Of a stretch of DNA of 64,000 nt, positions 1-64,000 are shown piece after piece (the stretch's first letter is position 1; the number at the start of each line of letters is the position of its first letter). Made by a program: the position numbers and the translations under genes. The DNA is from Opitutus sp. GAS368 (lineage in GTDB: Bacteria; Verrucomicrobiota; Verrucomicrobiia; Opitutales; Opitutaceae): contig NZ_LT629735.1 of the NCBI RefSeq assembly GCF_900104925.1, positions 2,264,291 through 2,328,290 on the forward strand, written 5' to 3'. A model generated the notes under the pieces. That model was given only the letters and a program-made list of their open reading frames with translations, did not search any database and was not told where the DNA came from.

Positions 1-133
1 GCATGAAGAAGAAACCGCGCGGGCGCGGGCGACGCCCACCTTGGACGACGGATGACAAACCGGCTATGGGGTGGTCACTCCACATCAAACCATGTGACTT
101 GGCGCGGAGGCGTCCGCACACTGGGTGCGACTC

Positions 134-841
134 ATGAAACACCTTGCTTCGGCGCCGCGCCGCTTTGGGAATAAAAAGCATCTCCTGCTGGTCGCGGGAT
201 GCGCGGTGTTCGGCGTCGCGTTGGTGCTGGTGGCGATGCCAACGGGAGTGGGGGCGGTGGTGAATGACGTGGTGCTGGGTTTGCGCGAAGCGGGCCCGGT
301 GGTCTTCTTCGTCGCGATGGCGCTGTTGCCGGCCGCGGGATTTCCGTTGCTCGCGTTCACGCTGACCGCCGGGCCGGTGTTTACGCCGGTGCTCGGTGCC
401 GGCTGGGTGATGGTGTGGTCGGTGGCCGCCGTGGTCGTCAATTTGCTGCTGACCTACTGGCTCGCGCGCCGCGCGCTGCGGCCGCTCGTGATCCGGCTGC
501 TGGCCTGGTGTGGATTCCACTTGCCGGAGGAAGCGCCGACCGGAGCGTGGCAGCTGACGCTGATGGTCCGCCTGACCCCCGGCCCCCCCTTCTGGGCGCA
601 GAGTTACGTGCTCGGCCTGCTGCGCGTGCCCTTGGGGCCGTATCTGGTCGTCTCCACGTTGGTCATGACGGGCTACATCGCGGCGCTCGTTTACGGCGGG
701 GCTGCGATCATGCAAGGCAACGGCCGGCTGGGCTTCGCGGCGGTTGTCGGCCTGGCGGTCCTCGTCGCCGCGCGACAGCTCTGGCGCAAGCACGCGGCGC
801 GGCGTGTCCCGGCCGCGCCCGTCGCCGTTCCCGTCGAGTAA
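134..841 (+). CDS. VTT/DedA-like (TVP38-type) membrane protein
   Basis: This is an integral inner-membrane protein of about 235 residues with several long hydrophobic segments. The segment VRLTPGPPFWAQSYVLGL fits the conserved Arg-Pro-Gly core of VTT/SNARE-associated (DedA/TVP38) proteins, a family tied to lipid scrambling and envelope homeostasis. The exact substrate cannot be told. I chose the ATG at 134; an in-frame GTG at 125 would add three residues. It lies 6 bp ahead of the chorismatase gene on the same strand, so the two may be co-transcribed. The family call is moderately sure, the function is not. Confidence 0.7.
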   Translation: MKHLASAPRRFGNKKHLLLVAGCAVFGVALVLVAMPTGVGAVVNDVVLGLREAGPVVFFVAMALLPAAGFPLLAFTLTAGPVFTPVLGAGWVMVWSVAAVVVNLLLTYWLARRALRPLVIRLLAWCGFHLPEEAPTGAWQLTLMVRLTPGPPFWAQSYVLGLLRVPLGPYLVVSTLVMTGYIAALVYGGAAIMQGNGRLGFAAVVGLAVLVAARQLWRKHAARRVPAAPVAVPVE

Positions 842-847
842 GCTGTC

Positions 848-1765
848 ATGACAAACCTCACCACCGGGTTCCCGTCATTGCAGATCGCCTTCGGCCCGCC
901 CGAGGAGGTCATTGCCGCCGGCGTGCCCGTTCTGGCCGGCGAAGCGGTGGAGAATCTCTTTGGGCCCGCCCAGTCCGCCGGGCGGCACGGGGCCTTTGGA
1001 CTTTTCCAAGCCGACGGCTGGCTCCTGGGGATCGCCTCGGTTCCTTTCACCTCCGGACTGGAGGCGGCCTCGCACCGGCTATATACCGATCTCTTCGGGG
1101 CGACGCAGGGCCGGCACCTGGCGCGCATCTGGAATTACGTCCCGGCCATCAACGAGGCCGGGCCCGGTGGGCTGGAGAACTACCGGCACTTTTGCCGGGG
1201 CCGCTCGCTGGCTTTCGAAGCGCACTTCGGCCGCGGTTTCAACGCGCGGTTGCCGTCCGCCTCCGCGGTCGGTTGCCACCCGGAGACCCTGACCGTGGCC
1301 TTCGCCGCGTGTCCCGACCAGCCGCGCCACGTGGAGAATCCGCTCCAGGTGGCGGCCTACGACTATCCCGGCGCCTACGGCCCGCGCGCGCCCAGTTTCG
1401 CCCGGGCGACCGTGGCGACGGGGCCGGCCGGCACCACGGTCTTCATTTCCGGCACCGCCGCGATCCGCGGCCATGCCACGATCGCCCCGGACAGCACGTT
1501 GCTCCAGCTCGAATGCACGCTGGAAAACCTGCAGGGCATCGCCACCGCCTGCGGACTCGGGCCCGGCCTGGCCGCCGGCCCCGCGGCCACCCGCCATTTC
1601 AAGGTTTATGTCCGCCACGCCGCGGACCAGCCGATGGTCGCGGCCATCCTGGCGGAGCGGCTTCTGGTCGACGGCGACCGCGTGTCCTACCTGCAGGCCG
1701 ACATCTGCCGCTCCGCGCTCCGCGTCGAGATCGAGGCCTCGCTCTTCGGGGTGCGGTCGCCTTGA
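848..1765 (+). CDS. chorismatase (FkbO/Hyg5/XanB2 family)
   Basis: The 305-residue protein has the features of FkbO/Hyg5-type chorismatases, which split chorismate into pyruvate and a cyclic product: dihydroxycyclohexadienoate, 3-hydroxybenzoate, or 3- plus 4-hydroxybenzoate in XanB2. Visible family-like segments are the central WNYVPAINE motif, FISGTAAIRGH and the C-terminal RHFKVYVRH, consistent with the RidA-like double fold. Subtype cannot be settled by eye. It faces the minus-strand polyketide-type cluster that starts about 0.9 kb downstream. In xanthomonads a homologue (xanB2) sits in the pigment cluster and makes the aryl starter, so a role in feeding the AMP-ligase at 2686-4005 is a reasonable inference. 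Confidence 0.8.
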   Translation: MTNLTTGFPSLQIAFGPPEEVIAAGVPVLAGEAVENLFGPAQSAGRHGAFGLFQADGWLLGIASVPFTSGLEAASHRLYTDLFGATQGRHLARIWNYVPAINEAGPGGLENYRHFCRGRSLAFEAHFGRGFNARLPSASAVGCHPETLTVAFAACPDQPRHVENPLQVAAYDYPGAYGPRAPSFARATVATGPAGTTVFISGTAAIRGHATIAPDSTLLQLECTLENLQGIATACGLGPGLAAGPAATRHFKVYVRHAADQPMVAAILAERLLVDGDRVSYLQADICRSALRVEIEASLFGVRSP

Positions 1766-1798
1766 TCCCATCCGCACGACTTCCCCATCCCTCCGCCC

Positions 1799-2401
1799 AT
1801 GAGTTCCAACAAGCCCCGTCCCTCCCGCGTCATGCGCCGCCTGTTGCGGCATTTCTGGCAGGGGGTCTTCGTCCTGGCGCCGATCGGCCTCACCCTCGCA
1901 ACCCTGGCCTGGCTGTTCGAAAAGGTGGACGGCATTCTTCGCGACTACGTGAGGTATCCCGGGGTCGGCTTCGTGCTGGTGCTGGGCACCGTGGTGCTGG
2001 TCGGCTGGTTCGCCTCGTATTTCTTCATGCGCCGGATGTTCAAGGTGGTGGATGGCTGGATCGAGCATACTCCCGGGGTGAGTTTCATCTACTCCACGCT
2101 GCGCGATTTCTTCGAGGCCTTCGTCGGCAACAAGCGCCGTTTCACCCATGCCGTACTGGTCAATGTGCACTCCGAGGAAGTCTGGATGCTCGGGTTTCTC
2201 ACCAGCGAGGATCTCGACAACTTCAAGCTCGGCGCCGGCTTTGTCTCCGTTTACGTCCCGCAGGCCTACCATGTCGCCGGGCAGCTCTACCTCGTCAAAC
2301 GCGAGCGGGTCCGTCCCATCGAGCATCTCGCTTCCGGCGATGTGATGAAATATGCGATGACGGGCGGCGTCGTGGACAGCGTGGACACGGGGTCCACCTG
2401 A
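1799..2401 (+). CDS. DUF502 family membrane protein
   Basis: The 200-residue protein has two membrane segments (about residues 20-43 and 57-78), followed by a soluble part containing TPGVSFIYSTLRDFFEAFVG. This is typical of DUF502 proteins, which are membrane proteins of unknown function found in bacteria and plants. The start ATG at 1799 follows a 33-bp gap after the chorismatase, so it may be the third gene of the same transcript. Nothing in the sequence links it directly to pigment synthesis. Confidence 0.75.
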   Translation: MSSNKPRPSRVMRRLLRHFWQGVFVLAPIGLTLATLAWLFEKVDGILRDYVRYPGVGFVLVLGTVVLVGWFASYFFMRRMFKVVDGWIEHTPGVSFIYSTLRDFFEAFVGNKRRFTHAVLVNVHSEEVWMLGFLTSEDLDNFKLGAGFVSVYVPQAYHVAGQLYLVKRERVRPIEHLASGDVMKYAMTGGVVDSVDTGST

Positions 2402-2446
2402 TGGGTCTGCGTCGGTGGCCGGGTCGGCCTGCCGATGACCAAGGAA

Positions 2447-2623
2447 TCAGGTTCGGACCGCGCTGCGACCGAGCAGGAAGTAGAGGATCGTGCCGAGGAA
2501 CGGCAGCAGGATGATGACAACGGCCCAGAGGAGCTTGTTCGGACTGTTGCCCTTGATGCAGTCGGCCAGCGCGACGATCCAGAAAATGAAGCAGAGCAGG
2601 CCGACGAGGTAGTTGAGATTCAT
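2447..2623 (-). CDS. small PLDc_N-type membrane protein
   Basis: A 58-residue protein starting MNLNYLVGLLCFIFWIVALA. It has two hydrophobic helices and the motif WAVVIILLPFLGTILYFLLGR, which matches the phospholipase D nuclease N-terminal (PLDc_N) two-helix domain. In larger proteins this domain anchors cardiolipin synthases (the gene at 14077-15504 carries a comparable N-terminus). On its own it is a common small orphan membrane protein of unknown role. A longer in-frame reading upstream is low-complexity shadow sequence, so I use the ATG at 2623. Confidence 0.7.
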   Translation of the reverse strand: MNLNYLVGLLCFIFWIVALADCIKGNSPNKLLWAVVIILLPFLGTILYFLLGRSAVRT

Positions 2624-2685
2624 GGCGTCAGGATACGGCTCCGGCCCGGCCCGGTCGATGGGGCCATCACCCACCTCCGGCCCGG

Positions 2686-4005
2686 TCAGCAGGCCATCGC
2701 CTGCAGGGCCTGCGTGTCGGTCTTGCCGCGGGCGGTCAGCGGCAACGCGGGCACCACGATCAGTTTCTTGGGAATCTTCCACGCGGCGGTGTCGGCGAGC
2801 AGCGCCGTGCGCAGCTCGACCGCGGTGCGTCCGGTAGCGATCACGGCGCCGAGCACGGGACTGTGGCCGGAGCTGACACCCACCCAGACCTCGCGCACCC
2901 CGGGCAGCAGGCGCAACCGGGCGGACACCTCGGTAAGACTCACCCGCCGGCCGGCAATCTTCACGGTCGGATCGCGGCGGCCGAGCAGGCTCACGCCGCC
3001 CGACGCATCCAGTTTCACACGATCGGGCATGATCCAGGTCCCGCGCCGGCGGTTGCCTTGGGTCAGCACCGCGGCGCTGCGCACCTGCAGGCGGTGGCCG
3101 GGCAGGGCGGTCAACCTTACGTCACGCAGGGCGCGGCCCACCTTGCCGGTGAAGGCGGCGGATCCGGTCCGGTCGTAGGTGATGCCGCCGGTCTCGCTCG
3201 AACCGTAGAAACTGTGCAGCCTGAGACCGAAGCGCGCGGCGAATACCTGCGCCACTTCGGATGGCAGCGGGGCCCCGGCGGATATGCCAAGACGCAGGCC
3301 GGGCAGCGCGAGCTCCGATGCCGCCAGCGCCCGCCACATGGCGGGGACGCCAGGAAACACCGTCGGCCGCCAGCGCGCGAAGTCCGCGGCGATGGCGTGG
3401 GGCAGGGGCGCACTCCCGCAAACCAGCGGCACGCCCTGCGCGAGCAGCGGAATGGTCAGGTTGCCGAGCCCGTAGGAATGGCCCAGCGGGATCAGGGCGT
3501 AATTCAGGTCGCGCGGCCGGATGCCCATCGTTGCCGTCACCTGCCGGCCGTCGGCGAGCAACTGCCCGGCGGTGAACACGAGCGCGCGGGGCCGGCCGGT
3601 GGTGCCGGAAGTGAGTTTGATGAGACAGACCGCGGGATCGCGGTAGCGCCGGGCGCCGGGCGGCAGCTCAAGGGCGGCGCCGTTCCACCAGGCGGCGCGG
3701 AGCGTGGTGGCGAGCCGGTGCTGCGCGGCGGGCGGCTCGGCGGCATCGAGCGGCACCACGACGGCCCCGGCCTTGAGCAGGGCGAGGAATATTTCCAGCC
3801 AGCCGATGCTGTTGGCCGCGGCGAAAACCACGGCGCGGCCCCGGAGTCGCGCGGGATCGGGTGCGTTCCGCCCGAGCCAGGCGGCGGCGCGCGCGTCGAG
3901 TTCGCCAAAGGTCACGCTGGCGCCGTTGTCCGCCTGCACCACCGCGCGTGCGGTGCCGTGGCGGCGCAGCGTCCTGGTCCAGGCCTGGAGGAGGGCGTGG
4001 CTCAT
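2686..4005 (-). CDS. acyl/aryl-AMP ligase of aryl-polyene type
   Basis: A 439-residue ANL-superfamily adenylating enzyme. The P-loop-like motif SGTTGRPR is at residues 133-140, YGSSETGG lies in the A5 region, and a C-terminal RGKTD carries the likely catalytic lysine. At about 440 residues it is shorter than fatty-acyl-CoA ligases, as is usual for AMP-ligases in aryl-polyene and xanthomonadin clusters, which load an aryl acid onto a carrier protein. Its ATG overlaps the TGA of the exporter gene by four bases (ATGA), so the two are translationally coupled. It is the last gene of the cluster. The substrate is inferred to be a hydroxybenzoate or related acid because of the chorismatase next door. 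Confidence 0.8.
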   Translation of the reverse strand: MSHALLQAWTRTLRRHGTARAVVQADNGASVTFGELDARAAAWLGRNAPDPARLRGRAVVFAAANSIGWLEIFLALLKAGAVVVPLDAAEPPAAQHRLATTLRAAWWNGAALELPPGARRYRDPAVCLIKLTSGTTGRPRALVFTAGQLLADGRQVTATMGIRPRDLNYALIPLGHSYGLGNLTIPLLAQGVPLVCGSAPLPHAIAADFARWRPTVFPGVPAMWRALAASELALPGLRLGISAGAPLPSEVAQVFAARFGLRLHSFYGSSETGGITYDRTGSAAFTGKVGRALRDVRLTALPGHRLQVRSAAVLTQGNRRRGTWIMPDRVKLDASGGVSLLGRRDPTVKIAGRRVSLTEVSARLRLLPGVREVWVGVSSGHSPVLGAVIATGRTAVELRTALLADTAAWKIPKKLIVVPALPLTARGKTDTQALQAMAC

Positions 4006-6335
4006 GGTTTGTCTCCCAGCGGGGCCAGGTGCTCGAATTCGATGGCCAGCAGCGCCACGCCGACCATCAGCGCGACGGTCAGGCCGAGGGCGCGCACCAC
4101 GGGGATGCCGCTCAGCGCCAGCACGCCGAACGAGGCGGCGGCCGTCAGGGCCGACAGCCGCACCGAGACCGGCGGCGGCTCGCGCCGGTAGGCCGAGGTG
4201 GCGGAGAAGATCGAGTAGTTGTGCGTCAGGCACACGCCGAGGAAGGCGCCGAGCAGGTGGAACAGGTTGAGCGGGTGCCCGAGCCAGCCGAAGAGGCCGA
4301 ACAGCCCGAGGCACGCGCCGCAGGGAATGGCGAAGATCCGCGCGCCATGGCGACAGCCGTAGGTGAGGAACACCCCGGCGCCGACCAGCGCCAGGCCCGT
4401 CAGGCTCAGCCACAGTGCGGACTGGCGGTAGCGGGCGAAGATTTGGTTGAGCGTCTGCAACTGGCCGGCGCTCACCGTGTTGGTGTCGGCCGGCGGCGCC
4501 GGCGCCGGCGCTGCGCGGACGAGGGTGACGAACCAGCTCAAGGGCCGGCCCGTGTGCAGCAGCAGCCCGGCCGGTCCGGAGAGATTGGTCTGCAGCGAAG
4601 CGAGTGCGGTCGCATAATCGGTCTCCTGCGCCGTGGCGACGTGATGGGCGTAGGCCGCGAAGAACGGGGCGAATTCCGCGTCGTTGAAGCCGGCCGCGAC
4701 CAGGGCGGCACGCAACCGGCCGGCAAATTCCGGATGCTCCCGTCCGAAGTGCACCGCGGCGGCATGCGCCTCCGCCGTCGGCACCACGGCGCCCAGCCCG
4801 ATGGCGGTGGCGTGGCCGCCGCCGGCCGAGTCCAGCCACGCCTCGAGTTTCGCCAGCGAGGCGCGGGCCGCGGCGACGCTGTTGCCATAGGTGAGATAGA
4901 CCGTCCGGTCGTCCTGCTCGCCGAACAGGGCGCTGATGCGCGCGTGCTCGCGCTGGAGTGCGGGCGAAGGGATTTCCAGTTCGCGGATGTCGTCCCTCCA
5001 CTGGAGCCTGGCCAGTCCGGGCAGCGCGATGAGCCACAGCGCGATGAGCAGCCGGCGCAGGTTGCGGCGCATCCCGGCCGGCAGGGCCGCGCCCCCGCGA
5101 AAGGGACGGGTTTCCAGGAACGGATTCCGGACGGTGGAGAAATAGAGCACGGCGGCCACCAGGGCACAGACCAGCCCGGCGCCGACAAAGACGCCGAGCT
5201 GGCGGATGAAGGGCAGCTCGGAGAACAGGAGCAGCGAAAACCCGGCCACCGTCGTGAGACAGCTTGCGAGCAGGGGCTTGGCCAGGCGGCGGACCTTGGC
5301 CCAGTAGTCCTCGCCGGGCGCGGCGGGCGGCTGCATAAAGAGGTAGAAGCCGTAGTCGATGGCCACGCCGGTCAGCAGCGAGCCGATCACAAAGACCATG
5401 ATGTGCAACCGGTCGAACGCCAGGGTCGCGGCCACCCAGGCCCCGAGCACGGACAGGCCGATCACCGGCAGAAGATGCAGGCCGCGGTGCACGCCGCGGA
5501 TGAACGTGAACGCCACGGCGAGCACGGCCGCGAGCGAAAGCGCGTTGAGCCAGGTGACCTCGTGCTCGATGCGGGTGCGGCTGGCGGCGGCGAAACAGTT
5601 CACGCCGGTATAGGCGGCCGAGAAACCGGGGAATTCCTTCCGCCCGGCGGCGGTGGCCCGGGTGATGGCGGCAAAAGCCGGAGCCTGTCCCGCCTCGCTG
5701 AGCGGCGAGGCCGAGAGCCGGGCCCAGACGAGAGTGGCGGTCGGCGCCGCGGGCTGGTCCAAGCCGGCCTTCAACCGTTCTGCCGCACCCGGCAAAAGCA
5801 GCAGCGGGTCGGCGGGAATCATGTCCGCGAAGGCGAGCGCCTCGGGTGTGGTCAGGAATCGTGCGAGGACTGCGGCGGTGTCGCGGGCGAGCCAGTCGGA
5901 AAATCCCGCCGGTTCGTCCCCGGTGCCGGCATAAGCCACGGTGCGTTCGCGCAGCCAGAGCGGAAACAACAGCGTGAAGCGCTGCGCGAACAGCTCGCGG
6001 CCCAGCGCTTCGCGCATGGCGGGGTCGCCCATGACCACGACCTGGTCGAAGGCCGGTTCGCGGTCCAGCGCCGCGACGAAGGCGGCGGCGGATCCGGCCG
6101 GGGCGGGCCGGCCGCCCGCGCCGGTCAGTTCGAACAGCATGGTCCGGGCTTCCGCCTGGCTGGCGAGCGAGCGGACCAGCGTCAGTTCCGGAGTGCGCTC
6201 GTCGGCGGGAATGAGGTCGAGGACGTCGCTGGAGATTTTTCGCGCATAATCGAGTCGCAGCAGCCACGCGCCGCCGAGCAGGGCGGCGCCGGCGAGAATG
6301 CTCCAGCCGAGAAGTTGGCGGCGCCGGAAGGTCAT
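4002..6335 (-). CDS. RND/MMPL-family exporter
   Basis: A 777-residue membrane protein with an N-terminal helix, a large periplasmic domain, and two blocks of about five to six helices (beginning near residues 250 and 620). The first block includes GSLLTGVAIDYGFYLFMQP and the second a comparable GVCLTHNYSIF segment. This is the architecture of MMPL-like RND exporters in aryl-polyene clusters, where they are thought to move the finished lipid-like pigment towards the outer membrane. It overlaps the ligase gene by 4 bp at its 3' end. A palindromic repeat separates it from the upstream glycosyltransferase-LolA gene. Confidence 0.85.
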   Translation of the reverse strand: MTFRRRQLLGWSILAGAALLGGAWLLRLDYARKISSDVLDLIPADERTPELTLVRSLASQAEARTMLFELTGAGGRPAPAGSAAAFVAALDREPAFDQVVVMGDPAMREALGRELFAQRFTLLFPLWLRERTVAYAGTGDEPAGFSDWLARDTAAVLARFLTTPEALAFADMIPADPLLLLPGAAERLKAGLDQPAAPTATLVWARLSASPLSEAGQAPAFAAITRATAAGRKEFPGFSAAYTGVNCFAAASRTRIEHEVTWLNALSLAAVLAVAFTFIRGVHRGLHLLPVIGLSVLGAWVAATLAFDRLHIMVFVIGSLLTGVAIDYGFYLFMQPPAAPGEDYWAKVRRLAKPLLASCLTTVAGFSLLLFSELPFIRQLGVFVGAGLVCALVAAVLYFSTVRNPFLETRPFRGGAALPAGMRRNLRRLLIALWLIALPGLARLQWRDDIRELEIPSPALQREHARISALFGEQDDRTVYLTYGNSVAAARASLAKLEAWLDSAGGGHATAIGLGAVVPTAEAHAAAVHFGREHPEFAGRLRAALVAAGFNDAEFAPFFAAYAHHVATAQETDYATALASLQTNLSGPAGLLLHTGRPLSWFVTLVRAAPAPAPPADTNTVSAGQLQTLNQIFARYRQSALWLSLTGLALVGAGVFLTYGCRHGARIFAIPCGACLGLFGLFGWLGHPLNLFHLLGAFLGVCLTHNYSIFSATSAYRREPPPVSVRLSALTAAASFGVLALSGIPVVRALGLTVALMVGVALLAIEFEHLAPLGDKP

Positions 6336-6344
6336 GCGGTGGAC

Positions 6345-6416
6345 TGTAGGGTCGCCGCTTGTCGGCGGACCGGGTAGTCGGCGCAGGATGGTCCGGCGAC
6401 AAGCGCCGACCCTGCA
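6345..6416. repeat. GTAGGGTCGCC-type palindromic repeat, copy 1
   Basis: Two 27-bp arms (6345-6371 and 6390-6416) are near-perfect reverse complements beginning TGTAGGGTCGCCGC. Similar copies lie at 26957-27012 and 29620-29692. It fills most of the 94-bp gap between the exporter and the glycosyltransferase-LolA gene, and RNA from it would form a strong hairpin. Confidence 0.9.
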
Positions 6417-6429
6417 TTGATGAGCCGCT

Positions 6430-7827
6430 TCATCGGAAATATTTTTTCACTTCCTCGGCGGTGAAGTCCGCCGGCGGGTGGGGCGGGGCGATCAGGATCT
6501 CGATGACCTGCCGGGCCGAACGGCGGAGCTCGATGCGGCGGACCGCGGCGGCTTCGCCGGCCACGGTGATCCGGCCGATGCTCTGGCGCAGCAGGTCGGT
6601 GCGCGGCGCGAGCGCGAGAATCCAGCTATCGCCGTCGCGCCGGCCGTAAAGTTCGAAGTCCGGTTCCAGCGCCGCGAACTCGAAGCGCAGGAGGTGTCGC
6701 AGCGCCCCGTTGGCCGCGGTCGCGCGCGGATCGGCGGGCGGCGATTTTTCGCCCGTGCGCGCCCGGATCAGCAGGCCCTGGGCGTCGAGAATGACGGTGC
6801 GGTCCTCGGGGGAAGTGTAGTGGAGGCTGAGACCGCGGGCGGCGGAGACGCGCGCTTCGCCCTGCAACTCGACGGGTTCCCGCTTGAAGGGGAATTGCCG
6901 GCGCTCGGTGAAGTCGGCCGCGGTGTCGGGTTGGTGCGCGAACAGGTCGGCCAGGTCGCGCCACGCCGGGGTGGCGGCGGCCAGCCGGTGCGCGGGAGTG
7001 ACCAGCTCATCGGGTTCGGCGGCAGCCCCGGGCATCGTCCACAGCAAAACGGCCAGCGTGGCGACGACGGTCCGCCACTGCCGCCGGTGGCGGAGCAGCG
7101 CCGGCCAGCGCCAGAACAGGAGTTCGACGAGCAGCCGGGTGTGCAGCCACACCAGCGTGGCGTTGTCGCGGACATAATGGAAATGCGACACGCCGCCCTC
7201 GGCGCGGGAGAAGTAACGGACCGGGGCCGCGAGGTTTTGCGGCGGCACGCCGGCCCAGGCCAGCCGGACGGCGGCCTCGGTGTCGAAGTCGTAGCGCCGG
7301 CCGCCGCGCCGCGAACCCAGCACGGCGAGCAGCGGCGCCAGCGGATAGACGCGGAAACCAAACAACGGATCGGCGACGCCGGCGCCCAGCAGTTCGAGCT
7401 GCACGAGGCCGACGCTGAGTTTCCGGCCATGCAACCGCTCGGCCGGGATGTTGGCGGGAAAGATCGGGCGGCCCAGCACGAGCGCGGCCGGGTTGACCTG
7501 CGAGGCCGCCATGAACTCGCCAATGCTGCCGGCCGGGTGCTGGCCGTCGGCATCCATCACCAGCGCGTGGGTGAAGCCGCGCGCCACAGCGGCCTGCGCG
7601 CCGGCGAGCACGGCCGCGCCCTTGCCGCTGTTGCGCGGCAGCACCAGCACGGTGAGCGCCGGGTCGAACCCGGCCTGCTCGCGCAGGAGCCGGTCGCTGC
7701 CGTCGGTGCTGCCGTCGACCACGACGAGGACATGCGGCCAGTGGCGCAGCACCTCGGCCACGACGGCGTGCAGCCGCGGCCCGGTGTTGTAGGTCGGCAG
7801 CAAAACGAGGTGGGTGGGGGGAGCCAT
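6430..7827 (-). CDS. fused GT2 glycosyltransferase / LolA-like protein
   Basis: A 465-residue, two-part protein. Residues 1-240 form a GT2 (dolichyl-phosphate-mannose-synthase-like) domain with LLPTYN, VVDGSTDGS (37-45) and MDADGQHP (91-98). Residues about 251-269 are hydrophobic and end in AAAEP like a signal peptide or single anchor. Residues 275-465 resemble the LolA-like lipoprotein-carrier protein found in aryl-polyene clusters (FTERRQFPFKREPVELQGEA). These two are normally separate genes. No ATG or GTG precedes the hydrophobic segment closely enough to suggest a hidden second start. The predicted layout is a cytoplasmic transferase tethered to a periplasmic carrier. It is separated by 2 bp from the upstream acyltransferase gene. 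Confidence 0.8.
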   Translation of the reverse strand: MAPPTHLVLLPTYNTGPRLHAVVAEVLRHWPHVLVVVDGSTDGSDRLLREQAGFDPALTVLVLPRNSGKGAAVLAGAQAAVARGFTHALVMDADGQHPAGSIGEFMAASQVNPAALVLGRPIFPANIPAERLHGRKLSVGLVQLELLGAGVADPLFGFRVYPLAPLLAVLGSRRGGRRYDFDTEAAVRLAWAGVPPQNLAAPVRYFSRAEGGVSHFHYVRDNATLVWLHTRLLVELLFWRWPALLRHRRQWRTVVATLAVLLWTMPGAAAEPDELVTPAHRLAAATPAWRDLADLFAHQPDTAADFTERRQFPFKREPVELQGEARVSAARGLSLHYTSPEDRTVILDAQGLLIRARTGEKSPPADPRATAANGALRHLLRFEFAALEPDFELYGRRDGDSWILALAPRTDLLRQSIGRITVAGEAAAVRRIELRRSARQVIEILIAPPHPPADFTAEEVKKYFR

Positions 7828-7829
7828 GG

Positions 7830-8558
7830 TCACAGGGCGGTGCGAAACCAGGTTTCGATCTCGGCCGTCAGTTCCGCGGGGCTGGCGGCCGTATCGGTGG
7901 GAATCAGGGGGCCCGCGGCCACCTCGACCCGGGCCGGGAAACGGGGCAGCCGCCACCACGTGCAGCCCTTGGTGAGGAGATCCGAATCGGTGGTGACACG
8001 CACGAGCTGGATCGGCACCCGGGCGCGCCGGGCAATCAGGACAAAGCCCGGCTTGAATGGCAGCGGCGCTTCCCCGGGGGGGGTGCGCGTGCCCTCCGGA
8101 AAGATCACCAGTTGCTGGCCGGCCGCCACCAGGGTCGCCGCCGTCCGCACGAGTTCATGGCCACCGTCACTGCCGAGGTAGCCGGCGCGCCGGGCGGCGG
8201 CCCCCAGCACGGGATTGCGGCGGATGGCGGGTTTGAAGATGCACACGGCCTCGGGCAGGCGCGCCAGCAGACAGGTGATGTCGGTCATGGCGGGATGGTT
8301 GGCGGCGAGCACCAGCCCGCCGTGCGGCCACGCACCGAACCCCCGGTAGCGCACCAGCACCAGCCGCGTCCGCGCGCACCACCAGTGGAAAAACACCAGG
8401 TGCCGGTGGATCAAACGTTGGAAGAAGCGTTCCGTGCGCCGGGTCGCCGGCAGCCCGCCGGCCAGCGCGCTGAGGAGGCACAGCTGCAGTCCGCCCGCGG
8501 CAAAGAGCAGCAGTGTGAAGTAATAGACCGGGTAGTAATAGGCGTTGCGGAGGAGCAT
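7830..8558 (-). CDS. PlsC-like lysophospholipid acyltransferase
   Basis: A 242-residue 1-acyl-glycerol-phosphate-acyltransferase-like enzyme with an N-terminal hydrophobic anchor (residues 9-35), the catalytic NHPAMTD motif (HX4D) and the substrate-binding FPEGTR motif. Such acyltransferases are standard members of aryl-polyene clusters and are thought to help build the lipid part to which the polyene is esterified. It sits between the LpxL-like gene (16 bp away) and the glycosyltransferase-LolA gene (2 bp away) in the same series. Confidence 0.85.
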   Translation of the reverse strand: MLLRNAYYYPVYYFTLLLFAAGGLQLCLLSALAGGLPATRRTERFFQRLIHRHLVFFHWWCARTRLVLVRYRGFGAWPHGGLVLAANHPAMTDITCLLARLPEAVCIFKPAIRRNPVLGAAARRAGYLGSDGGHELVRTAATLVAAGQQLVIFPEGTRTPPGEAPLPFKPGFVLIARRARVPIQLVRVTTDSDLLTKGCTWWRLPRFPARVEVAAGPLIPTDTAASPAELTAEIETWFRTAL

Positions 8559-8574
8559 CGGTAGAGCGCGGTTC

Positions 8575-9486
8575 CTAGCGGGATGCCGGCGCCGCCTCCG
8601 GGTTGAGCGGCAGGAAGTTGAACCAGAGGAACGGATGGGCGCGGACCAGGGTCTCCAGCTGGTCCAGCACGCCCTGGAAATGTTGGCGGGCCGCCTGCGT
8701 GTTCGCGGCGCGGCCCGCGGCCGGGTCCGGGATGAATACCGGCGAGGCGTGCACGTGCAGTTCGTCCTTTCCGGCCGCGGGGAGGGCGATGCAAAACGCC
8801 ACCGGCCGGTCGAACAGCATCGCCAGGAGGTAGATGTTAAAGGGGAAGCGGCGCCGGGTGCCCAGGAAATGGAAGGGCTCGGAGCGGGCGCTGAAGTCGA
8901 GCCGGTCGCACTTCAGCGCGAGGGATTCACCGGCCTCGAGGGCGGCCTTCAGCGCGAAGAGCATGTTGGCGGGGTCGTTGACCCAAAGGAAGGACACCTT
9001 GCCGGAAAACCTCCGGCCGAGCCGTTGGGTGTCGCCGGAGTTGCCCACCCGCATCCGGAGGATGGAAACGCGCCGGCCATGCTCGGCGAGCAGGTAACCG
9101 AGGAGATCGGAGCCGCCGAAATGAAAGGCGCCGAAGAGCGCCGGCCGGGGGGAATCCAGCAGCGCTTCGAACTCCACCTTGTTCCCGGGCGCCAGGACAC
9201 AAAGCACCGGGACCCCGCGGCCGGCGCGGAGATTGAGCAGGAGGGCCTCCGCGAAAGCGAAAAAATGCCGCCACCCTTCGCGGAGCGTCGCGGGCCGGCC
9301 GAGCACGACGGCGAGGTAGGCGCGCGAATGCGCGCGCTGCACCGGCAGGCAGGCGAGCGCCACCCACGTGCCGGCCATCAGCACCGGCCGGAAAACCCAG
9401 CGGGGCCACCAGCGCTCCGCCCACAGCAGAAAACCGTAGCCCCAGCTCGGGCCCGGATTGCGGGGAGGTTGAGCCGGCGGGTTCAT
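8575..9486 (-). CDS. LpxL/HtrB-like lipid acyltransferase
   Basis: A 303-residue protein of the LpxL/HtrB lauroyl-acyltransferase type, with an N-terminal membrane segment, GAFHFGGSDLLG (the expected HX4D-like region appears as HFGGSD) and the family-like C-terminal HPFLWFNFLPL. The ATG at 9486 overlaps the upstream gene's stop by four bases; a longer upstream reading would run into that gene. Enzymes of this type in aryl-polyene clusters are believed to acylate the glycolipid carrier. General function is fairly sure, substrate unknown. Confidence 0.75.
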   Translation of the reverse strand: MNPPAQPPRNPGPSWGYGFLLWAERWWPRWVFRPVLMAGTWVALACLPVQRAHSRAYLAVVLGRPATLREGWRHFFAFAEALLLNLRAGRGVPVLCVLAPGNKVEFEALLDSPRPALFGAFHFGGSDLLGYLLAEHGRRVSILRMRVGNSGDTQRLGRRFSGKVSFLWVNDPANMLFALKAALEAGESLALKCDRLDFSARSEPFHFLGTRRRFPFNIYLLAMLFDRPVAFCIALPAAGKDELHVHASPVFIPDPAAGRAANTQAARQHFQGVLDQLETLVRAHPFLWFNFLPLNPEAAPASR

Positions 9487-10139
9487 CGCCACTCGAGGTT
9501 CCAATCGCCGCCGCCGCCGGACCAGCGCAGCGGCGAGCGGGCGGCCAGGGTCGCCGCGAATTTTTCCAGGGTGGGGCACACGTCGTCGGCGGCCGGCCCG
9601 GGGGTGAAGGCGATGCAGCCCGCCGCGCCGTCCGCGGCGTGGGTCAGGATCGTCGCGAAGGCAAACGAGGTGGCCGAGGCGAAACCGTGCGCCCCCATCC
9701 AGGTGCCGCGCTCCTCGCCGCCGACCAGCGCCACGTGCGCGGCCGGTTCCAGCAGCGCCGTCAGCAGCGCCTGCTCCACGAGCCGCGGGCGCCCCGCGAG
9801 CGGCCAGAGCCGGGCCACGGGCTGGTGGCGGCCGATGAGCACCTGTTGCACGCTGCCGGGATGGATCGATGTCTGGAAGAGCAACGGGCTGGCGGCGGGA
9901 AAACTCCGCAGGAAATCCTCCAGCGCGCGCGTTTCGGCAAATGTCGTGGCCAGCACCACGGCGTCCTCCGGTCCGAGCGCGGTGCCTTCGAGCACGGAGC
10001 CGACCAGCAATCCGAGGTGCGTCATCCGCCGCAGGGCGGTGCGTGGAAACTTGTCCGCCAGCCGGGCGCGTGCGGCGGCCGCGGTTTCCTCCGCGGTGGG
10101 CAGCTCCACGAGCACCTGGTGGAGGAAACGCTCAATCAT
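9483..10139 (-). CDS. beta-ketoacyl-synthase-like chain-length-factor protein
   Basis: A 218-residue protein resembling the short ketosynthase-N-terminal-like protein (Ketoacyl-synt_2 type, ApeC-like) of aryl-polyene clusters. The segment LLFQTSIHPGSVQQ lies where a ketosynthase would have its active-site cysteine, and no cysteine is present, so it is presumably a non-catalytic partner such as a chain-length factor. It overlaps the preceding ketosynthase gene by 8 bp and the following LpxL-like gene by 4 bp, so the three are probably translated together. Confidence 0.65.
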   Translation of the reverse strand: MIERFLHQVLVELPTAEETAAAARARLADKFPRTALRRMTHLGLLVGSVLEGTALGPEDAVVLATTFAETRALEDFLRSFPAASPLLFQTSIHPGSVQQVLIGRHQPVARLWPLAGRPRLVEQALLTALLEPAAHVALVGGEERGTWMGAHGFASATSFAFATILTHAADGAAGCIAFTPGPAADDVCPTLEKFAATLAARSPLRWSGGGGDWNLEWR

Positions 10140-11238
10140 GGGTGAGGAGCATCGCGGCGTGGGCGCCGCCAAACGCGTTGCTGGTGAGGATGGCGCCGTC
10201 GAACCCCGCGCTGGCGAACGGCTCCAGCGCGACGTTGGCGGTGAAGCTTGGCGCCGCGCCGCCGACGGTGCCGGGGATGCGCCCGCCGCGCAGCGCCGCG
10301 AGGGCAAGGGCGAGCTCGACCAGGCCGCAACTTCCGAGCGTGTGGCCGAGGCTGCCCTTCCAGCCGGTGAGCGGGGCGGACGGAAAATGGCGGCCGAACG
10401 CCTCGGCCTCGAGCCGGCCGGCCTCGAGCGTGCCGGTGCCATGGCCCTTCACCCAGACCGACCGGCCCTGCGCGGCGGTGGCGATCGCCCCGGCGCAGGT
10501 GGCGAAGCCGGCCCCATCCGGCTGGTTGGCGGTGAAATGGAACATCTCGTTGTGCAGCGCGTGCGCGGCGAGGCGGAACGGCGCGGCGTCGCGCGTGAGC
10601 ACGGCAAAGGCGGCGCCGTCGCCGAGGCCGATCGAGCCCGTTTCCCGCCGCGCATAGGGCGCCGGGAAACCGCCGTTCAGGATCTTCAGGCTGTGGAAGC
10701 CGCCGGCGACAAACGGACTGACGAAATCGAAGGAGAAAACCAGCACCCGGTCGGCGAGTCCCGCGTGCAGCAGGCGCGCGGCGTGGGCGAGGCCCAGGTG
10801 GGCGGTGACGCAGGCATGCGAGAACACGTGGACGTGTTCGCCCCAGCCGAATTCCGTGCGGAGCAAGTCGACCGCGGCGAAGGGCGTGCCGTGGGCGAGG
10901 TGGCGCGGGTCGGCGTCGCGGCTGAACGCGTAGAGGCTGCCGACACCGAAGTTGCTGCTCGTGACGATGACCGGTGAGCGCGCCGAGCCCCAGGCGGCCG
11001 CGGGGATGCCGGCGGCCATCCGCCGCAGGCCGGGCAGCCAGCGGGGCGGCAGCGTCTCATCCATCGGTCCCGTCAACGCCAACGGCACCAGGTCGCCGCC
11101 GTCGCGCCCGAGCACGGGCGTGAGCTCGAGGGCGCACCGGCCGGCCAGCAGGGCGGTGGCCGTGGCGGCGGCGTCGCCGAACGGCGTGAGACAGTCGCAA
11201 GCCGCGAGACCGACGGGCAGCTGATCGGCGGGGGACAT
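10132..11238 (-). CDS. beta-ketoacyl-ACP synthase (aryl-polyene type)
   Basis: A 368-residue condensing enzyme with an apparently complete Cys-His-His triad: Cys143 in SHACVTAHLG, His266 in KGHGTGT and His299 in GSLGHTLGSCG. It is shorter than FabF, in line with the divergent ketosynthases of aryl-polyene clusters. It follows the small ACP gene by 9 bp and overlaps the chain-length-factor-like gene by 8 bp, so the two products may form a heterodimer. Confidence 0.85.
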   Translation of the reverse strand: MSPADQLPVGLAACDCLTPFGDAAATATALLAGRCALELTPVLGRDGGDLVPLALTGPMDETLPPRWLPGLRRMAAGIPAAAWGSARSPVIVTSSNFGVGSLYAFSRDADPRHLAHGTPFAAVDLLRTEFGWGEHVHVFSHACVTAHLGLAHAARLLHAGLADRVLVFSFDFVSPFVAGGFHSLKILNGGFPAPYARRETGSIGLGDGAAFAVLTRDAAPFRLAAHALHNEMFHFTANQPDGAGFATCAGAIATAAQGRSVWVKGHGTGTLEAGRLEAEAFGRHFPSAPLTGWKGSLGHTLGSCGLVELALALAALRGGRIPGTVGGAAPSFTANVALEPFASAGFDGAILTSNAFGGAHAAMLLTHD

Positions 11239-11247
11239 GGGGCGGAT

Positions 11248-11514
11248 TCAGGCGGCGGCCGCGTGCGCGCGGACATAGGTCGCGAGGGTGCCCACGGTGG
11301 CCAGCGCCCGGCGCGACTCCTCGCTGTTGCCGATCTTGACGCCGTATTCCTTCTCGATCGCGAGCACAAGCTCGAGGGCGTCGAGCGAGTCGAGGCCGAA
11401 CTGCGCCGAGCCGATGAGCGGCTCGTCATCGGGGATGTCCCCGGGGCCGACGCCGTCGAGCCTGAGCGAGGCGATGATCAGGGTCTTGAGGTGGAGGGTG
11501 AGGGAGTCGGTCAT
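11248..11514 (-). CDS. acyl carrier protein
   Basis: An 88-residue acidic carrier protein. The phosphopantetheine attachment serine is in FGLDSLDALELV and is followed by the usual EKEYGVKI helix. It starts at the ATG at 11514, 7 bp after the larger ketosynthase gene. It is one of two carriers in the cluster, matching the paired ACPs of aryl-polyene systems. Confidence 0.9.
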   Translation of the reverse strand: MTDSLTLHLKTLIIASLRLDGVGPGDIPDDEPLIGSAQFGLDSLDALELVLAIEKEYGVKIGNSEESRRALATVGTLATYVRAHAAAA

Positions 11515-11521
11515 GGGAAAG

Positions 11522-12787
11522 TCAGGCCGGGCGGCGGAGGAGGTGGCAGACATTGCTGCCGCCAAACCCGCTGCTGTTGTTGAGCACGAGGCCCGGCGCC
11601 TCGGCGAGGGTGGTGCGGGGCAGGTCGAGCCCGGCGCAGACGGGATCGGGATCCGTGAGATGCGCGGCCCCGGGAATGAAACCGCCCTCGATGGCGAGGG
11701 CGCAGAAGCCCGCTTCCATCACGCCGGCGAGGGACAGGCCGTGGCCGGTCAGCGCCTTGGTGCTGCTGACCCGCGGCCTGGCGCCCCCGGCGGTGAACAC
11801 CGCGTGCAGGGCGAGCGCCTCGGAGCGGTCGCCCGCGATGGTGGAGGTGGCATGGGCGTTGACGTAGCCGATGTCGGCGGCGTTCACGCGGGCGTCGGCG
11901 AGGGCGCGCTGCATGGCGCGGCGCAGACCCGCGCCCTCGGGATGCGAGACGGCCACGCTGTGACCATCGCCCGCCTGGCCCCAGCCGATGAGCTCGGCGT
12001 AGATGTGCGCGCCGCGACGGCGGGCCAGCGCGGCGTCCTCGACGATGAGGGCGACCGCGCCGCCGGTGCCGACAAAACCGTCCCGCGAGCGGTCAAAGGG
12101 GCGCGAGGCCGTGGCCGGGTCCGGATTGGAGGAAAGCGCGCGCAGGCTGGCGAACGAAACGATGCTCTCCGCCGTCAGGTCCTCCGCCCCGACGACCAGC
12201 ATCCGCTGCTGCCGGCCGAGGCGGATTTCGTCCATGGCGTGGCCGAGGGCGTGGCTCGACGAGGCGCAGGCGGAGACAAAGCCGCAGACCGCGCCGGTGA
12301 TCCGGTAATGGGCCGCGAGGTTGAAGTTCAGGGTGCCGGCGATGGACGAGACGATGCCCATCGGGTTGCCGCGCTCGCCGCGGGTCTCGTGCAGCTGGTT
12401 GAGGAAGCTGTGGAGCATGAACGGCGAGCCGGCGGAGGCGCAGAACAGGCCGGTCGTGCCGTCGCCCAGTTCGGCCGCGCCGAGCCCGGCGTCGGCGAGG
12501 GCCTGTTGCAGCGCGCAGACCGCATAGACGCCATGCGGGGCGAGCCCGCGAAGCAGCTCGCGATCAACGGCGAACTGCTCCGGCCAGCCCCAGTCGCGCC
12601 AGTTGGCGGTCGGAAAGGAGAAGCCCTTGACCGTGCCGGCGACCTTGACGGGCAGGGCGGGGTTGCCGAGGAACTCGACCGGTGCAAAACCGTGGCGCAG
12701 TTCGCACAGGCTGCGCTGCACGGCGAGCCGGTCCTGCCCGATGCTGGTGATGAAACCCAGCCCGGTGATGACGGGAAGCGGCGGCAT
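11522..12787 (-). CDS. beta-ketoacyl-ACP synthase II (FabF-like)
   Basis: A 421-residue KAS-II-type condensing enzyme with Cys174 in VSACASSSHALG, His312 in NAHATST and His349 in KALTGHGLSLAG, plus the C-terminal NNSSGFGGSN. All catalytic residues are present. It is probably the main chain-elongating ketosynthase of the pathway. The start at 12787 lies 10 bp after the long ACP gene. Confidence 0.9.
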   Translation of the reverse strand: MPPLPVITGLGFITSIGQDRLAVQRSLCELRHGFAPVEFLGNPALPVKVAGTVKGFSFPTANWRDWGWPEQFAVDRELLRGLAPHGVYAVCALQQALADAGLGAAELGDGTTGLFCASAGSPFMLHSFLNQLHETRGERGNPMGIVSSIAGTLNFNLAAHYRITGAVCGFVSACASSSHALGHAMDEIRLGRQQRMLVVGAEDLTAESIVSFASLRALSSNPDPATASRPFDRSRDGFVGTGGAVALIVEDAALARRRGAHIYAELIGWGQAGDGHSVAVSHPEGAGLRRAMQRALADARVNAADIGYVNAHATSTIAGDRSEALALHAVFTAGGARPRVSSTKALTGHGLSLAGVMEAGFCALAIEGGFIPGAAHLTDPDPVCAGLDLPRTTLAEAPGLVLNNSSGFGGSNVCHLLRRPA

Positions 12788-12797
12788 AAGGGCCGGC

Positions 12798-13184
12798 TCA
12801 GCGCGCCGGGAGGATCGAGACCTTGTCGTGGATGAAGCCGCGCAGGTCATCCAGCGTGCGCACCCGGATGATTTCCTCGTTGGTGATGGTGATGCCGAAC
12901 AGATCCTCGGTGAAAAACACCACCTCCGTGAGGGCGAGGGAGTCAAAGCCCAGGTCGTCGATCAGCCGGGTGCCGCCGGGCAGCTCCGCGAGCGGTCGCG
13001 CGGGAGTCTTGGGAATGAAGTCTTCCAGGATGGCAAGCAGGACGGGGTCCAGCGCCGCCGGGTCGCCGATAACCTGAAACCGGGCGAAGGCGGCCCGGGC
13101 CGCCGCCGGCAGGTGACGAATGCTTTCATACTGATAATTCGGGGCGACGGGGGAAACGCTGGCGGCGGTGGCGGATGAGTTCAT
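12798..13184 (-). CDS. acyl carrier protein with N-terminal extension
   Basis: A 128-residue protein whose residues about 45-128 form an ACP with the Ppant serine in LGFDSLALTEVVFF. The preceding ~45 residues are not part of a normal ACP and include ESIRHLPAAARAAFARF, possibly a docking helix. It is the first enzyme-pathway gene after the sigma factor. The ATG at 13184 is the only good start; a shorter start would leave an ordinary ACP. Confidence 0.85.
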   Translation of the reverse strand: MNSSATAASVSPVAPNYQYESIRHLPAAARAAFARFQVIGDPAALDPVLLAILEDFIPKTPARPLAELPGGTRLIDDLGFDSLALTEVVFFTEDLFGITITNEEIIRVRTLDDLRGFIHDKVSILPAR

Positions 13185-13263
13185 GGGTAATGCGGGTCAG
13201 GCTTTCACGGCGAGGGAGGGCGGAACCGGCCGGGCGCGACGTGGAGCCGGGGCGCCAAGAGGC

Positions 13264-14004
13264 TCACGCGCAGGAGACCTGCAGAAGTCCGGCGGACCGG
13301 ACGGGCTCGAAGCAGGTGAACGGCGTGTCGGTGGGGAAGGAGTCCGGGTAGGATTTGCCCACCAGCAGGCGCAGGCTGGTGCGCGCCCGGGCGATGCGGC
13401 TCTTGGCGGTGCCGACGCGGATGCCGAGGGTCCGGCTGATGTGGCCGTAGGTATGCTGCTGCACATTGCGCAGGGTGAGGATCTCGCGTTGGCCGGCGGG
13501 CAGCTGGTCCATGCAGCCGGTGACGATCGCGGCAAACTCGCTCGTCGCGGCCGCGTGCACCGGGCTGGGCGCGTCGCTGGCGACGAGGTCGGCAAAGCTG
13601 GCGTCGTTGCCCTCGCTGAAGGCCGCATCGAGCGGCAGGGTCGCATGGCGGCGGCGGCGGAAGTAATACCAGTAGCGGTTGCGGGAGAGATTGAGGGCGA
13701 TGCGGTAGAGCCAGGCGGCGAGGGAGGAATCGCCGCGGAACTTCGCGAGGCCGCGATGCGCGCGGATGAAGGTGTCCTGCGCGATTTCCTCGGCGTCGGC
13801 GCGGTTCCGCAAAAGCCCCAGCGCCGCCTGCAGCATCCGGGCGCGGTAGCGGGTGACGATCTCCACGAAGGCGGCCTCGTCGCCGGCGTTGAACCGCTGC
13901 ACCAGGGTGGCGTCATGCTGCGCCTCCTGGCGGGACAGCGCCGAGCGGGCGGCCCGATCGGTGGACGAAGGGACGAAGGCGGGGGAGTGATTCTGTGCAA
14001 CCAT
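13264..14004 (-). CDS. ECF-type RNA polymerase sigma-70 factor
   Basis: A 246-residue sigma factor with region 2 (VQRFNAGDEAAFVEIV, then RNRADAEEIAQDTFIRAHRG) and region 4 (LPAGQREILTLRNVQQHTYG followed by VGTAKSRIARAR). Regions 1.1 and 3 are absent, as in extracytoplasmic-function sigma factors. It has a ~30-residue N-terminal lead and a ~25-residue C-terminal tail. No anti-sigma gene is adjacent, which is unusual. It sits 79 bp upstream of the first ACP gene, so it may control or simply precede the pigment-type operon. Confidence 0.9.
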   Translation of the reverse strand: MVAQNHSPAFVPSSTDRAARSALSRQEAQHDATLVQRFNAGDEAAFVEIVTRYRARMLQAALGLLRNRADAEEIAQDTFIRAHRGLAKFRGDSSLAAWLYRIALNLSRNRYWYYFRRRRHATLPLDAAFSEGNDASFADLVASDAPSPVHAAATSEFAAIVTGCMDQLPAGQREILTLRNVQQHTYGHISRTLGIRVGTAKSRIARARTSLRLLVGKSYPDSFPTDTPFTCFEPVRSAGLLQVSCA

Positions 14005-14052
14005 GCCGCCCAGACTACCGGCTAAGAGGCGCGGACGTAATGGGGTGTTATG

Positions 14053-14078
14053 CTGACGGGCCCCGCCGGGGCGGGTTC
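14053..14078 (-). promoter_or_regulatory. candidate ECF-type promoter for the sigma gene
   Basis: Read on the minus strand, GAACCC (14078-14073) and CGTCAG (14058-14053) are separated by 14 bases. This resembles the GAAC...CGTC pattern of ECF-sigma promoters and lies about 50 bp upstream of the sigma gene. The -35 part overlaps the stop codon of the cardiolipin synthase gene. The spacer is itself a GC palindrome that could instead act as a terminator. Confidence 0.35.
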
Positions 14079-15504
14079 ACAGCATGGGCGACAGGGGCCG
14101 GAGCGCGGCTTCGACAAGTTTCCGCCGGAACGGCCGGCGGGAAAATGCCGCCGGATCGATCTCGTGGCTGAGCGCGAAGTCCTGTTCGAACAAACGGGTG
14201 AGCCCGGCATTGTGCTCGGGCGAATGCAGCAGGAGGTTGAGCTCGAAGTTCAGCCGCATCGAGCGGTAGTCGAGGTTGGCCGAGCCGATCATCGTCCATT
14301 GGGCGTCGGCCAGCGCGAGCTTCGCATGATGGATGCCGGCGCTGTATTCGAAGATGTGCACGCCGGCGGCGAGCAGCTCATCATAATAGGCGTGGGCGAC
14401 CGGCCCGAGCCAGGGATGGTCGCTCTTCGCCGAGACCAGCAGCCGCACATCAACCCCGCGGCTGGCGGCCAGCTCCAGGGCGGTGAGCACGGTGTCATCG
14501 GGCACGAAGTAGCCGGTGGCGATCCAGACGCGGTCGCTGGCCTCGTTCAGGAGACTGACGATGGACTTGCCGATGGGTTCGTTCCGTCGGTCGGGGCCGC
14601 CTAGGACGATGTGCACGAGGTGCCGGGGCGGCGGTTCAGGCTGGACCGGAAAGAAAACCGCCTCGGAGATTTTCTCGCCCGTGGCAAAAAACCAGTCATC
14701 GGCGAACACCTCCTGCAATTCCGCCGCGACCGAGCCGGTGGTCTCCACCTGCACGTCGCGCCAGTGCTCGGGCGATTCCGCTCCCGCCTCCTGTTCGCGC
14801 CCGATGTTCATGCCGCCGACGAAGGCCACGCGGCCGTCGATGATCTGCAGCTTGCGGTGGTTGCGCAGGTTCATGAAGAAACGCAACCGGCGGGGATCCA
14901 GGCTCTGGAACCAGGAGAAATGGCCGCCGGCTTCCCGGTAGCCGGCCAGCTGCGCCGCGGTCAGGCCATGCGAGCCCACGCCGTCGAGGAGCAGGCGCAC
15001 GATGACGCCGCGCCGGGCGGCCGCGGTCAGCAGGCCAAGGAACCGCGCGCCGGTTTCATCATCCTGCCAGATATAAAACTCCAGGTGAATGTGATGGACC
15101 GCCTCCCGGATCCGCTGCTCCAGCGCCGGATAGAATTCCTCCGCGTTGCGCAGGAGCCGGAGCCGGTTCGTGGAGCTGACGGGCAGCTGGTTGATGCGGG
15201 ACAGCAATTGCAGGAACTGGCGGTCACGGCGCGGCAGGACCTGCAGGAGCCGCCGGGTGGCCTCGTCCGTGGTGCCGGCGGGCGGCGGCTGGCGCGAGGT
15301 TCGCGCCGAGAAAAGATTCCGCCGCTTGAGCCGGAGCCGCTTGAGGCGGTCGGTGCCGATGAGAAAATAGGCGGCCGCACCCAGCAGCGGAATAAACAGG
15401 ATGGCCCACAGCCAGGCTAGCGTCGCCGCCGGCCGCTTCTTGAGCAAAAGGAGGTGGGGGATGAAGGCCCAGCTCGCGAGGTAACAAAGCAGCAGGATTT
15501 TCAT
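14077..15504 (-). CDS. cls: cardiolipin synthase (PLD family)
   Basis: A 475-residue protein with two N-terminal membrane helices (PLDc_N region, residues 1-50) and two PLD catalytic motifs: HRKLQIIDGRVAFVGGMNIG and HHAKLALADAQWTMIGSANL. Length and layout match bacterial cardiolipin synthases, which join two phosphatidylglycerols at the inner membrane. It is followed by the ECF sigma gene and preceded by the YqjK-like gene with a 30-bp gap. Confidence 0.9.
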   Translation of the reverse strand: MKILLLCYLASWAFIPHLLLLKKRPAATLAWLWAILFIPLLGAAAYFLIGTDRLKRLRLKRRNLFSARTSRQPPPAGTTDEATRRLLQVLPRRDRQFLQLLSRINQLPVSSTNRLRLLRNAEEFYPALEQRIREAVHHIHLEFYIWQDDETGARFLGLLTAAARRGVIVRLLLDGVGSHGLTAAQLAGYREAGGHFSWFQSLDPRRLRFFMNLRNHRKLQIIDGRVAFVGGMNIGREQEAGAESPEHWRDVQVETTGSVAAELQEVFADDWFFATGEKISEAVFFPVQPEPPPRHLVHIVLGGPDRRNEPIGKSIVSLLNEASDRVWIATGYFVPDDTVLTALELAASRGVDVRLLVSAKSDHPWLGPVAHAYYDELLAAGVHIFEYSAGIHHAKLALADAQWTMIGSANLDYRSMRLNFELNLLLHSPEHNAGLTRLFEQDFALSHEIDPAAFSRRPFRRKLVEAALRPLSPML

Positions 15505-15534
15505 GCCAGACGTGCCGGCCGCAGGCCGGCCGGC

Positions 15535-15846
15535 TCAATCACGCGGCGGACGCGCGCCGGCGAGCCCCCGCACGGCGCCGAACAAAACCGGGCCCCAGCG
15601 CAGCAGTGTGCCGAGCAGGCGGGGTTTGGCGGCGGGGGAGCGTTTCAACAGGAAGCCCAGCGGGACGGCGGCGAGCGGGGCGAAGGGCGCGAGCTTCCGC
15701 CCGAGGGCCAGCATCCGCTCCAGCCAGGCCACGGGCGCCAGCACCCGGGCGGCCGCCGCGGCGCACGTGGCGCGCCGGCTGGCGATGCGCCGCCGGAGCG
15801 CGGTCTTGTGGACGGCGAGCCGGATCAGCTCCCGGTGCGAATACAC
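15535..15846 (-). CDS. YqjK-like small basic protein
   Basis: A 103-residue basic protein from a GTG start, with one hydrophobic stretch (FAPLAAVPLGFLLKR). By position it is the third gene of a DUF883 - holin-family - small-basic-protein trio like E. coli yqjD-yqjE-yqjK. Its first codons overlap the end of the holin-family gene by 22 bp. Sequence alone would not identify it, so the assignment relies on context. Confidence 0.55.
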   Translation of the reverse strand: MYSHRELIRLAVHKTALRRRIASRRATCAAAAARVLAPVAWLERMLALGRKLAPFAPLAAVPLGFLLKRSPAAKPRLLGTLLRWGPVLFGAVRGLAGARPPRD

Positions 15847-16214
15847 GAGCGGTCCTCCCCGATTTCCTGCAGCGTCGCCGCGAACGGCTTGGGCTGGCGG
15901 GCGAGGAAGCGGCGGAGCGAGACCACGATGGCCACCAGCGCGCCGGCGTAGAGCAACGCCAGCCCGCCGAGCACGGCGAGGCGGGCGCTTTCCCAGCAGT
16001 AATAAACCAGGGTCAGGCTGGCGAACGTGATCGCCATCATGCCCGAGAAAACGGCCGCGCTGATCCAGACGAAGATCTGGATCAGGCGGAATTTTTCCTC
16101 CTGCAGTTCGACCGAGACCAGCTCAAGGCGGTCCTGCAGCGTGGCGACGAGGGCGTCGCCCAGCGTGCGGAACGAACCGAGCAGGCCCGGTGAAGCCGGG
16201 GATTCTTGTTCCAT
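15825..16214 (-). CDS. YqjE-like phage-holin-superfamily membrane protein
   Basis: A 129-residue protein with an amphipathic N-terminus (LGDALVATLQDRLELVSVELQEEK) and two membrane helices (about residues 45-70 and 77-100). This fits the YqjE / holin-like superfamily often found beside DUF883 proteins. The molecular role is unknown; homologues are linked to stationary-phase envelope or ribosome association. Confidence 0.7.
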   Translation of the reverse strand: MEQESPASPGLLGSFRTLGDALVATLQDRLELVSVELQEEKFRLIQIFVWISAAVFSGMMAITFASLTLVYYCWESARLAVLGGLALLYAGALVAIVVSLRRFLARQPKPFAATLQEIGEDRSCIRTGS

Positions 16215-16228
16215 GGCGACGCGGCTTC

Positions 16229-16546
16229 TTACTGGCTGCGACGGCCGACGAGGACGCCGACCAGCAGGCCGACGCCCGCCGCGATGGCGATCGACTGGTA
16301 GGGATTGGCGCGGATGGTCTCGTCGGTGTATTTCGCGCCGGCGGTGACATTCTTCTTGGCGCTGGCATAGAGGTCGCCGAAGCGTTCCTGCGCGGCGGCG
16401 TAGCGCGTGCGGAGCGCGTTCATGGCGTCGCCGGTGTGCTCGGACACGGCGGACTCCATCATCTTTTCGGCCTCGAGGACGAGCGTGCGGAGATCGTTGA
16501 GCAGGTCGGCGGGGGTCTGGGCATCGGAAGCGTTGCGATTTTTCAT
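16229..16546 (-). CDS. DUF883 (YqjD/ElaB-like) protein
   Basis: A 105-residue helical protein with a single C-terminal membrane segment, ending NPYQSIAIAAGVGLLVGVLVGRR, the hallmark of DUF883/ElaB/YqjD tail-anchored proteins. In E. coli YqjD binds ribosomes at the inner membrane in stationary phase; the same role here is inference. The start at 16546 (MKNRNASDA) is preferred because the longer frame upstream is unlike any protein. Confidence 0.8.
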   Translation of the reverse strand: MKNRNASDAQTPADLLNDLRTLVLEAEKMMESAVSEHTGDAMNALRTRYAAAQERFGDLYASAKKNVTAGAKYTDETIRANPYQSIAIAAGVGLLVGVLVGRRSQ

Positions 16547-16735
16547 AAGGACGTTGGTTTGGATGGGGCCGGCAAGGAGTCTCGGCTGGCGGATTTGCCG
16601 CCGGACATTGCTGCCACCGGCCCGAGCATACCGGCCGGACCGGCTGACCGCTATGGGGTCTTCAAGGCACAGACCGCGCGGCAGGCGTTTGGTGCCGCGG
16701 AAAAACACGGCAAAGCCGCCGCGGCAATGCGGTGT

Positions 16736-17590
16736 TCAGGTCGACCAGAAGGTGATGAAAAAAAGGACGGCGCGGTAAACCTGGAGCGAAAGATCGAACG
16801 CCAGGCCGAGCGCCAGCGCCTTGGCGAACGTGATCCAGCCGGTCTCCCGGTCGAACACCACGCGCCCGGCGCGGAAGAGATAGGCGGCCATGAGACCGAG
16901 CGTGAAGAGGATGATGCTTCCGCCCACGGCCTCGGCCGAGGGAAACACATTGATGGAGCGCAGCAGGCGCACCACCAGATTGGTGAGGGCCAGCGTCGCG
17001 CAGATCAGCAGCATCCAGAAAGCGCCGAAGTGGAGTGAAAAGACCAGGTGCGCGGCGAAAGGCCGCCGGTGCCGCCGGTAAACGGCCAGCACCGCGAGCG
17101 AGAACACCGGCACCACGAGGATGACGAGCGACTTGGCCAGGGTGATGGCCGCCGGGTCGAAGGTGGTGGCGTAGACCTCGGCCGTGACGGCGCGGGCGGC
17201 GAGGCGCGGTGCGACCAGGGCCTCGGCCCAGCCGTGATGCCAGGTGTAGTGCAGCTGCGTGTTGAGGTCCGTCGTCAGCGTGTTCGAGCCGACCAGCGGG
17301 TGGAGCAGAAAGAAAATCAGGTTCGCGATCAGGAAAAGCTGCAGCGGCGCAATATAGGGCTGGCGCCGGCCCCGCAGGTAGTCGGCGGTGAGCCGGCCCG
17401 GATGGGTGAGGAGGGAGCGCAGGGTCAGGAAGACTTTCCCGTCCGCGTTGGTGAAGGCCTCGAACAGGTGCTCGATGTAGCGGCGCAGGGTGTGATCCGC
17501 GGGTCCCATGCGCTTCTCGCCGCAGCGGGAGCAGTATTTGCCGGCCAGCGGTTCCGAGCAGTTCGCGCAGCGGACGGTGGATTCAGTCAT
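16736..17590 (-). CDS. DUF3667 membrane protein with zinc ribbon
   Basis: A 284-residue protein. The N-terminus has a two-Cys-pair zinc ribbon (CANCSEPLAGKYCSRCGEK), followed by a helical part (RRYIEHLFEAFTNADGKVFLT) and about five membrane helices. This is the DUF3667 architecture. Function is unknown. The ATG at 17590 places the zinc ribbon at residues 7-25; the frame continues upstream through the small basic gene but only as shadow sequence. Confidence 0.8.
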   Translation of the reverse strand: MTESTVRCANCSEPLAGKYCSRCGEKRMGPADHTLRRYIEHLFEAFTNADGKVFLTLRSLLTHPGRLTADYLRGRRQPYIAPLQLFLIANLIFFLLHPLVGSNTLTTDLNTQLHYTWHHGWAEALVAPRLAARAVTAEVYATTFDPAAITLAKSLVILVVPVFSLAVLAVYRRHRRPFAAHLVFSLHFGAFWMLLICATLALTNLVVRLLRSINVFPSAEAVGGSIILFTLGLMAAYLFRAGRVVFDRETGWITFAKALALGLAFDLSLQVYRAVLFFITFWST

Positions 17591-17649
17591 GGGTATAAAA
17601 AAGGCCGCCACGGCGGACGGCCTCTGCAATGGGACCGGCATGGACCGGA

Positions 17650-17769
17650 TCAGGTCTTCATGATGTTCCGGCCGGCGGGGCGGTTCTTGACGAGGCCCTT
17701 GCCGCCCTTGGATTTGGCGGCGCGATTCTTGGCGGCGGTCATGCGGCCGCCTCTGGTTTTCTTGGACAT
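17650..17769 (-). CDS. 39-residue small basic protein
   Basis: A very short gene reading MSKKTRGGRMTAAKNRAAKS and then GGKGLVKNRPAGRNIMKT, ending TGA at 17652-17650. Nearly half of the residues are Lys or Arg. A purine-rich AGAGAG lies about 10 bases before its ATG. Short basic proteins of this kind occur in Verrucomicrobia and are suspected to bind RNA or ribosomes, but the family link is unconfirmed. Confidence 0.6.
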   Translation of the reverse strand: MSKKTRGGRMTAAKNRAAKSKGGKGLVKNRPAGRNIMKT

Positions 17770-17948
17770 GGTATTTTCTCTCTGTGGTTGGATTGAGGAT
17801 ATTGCGTTTCGGTGCGCATGATGCCCGATCCTGCAGCCCTATTCTATTAGGTCTAACCCTACTGCGCTCAGGCCCAATCGGGAATTTCAGCAAACAGGGT
17901 TGGGAGAGAGACCGCAACCGGGCGGACCCGCCGTGGTCATCATAGGAC

Positions 17949-18875
17949 ATGAAACGATACCGTCTCTGCAGCCTGGGTCTGTGCGTGCTGGCTTCGGCTG
18001 GTGCAGCGGAGCCGGCGCCGAAGGAGCCGCCGGCGCCCGCTGCAAGTCCGGCCGATTCGCTTTACGAGACCGGCAAGGATCTTTTTGACGCACTGGCGCC
18101 GGCGGAAGTGAAGGCGCAGTTCGAGTTTCCGGACCGGGCGCAATGGGATGCGGTCGTGGGCCGCTTGCAAGCCGCGCTCGCTGGCGACGACCCGGCCGCG
18201 CTGGTGCAGCTTGAGCCGGATGTCCGGGCGGCGCTCGCCACCCTTCGCGCCATTCCGGGCAGCGAGGAATACCAAGGCTGGCTGGAGGAACGTCTGGACT
18301 ACATCGAAATGGCCAAGGAGATGGGCCGGACTCCCTCGCCTGAGCCGCCGGCCGGTCAGATTGTCCCCGGTTACAACCTTTGGTTGCGGCGCACGCAGGC
18401 CCGGGCGAGTCCGGCGTCCGCCCTGAAATATGTCCCGCTGCTGCAGCCGGTGTTTGTCGCCGGCGGTATACCCGGCGGGCTGGTCTGGCTGGCCGAGGTC
18501 GAATCGGGTTTCAACCCGGCCGCCCGCAGTCCCTCGGGCGCCCGCGGCCTGTTTCAACTGATGCCGGCCACCGCCCGGGAACTCGGCTTGCGGACATCTC
18601 TCCCCGACGAGCGCACGGATCCGCAGAAATCCGCGCAAGCGGCCGCGCATATGTTGCGCGCGCTCCAAGCCAGGTTTGGCGACTGGCCCCTGGCTCTCGC
18701 GGCCTACAATGCCGGGCCCGGGCGCGTGCAACGCGCACTGGACAAACAGCGGGCCAGCACTTTCGCCCAGATTGCGCCCGCTCTGCCGGTCGAAACCCGG
18801 ATGTATGTGCCGAAAGTGCTGGCGGTGCTGCAAGTCAGGGCGGGGATCATGCTGGCCGGCCCGGCCGGACGCTGA
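17949..18875 (+). CDS. lytic murein transglycosylase (SLT domain)
   Basis: A 308-residue exported protein with a signal peptide (residues 1-20, cut near ASAGAAEP). The C-terminal SLT/goose-lysozyme-like domain has ESGFNPAARSPSGARGLFQL (catalytic Glu) followed by MPATA and later AAYNAGPGRV. It would cleave peptidoglycan between MurNAc and GlcNAc in the periplasm. The ~130-residue N-terminal part has no recognised domain. Confidence 0.88.
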   Translation: MKRYRLCSLGLCVLASAGAAEPAPKEPPAPAASPADSLYETGKDLFDALAPAEVKAQFEFPDRAQWDAVVGRLQAALAGDDPAALVQLEPDVRAALATLRAIPGSEEYQGWLEERLDYIEMAKEMGRTPSPEPPAGQIVPGYNLWLRRTQARASPASALKYVPLLQPVFVAGGIPGGLVWLAEVESGFNPAARSPSGARGLFQLMPATARELGLRTSLPDERTDPQKSAQAAAHMLRALQARFGDWPLALAAYNAGPGRVQRALDKQRASTFAQIAPALPVETRMYVPKVLAVLQVRAGIMLAGPAGR

Positions 18876-18908
18876 TCCCCGAGGAGTCGCCCGTTGGCGA
18901 GCCCGCGG

Positions 18909-19670
18909 CTACTTCTTAGCGGTAGGCTTTTTCAACTGCGCGATTTCAAGCTCCGCCTTGGTCAGCTTGGCCTGCAAGTCGGTCCCTTTGGTCTGGCTCT
19001 CGGCCAGGTCCGTCCGGGTCTGGGCCAGGTCCCCCTTGGCCTTGTCCGCCTGGGTCTGCGCGACGGCGGTCTGGGCTTGGGCGACTTCGACTTCGCCCTG
19101 CCGCTTGAGCGAAGCCACCTTCGCTTCCTCCATCTGCGTCTGGAAACCGCTGGATCCCGCCCGGGCCTTGTCCAACTGGGCCTGCAACACATCGGCCCCG
19201 GCCTTGGCCTTGTCCTGCGCGTCCTTGAGCTGGAAAATTTCCGCCTTGTTCTCGTCCAGCTGCTTTTGCAGCCGGACCGACACGGCCTTGGCTTCATCGA
19301 GCTGAGCCTGCATCACCACGGCGCCTGATTCCACCTGCTCCACCCGGTTTTTGCCACTCTGGATGGTGTTGTCCCGGTCGGCAATCTTGCTCCAGAACAA
19401 ACCGAGGAGAATCAGGAGCGCCAGCGAGGTCACCGCATAGGCGATGGTCCACGGGGATGCGTCCTTCCGTCGCGTGGCGCCTTCTTCGTCGGAATTGGAG
19501 GTTTCGGTATCCGGCGCAGGGCCCTTCGGACGGGCGGGGGCTGAAGCCGTGGTCGGCGCAACGGCGGGGACCGTGGCGGGGGTGGTTGCCGAGGCGACTG
19601 CCGGAGCCCGGTTGGCGACCGGTGCGGGGACCTTTGTGGCGTCGGGAACGGGAACATCAGTTGTCGGCAT
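18909..19670 (-). CDS. Pro/Ala-rich membrane-anchored coiled-coil protein
   Basis: A 253-residue protein. Residues 1-65 are a Pro/Ala/Thr-rich low-complexity cytoplasmic tail, one membrane helix follows (IAYAVTSLALLILLGLFW, about 75-92), and residues 100-245 form a long coiled coil of Gln/Ala/Lys heptads (for example VMQAQLDEAKAVSVRLQKQL). No enzymatic motif is seen. It is convergent with the transglycosylase gene, ending 33 bp away. It could be a periplasmic spacer or scaffold protein; the function is unknown. Confidence 0.7.
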   Translation of the reverse strand: MPTTDVPVPDATKVPAPVANRAPAVASATTPATVPAVAPTTASAPARPKGPAPDTETSNSDEEGATRRKDASPWTIAYAVTSLALLILLGLFWSKIADRDNTIQSGKNRVEQVESGAVVMQAQLDEAKAVSVRLQKQLDENKAEIFQLKDAQDKAKAGADVLQAQLDKARAGSSGFQTQMEEAKVASLKRQGEVEVAQAQTAVAQTQADKAKGDLAQTRTDLAESQTKGTDLQAKLTKAELEIAQLKKPTAKK

Positions 19671-19750
19671 GGTGATATATACTAATTCGCACTGGAAATG
19701 GCGGCTATGGGGTTTAACCCGCTTCGTTGGTGCAGGACCTTCCTGCAGAC

Positions 19751-19990
19751 TTACCGGCGCCCGTCCTTTTTGTTGCCATCCTTCTGGTCGCTCCTGTCCT
19801 GCTTCAGCTCACTCTTGCTCTCCGGGCGCTTCCAGTTCTTGGGGTAACCGACGGCTTGTAGGCAGGCAGATACCAACCGACAGCATCGTTTAGCTTCACG
19901 CTTCCGAGGCGGCGGATAGCAATCTTGGCGTCTATCACCTGTTCCTTACTCAACCGGGTGTTGACGGCCTGATCCGGTGATTTCTCAAAC
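19751..19990 (-). pseudogene. possible decayed phage-integrase fragment
   Basis: Immediately 3' of tRNA-Ser, minus-strand reading gives RLSKEQVIDAKIAIRRLG and KLNDAVGWYLPAYKP. This looks like the N-terminal A..A..RL..(x)..L.DAV..YL region of tyrosine recombinases. After a frame change it continues YPKNWKRPESKSELKQDRSD to a stop at 19751. No catalytic domain is present. tRNA-Ser 3' ends are common phage or island attachment sites, which supports a remnant, but the match is by eye and short. Confidence 0.3.
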
Positions 19991-20022
19991 CCCGCTGCAG
20001 TCCTTACCTCACGGGAGTAAAC

Positions 20023-20112
20023 TGGCGGAGAGGGGGGGATTCGAACCCCCGATAGGCTTGCGCCTATACGTGCTTTCCAAGCACGCGCATTCGACCACTC
20101 TGCCACCTCTCC
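20023..20112 (-). tRNA. tRNA-Ser (GGA anticodon)
   Basis: The minus strand folds as a 90-base type II tRNA: acceptor GGAGAGG (20112-20106) pairs with the complement at 20027-20033, the anticodon arm is CGTGC-TTGGAAA-GCACG, there is a long variable arm, and the T loop is GGTTCGAATCC. The 3' CCA is encoded (20025-20023). The anticodon GGA reads UCC/UCU serine codons. Confidence 0.97.
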
Positions 20113-20131
20113 GTGACTGCGAAAGGGGTCG

Positions 20132-20161
20132 AGTTAAGGGAAAACCGGCGCCCCCGGTCAA
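20132..20161 (-). promoter_or_regulatory. candidate sigma-70 promoter of tRNA-Ser
   Basis: On the minus strand TTGACC (20161-20156) and TTAACT (20137-20132) are 18 bp apart and end 19 bp before the tRNA 5' end. This is a plausible -35/-10 pair with a short 5' leader. Confidence 0.5.
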
Positions 20162-20256
20162 CGGAAATTCCCGTCCTGAAAATTTCTCCTGAAATCGGCC
20201 GAAAGCGCCTTGCGTGAGGGGGGTGGGGTGGTAGCTTGGATCGATTTTTTACACAC

Positions 20257-20766
20257 ATGGTCACCGCCAGCCCGGAACTCGCCTATAACAGCAAAATCGA
20301 GGGGGACATCACTGTCACCCGGGCGGATGCCGCAATCAACTGGCTCCGGACAAACTCCATGTGGCCGATGCCCATGGGTCTGGCCTGCTGCGCCATCGAG
20401 CTCATGGCGACGGCCTCCAGCCGGTTCGACATCGCCCGCTTCGGCGCCGAGGTCATGCGCTTCTCCCCCCGCCAGTCCGACTGCATGATCGTGGCCGGCA
20501 CCGTCACCTACAAGATGGCCCCAGTGGTCCGCCGCATCTACGACCAGATGGCCGCCCCGAAATGGGTCATCGCCATGGGCGCCTGCGCCAGCTCGGGCGG
20601 CATGTATCGCAGCTACGCCACCCTGCAGGGCGTCGACCGCATCATTCCGGTGGACGTCTATGTCAGCGGCTGCCCGCCGCGCCCCGAGGCTTTGCTCGAC
20701 GCCCTCATGAAGCTCCAGGCCAAGGTCCGCGGCGAGCGCTCGGTATCGAAACTGCTCAGCGCCTGA
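20257..20766 (+). CDS. nuoB: NADH dehydrogenase subunit B
   Basis: A 169-residue complex I subunit that carries the N2 [4Fe-4S] cluster at the end of the electron path to quinone. Cluster cysteines are visible in GLACCAIE (tandem Cys), GACASSGG and [16 protein letters not shown] 21 bp upstream is possible, but the ATG at 20257 fits the family better. It is the first gene of the operon. In most operons nuoA comes first; here a tRNA lies upstream and no nuoA is seen. Confidence 0.97.
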
Positions 20767-20782
20767 CGCCCCGCCGCCACGC

Positions 20783-21403
20783 ATGACCACCGACGTCGAC
20801 CTTCCGACCGCCGTTAGCCAGCAATTTCCCTCGGCCGCGCCGCGCCCGAGCCTCGACTGCCCGGCCTTCAACGTCCCCGCCGGCGACGTCCTCGCGGTGC
20901 TGCAATACCTCCGCGACACCCAGGGCTACGATTTCCTGATGGATGTGACCGCGATCGACTGGAGCGCCGAGGCCGCCTCGCGCTTTACCGTCGTCTGGCA
21001 CGTCTACTCGAGCACGAAACACGCTTACGTCCGCGTCGCCGCTTCCTGCGAGTCCAACATCGAGCCGGCCATGCCGACCGCCACGGGCCTCTGGGCCGGC
21101 GCCGACTGGCACGAGCGCGAGACCTACGACATGTTCGGCATCAAGTTCACCGGCCACCCCGACCTGCGCCGCATCCTGATGTGGCCGGCCTACCCGTATT
21201 TCCCGCTCCGCAAGGAATTCCCGCTCGCCGGCCTGCCGACCGAGATGTCCGACGCCGACATCAACGCCGAGATCGGCGTCGGCGTGATCTCCGCCCCGAT
21301 GGCCGGCGGCCCGTTCGTGGCCACCCCGGGCGAGCCGATGAGCGACGCCGAGCCACGCGCCAAGGACGAGGCCTGGAACGAAAAACGCGAGAAACCCGAA
21401 TGA
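20783..21403 (+). CDS. nuoC: NADH dehydrogenase subunit C
   Basis: A 206-residue 30-kDa subunit of the peripheral arm. The signature WHERETYDMFGIKFTGHPDL with RRILMWPAY is intact. A ~45-residue C-terminal tail (after GLPTEMSD) extends beyond the core. It is separate from nuoD, unlike the fused NuoCD of enterobacteria. It begins 16 bp after nuoB. Confidence 0.95.
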   Translation: MTTDVDLPTAVSQQFPSAAPRPSLDCPAFNVPAGDVLAVLQYLRDTQGYDFLMDVTAIDWSAEAASRFTVVWHVYSSTKHAYVRVAASCESNIEPAMPTATGLWAGADWHERETYDMFGIKFTGHPDLRRILMWPAYPYFPLRKEFPLAGLPTEMSDADINAEIGVGVISAPMAGGPFVATPGEPMSDAEPRAKDEAWNEKREKPE

Positions 21404-21411
21404 ATTTCACA

Positions 21412-21500
21412 GGAGCAAACAGAGAGAACAGAGAACATGAATAACAACCATACTGACCGGGCTCTCCGCGGTTGCCTCCGTTCCCTCCTGTAAAAACTGT
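21412..21500. repeat. imperfect inverted repeat in nuoC-nuoD spacer
   Basis: ACAGGAGCAAACAGAGAGA on the left is mirrored by a right arm TTGCCTCCGTTCCCTCCTGT, about 35 bp apart, with a short tandem AACAGAG pattern in the left arm. It fills most of the 104-bp spacer. Confidence 0.6.
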
Positions 21501-21507
21501 CTGCCTA

Positions 21508-22740
21508 ATGGCCACCGATTTTTCCTATCCCGACGCTGCTGCGAAGACGGCGAACCTGCCCAAGGAGTTCGACCCGGAGAAGATGTCGCTCTCGATGGGC
21601 CCGTCGCACCCGTCCACCCACGGCGTGCTGCGCATCCAGTTCGAGCTCGATGGCGAGATCGTGACGAAGGCCGATCCGGTCGTCGGCTACCTGCACCGCG
21701 GCGACGAGAAGATCGCGGAGAACATGACCTACAACCAGTTCGTGCCCTACACGGACCGGCTGGACTACCTCGCCCCGCTCGCGAACAACATGGCCTACGC
21801 CATCGCCGTCGAGCGCCTCGCCGGCCTCGAGGTGCCGGCCCGCTGCCAGGCGATCCGCGTGCTCACCGCGGAGATGGCCCGCGTCTCGGCGCACCTGATG
21901 GGCCTCGGCGCCTACGGCATCGATGTCGGCGCGTGGACGGTGTTCATGTATTGCTTCGAGGAGCGCGAGAAACTCTACAAGCTCTTCGAGGAGCTGACCG
22001 GCGCCCGCTTCACCACCAGCTACACCCGCATCGGCGGCCTGCAGCGCGACGTGCCCGAGGGCTGGACGCAGAAGGTGGACGCGTTCTGCGACCAGTTCCT
22101 GCCGATCCTCGAGGAGATCCTCGGCCTGCTCTCGCGCAACAAGATCTTCCTCGACCGCACCGTCGATGTCGGCGTCATCTCGAAGGCCGACGCCATCGCC
22201 TACGGCCTCACCGGCCCGAACCTCCGCGGCTCCGGCGTGCCGAACGACCTGCGCAAGGACAAGCCCTACTCCGGCTACGAGAAATACGAATTCGACGTGC
22301 CCGTCGGCTCGAAGGGCGACTGCTACGACCGCTACCTCTGCCGCGGCGAGGAGATGAAGCAGTCCGTCCGCATCATCAGGCAGGTCGTGAAGAATTTTCC
22401 CGGCGGCGACTGGTATGCGAAGGACGCGCGCAAGATCTTCGCCCCGCCGAAGGACAAGGTGCTCACCTCGATGGAGGAACTCATCAACAACTTCATGATC
22501 GTGACCGAGGGTCCGCAGATGCCGGCCGGCGAGGTCTACTTCGAGGCCGAGAACCCGAAGGGCGTGCTCGGCTTCTACATCGTGAGCAAGGGCGGCGGCG
22601 TGCCCTACCGCATGAAGATCCGCAGCCCCTCGTTCTGCAACCTGTCCATCCTTCAGAAACTCTGCGTCGGCAACATGGTGTCCGACGTCGTCTCCATCCT
22701 CGGCTCGCTCGACTTCGTCATGGGCGAGTGCGACCGCTGA
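21508..22740 (+). CDS. nuoD: NADH dehydrogenase subunit D
   Basis: A 410-residue 49-kDa subunit that forms the quinone pocket with NuoB. Typical segments include MGPSHPSTHGVLR (quinone-site His), GYLHRGDEKIAE and the C-terminal SIDFVMGECDR-like SLDFVMGECDR. The ATG at 21508 is chosen; a longer non-ATG reading starts inside the repeat upstream. Confidence 0.97.
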   Translation: MATDFSYPDAAAKTANLPKEFDPEKMSLSMGPSHPSTHGVLRIQFELDGEIVTKADPVVGYLHRGDEKIAENMTYNQFVPYTDRLDYLAPLANNMAYAIAVERLAGLEVPARCQAIRVLTAEMARVSAHLMGLGAYGIDVGAWTVFMYCFEEREKLYKLFEELTGARFTTSYTRIGGLQRDVPEGWTQKVDAFCDQFLPILEEILGLLSRNKIFLDRTVDVGVISKADAIAYGLTGPNLRGSGVPNDLRKDKPYSGYEKYEFDVPVGSKGDCYDRYLCRGEEMKQSVRIIRQVVKNFPGGDWYAKDARKIFAPPKDKVLTSMEELINNFMIVTEGPQMPAGEVYFEAENPKGVLGFYIVSKGGGVPYRMKIRSPSFCNLSILQKLCVGNMVSDVVSILGSLDFVMGECDR

Positions 22741-22752
22741 CCCGGATTTTTT

Positions 22753-22840
22753 AACCACTAAACACACGAAATACACCAAATGAAGAACCAACCCGGAACA
22801 CCGGATTCCTTTCGTGGGTTTGGTGTATTTCGTGGTGACC
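22753..22840. repeat. CACGAA-type inverted element, nuoD-nuoE spacer
   Basis: The left arm starts AACCACTAAACACACGAAAT and continues to 22784; the right arm (22810-22840) is its near reverse complement, including GGTGTATTTCGTGGT. Each arm is itself a run of ~9-10-bp units. Related elements occur at 25031, 28224, 30035, 32057 and 41441. Confidence 0.85.
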
Positions 22841-22856
22841 GGTCTTTTCTGAGTTA

Positions 22857-23351
22857 ATGAATCTCAAACCCGCCACACTCTCGCAAATCGACGAGGTCAT
22901 CACCCATTACCCGGTGAAGCGCAGCGCCACGCTGCCGCTGCTGCACCTGGTGCAGGAGGATGTGGGCTGGATCTCCACCGAGGCCATCGAATGGATCGCC
23001 GCCAAGCTCGAGCTGCAGCCGATCAACGTCTACGAGGTGGTCACGTTCTACCCGATGTTCCGGCAGAAGCCGATCGGCCGCCGCCACATCAAGGTCTGCC
23101 GCACGCTTTCCTGCGCCCTCACCGGCGGCTACAAGACCTGCGAGGCCTTCCAGAAGGAGTTCGGCTGCCACCCGGGCGAGATCTCCGCCGACGGCGAGGT
23201 GACCATTGATTTTGTCGAGTGCCTCGCCAGCTGCGGCACCGGCCCGGTCGTCATGATTGACGACGACCTCCACGAGAAAGTCGACGCCGCCAGGGTGAAG
23301 GCCTTGAGCGACCAAATCCGCAACGCGGCAAAAGGCCGTCCGGCCACATGA
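22857..23351 (+). CDS. nuoE: NADH dehydrogenase subunit E
   Basis: A 164-residue 24-kDa subunit with a thioredoxin-like fold and the N1a [2Fe-2S] cluster. Cysteine ligands are in VCRTLSCALTGG and ECLASCGTGPVV, and VVTFYPMFRQKPIGRRHIKV is conserved. Its TGA overlaps the ATG of the next small gene (ATGA). Confidence 0.96.
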   Translation: MNLKPATLSQIDEVITHYPVKRSATLPLLHLVQEDVGWISTEAIEWIAAKLELQPINVYEVVTFYPMFRQKPIGRRHIKVCRTLSCALTGGYKTCEAFQKEFGCHPGEISADGEVTIDFVECLASCGTGPVVMIDDDLHEKVDAARVKALSDQIRNAAKGRPAT

Positions 23352-23656
23352 AAAAATATCGCATCCTCCAAATCCCGCCGGTGCGCTTCGGCATAGTGCT
23401 GGGGCTGATCAATGGCTTCATCGGCATGCTCGTGACCCCGGTGCTATTGGCCACCCTGGGCCTGGCGGCGACCTCGGCCGACCTGAACAATGCGATGCGC
23501 CTGCTGGGCATTCCGTGGCTTTTCGCCGGAGCCACGGCGCTCTTCATGCCGATCATCCACGCGGTCGGCGGCTTCGTCGTCGGCGTCCTCCTCGCCATGG
23601 TCTACAATTTCGCCTCCCGCTGGACCGGCGGCATCGAGATCGTCCTCAGCGAGTAA
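23348..23656 (+). CDS. small membrane protein inside nuo operon (DUF3566-like)
   Basis: A 102-residue protein with two long hydrophobic segments (about 15-42 and 55-85), ending YNFASRWTGGIEIVLSE. The C-terminal Gly-Gly-Ile-Glu pattern after a membrane helix recalls DUF3566-like proteins. It starts within the nuoE stop codon and ends 9 bp before nuoF, so it must be co-translated with complex I genes. No complex I subunit of this type is known to me. It may be a lineage-specific assembly or accessory factor (inference). Confidence 0.75.
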   Translation: MKKYRILQIPPVRFGIVLGLINGFIGMLVTPVLLATLGLAATSADLNNAMRLLGIPWLFAGATALFMPIIHAVGGFVVGVLLAMVYNFASRWTGGIEIVLSE

Positions 23657-23665
23657 TCATTTCCC

Positions 23666-25024
23666 ATGCCCGCTCCCGCCCAACGCCGCCTGATCTTCGC
23701 TCACATCGACGAGCCCGGCTACACCAATGACCTCGCCTGCTACCTCAGGCACGGCGGCTACGAGGTCATGAAGAAGGCGTTCACGCGCCCGCCGGCGGAG
23801 CTGATTGACGAGGTGAAGAAGTCCGGTCTGCGCGGCCGCGGCGGCGCCGGTTTCCCCTGCGGCGTCAAGTGGTCGCTGGTCGACCGCAAGAGCGGCAAGC
23901 CCATCTATCTCATCGTCAACGCCGACGAGTCCGAGCCGGGCACCTTCAAGGACCGCTACATCATGCACCAGGATCCGCACCAGCTGATCGAGGGCACGAT
24001 GATCTCCTGTTTCGCGAACAACGTGAAGCAGGCCTACATCTACATCCGCGGCGAGATGCCGCACGGCGCCCGCATCCTGGAGAAGGCCATCGCCGAGGCC
24101 CGCGCGGCGAATTTCGTCGGCCCGAACATCCTCGGCTCGGGCTACAGCTGCGAGATCTACGTCCACCGCGGCGCCGGCGCCTACATCTGCGGCGAGGAGA
24201 CCGGCCTGATCGAGTCGCTCGAGGGCAAGCGCGCCAACCCGCGCATCAAGCCGCCGTATTTCCCCGCGGTCCTCGGCCTCTACCAGTGCCCGACGATCGT
24301 CAACAATGTCGAGACGCTCTGCCACGTGAAGCACATCGCCGACTTCGGCGGCGAGGCCTACACGAAGATCGGCACGCCGAACAACACCGGCACGCGCATC
24401 TTCTGCGTCTCGGGCCATGTGCAGAAGCCGGGTTATTACGAGTTCGAGGCCGGCAAGATCACGCTGGGCCAGCTGCTCAACGAGGTCTGCGGCGGCCCGC
24501 TGCCGGGCCGCACGTTCAAGGCCGTCATCCCCGGCGGCTCGTCCGCCAAGATCATGCGCTTCGGCGAACGCTACAAGGGCAAGCGCAAGGTCGGCGCGGA
24601 CCTGGTCGACTACGACTGGGGCGTCGAGGACGTCCCGATGGATTTCGATTCGCTCGCCATGATCGGCACGATGGGCGGCTCGGGCGGCGTCATCGTGATG
24701 GACGACTCCGTCAACATGGTGGAGGCGCTGGCCAACATCAACGCGTTCTACTCGCACGAGAGCTGCGGCCAGTGCACGCCCTGCCGCGAGGGTTCGCTGT
24801 GGATGAAGAAGATCACCACCCGCATGGTGCACGGCACCGCGCGCCCCGAGGACGCCGCCCTGCTCAAGGGCGTGGCCGACCAGATCCCCGGCCGCACGAT
24901 CTGCGCGTTCGGCGAAGCCTGCTCATGGCCGACCCAGAGCTTCATCGCGAAGTTCGGCGACGAGTTCAAAAACTACCACGAGACGAAGAAGACCGCGTCG
25001 CCCGCGGCCGCCCCCTTGATCTGA
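23666..25024 (+). CDS. nuoF: NADH dehydrogenase subunit F
   Basis: A 452-residue 51-kDa flavoprotein that binds NADH, FMN and the N3 [4Fe-4S] cluster. GLRGRGGAGFPCGVKW, NADESEPGTFKDR, GAGAYICGEETGLIES and the cluster motif ESCGQCTPCREGS are all present. The length is normal. The C-terminal ~15 residues are Ala/Pro-rich. Confidence 0.97.
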   Translation: MPAPAQRRLIFAHIDEPGYTNDLACYLRHGGYEVMKKAFTRPPAELIDEVKKSGLRGRGGAGFPCGVKWSLVDRKSGKPIYLIVNADESEPGTFKDRYIMHQDPHQLIEGTMISCFANNVKQAYIYIRGEMPHGARILEKAIAEARAANFVGPNILGSGYSCEIYVHRGAGAYICGEETGLIESLEGKRANPRIKPPYFPAVLGLYQCPTIVNNVETLCHVKHIADFGGEAYTKIGTPNNTGTRIFCVSGHVQKPGYYEFEAGKITLGQLLNEVCGGPLPGRTFKAVIPGGSSAKIMRFGERYKGKRKVGADLVDYDWGVEDVPMDFDSLAMIGTMGGSGGVIVMDDSVNMVEALANINAFYSHESCGQCTPCREGSLWMKKITTRMVHGTARPEDAALLKGVADQIPGRTICAFGEACSWPTQSFIAKFGDEFKNYHETKKTASPAAAPLI

Positions 25025-25030
25025 TTTTTT

Positions 25031-25121
25031 AACCACGAATGGACACAAATGCACACGAATCAAGTGAGACTAGGAAGGCGCCCATGGCCCATTCGTGTCT
25101 CTTCGTGTCCATTCGTGGTTT
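25031..25121. repeat. ACGAAT-type inverted element, nuoF-nuoG spacer
   Basis: The left arm AACCACGAATGGACACAAAT (25031 on) carries ~10-bp tandem units, and the right arm at 25091-25121 ends CCATTCGTGGTTT, its mirror. It fills the 116-bp gap between nuoF and nuoG. Confidence 0.9.
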
Positions 25122-25140
25122 CTAATCCTCCTTTCCAGAG

Positions 25141-26844
25141 ATGATCGCTCCGCCCAAACCCGACCTCGTGACCGTCAACATCGACGGCAAGGACATCGCC
25201 GTGCCGAAGGGCACGAACGTGATCGAGGCCGCCCGGCAGCTCGGGATCGAGATCCCGCATTACTGCTACCACCCGAAGCTGACCGTCGCCGGCAACTGCC
25301 GCATGTGTCTCATCGAAATGGGCATGCCGGCCGTCGATCCCGCCACCAAGGCGCCGATCATGGACCCGGCCACGGGCAAGCCGAAGATCAACTGGATCCC
25401 GCGCCCGCAGATCGGCTGCGCCACCAACGCCTCGCCCGGCCTGCACGTGAAGACCAACTCGCCGATGGCGCGCGAGAGCCGCGAGGGCGTCACCGAGTTC
25501 CTCCTCATCAACCACCCGCTCGACTGCCCGATCTGCGACCAGGCCGGCGAGTGCAAGCTGCAGGAGCATTCCACCGCCTACGGCCGCGGCTATTCGCGCT
25601 TCGTCGAGCAGAAGAACGTGAAGCCCAAGCGCACGCAGCTCGGGCCGCGGGTCACCCTCGACGACGAGCGCTGCATCCTCTGCTCGCGCTGCGTCCGCTT
25701 CAGCAAGGAGGTCGCGAAGGACGACGTGCTCGGCTTTGTGGACCGCGGCAGCTACAGCACGCTGACCTGCTACCCGGGCAAGCAGCTCGCGAACAACTAC
25801 TCGCTCAATACCGTCGACATCTGCCCGGTCGGCGCGCTCACCAGCACCGATTTCCGCTTCAAGATGCGCGTCTGGTTCCTCAAGCAGACGCCGAGCATCG
25901 ACCCCGAGTCGTCCGTCGGCGCCAACACCGAGGTGTGGAGCCGCGAGGGCGTCATCTACCGCATCACGCCGCGCCAGAACGACGCCGTGAACGACACCTG
26001 GATGGCCGATTCCGGCCGCGTGCTCTACAAGCAGGTGAAGGCGGACAACCGCCTGCTCGCCCCGACGATCAACGGCGCCGCCACCGCGGCCCAGATGGCG
26101 ATCAAGGCCGCCGCCGACCTGTTGCACGCCGGTTCGGTTGCCATCGTCGGTTCCGGCCGCAGCTCGGTCGAGGAGCAGTTTCTCACGAAGAAGCTCGCCG
26201 ATGCGCTGAAAGTTTCCGCCTCGCTGGTCAGCCGGGTGGGGGCGGGGGACAAGATCCTCGTCTCCGCCGACCGCAACCCGAACGTCCGCGGTGCGCTCGT
26301 CACCGGCCTCATCGCCGCGCTGCCAACGGCGCAGCTCACGTTGCTCGCAGCTGGCATCGACGCCGGCCAGGTGAAGACCGTGCTCTCGCTCGGCGAGGAT
26401 CTGACCGGCGCCGGCCTCAATGCCGCGCAGCTGGCGAAGGTCTCGGTCATCTATCTCGGCACGCATAAGAACGCCACGAGCGATGCCGCGAAAGTCGTCA
26501 TCCCGACCCTCACCATCTTCGAGAAGTCCGGCACGTTCGTGAACCAGCAGTTCCGCCTGCAGAAGTTCGCCCAGGCCGTCCCCGGCCCGGCGGGCGTGGC
26601 CGACGATCTCGTGACCCTCGCCGCCCTCGTCGGGGCCAGCAACCGGACCACCGTGGCCTCCGACCTCGGTTCGCTGTGGACCACGATCGCCGCGGAGGTG
26701 AAGCCGCTCGCCGCCGTCACCTACGCCAGTCTGTCCGCCACCGGCCTCCTGCTCGACGCCACGCCGTGGGCCGCGTTGCCCTTCGTCGAGGGTGAGACGC
26801 TCCACTTCAAACCGGCCGCCGTGCCGGCCGCCGTCAACGCCTGA
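25141..26844 (+). CDS. nuoG: NADH dehydrogenase subunit G (short form)
   Basis: A 567-residue 75-kDa subunit. The N-terminal ferredoxin domain has HYCYHPKLTVAGNCRMC (N1b), the next motif is NHPLDCPICDQAGECKLQ (His plus three Cys), and the next cluster has CILCSRCVRF with a later DICPVGAL. The molybdopterin-like C-terminal domain is much shorter than in E. coli (about 900 residues in total there), and no extra N7-type CxxC cluster is visible. Short NuoG forms are common outside enterobacteria. Confidence 0.95.
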   Translation: MIAPPKPDLVTVNIDGKDIAVPKGTNVIEAARQLGIEIPHYCYHPKLTVAGNCRMCLIEMGMPAVDPATKAPIMDPATGKPKINWIPRPQIGCATNASPGLHVKTNSPMARESREGVTEFLLINHPLDCPICDQAGECKLQEHSTAYGRGYSRFVEQKNVKPKRTQLGPRVTLDDERCILCSRCVRFSKEVAKDDVLGFVDRGSYSTLTCYPGKQLANNYSLNTVDICPVGALTSTDFRFKMRVWFLKQTPSIDPESSVGANTEVWSREGVIYRITPRQNDAVNDTWMADSGRVLYKQVKADNRLLAPTINGAATAAQMAIKAAADLLHAGSVAIVGSGRSSVEEQFLTKKLADALKVSASLVSRVGAGDKILVSADRNPNVRGALVTGLIAALPTAQLTLLAAGIDAGQVKTVLSLGEDLTGAGLNAAQLAKVSVIYLGTHKNATSDAAKVVIPTLTIFEKSGTFVNQQFRLQKFAQAVPGPAGVADDLVTLAALVGASNRTTVASDLGSLWTTIAAEVKPLAAVTYASLSATGLLLDATPWAALPFVEGETLHFKPAAVPAAVNA

Positions 26845-26872
26845 TATGCTGACCGACTTTCAATCCCAACAG

Positions 26873-26926
26873 GTAGGGGCCGTTGCCCCCAACGGCCCAA
26901 AGGCGCTTGAGGGCAAGCGCCCCTAC
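26873..26926. repeat. GTAGGGGC palindromic repeat, nuoG-nuoH spacer
   Basis: GTAGGGGCCGTTGCCCCCAA on the left and GGGCAAGCGCCCCTAC on the right form a hairpin-capable pair. It is followed within 30 bp by a second, different palindrome. Confidence 0.85.
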
Positions 26927-26956
26927 CGTAGTGCCGGCGCCACGGGCGCGGCGAGC

Positions 26957-27012
26957 TGTAGGGTCGCCGCTGGCCGGCGGACCTCGAGGTCGGCGCAAGC
27001 GCCGACCCTACA
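26957..27012. repeat. GTAGGGTCGCC-type palindromic repeat, copy 2
   Basis: TGTAGGGTCGCCGCTGGCCG pairs with CGGCGCAAGCGCCGACCCTA just before nuoH. It is the same family as the copies at 6345 and 29620. Confidence 0.9.
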
Positions 27013-27024
27013 TTCTGCAACCAC

Positions 27025-28221
27025 ATGAACGCCGTGATCTCACTCTGGTCCGGCCTCCATCCGGTGCTGCAGGCCCTTATCAAGGGCCTCGCGGTCATCG
27101 GCGTCATGTTCCCGTTCGGCGGGGCGTGCTCGCTGGTCGAGCGCAAGGTCTCGGCGTGGATGCAGGGCCGCCCGGGCCCGAATCGCGCCATCCCGTTCTG
27201 GGCCGCCTGGGTGCCGGTCGTCGGCCCGTTCCTGCAGAAGCTCGGCGTGTTCCACCTCATGGCCGACGGCGGCAAGATGTTCTTCAAGGAGGACCCGGTC
27301 CCGGGTCACGTGAACAAGTTCTATTTCTACCTCGCGCCGGTCGTCGGCATGATCCCGGCATTCACGACCCTGACCGTGGTGCCCTTCGGCGCCTACCTCG
27401 ATGGCGCGGGCAAACTGGTCCCGCTGGTGCTGGCCAACCTCGACGTCGGCATCCTCGCGGTGTTCGCCGTGTCGTCGCTCGGCGTCTACTCGCTGATCCT
27501 TGCCGGTTGGGCGTCGAACTCGAAGTATCCCTTCCTCGGCGGCATCCGTGCGTCGGCCCAGCTCATCTCCTACGAGCTCTCGATGACGCTCGCCGTGCTG
27601 CCGGTGTTCCTCGCCGTCAACACGCCCGGCGGCAGCGGCACCCTGAGCCTCTTCCATGTCGTGGAGTTCCAGAGCGGCACCTGGCAGGGCTTCACGTTCG
27701 CGAGCCTGCACGGGCTCTGGTTCGGGCTCACCATGCCGGTCGCGGCCATCGTGTTCATGGTGGCGCTCTTCGCCGAGACCAACCGCCTGCCGTTCGACAT
27801 GGCCGAGGGCGAGGCGGACCTCGTCGGCGGTTTCCACACCGAATACGGCTCGATGAAGTGGGGCCTGTTCTTTGTCGCCGAGTATTCCAACATGCTCATC
27901 GGCTCCGGCGTCTTCGTGTTGCTCTTCATGGGTGGCTGGAACCCCCTGCCGTTCCTCCCGCTGGCCAGCGTGGTCGGCTGGCTCGGCTCCCACCTCTCGC
28001 CCCTGTTCCTGCACCCGATCGCGATGGGCCTGCTCTCCATCGGCGTCTTCCTCGGCAAGGCCGTCTTCCTCATCTTCGTCTTCATGTGGGTGCGCTGGAC
28101 GGTGCCGCGCTTCCGCTACGACCAGGTGATGAAGCTCGGCTGGCAGAAGCTGCTGCCGCTCGCCATCGGGAACCTGATCCTTTACGCGATCCTCATCGCG
28201 ATCTTCCAGACCCGGAATTGA
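27025..28221 (+). CDS. nuoH: NADH dehydrogenase subunit H
   Basis: A 398-residue membrane subunit with about eight to nine helices that forms the quinone entry channel. Conserved loop sequences ERKVSAWMQGRPGPNR, ETNRLPFDMAEGEADLVGGF and TEYGSMKWG are present. Its N-terminus follows the two palindromic repeats, and the ATG at 27025 is the first good start. Confidence 0.97.
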   Translation: MNAVISLWSGLHPVLQALIKGLAVIGVMFPFGGACSLVERKVSAWMQGRPGPNRAIPFWAAWVPVVGPFLQKLGVFHLMADGGKMFFKEDPVPGHVNKFYFYLAPVVGMIPAFTTLTVVPFGAYLDGAGKLVPLVLANLDVGILAVFAVSSLGVYSLILAGWASNSKYPFLGGIRASAQLISYELSMTLAVLPVFLAVNTPGGSGTLSLFHVVEFQSGTWQGFTFASLHGLWFGLTMPVAAIVFMVALFAETNRLPFDMAEGEADLVGGFHTEYGSMKWGLFFVAEYSNMLIGSGVFVLLFMGGWNPLPFLPLASVVGWLGSHLSPLFLHPIAMGLLSIGVFLGKAVFLIFVFMWVRWTVPRFRYDQVMKLGWQKLLPLAIGNLILYAILIAIFQTRN

Positions 28222-28223
28222 TC

Positions 28224-28345
28224 AACCACGAATGAACACGAATAAACACGAATGTAGGTCGGGCTTTACGCCCGACATGTCAGGCGTAAAGCCTGACCTA
28301 CAGGAGGCATGGCCCTTCGTGGCCCTTTGTGGCCCTTCGTGGTTC
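28224..28345. repeat. ACGAAT-type element with nested GTAGGTCGGGC palindrome
   Basis: The left arm AACCACGAATGAACACGAAT (28224) and the right arm ending CCCTTCGTGGTT (28312-28345) enclose a second palindrome at 28254-28301 (GTAGGTCGGGCTTTACGCCC ... GCCTGACCTAC). The nesting suggests one repeat inserted into another. Confidence 0.85.
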
Positions 28346-28359
28346 AACTGACTTTCTTC

Positions 28360-28902
28360 ATGCCCTACGTCGTCGAACGCAAACCCCTCACGCTCTCGGA
28401 GCGCATGTATATCCCCCAAATCCTGGCGGGCATGCGGGTGACGCTGAAGCACCTGTTCGCGCCGAACGTCACGATGCAGTATCCCGAGGAGCGTCCGGCC
28501 ATTCCGACGGGCTACCGCGGCGTGCCGACGCTGGTGAAGGATCCGCACGGCCGCGAGAAATGCGTTTCCTGCCAGCTCTGCGAGTTCGTCTGCCCGCCCA
28601 AGGCCATCCGCATCACCCCCGGCGAGATCCCGGCCGACCAGGCGGACCGCGCCCACGTCGAGAAGGGCCCGCTGGCCTTCGACATCGACATGCTGCGCTG
28701 CATCTACTGCGGCCTGTGCCAGGAGGTCTGCCCCGAGGAGGCCATCTTCCTGCAGAACCAATATTCCATGACCGGCTACACCCGCGCCGAGATGGTCAAC
28801 GACAAGGCCCGGCTCTACGAGCTCGGCGGCACGCTGCCCGACCAGCATTTCAAGTGGGACAAGAAGAAGGCCGCCGCCGAGCACGGGAACGCGACGCACT
28901 AA
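28360..28902 (+). CDS. nuoI: NADH dehydrogenase subunit I
   Basis: A 180-residue 23-kDa subunit with two [4Fe-4S] clusters (N6a, N6b): CVSCQLCEFVCPPKAI and CIYCGLCQEVCPEEAI. The ATG at 28360 is preferred; a start at 28309 would add 17 residues encoded by the upstream repeat. Confidence 0.97.
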   Translation: MPYVVERKPLTLSERMYIPQILAGMRVTLKHLFAPNVTMQYPEERPAIPTGYRGVPTLVKDPHGREKCVSCQLCEFVCPPKAIRITPGEIPADQADRAHVEKGPLAFDIDMLRCIYCGLCQEVCPEEAIFLQNQYSMTGYTRAEMVNDKARLYELGGTLPDQHFKWDKKKAAAEHGNATH

Positions 28903-28904
28903 GG

Positions 28905-29025
28905 GCTGAAAAACTGAAGAACCGAATGACTGAAATATGACCAGCCCATTGCACTTTTTCCGTCCGATCGATCTGGCCTTTCGTCCGCCGGGTTCAGCCT
29001 TTCAGCTTTTCAGCCTTTCAGCCCT
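28905..29025. repeat. CTGAA/TTCAG tandem inverted element, nuoI-nuoJ spacer
   Basis: The left part has repeated CTGAA units (GGCTGAAAAACTGAAGAACC) and the right part an ~8-bp tandem TTTCAGCC/TTTCAGCT. The two are reverse complements in unit sequence, separated by about 60 bp. Confidence 0.8.
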
Positions 29026-29028
29026 TCG

Positions 29029-29547
29029 ATGAGCGACACCCTCTTCCTCATTCTCTCGGTCCTGACCGTCGCCACGGCGCTGCTCGTCGTGCTGAACAAG
29101 AACGCGGTCAACGCCGCGATGTTCCTGTTGCTCTCGCTCGTCGGCCTGGCCGGCCTGTTCGTGCTGCTCGACGCCCCGCTGCTGGCCTTCGTGCTCATCC
29201 TGGTCTACGCGGGCGCCGTCGTCGCCCTGTTCCTCTTCATCATCATGCTGCTCGACACGACGCCGGGCAGCTTCAAGGCCTTCAAGCCGCTGACCATCGT
29301 GGCGTCCGCCCTCGGGGCCGCGCTGCTGGGCCTCGGCATCTGGTCGCTCGTCCATCGCGCCGTGCTGCCGCCCGCGCCGGACTCCGTGCCGGTTCCGACC
29401 ATGAAGCATTACGCCGAGATGCTGTTCACGACCTACCTGCTGCCGGTGCAGGTCGTCGGCTTCATGCTCCTCATCGCCATGCTCGGCGTCATCGTGCTCA
29501 GTAAAAAATACACAGAGGACGGAGAACAGAAGACGGAGAACAGATGA
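29029..29547 (+). CDS. nuoJ: NADH dehydrogenase subunit J
   Basis: A 172-residue membrane subunit with five helices; VLIYAGAVVALFLFIIMLLD-like sequence (LVYAGAVVALFLFIIMLLD) is the conserved pi-bulge helix 3. The last ~13 residues (KKYTEDGEQKTENR) are encoded by a tandem AGAGGACGGAGAACAGAAG repeat that extends past the usual end of the protein. Confidence 0.95.
   Translation: MSDTLFLILSVLTVATALLVVLNKNAVNAAMFLLLSLVGLAGLFVLLDAPLLAFVLILVYAGAVVALFLFIIMLLDTTPGSFKAFKPLTIVASALGAALLGLGIWSLVHRAVLPPAPDSVPVPTMKHYAEMLFTTYLLPVQVVGFMLLIAMLGVIVLSKKYTEDGEQKTENR
29510..29546. repeat. GGAGAACAGA tandem repeat overlapping nuoJ 3' end
   Basis: Two GACGGAGAACAGA-like units in tandem (GAGGACGGAGAACAG then AAGACGGAGAACAG) end at the nuoJ stop codon. 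They supply the C-terminal codons of nuoJ. Confidence 0.7.
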
Positions 29548-29619
29548 TGCGAATTTCCATCCAGTTTCCCAAGGTGCGCGAAGCCACTGCTCCTGCTGAA
29601 GGCGGAGTGTTGTATTGGG

Positions 29620-29692
29620 ATGTAGGGTCGCCGCTTGTCGGCGGACCGTTCCGCGAGCAAAGCAAGGTCCGGCGACAAGCGCCGACCCTACA
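29620..29692. repeat. GTAGGGTCGCC-type palindromic repeat, copy 3
   Basis: TGTAGGGTCGCCGCTTGTCG pairs with GGCGACAAGCGCCGACCCTA. It is almost identical in both arms to the copy at 6345-6416 and ends 15 bp before nuoK. Confidence 0.92.
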
Positions 29693-29707
29693 AATCTTGC
29701 GCCAGCC

Positions 29708-30037
29708 ATGATCCCTCTCCTTGCCACCGCTCCGACCTACGGCCTGCCGTCCTATCTGTTCGTGGCCTCGCTGCTGTTCGCCATCGGCTTCTTCGGGGTG
29801 CTGCTGCGCAAGAACACGCTCGTGATCTACATGTGCCTCGAGCTGATGCTGCTGGCCTCGACGCTGGCGCTGGTCGCCTTCTCGAGGTTCAACGGCACGC
29901 TCGACGGCGACGTCTTCGTGTTCTTCATCCTCACCATCGCCGCGGCCGAGGTCGCCGTCGGCCTCGCCATCATCGTCGCGCTGTTCCGGCAGCGCCACAC
30001 CGTCTCGGTCGAGGAACTGAACCAGCTGAAGCATTAA
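29708..30037 (+). CDS. nuoK: NADH dehydrogenase subunit K
   Basis: A 109-residue membrane subunit with three helices. The two conserved membrane glutamates are in [11 protein letters not shown] and [12 protein letters not shown]. The start at 29708 ([12 protein letters not shown]) is after the palindromic repeat. Its TAA stop lies inside the next ACGAAT-type element. Confidence 0.96.
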
Positions 30038-30128
30038 CCACGAATGGACACGACTAGACACGAAATGAAGCAGGGTAGGGCGAATCCTCCGGATGAGCCG
30101 CGGCTCGTCGGGGACGACTCGCCCTACC
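30035..30128. repeat. ACGAAT half-element plus GGTAGGGCG palindrome, nuoK-nuoL spacer
   Basis: TAACCACGAATGGACACGAC begins at the nuoK stop codon as a single arm. It is followed by a palindrome whose ends are GGTAGGGCGA (30075) and TCGCCCTACC (ending 30128). Confidence 0.8.
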
Positions 30129-30147
30129 GTCCCGCTGCTCTTTGACG

Positions 30148-32058
30148 ATGCACTCGATGCTCAATCACGCCATCCTGATCCTCCTGCTGCCGCTCGCCTC
30201 GGCGGCGGTGATCGCGCTGTTCCTGCGCAAACAGGGGGCCCTGGCTTCGTGGATCTCCACGGCCACGGCCGGCGCCATCGCGGCGATCTCCATCATCCTC
30301 CTGCTGCACGGCGAGCGCTTCGAGGCGCAGGTCGAGTGGCTGCGCTTCGGGGACTTCGCCGTGTCGCTGGGCATCAAATACGACGACCTCGCGGCGCTGA
30401 TGCTCTTCATCGTCGGCTTCGTCGGCTTCCTCATCCACGTCTTCTCGCTCGGCTACATGCACGAAGACCAGGCGCGCGCGCGGTTCTTCGGCGGCCTGTC
30501 CATCTTCATGTTCTCGATGATCGGCATCGTCCTCGCGAACAACCTGTTCATGATTTTCATCTTCTGGGAGCTGGTCGGTTTCAGCTCCTGGCTGCTGATC
30601 AACCATTACCACGAGAAGCAGTCCGCGGCTGACGCCGCGAAAAAGGCCTTCATCGTCAACCGCGTCGGCGACTTCGGCTTTCTGCTCGGCATCATCATGT
30701 GTTACTGGGCGAACGGCACGGTGAATCTTACCGAGCTGGGCGAGTTCGGCGCGGCCCACAGGCTCGTGTTCAGCACGGCCATCCCGCTGCTGCTGTTCTG
30801 CGGTGCGATGGGCAAGTCGGCCCAGATGCCGCTGCAGGTGTGGCTGCCGGACGCGATGGAGGGCCCGACGCCCGTGTCCGCCCTCATCCACGCCGCCACG
30901 ATGGTCGCGGCCGGTATCTTCATGCTGTGCCGCATCAATGTCCTGATGGTGCCCGAGGCGCTCGAGGTCATCATGTGGATTGGCACGATCACCGCGCTCT
31001 ACGCCGCGCTTTGCGCCATTGTCCAGCGCGACATCAAGAAGGTGCTGGCCTACTCGACGCTCTCGCAGCTTGGCTACATGGTCGCGGCGTTCGGACTGGG
31101 CAATTCAGATAAATTGCCGATTCACATGCTTCCGGCAGCCCCTGATGGGGGTGATGTTATTCGGGAAGTTTTATCGGCAGGAGCTGCCGCCGCGATGTTC
31201 CACCTGACGACCCACGCTTTCTTCAAGGCGCTGCTCTTCCTTGGTTCCGGCTCGGTCATCATGGGCTGCCACCACGAACAGGACATTTTCAAGATGGGCG
31301 GGCTGCGTTCGAAGATGCCCGTGACATTCTTCACCTTCACGATCGGCGTGCTGGCGATCATCGGCATGCCGTTCCTCGCCGGCTTCTTCTCGAAGGACGC
31401 CATCCTCTACCTCGCGATGGAGAAGAACACCGCGGTGTTCGCCATCCTCGCCTTCACCGCGGTGCTGACGGCGTTCTACATGGTCCGCCTCTGGAAGATC
31501 ACCTTCCTCGGCGAGGCTCGCTCCGACGACGCCAAACACGCCCACGAAAGCGGTATGACCATGACTTTGCCGCTTATCCTCCTCGCGATGCTGTCCGTGG
31601 TCGGCGGCTACGCCGGCGTCTATGGCAAGCTCGCCGGTCCGACGCTTGTCCTCTTGGTGCCCGAGGCCGAGGGCTCCGCCCACACGACCATCCTGCTCGT
31701 CTCGCTCGCGGTCATGACGCTCGGCGCCGGCTCGGCGTTGTTCTTCTACAAGTCCGCGGCGACCGACACGCTCGAGGAGAAATCCCACGTGCTCTTCGCC
31801 GGGCTGACCTGGCTCAAGGAGTCGTTCGACCGGCTCTACGATTATTACGTGGCGAAGGTGCAGCAGCGCTTCGCGATGGTGCTGAACTTCCTCGAGCAGA
31901 TCGTGCTCGCCGGCGCCATCATCCGCGGGCTGGCCGGTTTCGTCGGCTACGTCGGCTACGGCGCGCGGGCGCTCTATACCGGTAGCCTGCACACCTACGT
32001 CTTCTGGTTCCTGCTCGGCGCCGCGCTCCTCTGGGCCTACGCCGCCGGGGTTTTTTAA
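30148..32058 (+). CDS. nuoL: NADH dehydrogenase subunit L
   Basis: A 636-residue antiporter-like proton-pumping subunit. FIFWELVGFSSWLLI, MPLQVWLPDAMEGPTPVSAL and THAFFKALLFLGSGSVI are conserved. Between SQLGYMVAAFGLG and AAAMFHLTTHAFF there are roughly 24 extra residues (about 316-345) encoded by lower-GC DNA (see findings). The C-terminal lateral helix region is present (SFDRLYDYYVAKVQQRF). I use the ATG at 30148 rather than the TTG at 30142. Confidence 0.96.
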   Translation: MHSMLNHAILILLLPLASAAVIALFLRKQGALASWISTATAGAIAAISIILLLHGERFEAQVEWLRFGDFAVSLGIKYDDLAALMLFIVGFVGFLIHVFSLGYMHEDQARARFFGGLSIFMFSMIGIVLANNLFMIFIFWELVGFSSWLLINHYHEKQSAADAAKKAFIVNRVGDFGFLLGIIMCYWANGTVNLTELGEFGAAHRLVFSTAIPLLLFCGAMGKSAQMPLQVWLPDAMEGPTPVSALIHAATMVAAGIFMLCRINVLMVPEALEVIMWIGTITALYAALCAIVQRDIKKVLAYSTLSQLGYMVAAFGLGNSDKLPIHMLPAAPDGGDVIREVLSAGAAAAMFHLTTHAFFKALLFLGSGSVIMGCHHEQDIFKMGGLRSKMPVTFFTFTIGVLAIIGMPFLAGFFSKDAILYLAMEKNTAVFAILAFTAVLTAFYMVRLWKITFLGEARSDDAKHAHESGMTMTLPLILLAMLSVVGGYAGVYGKLAGPTLVLLVPEAEGSAHTTILLVSLAVMTLGAGSALFFYKSAATDTLEEKSHVLFAGLTWLKESFDRLYDYYVAKVQQRFAMVLNFLEQIVLAGAIIRGLAGFVGYVGYGARALYTGSLHTYVFWFLLGAALLWAYAAGVF

Positions 32059-32171
32059 CCACGAATGGACACGAATAGACACGAATGAACCGACCCAACC
32101 AATCTTCTGATAGTATCGTTCCGGCCACCGGCCTGTTCGGATTCGTGTTCATTGGTGTCCATTCGTGGTTT
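32057..32171. repeat. ACGAAT-type inverted element, nuoL-nuoM spacer
   Basis: The left arm AACCACGAATGGACACGAAT starts within the nuoL stop codon (TAA 32056-32058) and has three ~10-bp units; the right arm at 32141-32171 ends TGTCCATTCGTGGTTT. It fills the 131-bp spacer to nuoM. Confidence 0.92.
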
Positions 32172-32189
32172 CTTTCCTGCCTTTGATTC

Positions 32190-33707
32190 ATGCCTGACAA
32201 CGCCCAACTTCTGCAGCTCGCCATCGCCACGCCGCTCGTGGCCGCGGTCATCATCGCGTGCGGCCTGCCCAAGCGGTTCGCCGTCAAGCTGGCCGCGGTC
32301 GCCTTCACCGTGCCGGCGCTCCTCGCCCTGTGGCTGTGGGCGAAATTCCCGGCGGTGGACGCGCACACCTATTCCTTCCTCAGCACGACCTCCACCGGGC
32401 TGGGCAAATTCGGCATCAGCCTGAAGCTCGGCCTCAACGGCATCTCGCTGCCGATGTTCCTGCTCGCGGCCATCGTCGGCCTGGCGGCCGGGCTCTACGC
32501 CCTGCGCTCCGGCGCCGAGCGCCTGAAGCTCTACCTCGTGCTGCTGCTGGTCATGCACGGCGGCCTGCTGGGCGTGTTCGCCTCGGTGGACATCTTCTTC
32601 TTCTATTTCTTCCACGAGCTGGCGCTGATCCCGACCTTCATCATGGTCGGCATCTGGGGCGGCCGCGACCGCAGCTACGCGGCGATGAAGCTGACGATCT
32701 ACCTGACGGCCGGCGCGATGCTGTCGCTGCTCGGCCTGATCGCGCTCTACGTCAAGAGCGGCGCCAACTCCTTCGACCTGATCGAGCTCAAGGACGCCAT
32801 CGCCGCCCACGCCCTCGCCGGTCATACGCAGACCTGGATCGCGGGGTTGCTGCTGCTCGGCTTCGGCACACTCGTCTCGCTCTGGCCGCTGCACACCTGG
32901 GCCCCGCTGGGCTACGGCGCCGCGCCGAGCTCGGCCGCGATGCTGCACGCCGGCGTGCTCAAGAAGTTCGGCCTCTACGGCCTCATCCAGATCGCCCTGC
33001 CGCTATTGCCGCTCGGCCTGCAGCACTGGGCCTGGAAGCTCGCGCTGCTGGCCGGTCTCGGCAACGTGATCGTGGTCGGCTTCGTCACCATGGCGCAGCG
33101 CGACCTCAAGCAGATGCTCGGCTACAGCTCGGTCATGCACATGGGCTACTGCTTCCTCGGCCTCGCCGCGCTTTCGACCGTCGGCACCGGCGGGGTCGTC
33201 TTCCTGATGGTGGCGCACGGCCTGTCGGTCGCGCTGCTGTTCCTGCTGGCGACCAGCATCCACCACCGCACGCACACCTTCGACCTGTCCGAGATGGGCG
33301 GCCTGGCCCAGAAGACCCCCGTGCTGGCCGCGTTCTTCGTCGCCGCCACCATGGCCGGCATCGGCCTGCCCGGCTTCGCCAACTTCTGGGGCGAGCTGAC
33401 CATCTTCGTGGCCCTGTGGAAATTCTCGCCGTGGCTGACGGCCGTCGCCATCGCCGGCGTGGTCATCTCGGCCATCTACGGCCTGCGCGCCGCGGCGCGC
33501 GTGTTCTTCGGCCCGCCGAGCGAGGCGCTGGCGCGCGTCACGGCGCAGCATCCGCCGGCCGACCTCGACTGGCGCGAGAAGCTGCCCGCGCTGCTCCTGC
33601 TCGCGGCGCTGCTCTTCTTCGGCTTCTACCCGAAGGCCATCTCGCAACCGGTGGACCAGGCGCTGGCCGGCCCGGTCGCGGCCGTCAAAATCCTTCCGAC
33701 CCGCTGA
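32190..33707 (+). CDS. nuoM: NADH dehydrogenase subunit M
   Basis: A 505-residue antiporter-like subunit with about 14 helices. HELALIPTFIMVGIWGG (key membrane Glu) and the Lys-bearing helix LWPLHTWAPLGYGAAPSSAA are recognisable. It ends 9 bp before nuoN. Confidence 0.96.
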   Translation: MPDNAQLLQLAIATPLVAAVIIACGLPKRFAVKLAAVAFTVPALLALWLWAKFPAVDAHTYSFLSTTSTGLGKFGISLKLGLNGISLPMFLLAAIVGLAAGLYALRSGAERLKLYLVLLLVMHGGLLGVFASVDIFFFYFFHELALIPTFIMVGIWGGRDRSYAAMKLTIYLTAGAMLSLLGLIALYVKSGANSFDLIELKDAIAAHALAGHTQTWIAGLLLLGFGTLVSLWPLHTWAPLGYGAAPSSAAMLHAGVLKKFGLYGLIQIALPLLPLGLQHWAWKLALLAGLGNVIVVGFVTMAQRDLKQMLGYSSVMHMGYCFLGLAALSTVGTGGVVFLMVAHGLSVALLFLLATSIHHRTHTFDLSEMGGLAQKTPVLAAFFVAATMAGIGLPGFANFWGELTIFVALWKFSPWLTAVAIAGVVISAIYGLRAAARVFFGPPSEALARVTAQHPPADLDWREKLPALLLLAALLFFGFYPKAISQPVDQALAGPVAAVKILPTR

Positions 33708-33716
33708 TCACCCGCC

Positions 33717-35234
33717 ATGTCCACCGAACTTCTCAAAGCGGTCGCCGCCTCCAATGACTGGTGGGCCCTCGGACCCGAGCTGACGCTGGCCGTCGGGGCG
33801 CTCTGCCTGCTCGTGCTCGAGATCTTCTCGCCGAAGAAGGACCTGCGCTTCGTCCCGATGCTGACGATGTTCACCCTGGGCCTGACGCTGATCACGGTGG
33901 CGGCCAATTTCGACAAGACCTGGGGCGGCGAGGAGCTGTTCGGCGGACTCATCCGCCTCAGCGCCTCCGGCCAGATCGCGCGGGTGTTCTTCCTCGTGTC
34001 GTCGCTCCTGGTCTGCTTCCTGGCCACGATCTGCCTGCCGCGGGCGCGGGTGCCCCGGGTGGAGTTCTACCATATCGTGCTGGTGGTGACGGCGGCGCTG
34101 ATGCTCCTGGCGCAGAGCAACCATTTCGTGATGTTCTTCGTCGCGCTCGAGACGGTGACCATCGGGTTCTACATCCTCGTGAGCTACTATCGCGAGCGGT
34201 CGCTGTCGCTCGAGGCCGGCCTGAAATACCTGGTGCTCGGCGCGCTCAGCTCGGCGATCCTGCTCTTCGGCATCGTGCTGCTCTACGGCGCGGTCGGCCG
34301 CGTGGTGGTGGACGGCGTCGTCCACACCGGTTTCGAGTTCGGCACCGTGTTCAGTTTCCTGCGCAACAACCCCGGCAACTTCCTCGCCACGGCCGGGGCG
34401 CTGCTGATCCTCGGCGGCGTGGCCTTCAAGATCGGCGCCTTTCCGTTCCAGATCTGGGTGCCCGACGTCTACCAGGGGGCGCCGACGCCCGTGACGGCCT
34501 TTCTCGCCGTCTCCTCCAAGGCCGCGGGCTTCGCCGTGCTGCTGCTGCTGGTGTCGCGGGTCTTCGCCCCGCTGCAGTCCGTGCTCGGGCCGGTGCTGTC
34601 GCTGCTGGCCGCCACCACGATCCTGTTCGGCAACCTCTCGGCGCTCACCCAGCGCAACACCAAGCGCCTGATGGGTCTCTCCGGCGTCTCCCACGCCGGC
34701 TACCTGCTCATCGGCGTCACGGCCGCGCTGACCGTTCCGTGGGCCGCCGGCGCGGTCTGGTTCTACCTGTTCACCTACCTGCTGGCCTCGATGGCGGTGT
34801 TCGGCGTCATGGCCTATGTGGCCGGCCCGGATGACAGGGCCGAGGAACTCGACCACTACGAGCGGCTAGCCAAGGACCGGCCGTTCCTCGGCGCGGTGCT
34901 GGCGATCGGCGTCGGTTCGCTCGCGGGCATCCCGCCGCTGGCCGGCTTCATGGGCAAGCTGCTGCTCTTCCTCGCGGCCTTCCAGGCGCACCTCTACGGG
35001 CTGCTGGGCGTGGCCGTGGTCGGCGTGGTGATCTCCATCTTCTACTATTTCGGCTGGATCCGCGCGGCCTTCTTCGAGTCGTGGACACCGTCCGCCCCCG
35101 GTGCGGCGCCCGTCACCCGGCCGGGCCCGGCCGCGGTGTCCTGGGCCGGCATCGCGACGCTGGCCTTCCTCGCCCTCGCCACCGTGTTGCTGGGCTTCTT
35201 CCAGCAGCCGCTGACGAGCTGGCTGCTGCCCTAA
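33717..35234 (+). CDS. nuoN: NADH dehydrogenase subunit N
   Basis: A 505-residue antiporter-like subunit with about 14 helices. Conserved ALETVTIGFYILVSYYR, FKIGAFPFQIWVPDVYQGAP and the GIPPLAGFMGKLLLF segment are present. It is the last nuo gene. No clear intrinsic terminator follows. Confidence 0.96.
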   Translation: MSTELLKAVAASNDWWALGPELTLAVGALCLLVLEIFSPKKDLRFVPMLTMFTLGLTLITVAANFDKTWGGEELFGGLIRLSASGQIARVFFLVSSLLVCFLATICLPRARVPRVEFYHIVLVVTAALMLLAQSNHFVMFFVALETVTIGFYILVSYYRERSLSLEAGLKYLVLGALSSAILLFGIVLLYGAVGRVVVDGVVHTGFEFGTVFSFLRNNPGNFLATAGALLILGGVAFKIGAFPFQIWVPDVYQGAPTPVTAFLAVSSKAAGFAVLLLLVSRVFAPLQSVLGPVLSLLAATTILFGNLSALTQRNTKRLMGLSGVSHAGYLLIGVTAALTVPWAAGAVWFYLFTYLLASMAVFGVMAYVAGPDDRAEELDHYERLAKDRPFLGAVLAIGVGSLAGIPPLAGFMGKLLLFLAAFQAHLYGLLGVAVVGVVISIFYYFGWIRAAFFESWTPSAPGAAPVTRPGPAAVSWAGIATLAFLALATVLLGFFQQPLTSWLLP

Positions 35235-35822
35235 GCGCGCGCCGCGGCGTATTTGCTTCGCCTCGGTCGGTAAGGTAGAAAAAATGACATAGGGCGGACA
35301 AGCGAGGCGCCAGGCTGTCCGCGCGATGAAATCTTTTGCTCCCTTCACACCCATCGGAGGCAACTCGTTCCGTCCGACAAACGATGGAAAACTCTCACAT
35401 CAATATCCGCAGCTTGACCTCTTTCGGCGCTCCTCACCTTGGTGCGGAACAGGCGCAACACGAAGCCGGCGAGGGCGCCGATGGCCGGCTTCAAGCAAAC
35501 GCTGCTGCAGGATCAGGCGGTGACCGCGAACGTCCGGGTTTCAACGCAGCAAGCACATCGGGCTGGCTCACAAAAAGGTAAAGCATTACCTATTTTGCTT
35601 CCCCTTCCGACCGAAGATGAGTTCGGCAATCTAAATGCGAATTCAGATTCGGTTCATTGGAGTTTCAGGTTCCGCCGTATGATGGTGTGCGCTTTGGCGA
35701 TCGTTGCCCTCAACCCCGGATCCCCTTGCCTCCGGTCGGCGGCATATCGCAGCAGCAACGCCACAAAATCGAACCATGAATCCCGAACAAGGACGCGTTG
35801 TTCAAACCTGCCGCCTAAAAAC
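35235..35822. other. gene-free stretch after nuoN
   Basis: About 590 bp with only short overlapping frames that lack recognisable domains. One minus-strand reading near 35450-35490 (GALAGFVLRLFR) faintly recalls a sorting-tail helix but has no Pro-Glu-Pro motif or proper start. I see no supported gene, RNA or terminator; it may be decayed sequence. Confidence 0.5.
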
Positions 35823-36629
35823 ATGACTGCCCACCTGACTCTCCAAAGATTCCTGGTCACCGCCGCGTTGCTCCTGTCTGTGCCGGTCGGAACGCTGCAG
35901 GCGGAAGCGCCGACGCTCACGATCATTCGCCAGCACGGGGTCCTTCGGATCGGGAATGAAATGGTCTTCCCGCGCCTTAATTTCAAGAACCCGACGACGG
36001 GCGAGAACGAGGGCTTCATGGCGGATCTGGCCCGCGCCCTTGCCAGGCGCATCCTCGGCGACGAAAAAAAGGTCGAGTTCGTGCTCACCAACGACGAAAC
36101 GCGGTTTGAAGACCTGCAGCGCGGAGCCTTCGATGTGCTCATCGACACCACGCCATCCAACCTGGAAAAGGTCAAGGTGGCCGATTTCTCGGGCGAATCG
36201 TTCCGCGCCGGCTCCGCCCTGCTCGTGAAGCGGGGCAGCCCGATCAAGACGATCGATGATATCAAACCGGATACGCGCGTCGCCTTTGTGACCGCGAACC
36301 CCGACATCAAACTGATCAAGGAAAAGGCACCCCGCGCGGTTTACCTTCAATTCGAAAACGACGAGGACGCCGTGAAGGCGCTGGTGAACGGGCAGGCCGA
36401 TGTTTTCACGCAGGTCGTGACCCACTTATACGCCGCGGCGACGACAAATCCTGGCTACGTGCCGACCGGCCGTTTCACGACAAAATTCTACCGGATCGCC
36501 TACCCCAAGGGGGACACTGAATTCGGGGCGTATCTCAACGACTTTCTCAAGCAGATGCGCGACAGCGGGGAGTATGATCGTCTGTTCGACAAATGGTTCA
36601 GTGCCTACGGCGGCAATACCGTGCGATGA
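35823..36629 (+). CDS. periplasmic solute-binding protein (SBP_bac_3 family)
   Basis: A 268-residue exported protein with a signal peptide (about residues 1-27, ending LQAEAP) and the type II fold features of amino-acid-type binding proteins: GVLRIGNEMVFPRL, GFMADLARALARRILG, a middle DVLIDTTPSNLEKVKVADFS and C-terminal FLKQMRDSGEYDRLFDKWF. No permease or ATPase genes lie nearby, so it is an orphan. It could bind an amino acid or act as a sensor partner. The ATG at 35823 gives the signal peptide. Confidence 0.85.
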   Translation: MTAHLTLQRFLVTAALLLSVPVGTLQAEAPTLTIIRQHGVLRIGNEMVFPRLNFKNPTTGENEGFMADLARALARRILGDEKKVEFVLTNDETRFEDLQRGAFDVLIDTTPSNLEKVKVADFSGESFRAGSALLVKRGSPIKTIDDIKPDTRVAFVTANPDIKLIKEKAPRAVYLQFENDEDAVKALVNGQADVFTQVVTHLYAAATTNPGYVPTGRFTTKFYRIAYPKGDTEFGAYLNDFLKQMRDSGEYDRLFDKWFSAYGGNTVR

Positions 36630-37015
36630 CCCGCTAAGGCAACTGATTCGATCCCGGGTGGCAGTCCCGAAATAATCATCGGTCGCAGGTCGGATTGGTC
36701 ATGCCGGGCTTCAGCCTCAGCATGACCCCAATGGCTTCCTCCATTGTGCTTGAAGACCGGATTGGTCGCACCTAGTTCTCAGGGCCGACGAGACCTCGGG
36801 CCAAGGTTTCGCCTCGATGCCCTTTACAATCGAGTGGCTTATTGCGCGGCTCGGCAATTATTACCCAGCCACCCTTGGCAGGCTCAATTGGAGAGGTGTC
36901 ATTTTCCCAATGTCCGTCCAATCTGCCAATGGCCAATTTCAATATACCAACCCTAGGTTGGTATATACATAGTTATTCTTCGCACTCAGCACTATTCCTC
37001 TATTTCTGTGATGAA
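36630..37015. other. gene-free stretch before cassette array
   Basis: About 385 bp, visibly more AT-rich towards 37.0 kb. It contains a 10-bp inverted repeat (listed separately). No gene, integrase or clear attI-type site was recognised. Confidence 0.5.
36942..36966. promoter_or_regulatory. 10-bp inverted repeat, possible operator
   Basis: ATATACCAAC (36942-36951) and GTTGGTATAT (36957-36966) are perfect reverse complements around CCTAG. It is AT-rich and about 120 bp upstream of the first cassette gene. It could be an operator or part of a cassette promoter. Confidence 0.35.
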
Positions 37016-37078
37016 GCCTAACCAATCAGCGAAACCGACTCTGGCTGGACGCCAGAGCGGTTACCCTCAACGTTAGGC
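37016..37078 (+). repeat. attC-like recombination site 1
   Basis: The 63-bp site starts GCCTAAC and ends GTTAGGC (perfect complements, the R boxes). The inner arms ACCGACTCTGGC and GCCAGAGCGGT pair except for one extra A, the bulge expected of integron attC sites. It precedes the first cassette gene by 7 bp. Confidence 0.8.
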
Positions 37079-37085
37079 AAGAAAT

Positions 37086-37526
37086 ATGAAGCCCATCACC
37101 ATGCTAGGCATTGCAGCTATCGCTCTTGGTCTCGCTGGCTGCGAGAATCCGACGGCGACAAATGCGGCGAGGATCGCAAACAGTCAGGCCGAAGCAAGCG
37201 GCTCCCCTTTTCGGTGGAAGACCCAAAGCGTCGGTGGAGGGACCGCTATGTTTCTGGTCATGGTCGATCTTCCAAGCGGGCCGACCATTGCAGACCCAGT
37301 CCTGAAGAAGGATACCCTTGCCCTGATCACAAAGGCGGAAGCGACCAAAGGAAGAGCGAACCCCGAGCTCGAAGATATCAAGCACCTCAAAGATGGAAGA
37401 GAAGTTTGGGTTTTGAAATCCGAACACGATGGCATCGCCTACATCGTGCATTTTAAGCCGTCGCCTCAAGGTGGCGTGGATATTGAGATGAGTGGTCCGA
37501 AGGAATATAGGAAAGAAAATGGCTAA
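37086..37526 (+). CDS. cassette-borne lipoprotein, unknown function
   Basis: A 146-residue protein with a lipoprotein signal (MKPITMLGIAAIALGLAGC, lipobox LAGC). The mature part is mixed alpha/beta with no recognised domain. It lies exactly between two attC-like sites, which is how integron gene cassettes are arranged. Its stop codon falls inside the second attC-like site. Base composition is lower in GC than the flanking chromosome. Confidence 0.8.
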   Translation: MKPITMLGIAAIALGLAGCENPTATNAARIANSQAEASGSPFRWKTQSVGGGTAMFLVMVDLPSGPTIADPVLKKDTLALITKAEATKGRANPELEDIKHLKDGREVWVLKSEHDGIAYIVHFKPSPQGGVDIEMSGPKEYRKENG

Positions 37527-37576
37527 CCAATCACCGGAGCCGACGCGATGAAGCGCGGTTCACCTCAACGTTCGGC
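37521..37576 (+). repeat. attC-like recombination site 2
   Basis: The 56-bp site starts GGCTAAC and ends GTTCGGC. The inner arms GCCGACGCG and CGCGGTT pair with the same kind of bulged A as site 1. The R-box pairing is imperfect, but the surrounding CTCAACGTT is shared with site 1. Confidence 0.7.
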
Positions 37577-37585
37577 AAAAACATC

Positions 37586-37894
37586 ATGCTCAAGAAGACC
37601 CTCCTATTGTTGACCCTCGGAATGGCTCTGCTCACGCGAGCGGTTGCTGACGATCCAAAGCAAGATGGCCTATCTGCGAAGACTGCCGTCGTTATTGTGG
37701 CGAAGGACGAGAAAGAAGGTCCACCCAAAGAGGTCGCGTGGGTGCAGCAAAACTATCCGGGTAGTAAGATCCTGAGGTTTGTCACCAGGCCCTCGAAGGA
37801 GGGTAAGGTCTATGATGTCTTCTTCATCAAGACCTCCGACGGCAAGAAGCAGGAGCTATTTTTCGAGATCAGCAGCTTTTATCACAAGACGTGA
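37586..37894 (+). CDS. cassette-borne secreted small protein
   Basis: A 102-residue protein with a signal peptide (residues 1-21, cut near RAVADD). The mature ~80 residues are charged, with no recognised domain. It lies between attC-like sites 2 and 3. Function unknown; small exported proteins are typical of chromosomal integron cassettes. Confidence 0.75.
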   Translation: MLKKTLLLLTLGMALLTRAVADDPKQDGLSAKTAVVIVAKDEKEGPPKEVAWVQQNYPGSKILRFVTRPSKEGKVYDVFFIKTSDGKKQELFFEISSFYHKT

Positions 37895-37898
37895 AGAT

Positions 37899-37932
37899 GC
37901 CGAACCACCCGACGGAACCACTCTCGCCAAAA
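37899..37932 (+). repeat. degenerate or truncated attC-like site 3
   Basis: GCCGAACCACCCGACGGAAC resembles the left half of an attC site. It is followed by CTCTCGCCAAAAAC where sites 1 and 2 have an intact GTTxGGC box. It looks like a deleted or worn site. Confidence 0.45.
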
Positions 37933-37949
37933 ACACGCGTGCAATTAGC

Positions 37950-38306
37950 ATGAGCCCTGAAGAACGATTTGCGAAAATCGTCGCCTCGCTGAAACGCAGC
38001 CCGAAGGTTTCAGTCGGTGCGTCAAAGAAAGGCTTCGGCTCCTCGGCTCTGTGCGTTGGCGACAAGATTTTCGCGATGATCTCCTCGAAAGGTGGATTCG
38101 TCGTGAAGCTTCCGAAAGAGCGCGTCGATACGCTCGTCGCCTTGGGCGTCGGATCACGCTTCGAACCCTCTCGCGGACGCGTGATGAAGGAATGGTTGGT
38201 CGTTGATTCGACTTCGAACGAGGATTGGTTGTCGTTGGCGCGAGAAGCGTTGAAGTTTGTCGGTGCCAACGGGCCAAACAAATGGGTCATGCTAGGATTC
38301 ACCTGA
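37950..38306 (+). CDS. TfoX-N / MmcQ-YjbR-like small protein
   Basis: A 118-residue protein with GDKIFAMISSKGGFVVKLPK and later GRVMKEWLVVDS, resembling TfoX N-terminal or MmcQ/YjbR-like domains, which are frequent among integron cassette genes. It starts 17 bp after the degenerate attC-like site. No attC follows it clearly, so the cassette array ends here or has lost its last site. Confidence 0.65.
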   Translation: MSPEERFAKIVASLKRSPKVSVGASKKGFGSSALCVGDKIFAMISSKGGFVVKLPKERVDTLVALGVGSRFEPSRGRVMKEWLVVDSTSNEDWLSLAREALKFVGANGPNKWVMLGFT

Positions 38307-38363
38307 TTTGACGGACAGTGGGCTTGGGATCGGGAATGATTCCTGGCTGGAAGGTTCGGGTTT

Positions 38364-38444
38364 CCTTCTTTAAGCCTTCTTACATCCTTAGGCCATCCTT
38401 GCGCTACCTTGGCGCTATCCTTGCGTGTGCCTTCGTTGTGCCTT
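38364..38444. repeat. 11-bp periodic CCTT tract
   Basis: CCTT occurs at 38364, 38375, 38386, 38397, 38407, 38419, 38430 and 38441, that is, every 11 bp with one 10/12 offset, while the 7 bases between vary. It resembles a worn tandem repeat related to the CCTTCGTGG arms seen elsewhere. Confidence 0.7.
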
Positions 38445-38594
38445 CACACCTCCACTTTACCAGCGAGCTGGACGGACCAAGACAGACAAGGGCAAAGGCC
38501 GGCTGTTCCGAATAGCGGCTTGGCGGGGCGGGTGAGGGCCGCCGGCGAATTTCCTTCGCACGGGCGTGCTAATCTGTTTCGTGTGAGCCCACGC

Positions 38595-39941
38595 ATGAAG
38601 GTCACCGGACTCGCCATTGTGCCGCCGCCCGCGGCCGCCGACTTACCCAAGGTAACCCCCGAGTTGCTCGCCTCCGTCCTCGCCCGCTACTCACGCAGCA
38701 ACGACGGCCTGGCGAAGATCCTGGAGAAGGTCGACATCGCCAACCCCGACGAGTCGATCGACCGCATCCTGAAGTTCGTGGACTACGGCCACGCCTCGAT
38801 CGGCGGCCTGACCGGCGGCCTGGCCATCGCGCTCGACGACGTGTCGATGTGGCTGGCGTATAAGATCTTTGAGCTCGCGCAGATGGCCGACGGCCAGGAA
38901 TCGAGCACGCGCTATATCACGATGGCGGCGACGAACCTGCCGGCGCCGGCTGAGCTGGGCATCCCGGACGACCTCGCCCCGCGCTGGTCGGCGCTGATGG
39001 CGAAGGCCTTCGCGGCCTACCACGCCGAATACACCCGGCTCGACCAGCTGGCGCTCGCGCAACCGAACCTGGTCCGGCTGCCGAAGGACGCAAAGCCGGC
39101 CGTGGTCACCCGCCTACGCAAGAACTACGCGCTGGACCGGGCCCGTTACTTCATCCCGCTGGCCACGCGCACCAACCTCGGCCTGGTGCAAAGCTCGCGC
39201 ATGTGGGCGGCCACGGTCAAACATCTCGACTCGCTCGGCCTGCCCGAGGCGTCGCTCGCGGCGAAACTCATCCGCGACGAGCTGCTGAAGCAGTCGCCCC
39301 GGCTGATGCGCCACAGCTTTGCCGAGAAATCCTTCCAGGCCCAGGCGCAGCAGGAGCTGGCCGCGAGTCTGGCGCTCGGGCTCGCCCGCCTGTCGACCAA
39401 GCCGCTGGCCGACGAGGTCTGGGTTAAGGTCGACCGCGACACGCCGCCCTGGCTGGGGGAGAGCCAGCCGGTGGCCGAGGCGCTGAAGCACCGCGCCAAC
39501 CGCTACGGTTACCAGGGCAAGGCCACGCGCCGGATGCGGGTGAGTTTTGCCTGGAACAACATGGCGATCGCCGAGCTGCGCGACCTCAACCGCCACCGCA
39601 CCGGCCACCGCTACACCCCGCTGATCCAGGCCGGCTTTTACCTGCCGCCGGAGATCGCCCACGCCTCGCATCAGGCCCTGCTCGACGAGCAGGCGGCGCT
39701 GACGCGTGAGCTGATGAAGCGGGGCAGCGCCGCCTACGTGTATTCGCTGCTGCTGGGGGCCCAGACGCCGTTCGAGCACAGCACGCACGCCGACAAGTTC
39801 ATCTACGAGGCCGAGCTGCGCACCGGGATGGGGGCGCATTACCGCTATGCCGAGCACCTCAGCGCCGCGTTGCGGGAGTTTTCCCGGCAGGTGCCAGAGG
39901 CCAAAGACTGGGTGGTCGAAGGCACGGCGGAGCCAGAATAG
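38595..39941 (+). CDS. thyX: FAD-dependent thymidylate synthase, duplicated-domain form
   Basis: A 448-residue protein made of two ThyX-like halves. The usual single signature RHRxxSxNExSxRY is split: the first half has QESSTRY (residues 101-107) and the second has RHRTGHRYTP (333 onward). Long ThyX forms of this kind are known in Chlamydiae and relatives. It would make dTMP from dUMP using methylene-THF and FAD. A GTG 12 bp upstream is an alternative start. Whether both half-sites combine into one active site is not provable here. Confidence 0.82.
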   Translation: MKVTGLAIVPPPAAADLPKVTPELLASVLARYSRSNDGLAKILEKVDIANPDESIDRILKFVDYGHASIGGLTGGLAIALDDVSMWLAYKIFELAQMADGQESSTRYITMAATNLPAPAELGIPDDLAPRWSALMAKAFAAYHAEYTRLDQLALAQPNLVRLPKDAKPAVVTRLRKNYALDRARYFIPLATRTNLGLVQSSRMWAATVKHLDSLGLPEASLAAKLIRDELLKQSPRLMRHSFAEKSFQAQAQQELAASLALGLARLSTKPLADEVWVKVDRDTPPWLGESQPVAEALKHRANRYGYQGKATRRMRVSFAWNNMAIAELRDLNRHRTGHRYTPLIQAGFYLPPEIAHASHQALLDEQAALTRELMKRGSAAYVYSLLLGAQTPFEHSTHADKFIYEAELRTGMGAHYRYAEHLSAALREFSRQVPEAKDWVVEGTAEPE

Positions 39942-39989
39942 GCTTGCTGCTAATTCCAGCTGCGCGAACATGTTGCCAGCCTGCCGCGT

Positions 39990-40301
39990 ATGTTCCGCCG
40001 CGCGAAAACCTGCGTCCTTTTTACCCTCGTCGGCGTCCTGACGTCCTCCGCGGCGTTGCTCAATCCGCAGCAGCGCAATGTGGTCTTCCAGCCCGGCAAT
40101 TCCTCTCGGATCCAGCCGGCCGTCATGCGGCCGGCCGATGCGACCGTCTCTTTCCCGCGGTGGTCCGGCGTCCGGGTGCGGAAAATAACCCCCGGACTGC
40201 TGGCGGCCGTCCCGACGGCGTTGAATGGCGTCACTTTTGCGAAAGCCAGTGAGGCTGTCCGCGCGCCGGTTGCCGTCAGCAAAGCGGGGGGCGGCCAATG
40301 A
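39990..40301 (+). CDS. hypothetical exported protein
   Basis: A 103-residue protein with an N-terminal hydrophobic signal or anchor (CVLFTLVGVLTSSAALL) and a low-complexity remainder. Its stop overlaps the next gene's ATG by 4 bp, which supports it being real. No domain recognised. Confidence 0.5.
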   Translation: MFRRAKTCVLFTLVGVLTSSAALLNPQQRNVVFQPGNSSRIQPAVMRPADATVSFPRWSGVRVRKITPGLLAAVPTALNGVTFAKASEAVRAPVAVSKAGGGQ

Positions 40302-41083
40302 AGGCGCCCGGCCGTTTCAAGCTGCTGCAGTTCAACATGCAGTACGGGCAGCCCTGGGACGACGCCTACCCGGACCATGCGCCCATCGACCTGGGAAAAA
40401 CCATCACGGAAATCCGGTCGCACGATGCCGACCTCATCATGCTGCAGGAAGTCGAGCACACCCTGCCGAACGGGGCCCAGGCCGAGCCGCCCCCGCATTA
40501 CACGCGGATGAAGGCGGAATTCGCGGACTACGACAGCTACTTCTGCTACCCCAAGCCCGATCCGCGCGAGCTGCCCTTCGGCATCGGTCTGGCCATGTTC
40601 TCCAAAACCCCGCTGCGCGAGCACATCTGCGTGAACCTGCCGTCGCCGCCGGTGGAGTTCGACTTCTTCGGCGAGAAAAAGACCCCGACCGACCGGCTGC
40701 TCATCGCCGCCACCACGACGATCAACGGCCGCGCGGTGCGGCTCCTCAACACCCACCTGCTCGCGTTCTTCATGCTCAAGTCGAGCAGCGAGACACACCT
40801 CGACCAGCGCAAGCTCGTCGAGGAACAGCTGCGCCAGACGGCCAAGATGCCGACGCTGCTCACCGGCGACTTCAACGTCAGCAAGCACGAGTCGCTCATC
40901 CAGCAGTTTGCCGATGCCGGCTACCGGACCGTGCAGGCGAAGGAGATCACCTGGCGCCGCCGGCCCTACGTGCTCGACCACATCTTCTACAACGACTGGC
41001 TGCGGCCGACGGGCTGGGAGGTGCGGCCGACGATGGCGTCCGACCACCACGCGCTTACGGCGGAGTTCGAGTTCGCGCGGTGA
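40298..41083 (+). CDS. endonuclease/exonuclease/phosphatase-family protein
   Basis: A 261-residue EEP-superfamily metal-dependent hydrolase with LLQFNMQYG, IMLQEVEHT (metal Glu), LLNTHLLAF, LLTGDFNVS and the C-terminal VLDHIFYN...SDHHAL. No signal peptide, so it is probably cytoplasmic. The substrate (DNA, sugar phosphate or phospholipid) cannot be decided. Confidence 0.85.
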   Translation: MKAPGRFKLLQFNMQYGQPWDDAYPDHAPIDLGKTITEIRSHDADLIMLQEVEHTLPNGAQAEPPPHYTRMKAEFADYDSYFCYPKPDPRELPFGIGLAMFSKTPLREHICVNLPSPPVEFDFFGEKKTPTDRLLIAATTTINGRAVRLLNTHLLAFFMLKSSSETHLDQRKLVEEQLRQTAKMPTLLTGDFNVSKHESLIQQFADAGYRTVQAKEITWRRRPYVLDHIFYNDWLRPTGWEVRPTMASDHHALTAEFEFAR

Positions 41084-41086
41084 GGC

Positions 41087-41144
41087 TGTAGCGGCGGTCT
41101 ATGACCGCCGATCAAACCAACGGCGCTCATAGAGCGCCGCTACA
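41087..41144. repeat. TGTAGCGGCG palindromic repeat
   Basis: TGTAGCGGCGGTCTATGACC on the left and CTCATAGAGCGCCGCTACA on the right form an imperfect palindrome in the convergent gap between two genes. It could also serve as a bidirectional terminator stem. Confidence 0.85.
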
Positions 41145-41146
41145 GG

Positions 41147-41428
41147 TTACTTTCCGCGCCGCACGCGTTCCTTCTCGTTCTCGCGCTCCTCCTCGAGCCG
41201 GGCTTTCTCACCCGCGATCTGCTTCCGGACCTGGTCGGCCTCGTCGAGCTTCCGGGCCGTGAGCGCCGCGGTGAGCTGTTGCTTCAGGAAAATCTCCCGC
41301 TCGGCGATCTTGCCCTGGTAGACCCGGTCGATCTCCGCGAGGCGGGCCTTTTGTTCGGCGTTCAAGGGCGCGGCGGCGGGATCGGCCTTGGCCAGGCGTT
41401 CCATGGCGAGTTCATAGGCGCTTTTCAT
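41147..41428 (-). CDS. conserved small helical protein
   Basis: A 93-residue, highly charged, almost wholly helical protein starting MKSAYELAMERLAKADPAAA, with alternating Glu/Lys/Arg in the C-terminal half. It is soluble and likely coiled-coil. No function known. The ATG at 41428 is used because the upstream extension derives from a repeat. Confidence 0.7.
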   Translation of the reverse strand: MKSAYELAMERLAKADPAAAPLNAEQKARLAEIDRVYQGKIAEREIFLKQQLTAALTARKLDEADQVRKQIAGEKARLEEERENEKERVRRGK

Positions 41429-41440
41429 GGAAGACTGATA

Positions 41441-41525
41441 AACCACGGAACACACGGAATACACGGAAAAATTCAGCTCGAGTGCGGATCGGTCCTTTTC
41501 CGTGTTTTCTGTGTATTCCGTGGTT
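41441..41525. repeat. CACGGAA-type inverted element
   Basis: The left arm AACCACGGAACACACGGAAT has ~9-bp units and the right arm ends GTATTCCGTGGTT. It is a sequence variant of the ACGAAT elements in the nuo operon and lies between the small helical gene and comEC. Confidence 0.9.
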
Positions 41526-41531
41526 ATCTCC

Positions 41532-43184
41532 TCAACCGAATTTCACGCCCAAAATGACCAGCAGGGCAAGCGCGACAACCGGCGGCCAGTAGCCGCCATA
41601 GCGCGGGGCCCAGCGGCCCGCGGCGCCGGCCAGGAACACCGCGGTCATCAACCCGAGCGAGACCGGCGCCAGCCAGTCCGCGCGGAACCGGGCATTGAAC
41701 CACATGCCGGGCAGGTCGGTGCCATGTTGCAGCAGCCAGTCCATGAGCACGATGATCAACGCCGCGACGGCGTTGCCGAGGGCGCTCAGGGACAGCAGGC
41801 CCGCCAGCCCGGCGAGCAGCGAAACGAAGCCCGCCCCCATGGCGACGGACGAGAGCGGGATGATCACCAGATTGGCCAGCAACGAGCCCGGGGAGAACAG
41901 TTCGAAATAGCCGATGCCCGCCGGCGTGCTGGCCAGGAAGGCGGTCCAGCAAGCCGCCGCCCCGTTCAACAGGACGCGGCCAGCCTCATCCACCCGGTGG
42001 TGATACCAGCGCCAGTCGGGTCGCGGCAGCAGGGCAAACGGACGCCAGGCGGCGAGCCACTTCTCCGTGAGCGGCCGGCCCATCGTCACCAAGGCGATCA
42101 CGACCGTGTAGGACATCTGGAAGCCGGTGCTGAAGAGTTGCAGCGGGTCGAGGAGCAGTGTCACCAGCGCCGCCGACACCAGCGCAGCGAGGGCGTTGCC
42201 CGGCAGCCGGAAGGTCTGGTAGACGGACAGGAAGGCGATCATCAGGAACGCGCGTTCGGCGGGCGAACTGGCCCCGGTGATCTGCACGTAGAGCCAAAGC
42301 ACGGCCAGGCCGATGACCACGGCGAACCGGCGCGGCACGCGCAGGAGGCCGAAAAGCAGGTGAATCGCCCCGGCGATGGCGGCCACGTGCAGTCCGCTGA
42401 CGGAAAAAATATGGAACGTGCCGCTGCGCATGTAGGCGTTTTGCTGATCGGCCGAGAGCACGGCTTTTTCCCCCAGGAGCATCGCCAGGTAGATCGAGGC
42501 GGTTTGCGGCTGGGTTTCCAACCCGTGGCGCAGGATGCCCTCCAGCCGGTCCTCGGTTCGGGCGCAAAACCGTTGGAACCGGCCCGGGGGCGCCGTCTCG
42601 CGCATCACGTGCGCCCGCGTGAGGCGCTGGTGGATGCCGAGGTTGGCGAGGTAGTCGTTGAAGCCCGCGTTGGCGTCGTCGCGCGGCAGCGGCTCGAGGA
42701 CCCCGCGGATGACGTAGGTACCCGAGCGTTGCGGCGGGACGCTGATCCGGCGGATGGCGGAAAAATAAACCCGCCGCCCGGGCAACTCCGGATCCTGGTC
42801 GCCGGCCGCACCGATCACCCCGAGGCCCGTCAGGTTGCGGGCATCAGGCGCCGCCGGGAAAGTCTGCAGCACCCGCAGGGTCACGGTCACCTCGCGCGGC
42901 GGCCGCGAATCCTGCTGGTGCAGGGCAGGGTGCCGGACCTGCAGCAGGACGAATCCGCCGAGTCCCGCGGACACGCAGAGACCGGCGCCCCACGCGAGGC
43001 CGGTCGGGCGTCCGGGTTGGAGCGCACTCCAACCGGCCCCGAGCGCGGCGAGCACCGCCAGCAAGGCCAGCGGCCACCAGCCGAAGGCGGGTGCCGGCCA
43101 GAGCCGGGCGGCAATCAGCCCGGCCATCAGCGGCACGAGCAGCCAGAGCAGGGGCGCACGGAGATGCGTGGCGGGCGAAGGCAT
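41532..43184 (-). CDS. comEC: ComEC/Rec2-type DNA-uptake channel
   Basis: A 550-residue polytopic membrane protein. The N-terminal OB-like DUF4131 part has three helices, and the Competence domain has LLGEKAVLSADQQNAYMRSG, HIFSVSGLHVA and ASSPAERAFLMI. About ten helices follow. The protein stops at LALLVILGVKFG and has no C-terminal metallo-beta-lactamase domain, so it is a short ComEC form. It would form the inner-membrane channel for transforming DNA. The ATG at 43184 is the best start. Confidence 0.85.
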   Translation of the reverse strand: MPSPATHLRAPLLWLLVPLMAGLIAARLWPAPAFGWWPLALLAVLAALGAGWSALQPGRPTGLAWGAGLCVSAGLGGFVLLQVRHPALHQQDSRPPREVTVTLRVLQTFPAAPDARNLTGLGVIGAAGDQDPELPGRRVYFSAIRRISVPPQRSGTYVIRGVLEPLPRDDANAGFNDYLANLGIHQRLTRAHVMRETAPPGRFQRFCARTEDRLEGILRHGLETQPQTASIYLAMLLGEKAVLSADQQNAYMRSGTFHIFSVSGLHVAAIAGAIHLLFGLLRVPRRFAVVIGLAVLWLYVQITGASSPAERAFLMIAFLSVYQTFRLPGNALAALVSAALVTLLLDPLQLFSTGFQMSYTVVIALVTMGRPLTEKWLAAWRPFALLPRPDWRWYHHRVDEAGRVLLNGAAACWTAFLASTPAGIGYFELFSPGSLLANLVIIPLSSVAMGAGFVSLLAGLAGLLSLSALGNAVAALIIVLMDWLLQHGTDLPGMWFNARFRADWLAPVSLGLMTAVFLAGAAGRWAPRYGGYWPPVVALALLVILGVKFG

Positions 43185-43291
43185 GAAGCGGGCTGCGCCT
43201 TGGCCCGCGGGCAGCGGGCACAGGCGAACAGCTTTCCCCGCCGCCTTCAAACTTGTTTCTCCCGGTGGCCAGCCACAACCTGTCCGGACGC

Positions 43292-44653
43292 ATGGCCCGC
43301 TCCGCTGACGACTCCGGCTCACTCTTTGGCGAGGAAACTCCGCGCCACGCCACGGCGCTGCCGGACAAGCCCGCCGCCCACCAGCCGCTGGCGGCGCGGA
43401 TGCGTCCACAGACTCTGGGCGAAATCGTCGGCCAGGAGCACATCCTGCAGGCGGGCAACCTCCTGCCGCGGCTGATCGCCAGCAACCGCTTCGGCAGCCT
43501 GCTCTTCTACGGCCCGCCGGGCTGCGGCAAGACGAGCCTGGCCGAGGTCATCGCCCGCGAGACGAAGAGCCGGTTCGTCCGGGTGAACGCCGTCATGTCG
43601 AACGTGGCCGAGCTGCGCGAGATCCTGGCGGCGGCGCGGCGCCAGCCGGAGGCGGCCACGATGCTCTTCATTGACGAGCTGCACCGCTTCAACAAGTCGC
43701 AGCAGGACCTGCTGCTGCCCGACGTGGAGGAGGGCACGGTGCGGCTGATCGGGGCCACGACGCACAATCCCGGTTTCTACGTGAACCCGCCGCTGCTCAG
43801 CCGCAGCCATCTGTTCCGGCTGGAACCGCTCCAGGCCGGGGCCGTCGCCGGCGTGTTGCGGCGGGCGTTGACCGACGTGGCGCGCGGGCTCGGCAGCCGC
43901 GGGCACACCGCGGTCGACAAGGTGCTCAACGACCTCGCGGTGCTGTGCGACGGCGACCTGCGCCGGGCGCTCAACGCGCTCGAGGTCATCGCGCTCAGCC
44001 TGCCCGAGAAAACCGCCATCGGGGAAAAGGAGCTGGAGATTTTCGCCCGCGAGCGGCGCATCCGCTACGACGCCGACGAGGACGAGCACTACGACACCAT
44101 CTCGGCCTTCATCAAGAGCTGCCGTGGCAGCGACCCCGACGCGGCGATGTATTGGCTGGCGAAGATGCTGGCCGGCGGCGAGGACCCGCGGTTCATCGCG
44201 CGGCGTCTCGTGATCCTCGCCAGCGAGGACGTCGGCCTGGCCGACCCGCAGGCGCTGCCGCTGACGGTGGCGGCGCACCACGCGTGCGATTTCATCGGGT
44301 TGCCCGAGGCCGAGCTGACGCTGGCGCACGCCACGCTCTACATCGCCACGGCGCCGAAGAGCAACTCGGCGACGCTGGCGTTGGGCGAGGCGCATCGCGT
44401 GCTCAAGGAGGCGCCGGTGCAGGCCGTGCCGGTGCCGTTGCGCGACAAAGGCGGGCAGGCCAGCAAGCGCGCCGGGCACGGCAAGGGCTACCTCTACGCG
44501 CACGATTTTCCCGAGAACATTTCCGGCCAGGCCTACCTGGAAAAACCACTGGCCCTTTACACGCCCAAGACGGCGGGCTGGGAGGCGAAGATCGCCGAGC
44601 GGCTGGCGCGGTGGCGCGAGCTGCGGGCGAACCCGGGCCCGCCGAAGCCATAG
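43292..44653 (+). CDS. rarA: replication-associated recombination ATPase RarA
   Basis: A 453-residue AAA+ ATPase of the RarA/MgsA/WRNIP1 family with Walker A GPPGCGKTS, Walker B MLFIDELHRFNKSQQD and the C-terminal family signature (RGSDPDAAMYWLAKMLAGGE and YLYAHDFPENISGQAYLE-like). It acts at stalled replication forks. Divergent from comEC with a ~107-bp gap. Start at ATG 43292. Confidence 0.95.
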   Translation: MARSADDSGSLFGEETPRHATALPDKPAAHQPLAARMRPQTLGEIVGQEHILQAGNLLPRLIASNRFGSLLFYGPPGCGKTSLAEVIARETKSRFVRVNAVMSNVAELREILAAARRQPEAATMLFIDELHRFNKSQQDLLLPDVEEGTVRLIGATTHNPGFYVNPPLLSRSHLFRLEPLQAGAVAGVLRRALTDVARGLGSRGHTAVDKVLNDLAVLCDGDLRRALNALEVIALSLPEKTAIGEKELEIFARERRIRYDADEDEHYDTISAFIKSCRGSDPDAAMYWLAKMLAGGEDPRFIARRLVILASEDVGLADPQALPLTVAAHHACDFIGLPEAELTLAHATLYIATAPKSNSATLALGEAHRVLKEAPVQAVPVPLRDKGGQASKRAGHGKGYLYAHDFPENISGQAYLEKPLALYTPKTAGWEAKIAERLARWRELRANPGPPKP

Positions 44654-44691
44654 AGTTTGCGGTAGTGGGCCGGTTTGGTTTCTTCGCTGTT

Positions 44692-44750
44692 GTCGGTCGG
44701 GGTTTATCCCCGACAGGTCGCGGGGAATGCCGGGCCCCTAAAGCCCGCCC
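44692..44750. repeat. GTCGGGGTTTATCCCCGAC-type palindromic repeat
   Basis: GTCGGTCGGGGTTTATCCCC pairs within itself, and a second part reads GGGCCCCTAAAGCCCGCCC. It resembles the repeats at 28254, 45442 and 48022 (GGG-TTTAT-CCC type). Confidence 0.7.
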
Positions 44751-44916
44751 ACATCAACTGACCCACGACCGGGTTTGCCGTCCCGCGCCCGTGGCGGGAA
44801 CTGCAGCTAAAATCCGCGAATCCCAGGCGTGAATTTGGTGCGAAACTGGGGCCCCGAGGTGGGCCCGGACCCAGCCGGGGCTTGCACGGACGGCCGGACA
44901 GGCTAAGTTCCGGGGC

Positions 44917-45426
44917 ATGAAACCCATCGCTGCCGCCGCGTGTCTTTTGTTCGCCACCAGCCTGCTGCAGGCGCAGACCACCCCGACCACCGCGCCCACT
45001 GATCCCAAGGCGCCGGCGGTCCCGGCCGTGACCAAGGATTCCAAGACGGCTCCGGCCGCGACCAAGACCGCGCCTGCGGTCAAGAAGGAGGCTGAGCTGC
45101 CCAAGATCCCGGGCACGGTGATCAACCGCCCGAACGGCACTTTCCTCAGCCTCGTGGTGGCCGACGGCAATTTCAAACTCTCGTTCTACGACAAGAAGCA
45201 CAAGCTCATGGCCATGGATGTGACCCGCGCGACAGCCCGCTGGCCGAACACGAAAACGATCACGCCCGCGCAGTTCCGCACCGTGCTCAACGGCTCCGGC
45301 ACGACGCTGGTCGGCCAGCACCCCGTCTACCCGCCCTACACTTTCAACGTCTTCCTCACGCTGCTCCAGGGCGAGGGCGACGACGCCAAGGCGGTCGAGA
45401 ACTACACGGTGGCGTTCAAGGGCTGA
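44917..45426 (+). CDS. exported protein with Pro/Ala/Thr/Lys-rich linker
   Basis: A 169-residue protein with a signal peptide (residues 1-20, ending LLQAQ), a ~40-residue low-complexity Ala/Pro/Thr/Lys linker, and a C-terminal domain with NRPNGTFLSLVVADGNFKLS. No family recognised. It is presumably a periplasmic or surface protein. Confidence 0.7.
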   Translation: MKPIAAAACLLFATSLLQAQTTPTTAPTDPKAPAVPAVTKDSKTAPAATKTAPAVKKEAELPKIPGTVINRPNGTFLSLVVADGNFKLSFYDKKHKLMAMDVTRATARWPNTKTITPAQFRTVLNGSGTTLVGQHPVYPPYTFNVFLTLLQGEGDDAKAVENYTVAFKG

Positions 45427-45441
45427 ACCAGCCGTTTGCGG

Positions 45442-45500
45442 CAGGTCGGGTTTTATGCCCGACGATCAGATGCAGAGGTCGGGCGTAAAGCCCGCCCTAC
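45442..45500. repeat. AGGTCGGG/CCCGCCCT palindromic repeat
   Basis: CAGGTCGGGTTTTATGCCCG and GGTCGGGCGTAAAGCCCGCC form a pair of stems upstream of ribBA. It is not an FMN riboswitch. Confidence 0.8.
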
Positions 45501-45572
45501 AAAGGCGAAACCGGGCCGGCCAGCGGGGATTTGACAGCGGCGGGCGGGCGGCAAAGCTTGACCGCTCCTCCT

Positions 45573-46670
45573 ATGTCCGCCGCCACGCCCTTTGACTCCA
45601 TCGAGACCGCGATCCAGACGATCGCGGCCGGCGGGCTGATCATTGTCACGGACGACGAGGGCCGCGAGAACGAGGGCGACCTTCTCATGGCCGCCGAGAA
45701 GGCGACGCCCGAGCTGGTCAACATGATGATCCGTCATGCCCGCGGGCTGATCTGCGTGCCGATGGCGGAACCGCAGCTGAAGCGGCTCGGCATCAATCCC
45801 ATGGTGCAGCAGAACCGCGAGGCGCACCGCACGGCCTTCACGGTGTCGGTCGACGCCGCGGAGGGGATCACGACCGGCATCAGCGCCTTTGACCGCGCCC
45901 GCACCATCCGGCTGCTGGCCGATCCCGCCACCCGCTCGGACGAGCTGGTGCAGCCCGGGCATATCTTCCCGCTGTGCTCGCGGGCGGGCGGCGTGCTCGA
46001 GCGCGCCGGCCACACCGAGGCCGCGGTGGACTTCGCGGCGCTGGCCGGCCTGAGGCCCGCCGGGGTGATCTGCGAGATCCTGAGCGACGACGGCAAGATG
46101 GCGCGGTTGCCCGAGCTGATTGAATTCAAACGCCGGCACGGCCTGCCGCTGGTCTCCATTGCGGCGCTGATCGAATACCGGCACCGCCGCGAACAGCTGG
46201 TGGAGCAGGTGGCGACGCGGCCCTTCGCGTCGGAATACGGCGAGTTCCAGCTGCATGTTTTCCGCAGCAAGGTCGACGGGCGGCATCACCTGGCCTTCAC
46301 CAAGGGCAAACTCGACACCACGCCCACGCTGGTGCGGGTGCACACCGAGAACCTGCTGAGCGACGTCTTTCACGCCACCGACATGGGCAGCCACCGCTCG
46401 TTGCTGGCCTCGCTGGAGCGAGTGGCCAAGGCCGGCCACGGCGTGATCGTCTACATGGAGCAGACCGGCCGCATGCAGGAGGCGCTCCTGAGCGCCGGCC
46501 AGCCCGCCGCGGGCGGTCCCGGCCCGGCCAACCTGCGCGACTACGGCACGGGCGCCCAGATCCTGACCGCGCTCGGCCTCAAGCAGATCCGCCTGCTGCA
46601 GCACTCGCCCCGCCGCGTCGTCGGCCTCGACGGCTACGGGCTGGAGATCGTGGAGCAGATCCCGGTCTGA
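45573..46670 (+). CDS. ribBA: RibB with degenerate RibA half (RibBX-like)
   Basis: A 365-residue protein. Residues 1-205 are a complete 3,4-dihydroxy-2-butanone-4-phosphate synthase (DDEGRENEGDLLMAAEK and RAGHTEAAVDFAALAGL). Residues 210-365 have the GTP-cyclohydrolase-II fold (RDYGTGAQILTALGL, GLDGYGLEIVE). The zinc-binding Cys motif is gone: where GCHII has SEC and CDCG, this protein reads TENLLSDVFHATDMGSHRS. It therefore probably makes DHBP only, as in RibBX proteins. It starts the ribBX-ribH-nusB series. Confidence 0.88.
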   Translation: MSAATPFDSIETAIQTIAAGGLIIVTDDEGRENEGDLLMAAEKATPELVNMMIRHARGLICVPMAEPQLKRLGINPMVQQNREAHRTAFTVSVDAAEGITTGISAFDRARTIRLLADPATRSDELVQPGHIFPLCSRAGGVLERAGHTEAAVDFAALAGLRPAGVICEILSDDGKMARLPELIEFKRRHGLPLVSIAALIEYRHRREQLVEQVATRPFASEYGEFQLHVFRSKVDGRHHLAFTKGKLDTTPTLVRVHTENLLSDVFHATDMGSHRSLLASLERVAKAGHGVIVYMEQTGRMQEALLSAGQPAAGGPGPANLRDYGTGAQILTALGLKQIRLLQHSPRRVVGLDGYGLEIVEQIPV

Positions 46671-46716
46671 GATTTCGATTGCGGCCCGGTCGCATCCACT
46701 TTGCCTTGAACCTCCC

Positions 46717-47196
46717 ATGAGCCTTTCCGCGCCCAAGCTTTTTGCCATCAACGGCGCCCCGTTCTCGGTCGGCATCGTGGCGGCGCGGTTCAATCCCGAC
46801 CTGGTCGACGCGCTCCTGCACCGGGTGCGCACCGGGCTGGCCGCGGCCGGCGTGCCGGCGAAGCGCATCACCCTTGCCCGGGTGCCGGGCTCGCACGAGC
46901 TCCCGGTGGCCGCCCAGTGGCTCGCGCAGGGCGGCAGGCGCGACGTGATCATCGCCCTCGGCGTGCTCATCGGCGGCGACACCAACCACCACGAGATGGT
47001 GGGGCAGAGCGTTTCGCACGCCTTCCAGCAAGTGGCGCTCGCCACGCGCACGCCGGTCATCAACGGTGTCATCGTGGCGGACAATTTGAAACAGGCGCAG
47101 GCGCGGTGCACCGGCCGGGTCAACCGGGGGGCCGAGTTCGCGCGCGCCGCCCTCGAGATGGCGGCGCTGCAGCGCGCCTTGGGGAGGCGGTCATGA
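46717..47196 (+). CDS. ribH: 6,7-dimethyl-8-ribityllumazine synthase
   Basis: A 159-residue enzyme that joins DHBP with the ribitylamino-pyrimidine to make lumazine, the riboflavin precursor. Family points are VAARFNPDLVDALL, GSHELPVAAQWLA, GGDTNHHEMV (catalytic His) and NRGAEFARAALEM. Its stop overlaps nusB (ATGA). Confidence 0.93.
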   Translation: MSLSAPKLFAINGAPFSVGIVAARFNPDLVDALLHRVRTGLAAAGVPAKRITLARVPGSHELPVAAQWLAQGGRRDVIIALGVLIGGDTNHHEMVGQSVSHAFQQVALATRTPVINGVIVADNLKQAQARCTGRVNRGAEFARAALEMAALQRALGRRS

Positions 47197-47639
47197 CCAG
47201 CCAGTTCACCCAGCGCCGGGAATGCCGCGCCGCGGCGTTCCAGTATCTCTACGCCTGGAGCGTCAACCAGCCGTCCAGCCCGACCGACGACCTGCGTCTC
47301 TTCTTCGAGCACCTCGAGAAACCGCGCGACTACTACGGCTTCGCCGAGGAGCTGATCCATGGCGCCATCGAGCACGTCGCGGAGATCGACACCCACATCA
47401 AGGCGCTGGCGCACAACTGGGAATTCGACCGCGTGGCGAAGATCGACCTGGCCATCCTCCGGCTCGCGATGTTCGAGATGCTTTACCGCAAGGACATCCC
47501 GCCCGTCGTCTCGATCAACGAGGCCATCGACCTCAGCAAGCAATATTCCAGCGCGGACGCGAAGCGGTTCATCAACGGCATCCTCGACCGGATGAAGGAC
47601 AAGCTCGGGCGCGACTCGCGCAAGCCGGTCACGGAATGA
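47193..47639 (+). CDS. nusB: transcription antitermination factor NusB
   Basis: A 148-residue helical protein. RRECRAAAFQYLYAW and VAKIDLAILRLAMFEMLYR with PVVSINEAIDLSKQY are diagnostic. It binds BoxA RNA with NusE during rRNA transcription. The ATG at 47193 overlaps the ribH stop by 4 bp; ribH-nusB order is common in bacteria. Confidence 0.95.
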   Translation: MTSQFTQRRECRAAAFQYLYAWSVNQPSSPTDDLRLFFEHLEKPRDYYGFAEELIHGAIEHVAEIDTHIKALAHNWEFDRVAKIDLAILRLAMFEMLYRKDIPPVVSINEAIDLSKQYSSADAKRFINGILDRMKDKLGRDSRKPVTE

Positions 47640-47647
47640 ACCAGATT

Positions 47648-47728
47648 TTCCCGCGGATTATGCCGATGGACGCGGATAGGAACGGCAATTATCCGCGGTC
47701 ATCCGCGTAATCCGCGGAGAATCCTCTC
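47648..47728. repeat. ATCCGCGG tandem inverted element, nusB-ftsY spacer
   Basis: The left arm contains CGCGGATTATGCCGATGGAC and the right arm an ~9-bp tandem of ATCCGCGG, ATCCGCGT, ATCCGCGG. It fills almost the whole 91-bp gap and resembles the other tandem-arm palindromes in design. Confidence 0.8.
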
Positions 47729-47730
47729 CG

Positions 47731-48699
47731 ATGTTTTCGATTTTCAAGAAATTCAAGGACGGGCTGACGAAGACCGTCGCGGCCATCGCGGCGAAGACGC
47801 ACGGGCTGTTCGGCGGGCGGAAGATCGACGCCGCCTCGCTCGGGGAACTGGAGGAGGCGCTCTACACGGCCGACTTCGGCGTCGAGACGACCACCGAGAT
47901 TCTCGCGGAGATCAAGGCCGCCTACCGGAAGGATCCGGAGCTCAAGGGCCAGCAGGCGGCGGTCATCGGGGCCGCGGTGCTGCGACGCGTGCTCACCGGG
48001 GCGGAGGGCAGGCTGCCGGATGTGGGAGGGAGTTTATCTCCCGACTCGTCGGGGCATAAAGCCCCTCCCACGGGAAAGAACCCCATGGTCATCGCGATGA
48101 TCGGCGTCAACGGCTCGGGCAAGACGACCACGACGGCCAAGCTGGCGCACCGGCTCAAGGGCGAGGGCCAGACCGTGATCGTCGCGGCGTGCGACACGTT
48201 CCGCGCGGCCGCGGTCGAACAGCTGAAGAGCTGGGCGGACCGCCTGAAGATCGAGATCGTGGCCAGCCACACGGGCGCCGATTCCGCGGCGGTGGCGTTC
48301 GACGCCTGGCAGGCCGCCAAGGCGCGCGGGCACGACTGGCTGATCGTCGACACCGCCGGCCGGCTGCACACCAAGGGCAATCTGATGGAGGAGCTGGCGA
48401 AGATCCGCCGCGTCCTGCAGAAGAACGATCCCACCGCGCCGCAGCACCGCTGGCTGGTGGTGGACGGCTCGCTCGGCGCCAATTCCATCGAGCAGGCGAA
48501 GGTGTTTCACCAGAGCTTCGGCCTGACCGGGCTCATCGTGACCAAGCTGGACGGCACGAGCCGCGGCGGCGCGATCGTCGGCATCTACCGCCAGCTGAAG
48601 ATCCCGATCTATTTCATCGGCCTGGGCGAGCAACCGGACGACCTGCAGCCATTCTCGGCTGACAATTACGCCCGGGCCGTGTTTGGCCTGGAGGCGTAG
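47731..48699 (+). CDS. ftsY: signal recognition particle receptor FtsY
   Basis: A 322-residue SRP-GTPase. The N domain (residues 1-90) is followed by the G domain with GVNGSGKTTTTAKLA, DTFRAAAVEQL, DTAGRLHTKGNLMEEL and TKLDGTSRGGA. It has no acidic A domain. Residues 98-114 (VGGSLSPDSSGHKAPPT) are encoded by a palindromic DNA repeat lying in frame between the N and G domains. Confidence 0.95.
   Translation: MFSIFKKFKDGLTKTVAAIAAKTHGLFGGRKIDAASLGELEEALYTADFGVETTTEILAEIKAAYRKDPELKGQQAAVIGAAVLRRVLTGAEGRLPDVGGSLSPDSSGHKAPPTGKNPMVIAMIGVNGSGKTTTTAKLAHRLKGEGQTVIVAACDTFRAAAVEQLKSWADRLKIEIVASHTGADSAAVAFDAWQAAKARGHDWLIVDTAGRLHTKGNLMEELAKIRRVLQKNDPTAPQHRWLVVDGSLGANSIEQAKVFHQSFGLTGLIVTKLDGTSRGGAIVGIYRQLKIPIYFIGLGEQPDDLQPFSADNYARAVFGLEA
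48022..48071. repeat. GTGGGAGGG palindromic repeat inside ftsY
   Basis: GTGGGAGGGAGTTTATCTCC (left) and CATAAAGCCCCTCCCAC (right) form an inverted repeat wholly within the ftsY reading frame. It resembles the intergenic GGG-TTTAT-CCC repeats at 44692 and 45442. Confidence 0.9.
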
Positions 48700-48744
48700 A
48701 CTTTCCACGGATTACATGGATGAACCCGGATCAATCAACGAAGT

Positions 48745-48847
48745 GTCATTCTGAGCGCAGCGAAGTACCGAGCGGAGCGACATCCTCATGGAGAATGATA
48801 TCCGCCAGCGGCCGTGCTGCGGGATTCTTCGCTGCGCTCAGAATGAC
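48745..48847. mobile_element. MITE-like GTCATTCTGAG inverted repeat, copy 1
   Basis: Ends GTCATTCTGAGCGCAGCGAA and TTCGCTGCGCTCAGAATGAC are perfect reverse complements, about 60 bp apart. This terminal sequence is widespread in bacterial genomes as a short non-coding mobile element. A second copy is at 52810-52903. Its last bases supply the ATG of the next gene. Confidence 0.85.
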
Positions 48848-49268
48848 GGTTGCGGGGGTCGGGCTGTTGATCGGGCTTTTCGTTCACGCCGCGGAGCCGG
48901 AGATGCGGCTGAGTCCGAAGAAGGTGCGCGACGAAGTCCGCACGGTCGTGGAGGCGCAGCTGGCGGCGCTGCAGGCGGGCGATTTTGCGACGGCGTATGA
49001 CTTCGCCGCGCGCGGCATCAAGCGGCAGTTCGACGCGCGGCTGTTTGCCGCGATGATCCGGCGCGGCTATGGAGCCCTGCTGAAGCCGGACCGGACCGAC
49101 CTGGGCGTGGTGCGCGACGATGGTGAGGGGACGGCCCAGGTCAGCGTGATCGCGACCGACCGGCAGAAGCGCAGCACCATTTACCGTTACTGGCTGGTGA
49201 AGGAGGATGACGTCTGGCGCATCAGCGGCGTGATGCTGGAGCAGCGGCCGCCGCGCGGAGATATCTAG
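48843..49268 (+). CDS. DUF4864-like exported protein
   Basis: A 141-residue protein with a signal peptide (MTVAGVGLLIGLFVHAAEPE) and a mature part with AQLAALQAGDFATAYDFAAR and VWRISGVMLEQ, resembling DUF4864. The ATG (48843-48845) is the AGAATGAC end of a MITE-like repeat. A longer start at 48720 would make repeat-encoded nonsense, so I reject it. Function unknown. Confidence 0.7.
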   Translation: MTVAGVGLLIGLFVHAAEPEMRLSPKKVRDEVRTVVEAQLAALQAGDFATAYDFAARGIKRQFDARLFAAMIRRGYGALLKPDRTDLGVVRDDGEGTAQVSVIATDRQKRSTIYRYWLVKEDDVWRISGVMLEQRPPRGDI

Positions 49269-49371
49269 CCCGGGAGCCCCGTTGCCCTGGGAACGTACGG
49301 CCAACCGGGCGATCCGGCGATCCCGACTCGGAAGAATTATGGCGCAGAGCGGAGGCAATAAACGGCATCTA

Positions 49372-49399
49372 AAAAAGCCCACCTGAATTTAGGCTTTTT
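49372..49399 (+). terminator. AAAAAGCC/GGCTTTTT hairpin
   Basis: An 8-bp stem AAAAAGCC (49372-49379) and GGCTTTTT (49392-49399) with a 12-base loop. The T-run makes it a plausible intrinsic terminator in either direction. Confidence 0.6.
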
Positions 49400-49558
49400 G
49401 ACCGCTCTAACGCTTGCGCGACATGTGCTTGAATCCGGGTCCAGTTTTCGTGCCCGGTAGCGGGTGCGAGAGGTGACCAAAAGGGCTCGCGTGTGCCTGA
49501 CTGGCCCGTTGTGCGCGCGCGAGCCCGACCTTTTGTTGTGGTAAATTGCAGTGTTAGT

Positions 49559-49592
49559 GCAGAAGGCGCGGCGACCCAGCCGCGCCTTCTGC
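49559..49592 (-). terminator. strong 14-bp hairpin downstream of POT transporter
   Basis: A perfect 14-bp stem GCAGAAGGCGCGGC with its mirror (49579-49592) and the loop GACCCA, lying 24 bp past the stop of the minus-strand transporter gene. There is no T-run, so termination strength is uncertain. Confidence 0.55.
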
Positions 49593-49615
49593 ATGCCGGG
49601 CAGAGACCATCGGGG

Positions 49616-51109
49616 TCAAAGCACGCCACCCATGCGGCGGCGCACCCACGGCACGAGCGCCAGAAAGATGCCCGCGACGATGAAGACCGCGAGCGACTGC
49701 TGGCCGAAGAACCGGTCGAGATGCGACGCGTCGCCCTCGCCAAACGCGGTGGAGAGCACGCCGGCGAACTTGTTGCCGAACGCCGCGCCGAGGAACCAGA
49801 TGCCCATCATCGCGCCGACCAGGTGCCGGGGGGACAGCTTGGTGAACGTGCTCAGGCCGACGGGGCTCAGGCACATTTCGCCGATGGTCTGCAGGAAGTA
49901 GAGCCCGAACAGCCACAGCGGGCTGACGCGGCCTTCGACCGCCAGCTTGGCCGCCGGCACCATCAGGGTGAAGGCGGAGGCGAGGAAGGCGAGGCCGATG
50001 GTGAACTTCATCGGGCTCGACGGCTGCTTGGCGCCGAGTCTGGTCCAGAGGAACGCGAAGACCGGCGCGAGCGCGACGACGAAGAAAGGGTTGGCGGCCT
50101 GATACCAGGAGGAAGGCACCTCGAAGCCGAAAATGTGCGTGGCCGTGAAGCGGTCGGCAAACAGGTTGAGCGAGGTGCCGGCCTGTTCGAACAGCGCCCA
50201 GAAGATGAAAGCGCCGATGAAAAAGTAGAACACGGCGCCGAGCCGGCGCAGCTCTTCCTGCTTGGAATAGCCGAACCACAGCATGACGGCGATGGGGGTC
50301 AGGATGAAGAGATAGCGGATCCAGGTGAAACCCTCGCGGTCGGACAGCCACACGATGCCCCACAGGCCGATGGCCCCGAGCAGCATGACGGCGGGCTTTT
50401 GCCATGAACCGGCCGTGCGCACCGGCGGCGTGCCGACCTGCTTGAGGCCGTCGCCGAACAGGATGAAGATCACCAGGCCCAGCACCATGCCGACGCCGGC
50501 GGCGGCGAAGCCCCAGTGCCAGGAGTGGTCGGGGTTGAGGCCCCAGGAGGCGAGCATGGCCTTGAACCGGCTGTGCTGCGCCAGGAAGCCGGTGATGATC
50601 GGGGCGGTCATCGACCCGAGGTTGATGCCCATGTAGAAGATCGAGAAGCCCGCGTCGCGGCGCGTGTCGCCGGGCGCGTAGAGCTGGCCGACCATCGCGC
50701 TGATGTTCGGCTTGAGCAGGCCGGTGCCGATCACCACCAGCAGGAGGCCGAGGTAGAACGTCGCCTCGCTGGGGAACGCCATCGAGAAATGGCCGCACGC
50801 GATGAAGAGGCCGCCCACGATCACGGCCATCCGGGCGCCGAGGATGTTGTCGGCGATGCTGCCGCCCGGAATGGACATCATGTAGACGGAAAACACGTAG
50901 GTGCCGTAGATCAGCGAGGCCTTCTCGACCGTGTAACCAAACCCGGCGCTCGCGACGGGCAGGGTCATGAACAGCGTGAGCAGGGCCCGCATGCCGTAGT
51001 AGGAGAAACGCTCCCACCCCTCGGCGAAGAACAGCGTGAACAACGGACGGGGGTGGCCCAGGAACTCGCCATGCACCGATGGGGCCCCGGGGACAGGGGA
51101 TTGATTCAT
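49616..51109 (-). CDS. POT-family proton-dependent peptide transporter
   Basis: A 497-residue MFS-fold transporter with about 14 helices. POT signatures are FAEGWERFSYYGMRALLTLF, GTGLLKPNISAMVGQLY with an FYMGINLGS helix, and ALFEQAGTSLNLFADR (the EQ motif). It would import di- and tripeptides with protons. The ATG at 51109 is preferred over 51127. Divergent from the esterase gene. Confidence 0.93.
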   Translation of the reverse strand: MNQSPVPGAPSVHGEFLGHPRPLFTLFFAEGWERFSYYGMRALLTLFMTLPVASAGFGYTVEKASLIYGTYVFSVYMMSIPGGSIADNILGARMAVIVGGLFIACGHFSMAFPSEATFYLGLLLVVIGTGLLKPNISAMVGQLYAPGDTRRDAGFSIFYMGINLGSMTAPIITGFLAQHSRFKAMLASWGLNPDHSWHWGFAAAGVGMVLGLVIFILFGDGLKQVGTPPVRTAGSWQKPAVMLLGAIGLWGIVWLSDREGFTWIRYLFILTPIAVMLWFGYSKQEELRRLGAVFYFFIGAFIFWALFEQAGTSLNLFADRFTATHIFGFEVPSSWYQAANPFFVVALAPVFAFLWTRLGAKQPSSPMKFTIGLAFLASAFTLMVPAAKLAVEGRVSPLWLFGLYFLQTIGEMCLSPVGLSTFTKLSPRHLVGAMMGIWFLGAAFGNKFAGVLSTAFGEGDASHLDRFFGQQSLAVFIVAGIFLALVPWVRRRMGGVL

Positions 51110-51282
51110 GCGGGCGGATTCGGGCAATGTTTATGACAAAGGGCAAGCTTCCGCCTTCGCCCGATAGGCTGCGGCGCAACAAGCCGCCCTGCCGGGCTGG
51201 GTTCGTGCGGAATGGACAAGCGCACCGAGGCTCACCAAACCTGCGGTATGTTCGTGGTCTCCACCCATTCCTTCTTCGTTGC

Positions 51283-52158
51283 ATGAGCGCGGCGCCTCGC
51301 TGGTGGCGGCGCCGGCCGCCGGCCCGCACGGTGACCGAACGGAGCAAACCGCTCGCGGTGCGCGGCCTGGCGCCGCGGCGCGTGACGGTTTATCTGCCGC
51401 CTGGCTATGACCCGGCGCGGCCGCAGCCTTACCCGCTCCTGGTGGCGCTCGACGGACAGACCATGCCGCAGTGGCGGCTGGCGGAAACGCTCGACGAGCT
51501 CGTCGGGGCCCGGGCGATCGAGCCGGTCGTGGTGGCGGCGGTGCCGGCCTCGTCCGAGCGCATCGAGGAATACGGCACGGCCGGGCAACTGGACTTTGCC
51601 GGCCGCGGGCGGCACGCGAAGGCGTTTCAGGATCTGCTGATGGGCGAGGTGCTGCCGTGGCTGCGCGAAAATCATCCGGTGGCGACGGACGCGGCCCGCA
51701 CCGGGATTTATGGGGCGTCGATGGGCGGACTGGGCGCGCTCGATGTGGCGTGGCGCCGGCCGCAGGTGTTCGGGTTCGCCGGGATCTTCTCCGGCTCGCT
51801 GTGGTGGCGCGCCGACAACTCCAGCGTAGCCGCGCAACAGGCGAGCCGGATCGCCCACCGGCGGGTGCGCGAAACCAAGGCCCGGCCGGCATTGCGCCTG
51901 TGGTTCCAGGCCGGCACGCGCGACGAGACCGCGGACCGCGACGGCAATGGCGTCATCGACGCCATCCAGGACACGACCGAGCTGGTCGACGAGCTGGTGA
52001 TGCAGGGCTTCCGGCGCGGGGCCGATGTCGCCTACCACGAGATCGCGGGCGGCGAACACCACGAGAGCACGTGGGCCCGGGCGTTGCCGGAGTTTCTGCG
52101 CTGGGCGCTGCCGCCTTCGCCGGGTCTGCGGCTGACAGGGCCGCTGCGCGGGAATTAG
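51283..52158 (+). CDS. esterase (esterase D / PF00756-like)
   Basis: A 291-residue alpha/beta hydrolase. VTVYLPPGYDP and LLVALDGQ open the fold, GIYGASMGGLGALDVAWR holds the nucleophile serine, and GGEHHESTWARALPEFL supplies the His. It resembles Fes/esterase-D enzymes. No signal peptide. The substrate is unknown; the nearby siderophore receptor makes a siderophore esterase possible, but this is only inference. Confidence 0.82.
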   Translation: MSAAPRWWRRRPPARTVTERSKPLAVRGLAPRRVTVYLPPGYDPARPQPYPLLVALDGQTMPQWRLAETLDELVGARAIEPVVVAAVPASSERIEEYGTAGQLDFAGRGRHAKAFQDLLMGEVLPWLRENHPVATDAARTGIYGASMGGLGALDVAWRRPQVFGFAGIFSGSLWWRADNSSVAAQQASRIAHRRVRETKARPALRLWFQAGTRDETADRDGNGVIDAIQDTTELVDELVMQGFRRGADVAYHEIAGGEHHESTWARALPEFLRWALPPSPGLRLTGPLRGN

Positions 52159-52652
52159 TCGCCGAGCGCGGCGACCCGCGGGCGGGCCGGCTCCGGCAAC
52201 GGCTGGAACGCGGCAATCACGACCCCCACGAGATTGGCGGCCTGCACCGGTTCCATGTCGTGGCCGTGATTGTTGAGGCCGGCGACGCGCCAGCCATCAC
52301 GCGCCTTGGCCACCAGCACATGGGCGACGATCTTGTGCTCATGGTTGCGGTAGAGGACGGTCTGGCCGCGTTCGAGCAACTCAAAGGGAAACCGCTGCAG
52401 AACCATGATGGTGCCTGGGCTGTAGAGCGGCTGCATGGACTGGCCGCTGCCGACGAGCACAAAGGAATTCGGCGCATGCTCCGCAAAGGCGCTGGCGCGT
52501 TGCCAGGCGGCGGTCTCGACCAGCGGCACGGGCCGCGGCGATTTGCCGGTGAAAACCCCGCGGATCCACGGGTCATCGGTCTCCCGCGCCACGCCCGTGA
52601 GCCCGGTGCACAATAACACCCCCGCCAGGATACATGGCACGCGCCGGAGCAT
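52155..52652 (-). CDS. S24/S26-like signal-peptidase-fold protein
   Basis: A 165-residue exported or anchored protein (hydrophobic residues 6-22). The core has GSGQSMQPLYSPG (Ser72, as in S26 GxSMxP), ERGQTVLYRNHEHKIVAHVL and GLNNHGHDMEPV. His111 falls where bacterial type I signal peptidases have the catalytic Lys, as in the SipW/ER-type S26B enzymes. Shorter than LepB. Its role as a protease is uncertain. It overlaps the esterase end by 4 bp. Confidence 0.6.
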   Translation of the reverse strand: MLRRVPCILAGVLLCTGLTGVARETDDPWIRGVFTGKSPRPVPLVETAAWQRASAFAEHAPNSFVLVGSGQSMQPLYSPGTIMVLQRFPFELLERGQTVLYRNHEHKIVAHVLVAKARDGWRVAGLNNHGHDMEPVQAANLVGVVIAAFQPLPEPARPRVAALGD

Positions 52653-52783
52653 GCCTCCAGATTCGGCAGACCGCGGGCCATGACGAGACCGGGCTGCTAG
52701 TGTTCATCCCCCACGGGGCCGGGTGAAACACTGCGGCCGTCTGGCCTTGATCAGGCGTTGCCGAACGGAGCGGCCCGACCGGC

Positions 52784-52935
52784 CTCAGAGGGCGCCTAAA
52801 AAGGGGTCTGTCATTCTGAGTGAAACGAAGAATCCATCAGGAGCTGGGTGGCGCTTTGGAGGTGCGGGGCTTCAACTGGATTCTTCGCTGCGCTCAGAAT
52901 GACAGGTATCGTAGGCTTTTTAGACGCTCTCTCAG
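52784..52935. other. imperfect hairpin split by a MITE-like repeat
   Basis: CTCAGAGGGCGCCTAAAAAG (52784-52803) and CTTTTTAGACGCTCTCTCAG (52916-52935) are imperfect reverse complements. They look like the two arms of a terminator of the minus-strand receptor gene, now held apart by the ~94-bp repeat between them. The right arm includes the receptor's stop codon. Confidence 0.6.
52810..52903. mobile_element. MITE-like GTCATTCTGAG inverted repeat, copy 2
   Basis: Ends GTCATTCTGAGTGAAACGAA and TTCGCTGCGCTCAGAATGAC are near reverse complements. Same family as the element at 48745-48847; only the ends are shared, and the ~55-bp middles differ. Confidence 0.85.
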
Positions 52936-55097
52936 AAGCTCGTGCGCAGCATGACGCGAACGGCCAGCGGCGAGCCCGGCGAGATGTTCGTGTTGCTGTC
53001 CGCGTTGATGTAATATTTCCGATCGAGCAGGTTCTCGACGTTGGCCTGCAGGTGCCACATGGGGCTGAGGGCGTAATAAACGGCCGCATCGACCCGGGTG
53101 TAACCCGGCACCGTGACCGTGTTGTCCACCGCTGCGAACATGGCGGAGCGATAGATGACACCGAGCCCGACGCCCAGCGGCGGGAGGAGCTGATATTTGT
53201 TCCACAGGGAGAAATTGTGGCGGGGCACCTGGGCGACCTGGGCGCCGGCCGGCGCGGCCGTGGTGGCGCTGCGGATGGAGGCGTCCTGATACGCGTAGCC
53301 GCCCGTCACGCTCCAATCCTTGGTGAGGCTGCCGGTCAGGCCGAACTCATAGCCGTTGGTGCGGGTGCGGCCCGTCTGGATGATGCGGGTCGGATCGGCG
53401 GAGTCGGTCGCGCGGGTGTTGGTGCGATCCAGCCGGTAGACCGCGGCGGTCGCGGAGAACTGCAGGTTGATCTCCCACTTGGCGCCGAGTTCGTAGTTGG
53501 TGAATTTTTCCGGCTTCACCTGCTGGGTGATGGTGGTCAGCGACGAGAACTGGTCGCCGGAACTGGGCAGATAGGACACGCTGTAGTTGGCGTAGAGGGA
53601 AGCCTGGGCGACGGGCTTGTAGATGACGCCGGCGCGCGGGGAAACGAGGTCATCTTTCCGGCTCAGGTTGTCGCCATTCCGGTTGTTGCGGTATTCCAGA
53701 TCGAAGGAGTCGAACCGGAGGCCGACAATGGCCTGCCATTCGCGGGAGAACTCGATCTGGTCCTGGGCATAGATGGCGGCCAGACCGGTGTTGAGGTGGT
53801 TGTCCGCATCGGTCGCGCTCTGGCGGTAGGTGACCGGCGTGGTGATCGTCGGCTGGTCATACGGCACCAGGAGGGAGGTGGCGGTGTTGTTGAAGAAGCC
53901 GGTATTGCGGAAATTGTCCGTCCGCTGGGTGCCCAGTTCGAGGCCGCCGAGCAGGGTGTGCTTGATGGTTCCGGTGGTGGCGGCGTAGGTCAGGTCGGTC
54001 TGGTTGAAAAGATTCTGCCGCCGGGTGGCATTGTTGTAGGCCGTCAGGGTGACCTGCGTCTGGGCGGCATTCACCGCGCCCGGGACATAATTCTGGTAGA
54101 ACCGGTCGTAGTCCCCGAAGAGGGTGCGGTTGCGGATATTCAGGGCACCCGCCTGGTGCTCGACGGTGGCCGACAGGAAATTCACCGAGGCGCGCACGTG
54201 GCTGTCTGCGGGATTGCCGTAGAAGGTGTCGATGGGCACGTCCGCCGGCCGGCCCTGGAAGGATGTGATGCCGCGGTCGGCGGTGCGGACATCGTGCAGG
54301 TGCTCATAGGAGAAAGTGAGCCTGGTGGCCGGGGCCGGCACAAAGGTGAGCGTCGGGTTGATGGCCGAACGCTTGAGCTCGACGGAATTCCGGAAGCTCG
54401 CGGAATCCTCATAAAGTGCATTGAGCCGGAAGGCGGTCCGGTCGCTCAGGGGTTCGTTCACGTCGACCGTCGCGCGCTTGTTGTCGTGGGAGCCAGCCTG
54501 GAGCGTGATCTCGCGGATGGGCGTGAAGCCGGCTACCTTGAGCACGCGGTTGATCAGGCCGCCGCCGCCGCCCCGGCCGAAGAGCATGGCATTGGGTCCG
54601 CGCAGGACTTCCACGCGGCTGAGATTGTAGAGGTCGCGGTAGTATTGAACGTCGTCTCGGACGCCGTTGAGGAAAAAGTCGGCGGAGGAACTGTTGCCGC
54701 GAAAGACGATCTGATCGCGGTTGTTTTCGCCCTGGTGGGCGGTGATGCCGGGCACATAGCGCACCACGTCGCCCAGGCTCAGCATTTGCTGATCCTTGAT
54801 CTGCTGTTCCGTCACGATGGTGATGGACTGGGGCACATCGAGCAGCGGGGTGTTGGTCTTGGTGGCGGTGAGGCTCTCCTGGACCCTGTAGTTTTTCGAT
54901 TCAACCCGCTCGCCGATGACCGCCATGTTCTCGAGTTTGAGTGTTCCGTCGGCCGTATCGTCGGCGGCGGCGTTCGTGGCTTCGCCGGCCCGGGCGAGGG
55001 CAGTCGAGGCCAGCGCCGCGCAGGCCAGCGCCAGCAAGGGCAGGCGCGGCATCTTGGAACGAGATTGGGTCTCAGTGATTTGACGTGGGTTTTGCAT
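52932..55097 (-). CDS. TonB-dependent siderophore receptor
   Basis: A 721-residue outer-membrane receptor. The signal peptide is LPLLALACAALASTALARAG, then a plug domain with VPQSITIVTEQQI, GITAHQGENNRDQIVFRGN and RVEVLRGPNAMLFGRGGGGG, and a 22-stranded barrel ending NLLDRKYYI...VRVMLRTSF with a terminal Phe. The PQSITIV and GRGxxGG features are typical of ferric-siderophore (FhuA/FpvA-like) receptors. Starts at ATG 55097 or 55052 are both possible. Iron control is likely, but no clear Fur box was confirmed. Confidence 0.93.
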   Translation of the reverse strand: MQNPRQITETQSRSKMPRLPLLALACAALASTALARAGEATNAAADDTADGTLKLENMAVIGERVESKNYRVQESLTATKTNTPLLDVPQSITIVTEQQIKDQQMLSLGDVVRYVPGITAHQGENNRDQIVFRGNSSSADFFLNGVRDDVQYYRDLYNLSRVEVLRGPNAMLFGRGGGGGLINRVLKVAGFTPIREITLQAGSHDNKRATVDVNEPLSDRTAFRLNALYEDSASFRNSVELKRSAINPTLTFVPAPATRLTFSYEHLHDVRTADRGITSFQGRPADVPIDTFYGNPADSHVRASVNFLSATVEHQAGALNIRNRTLFGDYDRFYQNYVPGAVNAAQTQVTLTAYNNATRRQNLFNQTDLTYAATTGTIKHTLLGGLELGTQRTDNFRNTGFFNNTATSLLVPYDQPTITTPVTYRQSATDADNHLNTGLAAIYAQDQIEFSREWQAIVGLRFDSFDLEYRNNRNGDNLSRKDDLVSPRAGVIYKPVAQASLYANYSVSYLPSSGDQFSSLTTITQQVKPEKFTNYELGAKWEINLQFSATAAVYRLDRTNTRATDSADPTRIIQTGRTRTNGYEFGLTGSLTKDWSVTGGYAYQDASIRSATTAAPAGAQVAQVPRHNFSLWNKYQLLPPLGVGLGVIYRSAMFAAVDNTVTVPGYTRVDAAVYYALSPMWHLQANVENLLDRKYYINADSNTNISPGSPLAVRVMLRTSF

Positions 55098-55201
55098 GGA
55101 TGGAAAGGGGTTCAACCTGCCGCCGGCCTGGGCCGGTGGTTTCCTTAAACCGCACACATTGCTGGCCTAGCCCGGGGAACGTGACGGCGGCAGGTTGAAA
55201 A

Positions 55202-55318
55202 TCAGGTCAGGTGTAGAAGGAGGACGAAGGTCACCACGACGCCGACGGCCAACAGGGCCTGAAGGGAGAAGCGGAGATCGGCACTTCGGGCGGAATTAAT
55301 CGTGTGGTTGCGCTTCAC
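55202..55318 (-). CDS. possible 38-residue single-helix membrane peptide
   Basis: A GTG-started frame reads VKRNHTINSARSADLRFSLQ and then ALLAVGVVVTFVLLLHLT, giving a basic N-terminus and one membrane helix. It lies ~105 bp upstream of the siderophore receptor on the same strand. No ribosome-binding site is obvious. It could be a receptor-linked small protein or chance. Confidence 0.35.
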   Translation of the reverse strand: MKRNHTINSARSADLRFSLQALLAVGVVVTFVLLLHLT

Positions 55319-55441
55319 TGGGAGTGAGTTGATATGAATATGAGACGCATTATCATGTCAATAGCTTGTTTGAGAGTGTGTCTCATATGACATGTGATAA
55401 CGAGCATTGACCTGTGCAAGTAGCTGGCTTTTAACGACTCC

Positions 55442-56527
55442 ATGACGGACGGGCTCACAGTCGAATTGGGGTCGAGAAGTTACCCGATTCATTTCTCGCG
55501 CAATGCCAGTGCGGCCATTCAGCAAGACTTGGCGGAGGCAACGGCCAAGGGGCAGCAGTCTGTGCTTCTGACCGATGGCGGCGTGGCCCAAGCCCAAGGC
55601 GAATTTTTATCCAAAAGCTTCGGTGCGATCCCGCGTCTGACCGTCAATGCCGGGGAGAAAGCCAAATCCCTGGAGAGCCTCGGACGGGTACATGATTTTC
55701 TGGCCGCCAATAAAATCAACCGCCAGGGCGTGTTGTGGGTGGTCGGTGGCGGGGTGATGGGCGATCTCGGCGGTTTCGCCGCCGCCACCTACCTGCGCGG
55801 CATCCAGTATGTGCAGGTGCCGACGACACTGCTGGCCATGGTCGACAGCTCGGTCGGCGGCAAGACGGGCATCAATCTCGCGGCCGGCAAAAATCTCGTC
55901 GGCGCCTTTTATCACCCGCAGGCGGTGCACATCGCCACGGATTTCCTCGCGACGCTGCCGCCGCGCGAGTTTGCCGCTGGCATGGCGGAGGTCATCAAAT
56001 ACGGCCTGCTCGGCGATGCGGCGCTCCAGGCGCAGTTGGAAGGAACCGTGCTGACTCCCGCGCACGCCGGGCTGCCGGCCGTCATCCGCCGCTGCTGCCA
56101 GCTCAAGGCGGACATCGTGCGCGCGGACGAACAGGAGCTGGCGGCCGAGGGCGGCCGGGCCCTGCTGAACCTCGGGCACACTTTCGGCCACGCCATCGAG
56201 CAGGTCACGGGCTACACCGCCTACCTGCATGGCGAGGCCGTCGGAGTCGGCCTCGCGGCGGCGGGGCGGCTTTCGCAGAAACTTGGACTGATCACCGCCG
56301 CCGAGGTCGCCCGGATCGACCGCGTGCTCGCGGCCTACCAGTTGCCGGGGCGGTTGCGCGCCGCGCTGTCCGTGGCGGAGCTGCAGGCCGCCACGGCGCG
56401 CGACAAGAAGAACCGCGCGGACGGCGTGCGCTTCGTGGTGCTCAACGCCTTGGGCGCGGCGGCGACCCGGTCCGGCATCCCGCCGGCGACAGTCGAGGCG
56501 GTCTGGCGCGAGCTGGGCGCGGTCTAG
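55442..56527 (+). CDS. aroB: 3-dehydroquinate synthase
   Basis: A 361-residue shikimate-pathway enzyme that cyclises DAHP. VVGGGVMGDLGGFAAATYLR, VPTTLLAMVDSSVGGKTGIN, KNLVGAFYHPQ and the zinc-site LNLGHTFGHAIE are all intact. It supplies chorismate precursors, which the chorismatase at 848 would consume. Confidence 0.96.
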   Translation: MTDGLTVELGSRSYPIHFSRNASAAIQQDLAEATAKGQQSVLLTDGGVAQAQGEFLSKSFGAIPRLTVNAGEKAKSLESLGRVHDFLAANKINRQGVLWVVGGGVMGDLGGFAAATYLRGIQYVQVPTTLLAMVDSSVGGKTGINLAAGKNLVGAFYHPQAVHIATDFLATLPPREFAAGMAEVIKYGLLGDAALQAQLEGTVLTPAHAGLPAVIRRCCQLKADIVRADEQELAAEGGRALLNLGHTFGHAIEQVTGYTAYLHGEAVGVGLAAAGRLSQKLGLITAAEVARIDRVLAAYQLPGRLRAALSVAELQAATARDKKNRADGVRFVVLNALGAAATRSGIPPATVEAVWRELGAV

Positions 56528-56571
56528 ATTTGGGGTGCTATCCCGGCGCAAATAGCTAAGTTGACCGACCC

Positions 56572-57213
56572 ATGTCAGCCATCGACGAAGGCATCGTCCG
56601 CGAGTATTTCGAGCAAAACGGTTTTCTCGTGCGGCAGGTGCGCAAATACCAGGTGCAGTCCCGCCGCAAGACGGGCGACGAGGAAGTGGACCTCGTGGTC
56701 TACAACCCCGCCTACAAGCGCAGCCCGCGCCGGCCGGAGTTTTTCCTGTTCGCCAACGAGCTGGCCTACATCCACCGCGCCATCGTCGTGGTGAAGGGCT
56801 GGCACACCGGGCGCTTCACGCCGAACATGCTGAAGAGCAGCCCCGAGATCTTCCGCTTCCTGGAGGAGAACGTACTCAAGGAGGTCACGCGCTTTTTCCC
56901 GGTGGACGCCGAGGAACCGGGCAACGCCCCCGATGTCACGAAAATCCTCGTGCTGCCGAGTCTGCCCACCGCCGAGCCTTTCCGCTCCCAGAGCGTGGCC
57001 ATGCTCAAGGAGCACGGGGTTGACGGCATCATTTCATTCCGCTCCATGCTGCTCGACATCATCGAGCGCGTGGAAATCAACAAGAGCTACGGCAAGTCCG
57101 ACACGCTGCAGGTCATCCGCATCCTGAAGAACTATGACCTGCTGAAGGACGCGCAGCTTGACCTGCTGGCGGAGCGCCAGCCCGGCCAGCGGCGCAACAA
57201 CCCGAAGGCATGA
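56572..57213 (+). CDS. conserved hypothetical protein upstream of lpxA
   Basis: A 213-residue soluble protein with EYFEQNGFLVRQVRKYQV, EEVDLVVYNPAY and KSYGKSDTLQVIRILKNYDL. The VDLVVYN strand with upstream Glu recalls restriction-endonuclease-like folds, but motifs are too few to say. Its stop overlaps lpxA (ATGA), so it is co-translated with lipid A synthesis. Function unknown. Confidence 0.75.
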   Translation: MSAIDEGIVREYFEQNGFLVRQVRKYQVQSRRKTGDEEVDLVVYNPAYKRSPRRPEFFLFANELAYIHRAIVVVKGWHTGRFTPNMLKSSPEIFRFLEENVLKEVTRFFPVDAEEPGNAPDVTKILVLPSLPTAEPFRSQSVAMLKEHGVDGIISFRSMLLDIIERVEINKSYGKSDTLQVIRILKNYDLLKDAQLDLLAERQPGQRRNNPKA

Positions 57214-57956
57214 GCATCCATCCCGCCGCGATCGTCGAGGACGGCGCCCGGCTCGGCGTGGGTTGCGTGCTGCACGCCCATGCCGTCATCCGGCGGCACA
57301 CGGTGCTCGGCGACGGCGTCGTGGTGCACCCCTTCGCCGTGGTGGGCGGCGACCCGCAGTATCTGAAATTCGATCCGGCGACGGCCTCGGGGGTGCGCGT
57401 CGGGGCGGGCACGGTGATCCGCGAGTACGTCACGATCAACCGTTCCATCCAGGCCGGCAAGGACACGGTCGTCGGCGCCCGGTGCTTTCTCATGGCGGGT
57501 TCGCACGCCGGGCACGACTGCGAGCTGGCCGACGATGTCGTGCTGGCGAACAACGTCATGCTCGCCGGCCATGTCACGGTCGGCAGTTTCACCTTTGTCG
57601 GGGGCGGCGCGGGCATCCACCAGTTCGTCCGCATCGGCGAGGGCGTGATGGTGGGCGGGCTCACCCGGCTGACCAAGGACGTGGCGCCGTTCCTCCTGGT
57701 CGCCGAGCGCGACGAGGTGCCGGGATTCAACGTGGTCGGTCTCAAGCGCCGCGGCTTCGGCCGCCCGACCATCGGCGAACTCAAGGACTGCTACCGGGCG
57801 GTCTTTGCCGGCGGAGATCCGCGCAAGGCGGCGGCGGCCCGGCTCGCGGCGGGAGTCACCAGCGCCGAGGCCCGGCGCTTCCTGGAATTCTTTGCCGCGG
57901 GCAAACGCGGCTTTGCCCGGCCGGCGGCGGGAGGAGAATCATCCGATGAGGAGTGA
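57210..57956 (+). CDS. lpxA: UDP-N-acetylglucosamine O-acyltransferase LpxA
   Basis: A 248-residue left-handed beta-helix enzyme that performs the first step of lipid A synthesis. Hexapeptide repeats run through residues 1-180. VNRSIQAGKDT-like TINRSIQAGKDT, the catalytic-His segment FLMAGSHAGHDCEL, and NNVMLAGHVTVG are typical. The presence of lpxA means the organism makes lipid A. Confidence 0.92.
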   Translation: MSIHPAAIVEDGARLGVGCVLHAHAVIRRHTVLGDGVVVHPFAVVGGDPQYLKFDPATASGVRVGAGTVIREYVTINRSIQAGKDTVVGARCFLMAGSHAGHDCELADDVVLANNVMLAGHVTVGSFTFVGGGAGIHQFVRIGEGVMVGGLTRLTKDVAPFLLVAERDEVPGFNVVGLKRRGFGRPTIGELKDCYRAVFAGGDPRKAAAARLAAGVTSAEARRFLEFFAAGKRGFARPAAGGESSDEE

Positions 57957-57968
57957 TTCTGAAGGTGG

Positions 57969-57993
57969 AACCCGGCCTCTGGACGGGTTTTTT
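57969..57993 (+). terminator. intrinsic terminator after lpxA
   Basis: Stem AACCCG (57969-57974) pairs with CGGGTT (57984-57989), with a 9-base loop, followed by a run of T. It lies 12 bp past the lpxA stop. Confidence 0.75.
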
Positions 57994-58037
57994 CATGCGG
58001 ACATCCTGAAAACGCGTCCGGAGGCCACGTTCCACCC

Positions 58038-58958
58038 ATGACGCCGCTGGCTATCACCTGCGGCGATCCCGCCGGCGTTGGGCCGGAGATCATCGCGCAG
58101 TGGCTCGCCGCCCATCCCGGCGAGGTGGCGGAGGTCGCCGTCATCGGCCCGGCGAATTGGCTCGCGACACTGCCGGCGGCGGGCGCGAAGATTGCCGTGG
58201 GACTCGAGGAATTTGTCACGAAGCCCGGCCAGCCCGACGGCGAGGGTGCACTGGTCGCCTGGGCCGCCATGGAACGCGCGGCGGCGGGCTGCAAGTCCGG
58301 CGAGTTTTCCGGTGTCGTGACCGGGCCCGTCAGCAAGGCCGCGCTGGCAAAGATCGGCTACGAATTTCCCGGCCAGACGGAATTCTTCGCGGCGAAGTGG
58401 GGTGGCGACCCGGTCATGGCCTTCTGCGGCGGGAAACTGCGCGTCGTGCTTGCGACGTGGCACGTGCCGCTCCACCAGGTCGCGCGCCTGCTCGGCCCGC
58501 ATCTCCTGCACCGCACGGTGGCGGCGGCGAACGCCCTGGCTCGCGCCGAGGGCATCGTCGCGCCGCGCATCGGCGTGTGTGGACTCAATCCGCACGCCGG
58601 CGAGGGCGGCCTGCTCGGCTACGAGGAAAGGGACCTGCTCGATCCCGCGCTCGCGCACCTGCGCGCCGAGTTTCCCGGGCTTTCGGCCTGCCAGCCGGGC
58701 GACACCCTGTTCGCCCGCGCGCTGCGCGGCGAGTTCGACGTGGTGGTGGCGCTTTATCACGACCAGGGGCTCGCGCCGCTCAAGGCGGTCGATTTCGACG
58801 AGGCGGTGAACGTCACGCTCGGCCTGCCCTTCGTGCGCACCAGCCCGGACCACGGCACGGCCTACGGGATCGCGGGGCAGGGGAAGGCCAGCCCGCGCAG
58901 TTTTGCCAACGCCGTCACCGTGGCGCGGCGCTTGATAAAATCCCGTTCCGGCGCATGA
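58038..58958 (+). CDS. pdxA: 4-hydroxythreonine-4-phosphate dehydrogenase
   Basis: A 306-residue enzyme of vitamin B6 synthesis. ITCGDPAGVGPEIIA, VVTGPVSKAAL, GLNPHAGEGGLLG, VVVALYHDQGLAPLKAVDFD and VRTSPDHGTAYGIAG are conserved, including the metal-binding His residues. Its stop overlaps the IscA-like gene (ATGA). Confidence 0.95.
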   Translation: MTPLAITCGDPAGVGPEIIAQWLAAHPGEVAEVAVIGPANWLATLPAAGAKIAVGLEEFVTKPGQPDGEGALVAWAAMERAAAGCKSGEFSGVVTGPVSKAALAKIGYEFPGQTEFFAAKWGGDPVMAFCGGKLRVVLATWHVPLHQVARLLGPHLLHRTVAAANALARAEGIVAPRIGVCGLNPHAGEGGLLGYEERDLLDPALAHLRAEFPGLSACQPGDTLFARALRGEFDVVVALYHDQGLAPLKAVDFDEAVNVTLGLPFVRTSPDHGTAYGIAGQGKASPRSFANAVTVARRLIKSRSGA

Positions 58959-59347
58959 GTGTCGGCGTGTCCACCACCGCCACCATGCCACCGCTGCCCG
59001 AAGGCGTCCGCGAGGGCGGCGAGCAGCTCGTCCGCCTCACGGCCGAGGCGGGGGCCAAGGTCGCCGCGCTCATCGCGCGCGAGCAACAGGGCGATTTTCT
59101 GCGCATCGCGATCACCGGCGGCGGGTGCAACGGCCTCAGCTACAAGCTGAAGTTCACGCCCGAGTTGCGCCGGGGCGACATCCTGGTGCGCTCGGCGGGG
59201 GTGCCGGTGGCCGTGGACCCCAAGACGGCGCTTTACCTGAAGGGCACAGTGCTGGATTACTCGGGCAAGATGGTCGCGGGCGGGTTCAAGTTCTCGAACC
59301 CCAACGCCAAGGCCAGTTGTTCCTGCGGGGAAAGCTTTAGCGTATGA
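58955..59347 (+). CDS. IscA/ErpA-type iron-sulfur carrier
   Basis: A 130-residue HesB/IscA-family protein with the three conserved cysteines: ITGGGCNGLSYKL and the C-terminal CSCGESF. The ~20-residue N-terminal lead is extra. It would hand [Fe-S] clusters to apoproteins. The PdxA-IscA coupling has no obvious biochemical reason. Confidence 0.9.
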   Translation: MSVGVSTTATMPPLPEGVREGGEQLVRLTAEAGAKVAALIAREQQGDFLRIAITGGGCNGLSYKLKFTPELRRGDILVRSAGVPVAVDPKTALYLKGTVLDYSGKMVAGGFKFSNPNAKASCSCGESFSV

Positions 59348-59517
59348 TCAAGCGTGGCCGACCGGACCAATGGACGAGTCAGTTGCTGCTCATGCGGGGA
59401 CGGTTTCAGCGCCTGAAAAGGCCGTTTTTCGCCTCTCAATAATAGGTGTTGTCATCACCCGCGTTAGAGGCAAAAACAGCCCCCCGACCAACCTGACCAG
59501 CAATCCCTCCCACCTGA

Positions 59518-60174
59518 ATGGCACTATCTTCTCCTTCGCCCGGCGGCCGCCCCCCCTATAACCGCGACAACCGTCGCAACAACGATCCCTTCGCCGCCAT
59601 CCGCCGTAACATGCGGATCAAGTCGCCCCAGGTCCGCGTCATCAGTCCCGAAGGCCGCCAGTTGGGCATCATGGACACGCAGAAGGCCATCGCCCTCGCG
59701 CTGCAGTTCAACCTCGACCTCGTGGAGGTCGCCGCCGCCGCCACCCCGCCGGTGTGCCGCATCATGGATTTTGGCAAATACGTCTACGAGGAGCAGAAGA
59801 AGCACGCCCACAGCAAGCCGGCCGGCGCCAAGCTCAAGGAAATCGAATTCACCGTCCGCATCGAGAAAGGCGACTTCAACACCAAGGTCCGCCATGCCGA
59901 GGAGTTTCTCGACCACGGCAACAAGGTGAAGCTCCGCCTCAAGTTCCGCGGCCGCGAGATGGCGCACACCGAGATGGGCTTCGAGGTCATGAAGCGCGCG
60001 CTGACCGACCTTGAGACCATGGGCACACCCGATTCGCCACCGAAGCTGAGCGGCAAGCAGATCAATGTCATGCTCTCGCCGCTGCCCGTGAACAAGCGCA
60101 AGCCCAAGTTCCACGTGCGCGCGCCGAACCAGCCCACGGCTCCGGTCAGCCCGCCGCCGCCCGCCGCCCCGTAA
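59518..60174 (+). CDS. infC: translation initiation factor IF-3
   Basis: A 218-residue IF-3 with an N-terminal domain (MRIKSPQVRVISPEGRQLG, LALQFNLDLVEVA), the linker KYVYEEQKKHAHSKP and the C-terminal domain (KEIEFTVRIEKGDFNTKVRH). It has a ~30-residue N-terminal extension and a Pro-rich tail. ATG is used rather than the rare AUU/AUA start of enterobacterial infC, so classical start-codon autoregulation is not evident. The 170-bp leader has no clear attenuator. Confidence 0.93.
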   Translation: MALSSPSPGGRPPYNRDNRRNNDPFAAIRRNMRIKSPQVRVISPEGRQLGIMDTQKAIALALQFNLDLVEVAAAATPPVCRIMDFGKYVYEEQKKHAHSKPAGAKLKEIEFTVRIEKGDFNTKVRHAEEFLDHGNKVKLRLKFRGREMAHTEMGFEVMKRALTDLETMGTPDSPPKLSGKQINVMLSPLPVNKRKPKFHVRAPNQPTAPVSPPPPAAP

Positions 60175-60190
60175 GCCGGAGGCCGATGCC

Positions 60191-61387
60191 ATGGCGCGGT
60201 CCTCCGCACGCGGCCTGTCGCTGCTCCTCACCTTGCTGACCGCCTGCTCGGCGCCGGCCCAGCCCCCGCCGCCTTTGCCGGGCGACCGGCTCGGACAAAC
60301 ACCGGCCGGCCAGCAGGCCGGAACGGTCTCCGTCGCGGCTCCCGCCAAGGCCGAACCGGCGCCGCCCCCGCCTGAACCGGTGCGCGCCGCGCCCACCCGC
60401 CCGGCCCAGCTGTGGCCTTTCACCAGGTTCCGCGGGCTCGACTACGTCGCGGTACGCGACATCGCCAAGCGCTACGGTCTCAAGGCCGCCTGGACCAAGG
60501 CGGCCATGGAGATGACGCTGAGCGACGCGCGCGGCGTGCGCTTCACTTTCAAGCGGGACGAGCGGGATTTTTATCTCGATGGCGCCCGCGTCTTCCTGGG
60601 CGATCTGACCTACCTGAGCGGCGACGACCTCTGGGTGCCCAAGCTGGATGTCATCAAGACGATCGCGCCGATCTTCGCGCCGGCCGACCACGCGGCCTTC
60701 CTGCCGGCGCCACCGAAGACCATCGTGCTGGATCCCGGCCACGGCGGGACCGACCCGGGCAAGCAGAACCTGCGGCGCAAGCTCGACGAGAAGGACATGA
60801 CGCTCGACGTGGCGTCACGGTTGAAAAAACTGCTGGAAGCCCGCGGCTACCGGGTGGTCATGACGCGCACCACGGACAAGCGTTTCTCCAACAACCCGGT
60901 GGTCGACCTGCCGCTGCGCGCCGAGGTCGCCAACAAGGAGCATGCGGATCTTTTCCTCAGCATCCATTTCAACGCGGTGGACCGGGAGCCGGAGCGTGTC
61001 TCGGGCACCGAGACTTACGTGCTGACGCCCCAGTTCCAGGTTTCCACCCAGCCCGAGCAGGACAAGGCCATGGTCCAGACCCGGTATCCGGGCAACAAAC
61101 AGGACATGGCCAACGCCCTGCTCGGCTACATGCTGCATCGCCAGCTCATCACCGATCTCAAGACCTCCGATCGCGGCTACAAGCGCTACCGCCTCGCCGT
61201 GCTGCGCACGTTGTCGTGCCCCGGCGTGCTGGTGGAGTCCGCCTATCTTTCCAACGACGCCGAGGCGCGGCGCGTCGCCACGCCGGAGTTCCGCCAGCAG
61301 ATCGCCGAGGCGATGGCCGAGGGCGTGTCGAACTATGCCGCCGCGCTCGCGGCCTTGCGTCCCGCTCCGCCGCCGGTCAAACCCTAG
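60191..61387 (+). CDS. N-acetylmuramoyl-L-alanine amidase (Amidase_3)
   Basis: A 398-residue exported protein. The signal peptide (residues 1-23) has a lipobox-like LLTACS. A Pro-rich linker and a ~100-residue AMIN/copper-amine-oxidase-N-like region follow, then the Amidase_3 domain with the zinc motif VLDPGHGGTDPG, DMTLDVASRLKKLLEARGYR, HADLFLSIHFNAV and LVESAYLSND. It cleaves peptide stems from peptidoglycan, as in septum splitting. Confidence 0.9.
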   Translation: MARSSARGLSLLLTLLTACSAPAQPPPPLPGDRLGQTPAGQQAGTVSVAAPAKAEPAPPPPEPVRAAPTRPAQLWPFTRFRGLDYVAVRDIAKRYGLKAAWTKAAMEMTLSDARGVRFTFKRDERDFYLDGARVFLGDLTYLSGDDLWVPKLDVIKTIAPIFAPADHAAFLPAPPKTIVLDPGHGGTDPGKQNLRRKLDEKDMTLDVASRLKKLLEARGYRVVMTRTTDKRFSNNPVVDLPLRAEVANKEHADLFLSIHFNAVDREPERVSGTETYVLTPQFQVSTQPEQDKAMVQTRYPGNKQDMANALLGYMLHRQLITDLKTSDRGYKRYRLAVLRTLSCPGVLVESAYLSNDAEARRVATPEFRQQIAEAMAEGVSNYAAALAALRPAPPPVKP

Positions 61388-61396
61388 GCTTCCCCC

Positions 61397-62437
61397 ATGA
61401 AAACCACGCCGCCCGCCCGCCGCCTCGTTTTGCTGTCCGCTTTGTTCGCCGCTGTGACGGGGTCCGCCTGGGATTACGAGGGCCATCGCATGGTCAACCA
61501 GCTGGCGCTGGCCGCGCTGCCGGCGGATTTCCCGGCGTTTGTCCGCGAGCCCGCCAATGCCGCCCGCATCGCCTTCCTCGCCGGCGAGCCCGACCGCTGG
61601 CGCAACGTGCCGGACGGGGTGATGAAGCAGTCCGGCGGCAGCTGGACCGACCACTTTTGCGACCTCGAGCAGCTGCCCGCCGCCGGCCTCGACCCCGCCA
61701 AGGTGCCCTCCTTCCGTTTCGACTTCATCCTCCAGTTCGCCGCCGGTCGCGCCACGCATCGCGACAAGTTCCCGATCATCGATCCCGCGAAGAACACCGA
61801 CCACACCAGCGAGTGGCCCGGGTTCGCCCCGTGGGCCATCACGGAATATTACCTGCGGCTGAAATCGGGCTTCTCTTACCTCAAGGTGTTCGAGGAACTC
61901 GGCACGCCCGACGAGGTCGCCAACGCCCGCGCCAACGTGGTCTACGTCATGGGCGTGATGGGCCACTACGTCGGCGATTGCGCCCAGCCGCTGCACACCA
62001 CCGTCCACCACAACGGCTGGGTCGGCGCCAACCCGAACGGCTACACGACCTGGCCGGGCTTCCACAGCTGGATTGACGGCGGCTTTGTCGCGAAAGCCGG
62101 GCTCAAGCTCGCCGACATTGCACCGGGCATCGTTCCGGCGCAGCCGCTCGCCCTCGCCAAGCAGGCTGACGGCCGCGATCCGTTCTTCGTTGCGACCATG
62201 AATTATCTCATCGAGCAGAACAAGCTCGTCGAGCCGCTCTACGCCTTGGAGAAGAAAGGGGTGTTCAAGGCCGAAGTCGCTGCTACCAGCACCGAGGCGC
62301 AGGACTTCATCAAGGCCCGCTTCCTGACCGGCGGGCAGATGCTCGCCAGCATCTGGATCACCGCCTGGAAGAACGCCGAGGACGACAAGTATCTGCGGGC
62401 CTCCCTGATCAAGCGGGCGATCAAGAACACCCCGTGA
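61397..62437 (+). CDS. S1/P1-type zinc-dependent nuclease
   Basis: A 346-residue exported protein. The signal peptide ends TGSAW, so the mature N-terminal Trp would be a zinc ligand as in S1/P1 nuclease. Other ligands are seen in EGHRMVNQLA, WTDHFCDLEQ and GHYVGDCAQPLHTTVHHNGW. It would degrade single-stranded nucleic acids or remove 3' phosphates in the periplasm. It overlaps crcB by 4 bp. Confidence 0.88.
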   Translation: MKTTPPARRLVLLSALFAAVTGSAWDYEGHRMVNQLALAALPADFPAFVREPANAARIAFLAGEPDRWRNVPDGVMKQSGGSWTDHFCDLEQLPAAGLDPAKVPSFRFDFILQFAAGRATHRDKFPIIDPAKNTDHTSEWPGFAPWAITEYYLRLKSGFSYLKVFEELGTPDEVANARANVVYVMGVMGHYVGDCAQPLHTTVHHNGWVGANPNGYTTWPGFHSWIDGGFVAKAGLKLADIAPGIVPAQPLALAKQADGRDPFFVATMNYLIEQNKLVEPLYALEKKGVFKAEVAATSTEAQDFIKARFLTGGQMLASIWITAWKNAEDDKYLRASLIKRAIKNTP

Positions 62438-62805
62438 GCGTCCTGCCGGCACTGCTCTGGGTTGCCCTCGGCGGCGCGGCCGGCTCGGTCGCCCGCGCGC
62501 TGGTGGCGCTGTCACTGCCGGGCCGTTTCCCGTGGGCCACGCTGCTCATCAACGTCCTCGGCTCGCTGCTGATTGGCTGGCTCATGGCGCGGCTCGGGCC
62601 GGTCGAGACCACGACGGGCGCCTCGATGCGCAACCTGCTCGTCACGGGTTTCTGCGGCGGCTTCACGACGTTTTCCACGTTCAGCTGGCAGACCCTCGAG
62701 CAGATGCAGAAGGGGCAGTGGGGCGCCGCCACGGCGAACGTGTTGCTGTCGGTCTCGCTCTGTCTGGTGTCGGTCTGGCTGGGTTTCCGGTTGGGCCGCG
62801 CATGA
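62434..62805 (+). CDS. crcB: fluoride ion channel CrcB/FluC
   Basis: A 123-residue protein with four membrane helices. GGAAGSVARALVALSLP, LLINVLGSLLIGWLMARLG and GFCGGFTTFSTFSWQTLEQM are the FluC signatures (Phe-box and Thr/Ser path). GTG start overlapping the nuclease stop. No fluoride riboswitch is present because it is in mid-operon. Its stop overlaps the next ATG by 4 bp. Confidence 0.93.
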   Translation: MSVLPALLWVALGGAAGSVARALVALSLPGRFPWATLLINVLGSLLIGWLMARLGPVETTTGASMRNLLVTGFCGGFTTFSTFSWQTLEQMQKGQWGAATANVLLSVSLCLVSVWLGFRLGRA

Positions 62806-64000
62806 AGCGGCGCCTCCTCGTCCTTGGCCTGTTGCTCTGGACGGGCGGAGTCGCGGCGGAAACGGACCTGACGGCGCGCGTCGTCATTCTCGCCAACTCG
62901 CGCCAGCCGGAATCGGTCCGGCTCGCGGAGTTCTACGCGGAGCAGCGCGCGGTGCCCGCCGCCAACATCCTCGCCCTGCCGCTGCCCGAGGCCGAGAACA
63001 TCACCTGGCGCGAGTTCATCGACCAGGTCTGGCAACCGGTGCAGGACGAACTGCTCCGGCGCGGCTGGATCGAGGGCACGACCAGCAGCCTGCTCGATAA
63101 ACTGGGCCGGCGGCGCTACGCCCCGGCGAGCCACCGGATTTCCTACCTCGTCGTCTGTCGCGGCGTGCCGCTGCGCATCTACAACGACCCGACCCTGCTC
63201 GAGGAAAAGCCGGGCCGGAAGATCCCGGCGGAACTGAACAAGAACGAATCGGCGGTCGACGCGGAGCTGAGCCTGATCGCGCAGGGTGGCTACGACATCA
63301 CCGCGCTGGTGCCCAATCCGCTCTTTGCCAACGACCGGCCGCCGGGGCCTGACGCCGGGATGGTGGTCAAGGTCACGCGGCTTGACGGACCGACCTGGGC
63401 GAGCGCCCGGCATCTGGTCACCGCCGCACTGGAAGCCGAGCGCACCGGGCTGCTCGGCCGCTACTATGTGGATCTCAAGGGACCGCATGCGGAGGGCGAT
63501 GACTGGCTGCAGGCCACGGAGAAGCAGCTGCGGGAACTCGGTTTCGACGGCGACACGGAGTCCACCGGCGCGACCTTCGGGGCGGAGGCGCGCTTCGACG
63601 CCCCCGTGCTTTATTTCGGCTGGTATGCCGGGAACCTCAACGGCCCGTTTGCCCGCGAGGGCTTTGCCTTTCCGCCCGGCGCCGTGGCCCTGCACATCCA
63701 CAGTTTCTCGGCCACGACGCTCCGTTCCGACTCAGCGGGCTGGTGCGGGCCGTTCGTGGCGCGCGGAGTGACCGCCACCGTGGGCAACGTCTTCGAGCCC
63801 TACCTGGAGTTCACCCACCGGCCCAACCTGCTGCTGCGCGCCCTGGCGCAGGGGAAGAACTTTGGTGACGCGGTGTATTACGCGCTGCCGGCGCTGAGCT
63901 GGCAGGCCGTGGCCATCGGCGACCCGCTCTACCGGCCGTTCCGGGTCCCGCTGGAGAACCAGGGTTCGGCCCCGTATGCGGTCATGCGGCGGGCGAATCT
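62802..64000 (+). CDS. TIGR03790-family protein, partial (runs off the end)
   Basis: The first ~399 residues of an exported protein. The signal peptide is LLVLGLLLWTGGVAAETD. VVILANSRQPESVRLAEFYA, YLVVCRGVPLRIY and VLYFGWYAGNLNGPF match the TIGR03790 family of large exported proteins of unknown function, found in Verrucomicrobia, Planctomycetes and some others. The 3' end lies outside the window. Confidence 0.85.
   Translation, partial: MKRRLLVLGLLLWTGGVAAETDLTARVVILANSRQPESVRLAEFYAEQRAVPAANILALPLPEAENITWREFIDQVWQPVQDELLRRGWIEGTTSSLLDKLGRRRYAPASHRISYLVVCRGVPLRIYNDPTLLEEKPGRKIPAELNKNESAVDAELSLIAQGGYDITALVPNPLFANDRPPGPDAGMVVKVTRLDGPTWASARHLVTAALEAERTGLLGRYYVDLKGPHAEGDDWLQATEKQLRELGFDGDTESTGATFGAEARFDAPVLYFGWYAGNLNGPFAREGFAFPPGAVALHIHSFSATTLRSDSAGWCGPFVARGVTATVGNVFEPYLEFTHRPNLLLRALAQGKNFGDAVYYALPALSWQAVAIGDPLYRPFRVPLENQGSAPYAVMRRAN

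Follow-up and report, generated by a model that had tools for sequence, protein, structure and literature searches.

The locus described here raises the question of how a gene cluster with the condensing, lipid-attachment and export parts of an aryl-polyene (APE) pathway might make its product when the reducing and dehydrating enzymes are missing from it, and must therefore be borrowed, unless the product is something else. Within the window (the whole 64-kb stretch analysed, to which coordinates refer unless marked as genomic), the core of the cluster is a tightly packed minus-strand operon (13184-2686) that runs from two ACPs through to an AMP-ligase, with an intergenic spacing of -14 to +94 bp from the ACP1 to the ligase gene and with all reading frames intact (Table 1). 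An earlier note, made from the letters alone, had named two ketosynthases, two ACPs, an AMP-ligase, two acyltransferases, a glycosyltransferase, a LolA-like domain and an MMPL exporter, all of which we find where it had placed them; its reading of the locus as an aryl-polyene/xanthomonadin-like variant is supported by these homologies, with a pigment or aryl-lipid function predicted.

Table 1. Features of the cluster and its flanks, with the matches behind each assignment
Feature	Position	Strand	Match
VTT-domain membrane protein	125..841	+	PF09335 4.7e-08
FkbO/Hyg5-family chorismatase, 305 aa	848..1765	+	PF21168 1.3e-22
AMP-forming acyl ligase, ApeH-like	2686..4005	-	PF00501 2.7e-38; CFT073 ApeH BLASTP 2.5e-12
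MMPL/RND exporter, ApeM-like	4002..6335	-	PF03176 6.1e-09; ApeM 3.3e-17
GT2 glycosyltransferase + LolA-like domain fusion	6430..7830	-	PF00535 2.2e-17, PF19574 1.3e-05
PlsC-type acyltransferase, ApeD-like	7830..8558	-	PF01553 2.1e-15; ApeD 8.3e-23
Lipid acyltransferase resembling ApeJ C-terminal part	8575..9489	-	ApeJ residues 260-545, 8.4e-11; Pfam: none
KS3, cysteine-less ketosynthase-like, ApeC (chain length factor)-like	9483..10142	-	hhalign vs ApeC
KS2, ketosynthase, ApeO-like	10132..11238	-	PF02801 5.8e-10; ApeO 2.6e-19
ACP2, acyl carrier protein, ApeE-like	11248..11520	-	PF00550 6.3e-07; ApeE 46%, 2.0e-20
KS1, ketosynthase, FabB/ApeR-like	11522..12811	-	PF00109/PF02801; ApeR 31%, 1.8e-46
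ACP1, acyl carrier protein, N-terminally extended	12798..13184	-	PF00550 3.4e-05
Sigma-70-type factor	13264..14004	-	PF04542, PF08281

In KS1, the active-site cysteine (ACASS) and the two histidine motifs are present, both ACPs have the DSL motif, and Cys143, His266 and His299 of KS2 do not vary among the 13 sequences aligned, E. coli ApeO included; KS2 also matches NCBIfam PRK09185 (a model that covers ApeO), with a score under that model's cut-off. The partner described earlier as cysteine-less is indeed so, the active-site motif of KS3 having no cysteine. KS3 is detected in 78 of the 80 related loci and has no significant match in Pfam (one insignificant), NCBIfam or PDB sequence searches, and its likeness to ApeC is weak (hhalign probability 67.7, E 4.9e-5; BLASTP E 0.23), such that the ApeO-ApeC-type pair is recognised through active site and ApeO match for KS2 and at profile level only for KS3. 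The GT2-LolA fusion corresponds to the N-terminal part of ApeJ (40% over 239 aa) together with ApeL (1.5e-04). Of the flanking genes, the VTT-domain protein next to the chorismatase, which has a match at variable positions in 19 of the 80 loci, is only possibly a member of the system, and the sigma-70-type factor, found close to the cluster in three of the 80, is a possible regulator.

No reductase or dehydratase was placed in the operon by Pfam or by profile searches covering the window's first 20 kb, in agreement with the earlier note, and the dehydratases ApeI and ApeP and the ketoreductase ApeQ have no counterpart in the cluster. A fusion of ApeI to the ligase, as an excerpted account gives for Acinetobacter, was considered and rejected, as the ligase scored AMP-binding domains only, above or near cut-offs. 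Either of the earlier note's alternatives, enzymes encoded elsewhere or an abnormal product, may hold: no dedicated ApeQ, ApeI or ApeP orthologue was found in the genome, but it does encode FabG, FabZ and an operon of ACP-dehydratase, ketosynthase and reductase. A search with ApeQ across ten genomes at E 1e-40 returned, in nine, a single FabG-grade match each (200-224 bits); in G025 alone there was an ApeQ orthologue (504 bits) besides the FabG-grade match. The sole FabG-grade enzyme of the window genome has Phe where ApeQ has Leu185 (the SDR motif was read in 23 frames of 24 matched genes, leaving out a FabI-like gene at genome position 3822578, and the SDR at 2853672 was unaligned at the motif); for ApeI and ApeP nothing in the genome exceeds a FabZ match of 43-44 bits. 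According to the available portion of PMC8041823, Acinetobacter FabG substituting for ApeQ in vitro gave almost no APE.

The operon that might lend such enzymes (ACP-dehydratase/KS/SDR/glycosyltransferase, with ACP and dehydratase fused) sits at 2.625-2.629 Mb of the genome, and its ketosynthase and ACP are paralogues of KS1 and ACP1: KS1 is 56% identical to the ketosynthase at genome coordinate 2625817, a conserved, housekeeping-looking enzyme and its nearest paralogue, and ACP1 is 36% identical (6e-19) to the ACP half of the fusion. The operon also occurs in 12 genomes that have no cluster, and therefore has another main job; outside close relatives, an SDR was recognised beside the ketosynthase in only four of 14 loci. 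A placement of the cluster ketosynthases in primary fatty-acid clades, which the earlier note had named as refuting its reading, did not occur: KS2 matches ApeO, and in a ketosynthase tree a fully supported branch splits the clade of KS1 from the FabF of the genome. In this tree, built by a quick method, the ketosynthases of the conserved operon form a clade with support of 100, the cluster and lone KS1 sequences one with only 83, and L078 (G056) falls outside both. We rejected the idea that KS1 is exclusive to the cluster because lone ACP1-KS1 pairs occur elsewhere, and the idea that KS1 and ACP1 were gained upon dehydratase loss because a Pelagicoccus cluster (L128) holds KS1 and dehydratases together.

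Gene order is conserved over the 80 anchored loci, a set that includes two labelled outside the Opitutales (L100, ‘Pedosphaera’; L164, ‘PVC group’) and in which some loci duplicate contigs of the genome set (e.g. L092 = G004:C17) or share one genome (L133 and L137), so that locus counts are not independent events. In a survey of the phylum that scored the best five or fewer candidates per genome, KS2 was present in at least 21 of 387 sampled genomes, all 21 of the same order. In all 80 loci, 51 of them extending as far as the ligase, the span bounded by the outermost cluster genes detected is free of any ketoreductase or SDR. SDRs lie outside the cluster span in five of the 80, and one was found 1-2.4 kb past the last cluster gene in L118, L120 and L166; the absence in L118 and L120 counts for little, because few cluster genes were found there and the span is roughly KS2 alone. 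The chorismatase-accompanied cluster without a local reductase is, then, a lineage trait.

The dehydratases have a different distribution. ApeI-like matches occur in nine and ApeP-like matches in seven of the 80 loci, all four relatives from other families that bear the cluster have both types within it, and there is no dehydratase at any scored junction in the 60 rows of the window's clade (14 of the 80 loci being unscored). The pattern fits a single loss on the KS2 tree, with two exceptions: L160, which scored as dehydratase-less and does not belong to the window's clade, and L168, which a profile search marks as ApeI-like but which scored as dehydratase-less, its domain lying beyond the junction limits used. 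The ApeI-like match of G056, at 44.7 bits no stronger than FabZ matches, was counted for its location between AT and GT2. Because clusters of other families retain ApeI- and ApeP-like dehydratases, the comparison points to a dehydrated chain as the ancestral product; and, with no ketoreductase in the dehydratase-bearing clusters either, an outside reductase would already have served.

What might prime such a chain is indicated by the chorismatase, which is convergent to the operon and ends at 1765, the ligase gene ending at 2686, so that the 0.9 kb between them had been given correctly, as had its FkbO-type family (PF21168; PDB 5ag3, Hyg5, 2.5e-39; 4bps, FkbO, 4.4e-36). Gly202, Cys287 and Glu294 are invariant in 32 of 32 sequences. 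The available portion of PMC7170507 marks the CH-Hyg5 (3-HBA-forming) subfamily by Gly-164, Gly-231 and Cys-318 of Nat-hyg5 and the catalytic Glu; mapped via Hyg5 numbering, Gly202, Cys287 and Glu294 match these, and the first Gly is Ala140 here. The enzyme may belong to this subfamily, and is predicted to form a hydroxybenzoate starter. Matches of the ligase that stay under their cut-offs include benzoate and 3-hydroxybenzoate ligases.

The gene set around the chorismatase is conserved in relatives, so that the second outcome named in the earlier note as refuting its reading did not occur either. By the stricter limit, it adjoins the ligase in 46 of the 51 ligase-holding loci, convergently in 41, with a median gap of 73 bp and two outliers at around 10 kb; of the five without it (L111, L114, L153, L163 and L167), L111 and L153 have chorismatases that pass a looser limit. 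Among 57 genomes, it is found in 18 of the 20 relatives with a KS2 cluster versus one of the 37 without (Fisher 1.1e-11, kinship not corrected for), weak matches in G025 (chorismatase and KS2) and G041 (KS2) being counted as negative, and a UbiC-type chorismate lyase in none of the 57. KS2 is present with no chorismatase match in G011 and G022, the exporter match of G011 ending at residue 512 with no ligase matched within the 19.9 kb taken, and G009 has a 161-residue chorismatase match and no KS2. In a plasmid collection, chorismatases 28-40% identical to the window enzyme occur in nine records from other phyla, and in the only one inspected, Caballeronia pNK83, the neighbours are not APE genes; a KS2 search gave eight distant records.

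Set against the APE clusters of E. coli CFT073, Xenorhabdus doucetiae and Acinetobacter baumannii, the locus shares a KS-CLF pair (ApeO-ApeC), a second FabB-like ketosynthase, two ACPs, an ApeH-type ligase, ApeD and ApeJ acyl/glycosyltransferases, LolA and an MMPL exporter, but ApeA, B, G, I, K, N, P and Q have no BLASTP counterpart among the window proteins; here GT2 is fused to LolA, ApeJ is split in two, the gene order differs, a chorismatase replaces UbiC, and KS1/ACP1 are of separate lineage. With the xanthomonadin/arcuflavin clusters (Xanthomonas, Azoarcus arc; PMC3949708, available portion) it has in common an FkbO/Hyg5/XanB2-family chorismatase and its linkage (a likeness at family level), ligase, glycosyltransferase, LolA, acyltransferase and exporter; the arc loci described there include a reductase (arcH), dehydratases (arcI, arcS), a halogenase and a methyltransferase, none of which was found among 16 scanned window proteins. 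Nor did the scan of the 16 proteins of 125-15504 return any flexirubin or dialkylresorcinol DarA/DarB family with a score exceeding its cut-off. The layout is shared with the dehydratase-bearing clusters of Pelagicoccus, Cerasicoccus and other Opitutales, which have the order ACP2-KS2-KS3-LpxL-AT-GT2-LolA-MMPL-ligase and, in most, a chorismatase, and which differ in having an ApeI-like gene between AT and GT2 and an ApeP-like gene between MMPL and ligase. G025, of the same family by the tool's grouping, has a separate canonical APE cluster of distinct lineage (E. coli-type order from ApeC to ApeR, no ApeK match, ApeQ 66% identical), probably gained by transfer.

From the genes present and their conservation, from the linkage to the chorismatase and from the lack of a dedicated ApeQ, ApeI or ApeP match, we infer that this is likely to be an APE-like envelope-lipid pathway of the Opitutales, primed with hydroxybenzoate and borrowing reduction and dehydration in trans. 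The chorismatase would cleave chorismate to hydroxybenzoate (3-HBA, perhaps 4-HBA too), which the ligase would load on ACP2, and KS2-KS3, assisted by KS1-ACP1, would elongate it with malonyl units; in each round the chain would be reduced, most probably by FabG, and dehydrated, most probably by FabZ or the fused ACP-dehydratase, before glycosyl- and acyltransferases join it to lipid and MMPL/LolA-type proteins transfer it to the outer membrane. Support for this pathway comes from homologues of ApeD, E, H, L, M and O, of both halves of ApeJ and, weakly, of ApeC, and from an ApeR-type ketosynthase; counted against it are the failure of Acinetobacter FabG to stand in for ApeQ, the Phe in place of the ApeQ Leu185, the weak KS3-ApeC likeness, the ACP-dehydratase operon in cluster-free genomes and the SDRs just past the cluster in L118, L120 and L166. 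In its favour, G033 (possibly Congregicoccus parvus ASA1) bears the cluster, and the available portion of PMC12193912 describes the colonies of that strain as whitish-yellow to yellow and records an ‘arylpolyene’ call of antiSMASH type for it; we also count against the pathway that a yellow colour could be that of a carotenoid.

As Acinetobacter FabG failed to replace ApeQ (PMC8041823, in the portion available), a non-polyene product keeps some small probability: the loss of both dehydratases could have turned the product of the window's clade into an un- or partly processed aryl polyketide (e.g. an aryl beta-keto, pyrone or phenol lipid), as the 60 dehydratase-free rows of that clade and the 80 loci with no ketoreductase in the span would allow. 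We think this unlikely, given that the KS2-KS3 pair is retained along with the genes for export and acylation, that no cyclase or aromatase family occurs among the 16 scanned proteins of 125-15504, and that reduction in trans seems to be the norm in this system, because dehydratase-bearing clusters lack a ketoreductase too. It is rather improbable that the cluster makes a long-chain lipid with no aryl starter beside a chorismatase of different role (e.g. secreted 3-HBA); the nearest relatives of KS1 and ACP1 belong to a conserved operon that probably serves primary lipid synthesis, and the chorismatase is encoded on the other strand, but its close convergent linkage to the ligase, its near-restriction to cluster genomes and the resemblance of the ligase to ApeH and, under their cut-offs, to benzoate and 3-hydroxybenzoate ligases argue otherwise. 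That the locus is decaying and without function, its gene count being below that of outgroup clusters, is very hard to credit with frames intact, spacing tight and 68-88% identity to the operon genes of L092, where the set is the same.

Returning to the borrowing pathway, a lineage that retains the condensing, lipid-attachment and export parts and shows no dedicated reductase and, in one clade, no dehydratase provides a direct test of whether chains can be built by borrowed fatty-acid enzymes, and it adds Verrucomicrobiota lacking UbiC to the bacteria in which an aryl-lipid cluster is coupled to an FkbO/Hyg5-type chorismatase. ‘Arylpolyene’ calls by cluster software in Opitutales should not be equated with the E. 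coli product. More tentatively, and with considerable doubt, we speculate that there is a lineage-wide line of aryl lipids without reductive enzymes of its own, which either shares the reductive core of the paralogous ACP-dehydratase/KS/reductase operon or makes a new, non-polyene class of aryl lipid; if the former is true, the conserved lipid module would have its reductive core in common with the pigment cluster.

The run described in the earlier note, comprising two ketosynthases (KS1 and KS2) with a cysteine-less partner (KS3), two acyl carrier proteins (ACP1 and ACP2), an AMP-ligase, acyltransferases, a glycosyltransferase, a LolA-like domain and an MMPL exporter, is indeed present in the window (2264291-2328290 of a 4.15 Mb genome on a single contig) as one minus-strand operon, as is the nearby FkbO/XanB2-type chorismatase. 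Genes from ACP1 to the ligase are spaced by -14 to +94 bp, with a sigma-70-type factor gene 79 bp upstream of the operon. Cys and His motifs are kept in KS1 and KS2, KS3 is without an active-site cysteine, and the nearest rows to KS1 and KS2 in trees are Candidatus Didemnitutus, Opitutus, Lacunisphaera and similar, which places the genome with Opitutaceae. The DUF502 gene is 85% identical in two other loci (L101 and L104), there too adjoining a chorismatase, and G+C content is 71.3% over the cluster (2686-14004) against 66.6% for the whole window.

Coordinates of the cluster, its neighbours and the operon encoding an ACP-dehydratase fusion
Feature	Position	Strand	Remarks
Operon: ACP1, KS1, ACP2, KS2, KS3, LpxL-like, PlsC-like, GT2-LolA fusion, MMPL exporter, AMP-ligase (in order)	13184-2686	minus	
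Chorismatase	848-1765	+	oriented towards operon end
DUF502 gene	1799-2401		between chorismatase and ligase
Short PLDc_N protein	2447-2782		between chorismatase and ligase
ACP-dehydratase fusion, KS, SDR, GT28-type glycosyltransferase operon	genome 2.625-2.629 Mb; locus L008 7749-12135		

Compared by BLASTP with the aryl polyene (APE) proteins of E. coli CFT073 (E-values in brackets), the ligase resembles ApeH (2.5e-12), the exporter ApeM (3.3e-17), the GT2 part the N-part of ApeJ (40%, 5e-46), the LpxL-like protein the C-part of ApeJ (8e-11), the LolA part ApeL (1.5e-4), the PlsC-like acyltransferase ApeD (8e-23), KS1 ApeR (1.8e-46), KS2 ApeO (2.6e-19) and ACP2 ApeE (46%, 2e-20); the likeness of KS3 to ApeC is weak in BLASTP (0.23) and modest in profile comparison (probability 67.7, E 4.9e-5). 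The condensing, loading, attachment and export parts are predicted to work like an APE/xanthomonadin-type system.

A scan of genome contigs with a KS2 alignment gave 100 relatives, the best 80 of which were used as loci, and the same gene order recurs across these 80, although many contigs end early. Recovery per gene among them was 78 for KS3, 76 for ACP2, 73 for LpxL, 66 for GT2, 65 for LolA, 63 for the PlsC-type acyltransferase, 59 for MMPL, 51 for the ligase, 50 for ACP1, and 48 each for KS1 and the chorismatase. A lack of conservation of the gene set around the chorismatase, which the earlier note had named as evidence against its reading, was not observed: under a stricter limit the chorismatase is found in 46 of the 51 ligase-holding loci, convergent in 41, at a median gap of 73 bp. 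A strong KS2 is present in 20 of 57 relatives' genomes, 16 in the window's family and four elsewhere (G039, G044, G055, G056), leaving out weak matches in G025 and G041; the chorismatase accompanies it in 18 of 20, versus 1 of 37 without KS2 (Fisher 1.1e-11, uncorrected for shared ancestry), the single case being a partial match in G009, with a weak G025 match left out. Across an even sample of the phylum (387 genomes, up to five candidates scored in each), KS2 was found at E 1e-60 in 21, all with the same order. Some other genomes also have lone ACP1-KS1 pairs that do not adjoin the cluster (L084, L085, L086, L081), that of L085 followed by what looks from its sequence like a thioester reductase.

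The claimed local absence of reductive enzymes was borne out. Profile searches found neither an ApeI- nor an ApeP-like dehydratase in the window, and no SDR (the reductase family including FabG and the ketoreductase ApeQ) lies between the outermost cluster genes recovered in any of the best 80 of 100 loci, 51 of which reach the ligase; an SDR lies outside the span in five, three of which (L118, L120 and L166) have it 1-2.4 kb away from the last cluster gene recovered. Among the same 80, ApeI-like dehydratases occur in nine and ApeP-like in seven (8/63 and 7/44 counting visible junctions). In a KS2 tree of 89 rows, built by a quick method, 60 dehydratase-less rows, including the window, and 10 unscored rows form one clade (SH-aLRT 93), with 12 dehydratase-bearing rows outside it; L160 and L168 are exceptions. 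As a positive control, tblastn found the canonical APE cluster of G025, with ApeQ (66%) and both dehydratases. This cluster (L183, G025:C1:2522000-2541900), of E. coli type in a same-family genome, is 37-67% identical with the same order, and was probably acquired by horizontal transfer.

At the genome level, G044, G055 and G039 have clear ApeI-like (77-125 bits) and ApeP-like (138-180 bits) matches at the cluster, those of G056 being weaker (45 and 67 bits); within the window's family, none of the 16 genomes carrying the cluster has a match above ~47 bits, the level of FabZ. G033, grouped with that family, holds cluster and chorismatase, with no ApeI at its acyltransferase-GT2 junction and no ApeP-like match above FabZ level. 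The search for ApeQ, ApeI and ApeP homologues elsewhere, as had been proposed, gave nothing above FabG/FabZ grade in the window's genome: its three FabA/FabZ-family matches are FabZ, a protein encoded in a ladderane-like cluster and one fused to an ACP, and the closest to ApeQ among 23 SDR frames is FabG (42%), with Phe at the ApeQ Leu185 position. An ApeQ alignment (E 1e-40) gave one match of 200-224 bits in each of 10 genomes, and an extra one of 504 bits in G025 alone. Elsewhere in the window's genome, L009 (1534-9555, ~3.8205-3.8286 Mb) carries a run of ketosynthase, ACP, two amine-oxidase/desaturase-like proteins, FabZ-like, SDR, KASIII-like and alpha/beta-hydrolase, resembling clusters called ladderane or ole, and L007 (9257-10456, ~2.5593-2.5605 Mb) holds an orphan ketosynthase whose neighbours look like histidine kinases, no biosynthetic partner genes being visible.

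Outgroup clusters encode dehydratases without a ketoreductase. Because a dehydratase acts on a substrate that is already reduced, reduction there would have to be supplied from outside the cluster; in the window's clade, dehydration must likewise be supplied externally or else cease. The simple suppliers would be FabG and FabZ, but purified Acinetobacter FabG replacing ApeQ gave almost no APE (PMC8041823). The other candidate supplier would be the ACP-dehydratase operon. KS1 and ACP1 are closer to its proteins than to the APE set, and its KS, 56% identical to KS1, falls in the neighbouring group of the KS tree, a kinship that hints at cooperation with the cluster without being proof of it. The operon occurs in the window's genome and at 12 loci of near relatives that do not carry the cluster, where ACP, dehydratase, KS and SDR were recovered in 12/12 and the glycosyltransferase in 11, genomes of 2.8-3.0 Mb being among them; 14 further relatives have its KS in 14, the dehydratase in 10 and the SDR in four. 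Near it, the opposite strand encodes a thioesterase of the 4HBT type that shares 26% identity with ApeK (L008 5970-6416).

The chorismatase aligns with structures 5ag3, 5a3k and 4bps, the first two being entries for Hyg5. In Nat-hyg5, Gly-164, Gly-231 and Cys-318 mark the subfamily forming 3-hydroxybenzoate, and a Glu is catalytic (PMC7170507). By alignment the window's enzyme has Gly202, Cys287 and Glu294, none of which varies among 32 Opitutales-type sequences, and 3-hydroxybenzoate is therefore the favoured product, yet the first Gly is replaced by Ala140, and the Azoarcus paper holds the reaction not accurately predictable from alignment alone (PMC3949708). None of the 57 relatives gave a match to UbiC-type chorismate lyase (the E. 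coli control matched), so that the chorismatase alone is present out of the two hydroxybenzoate-forming enzyme types looked for.

Earlier reports contain 'arylpolyene' cluster calls for Opitutales: those living in Cephalotes ants have two (PMC8277422), and Congregicoccus parvus ASA1, placed in Alterococcaceae, has one, its colonies being whitish-yellow and turning slightly yellow and its main quinone menaquinone-7 (PMC12193912). The literature searched, largely outside subscription journals and in part as excerpts, describes neither a ketoreductase-less APE-type cluster nor a chorismatase tied to one in Verrucomicrobiota. Since ketoreductase and dehydratases are both missing from the cluster, we do not class it as canonical APE; the earlier reading of a variant was right. 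Judged by its sequence, the cluster is a new Opitutales-type variant, and the window belongs to its dehydratase-less branch.
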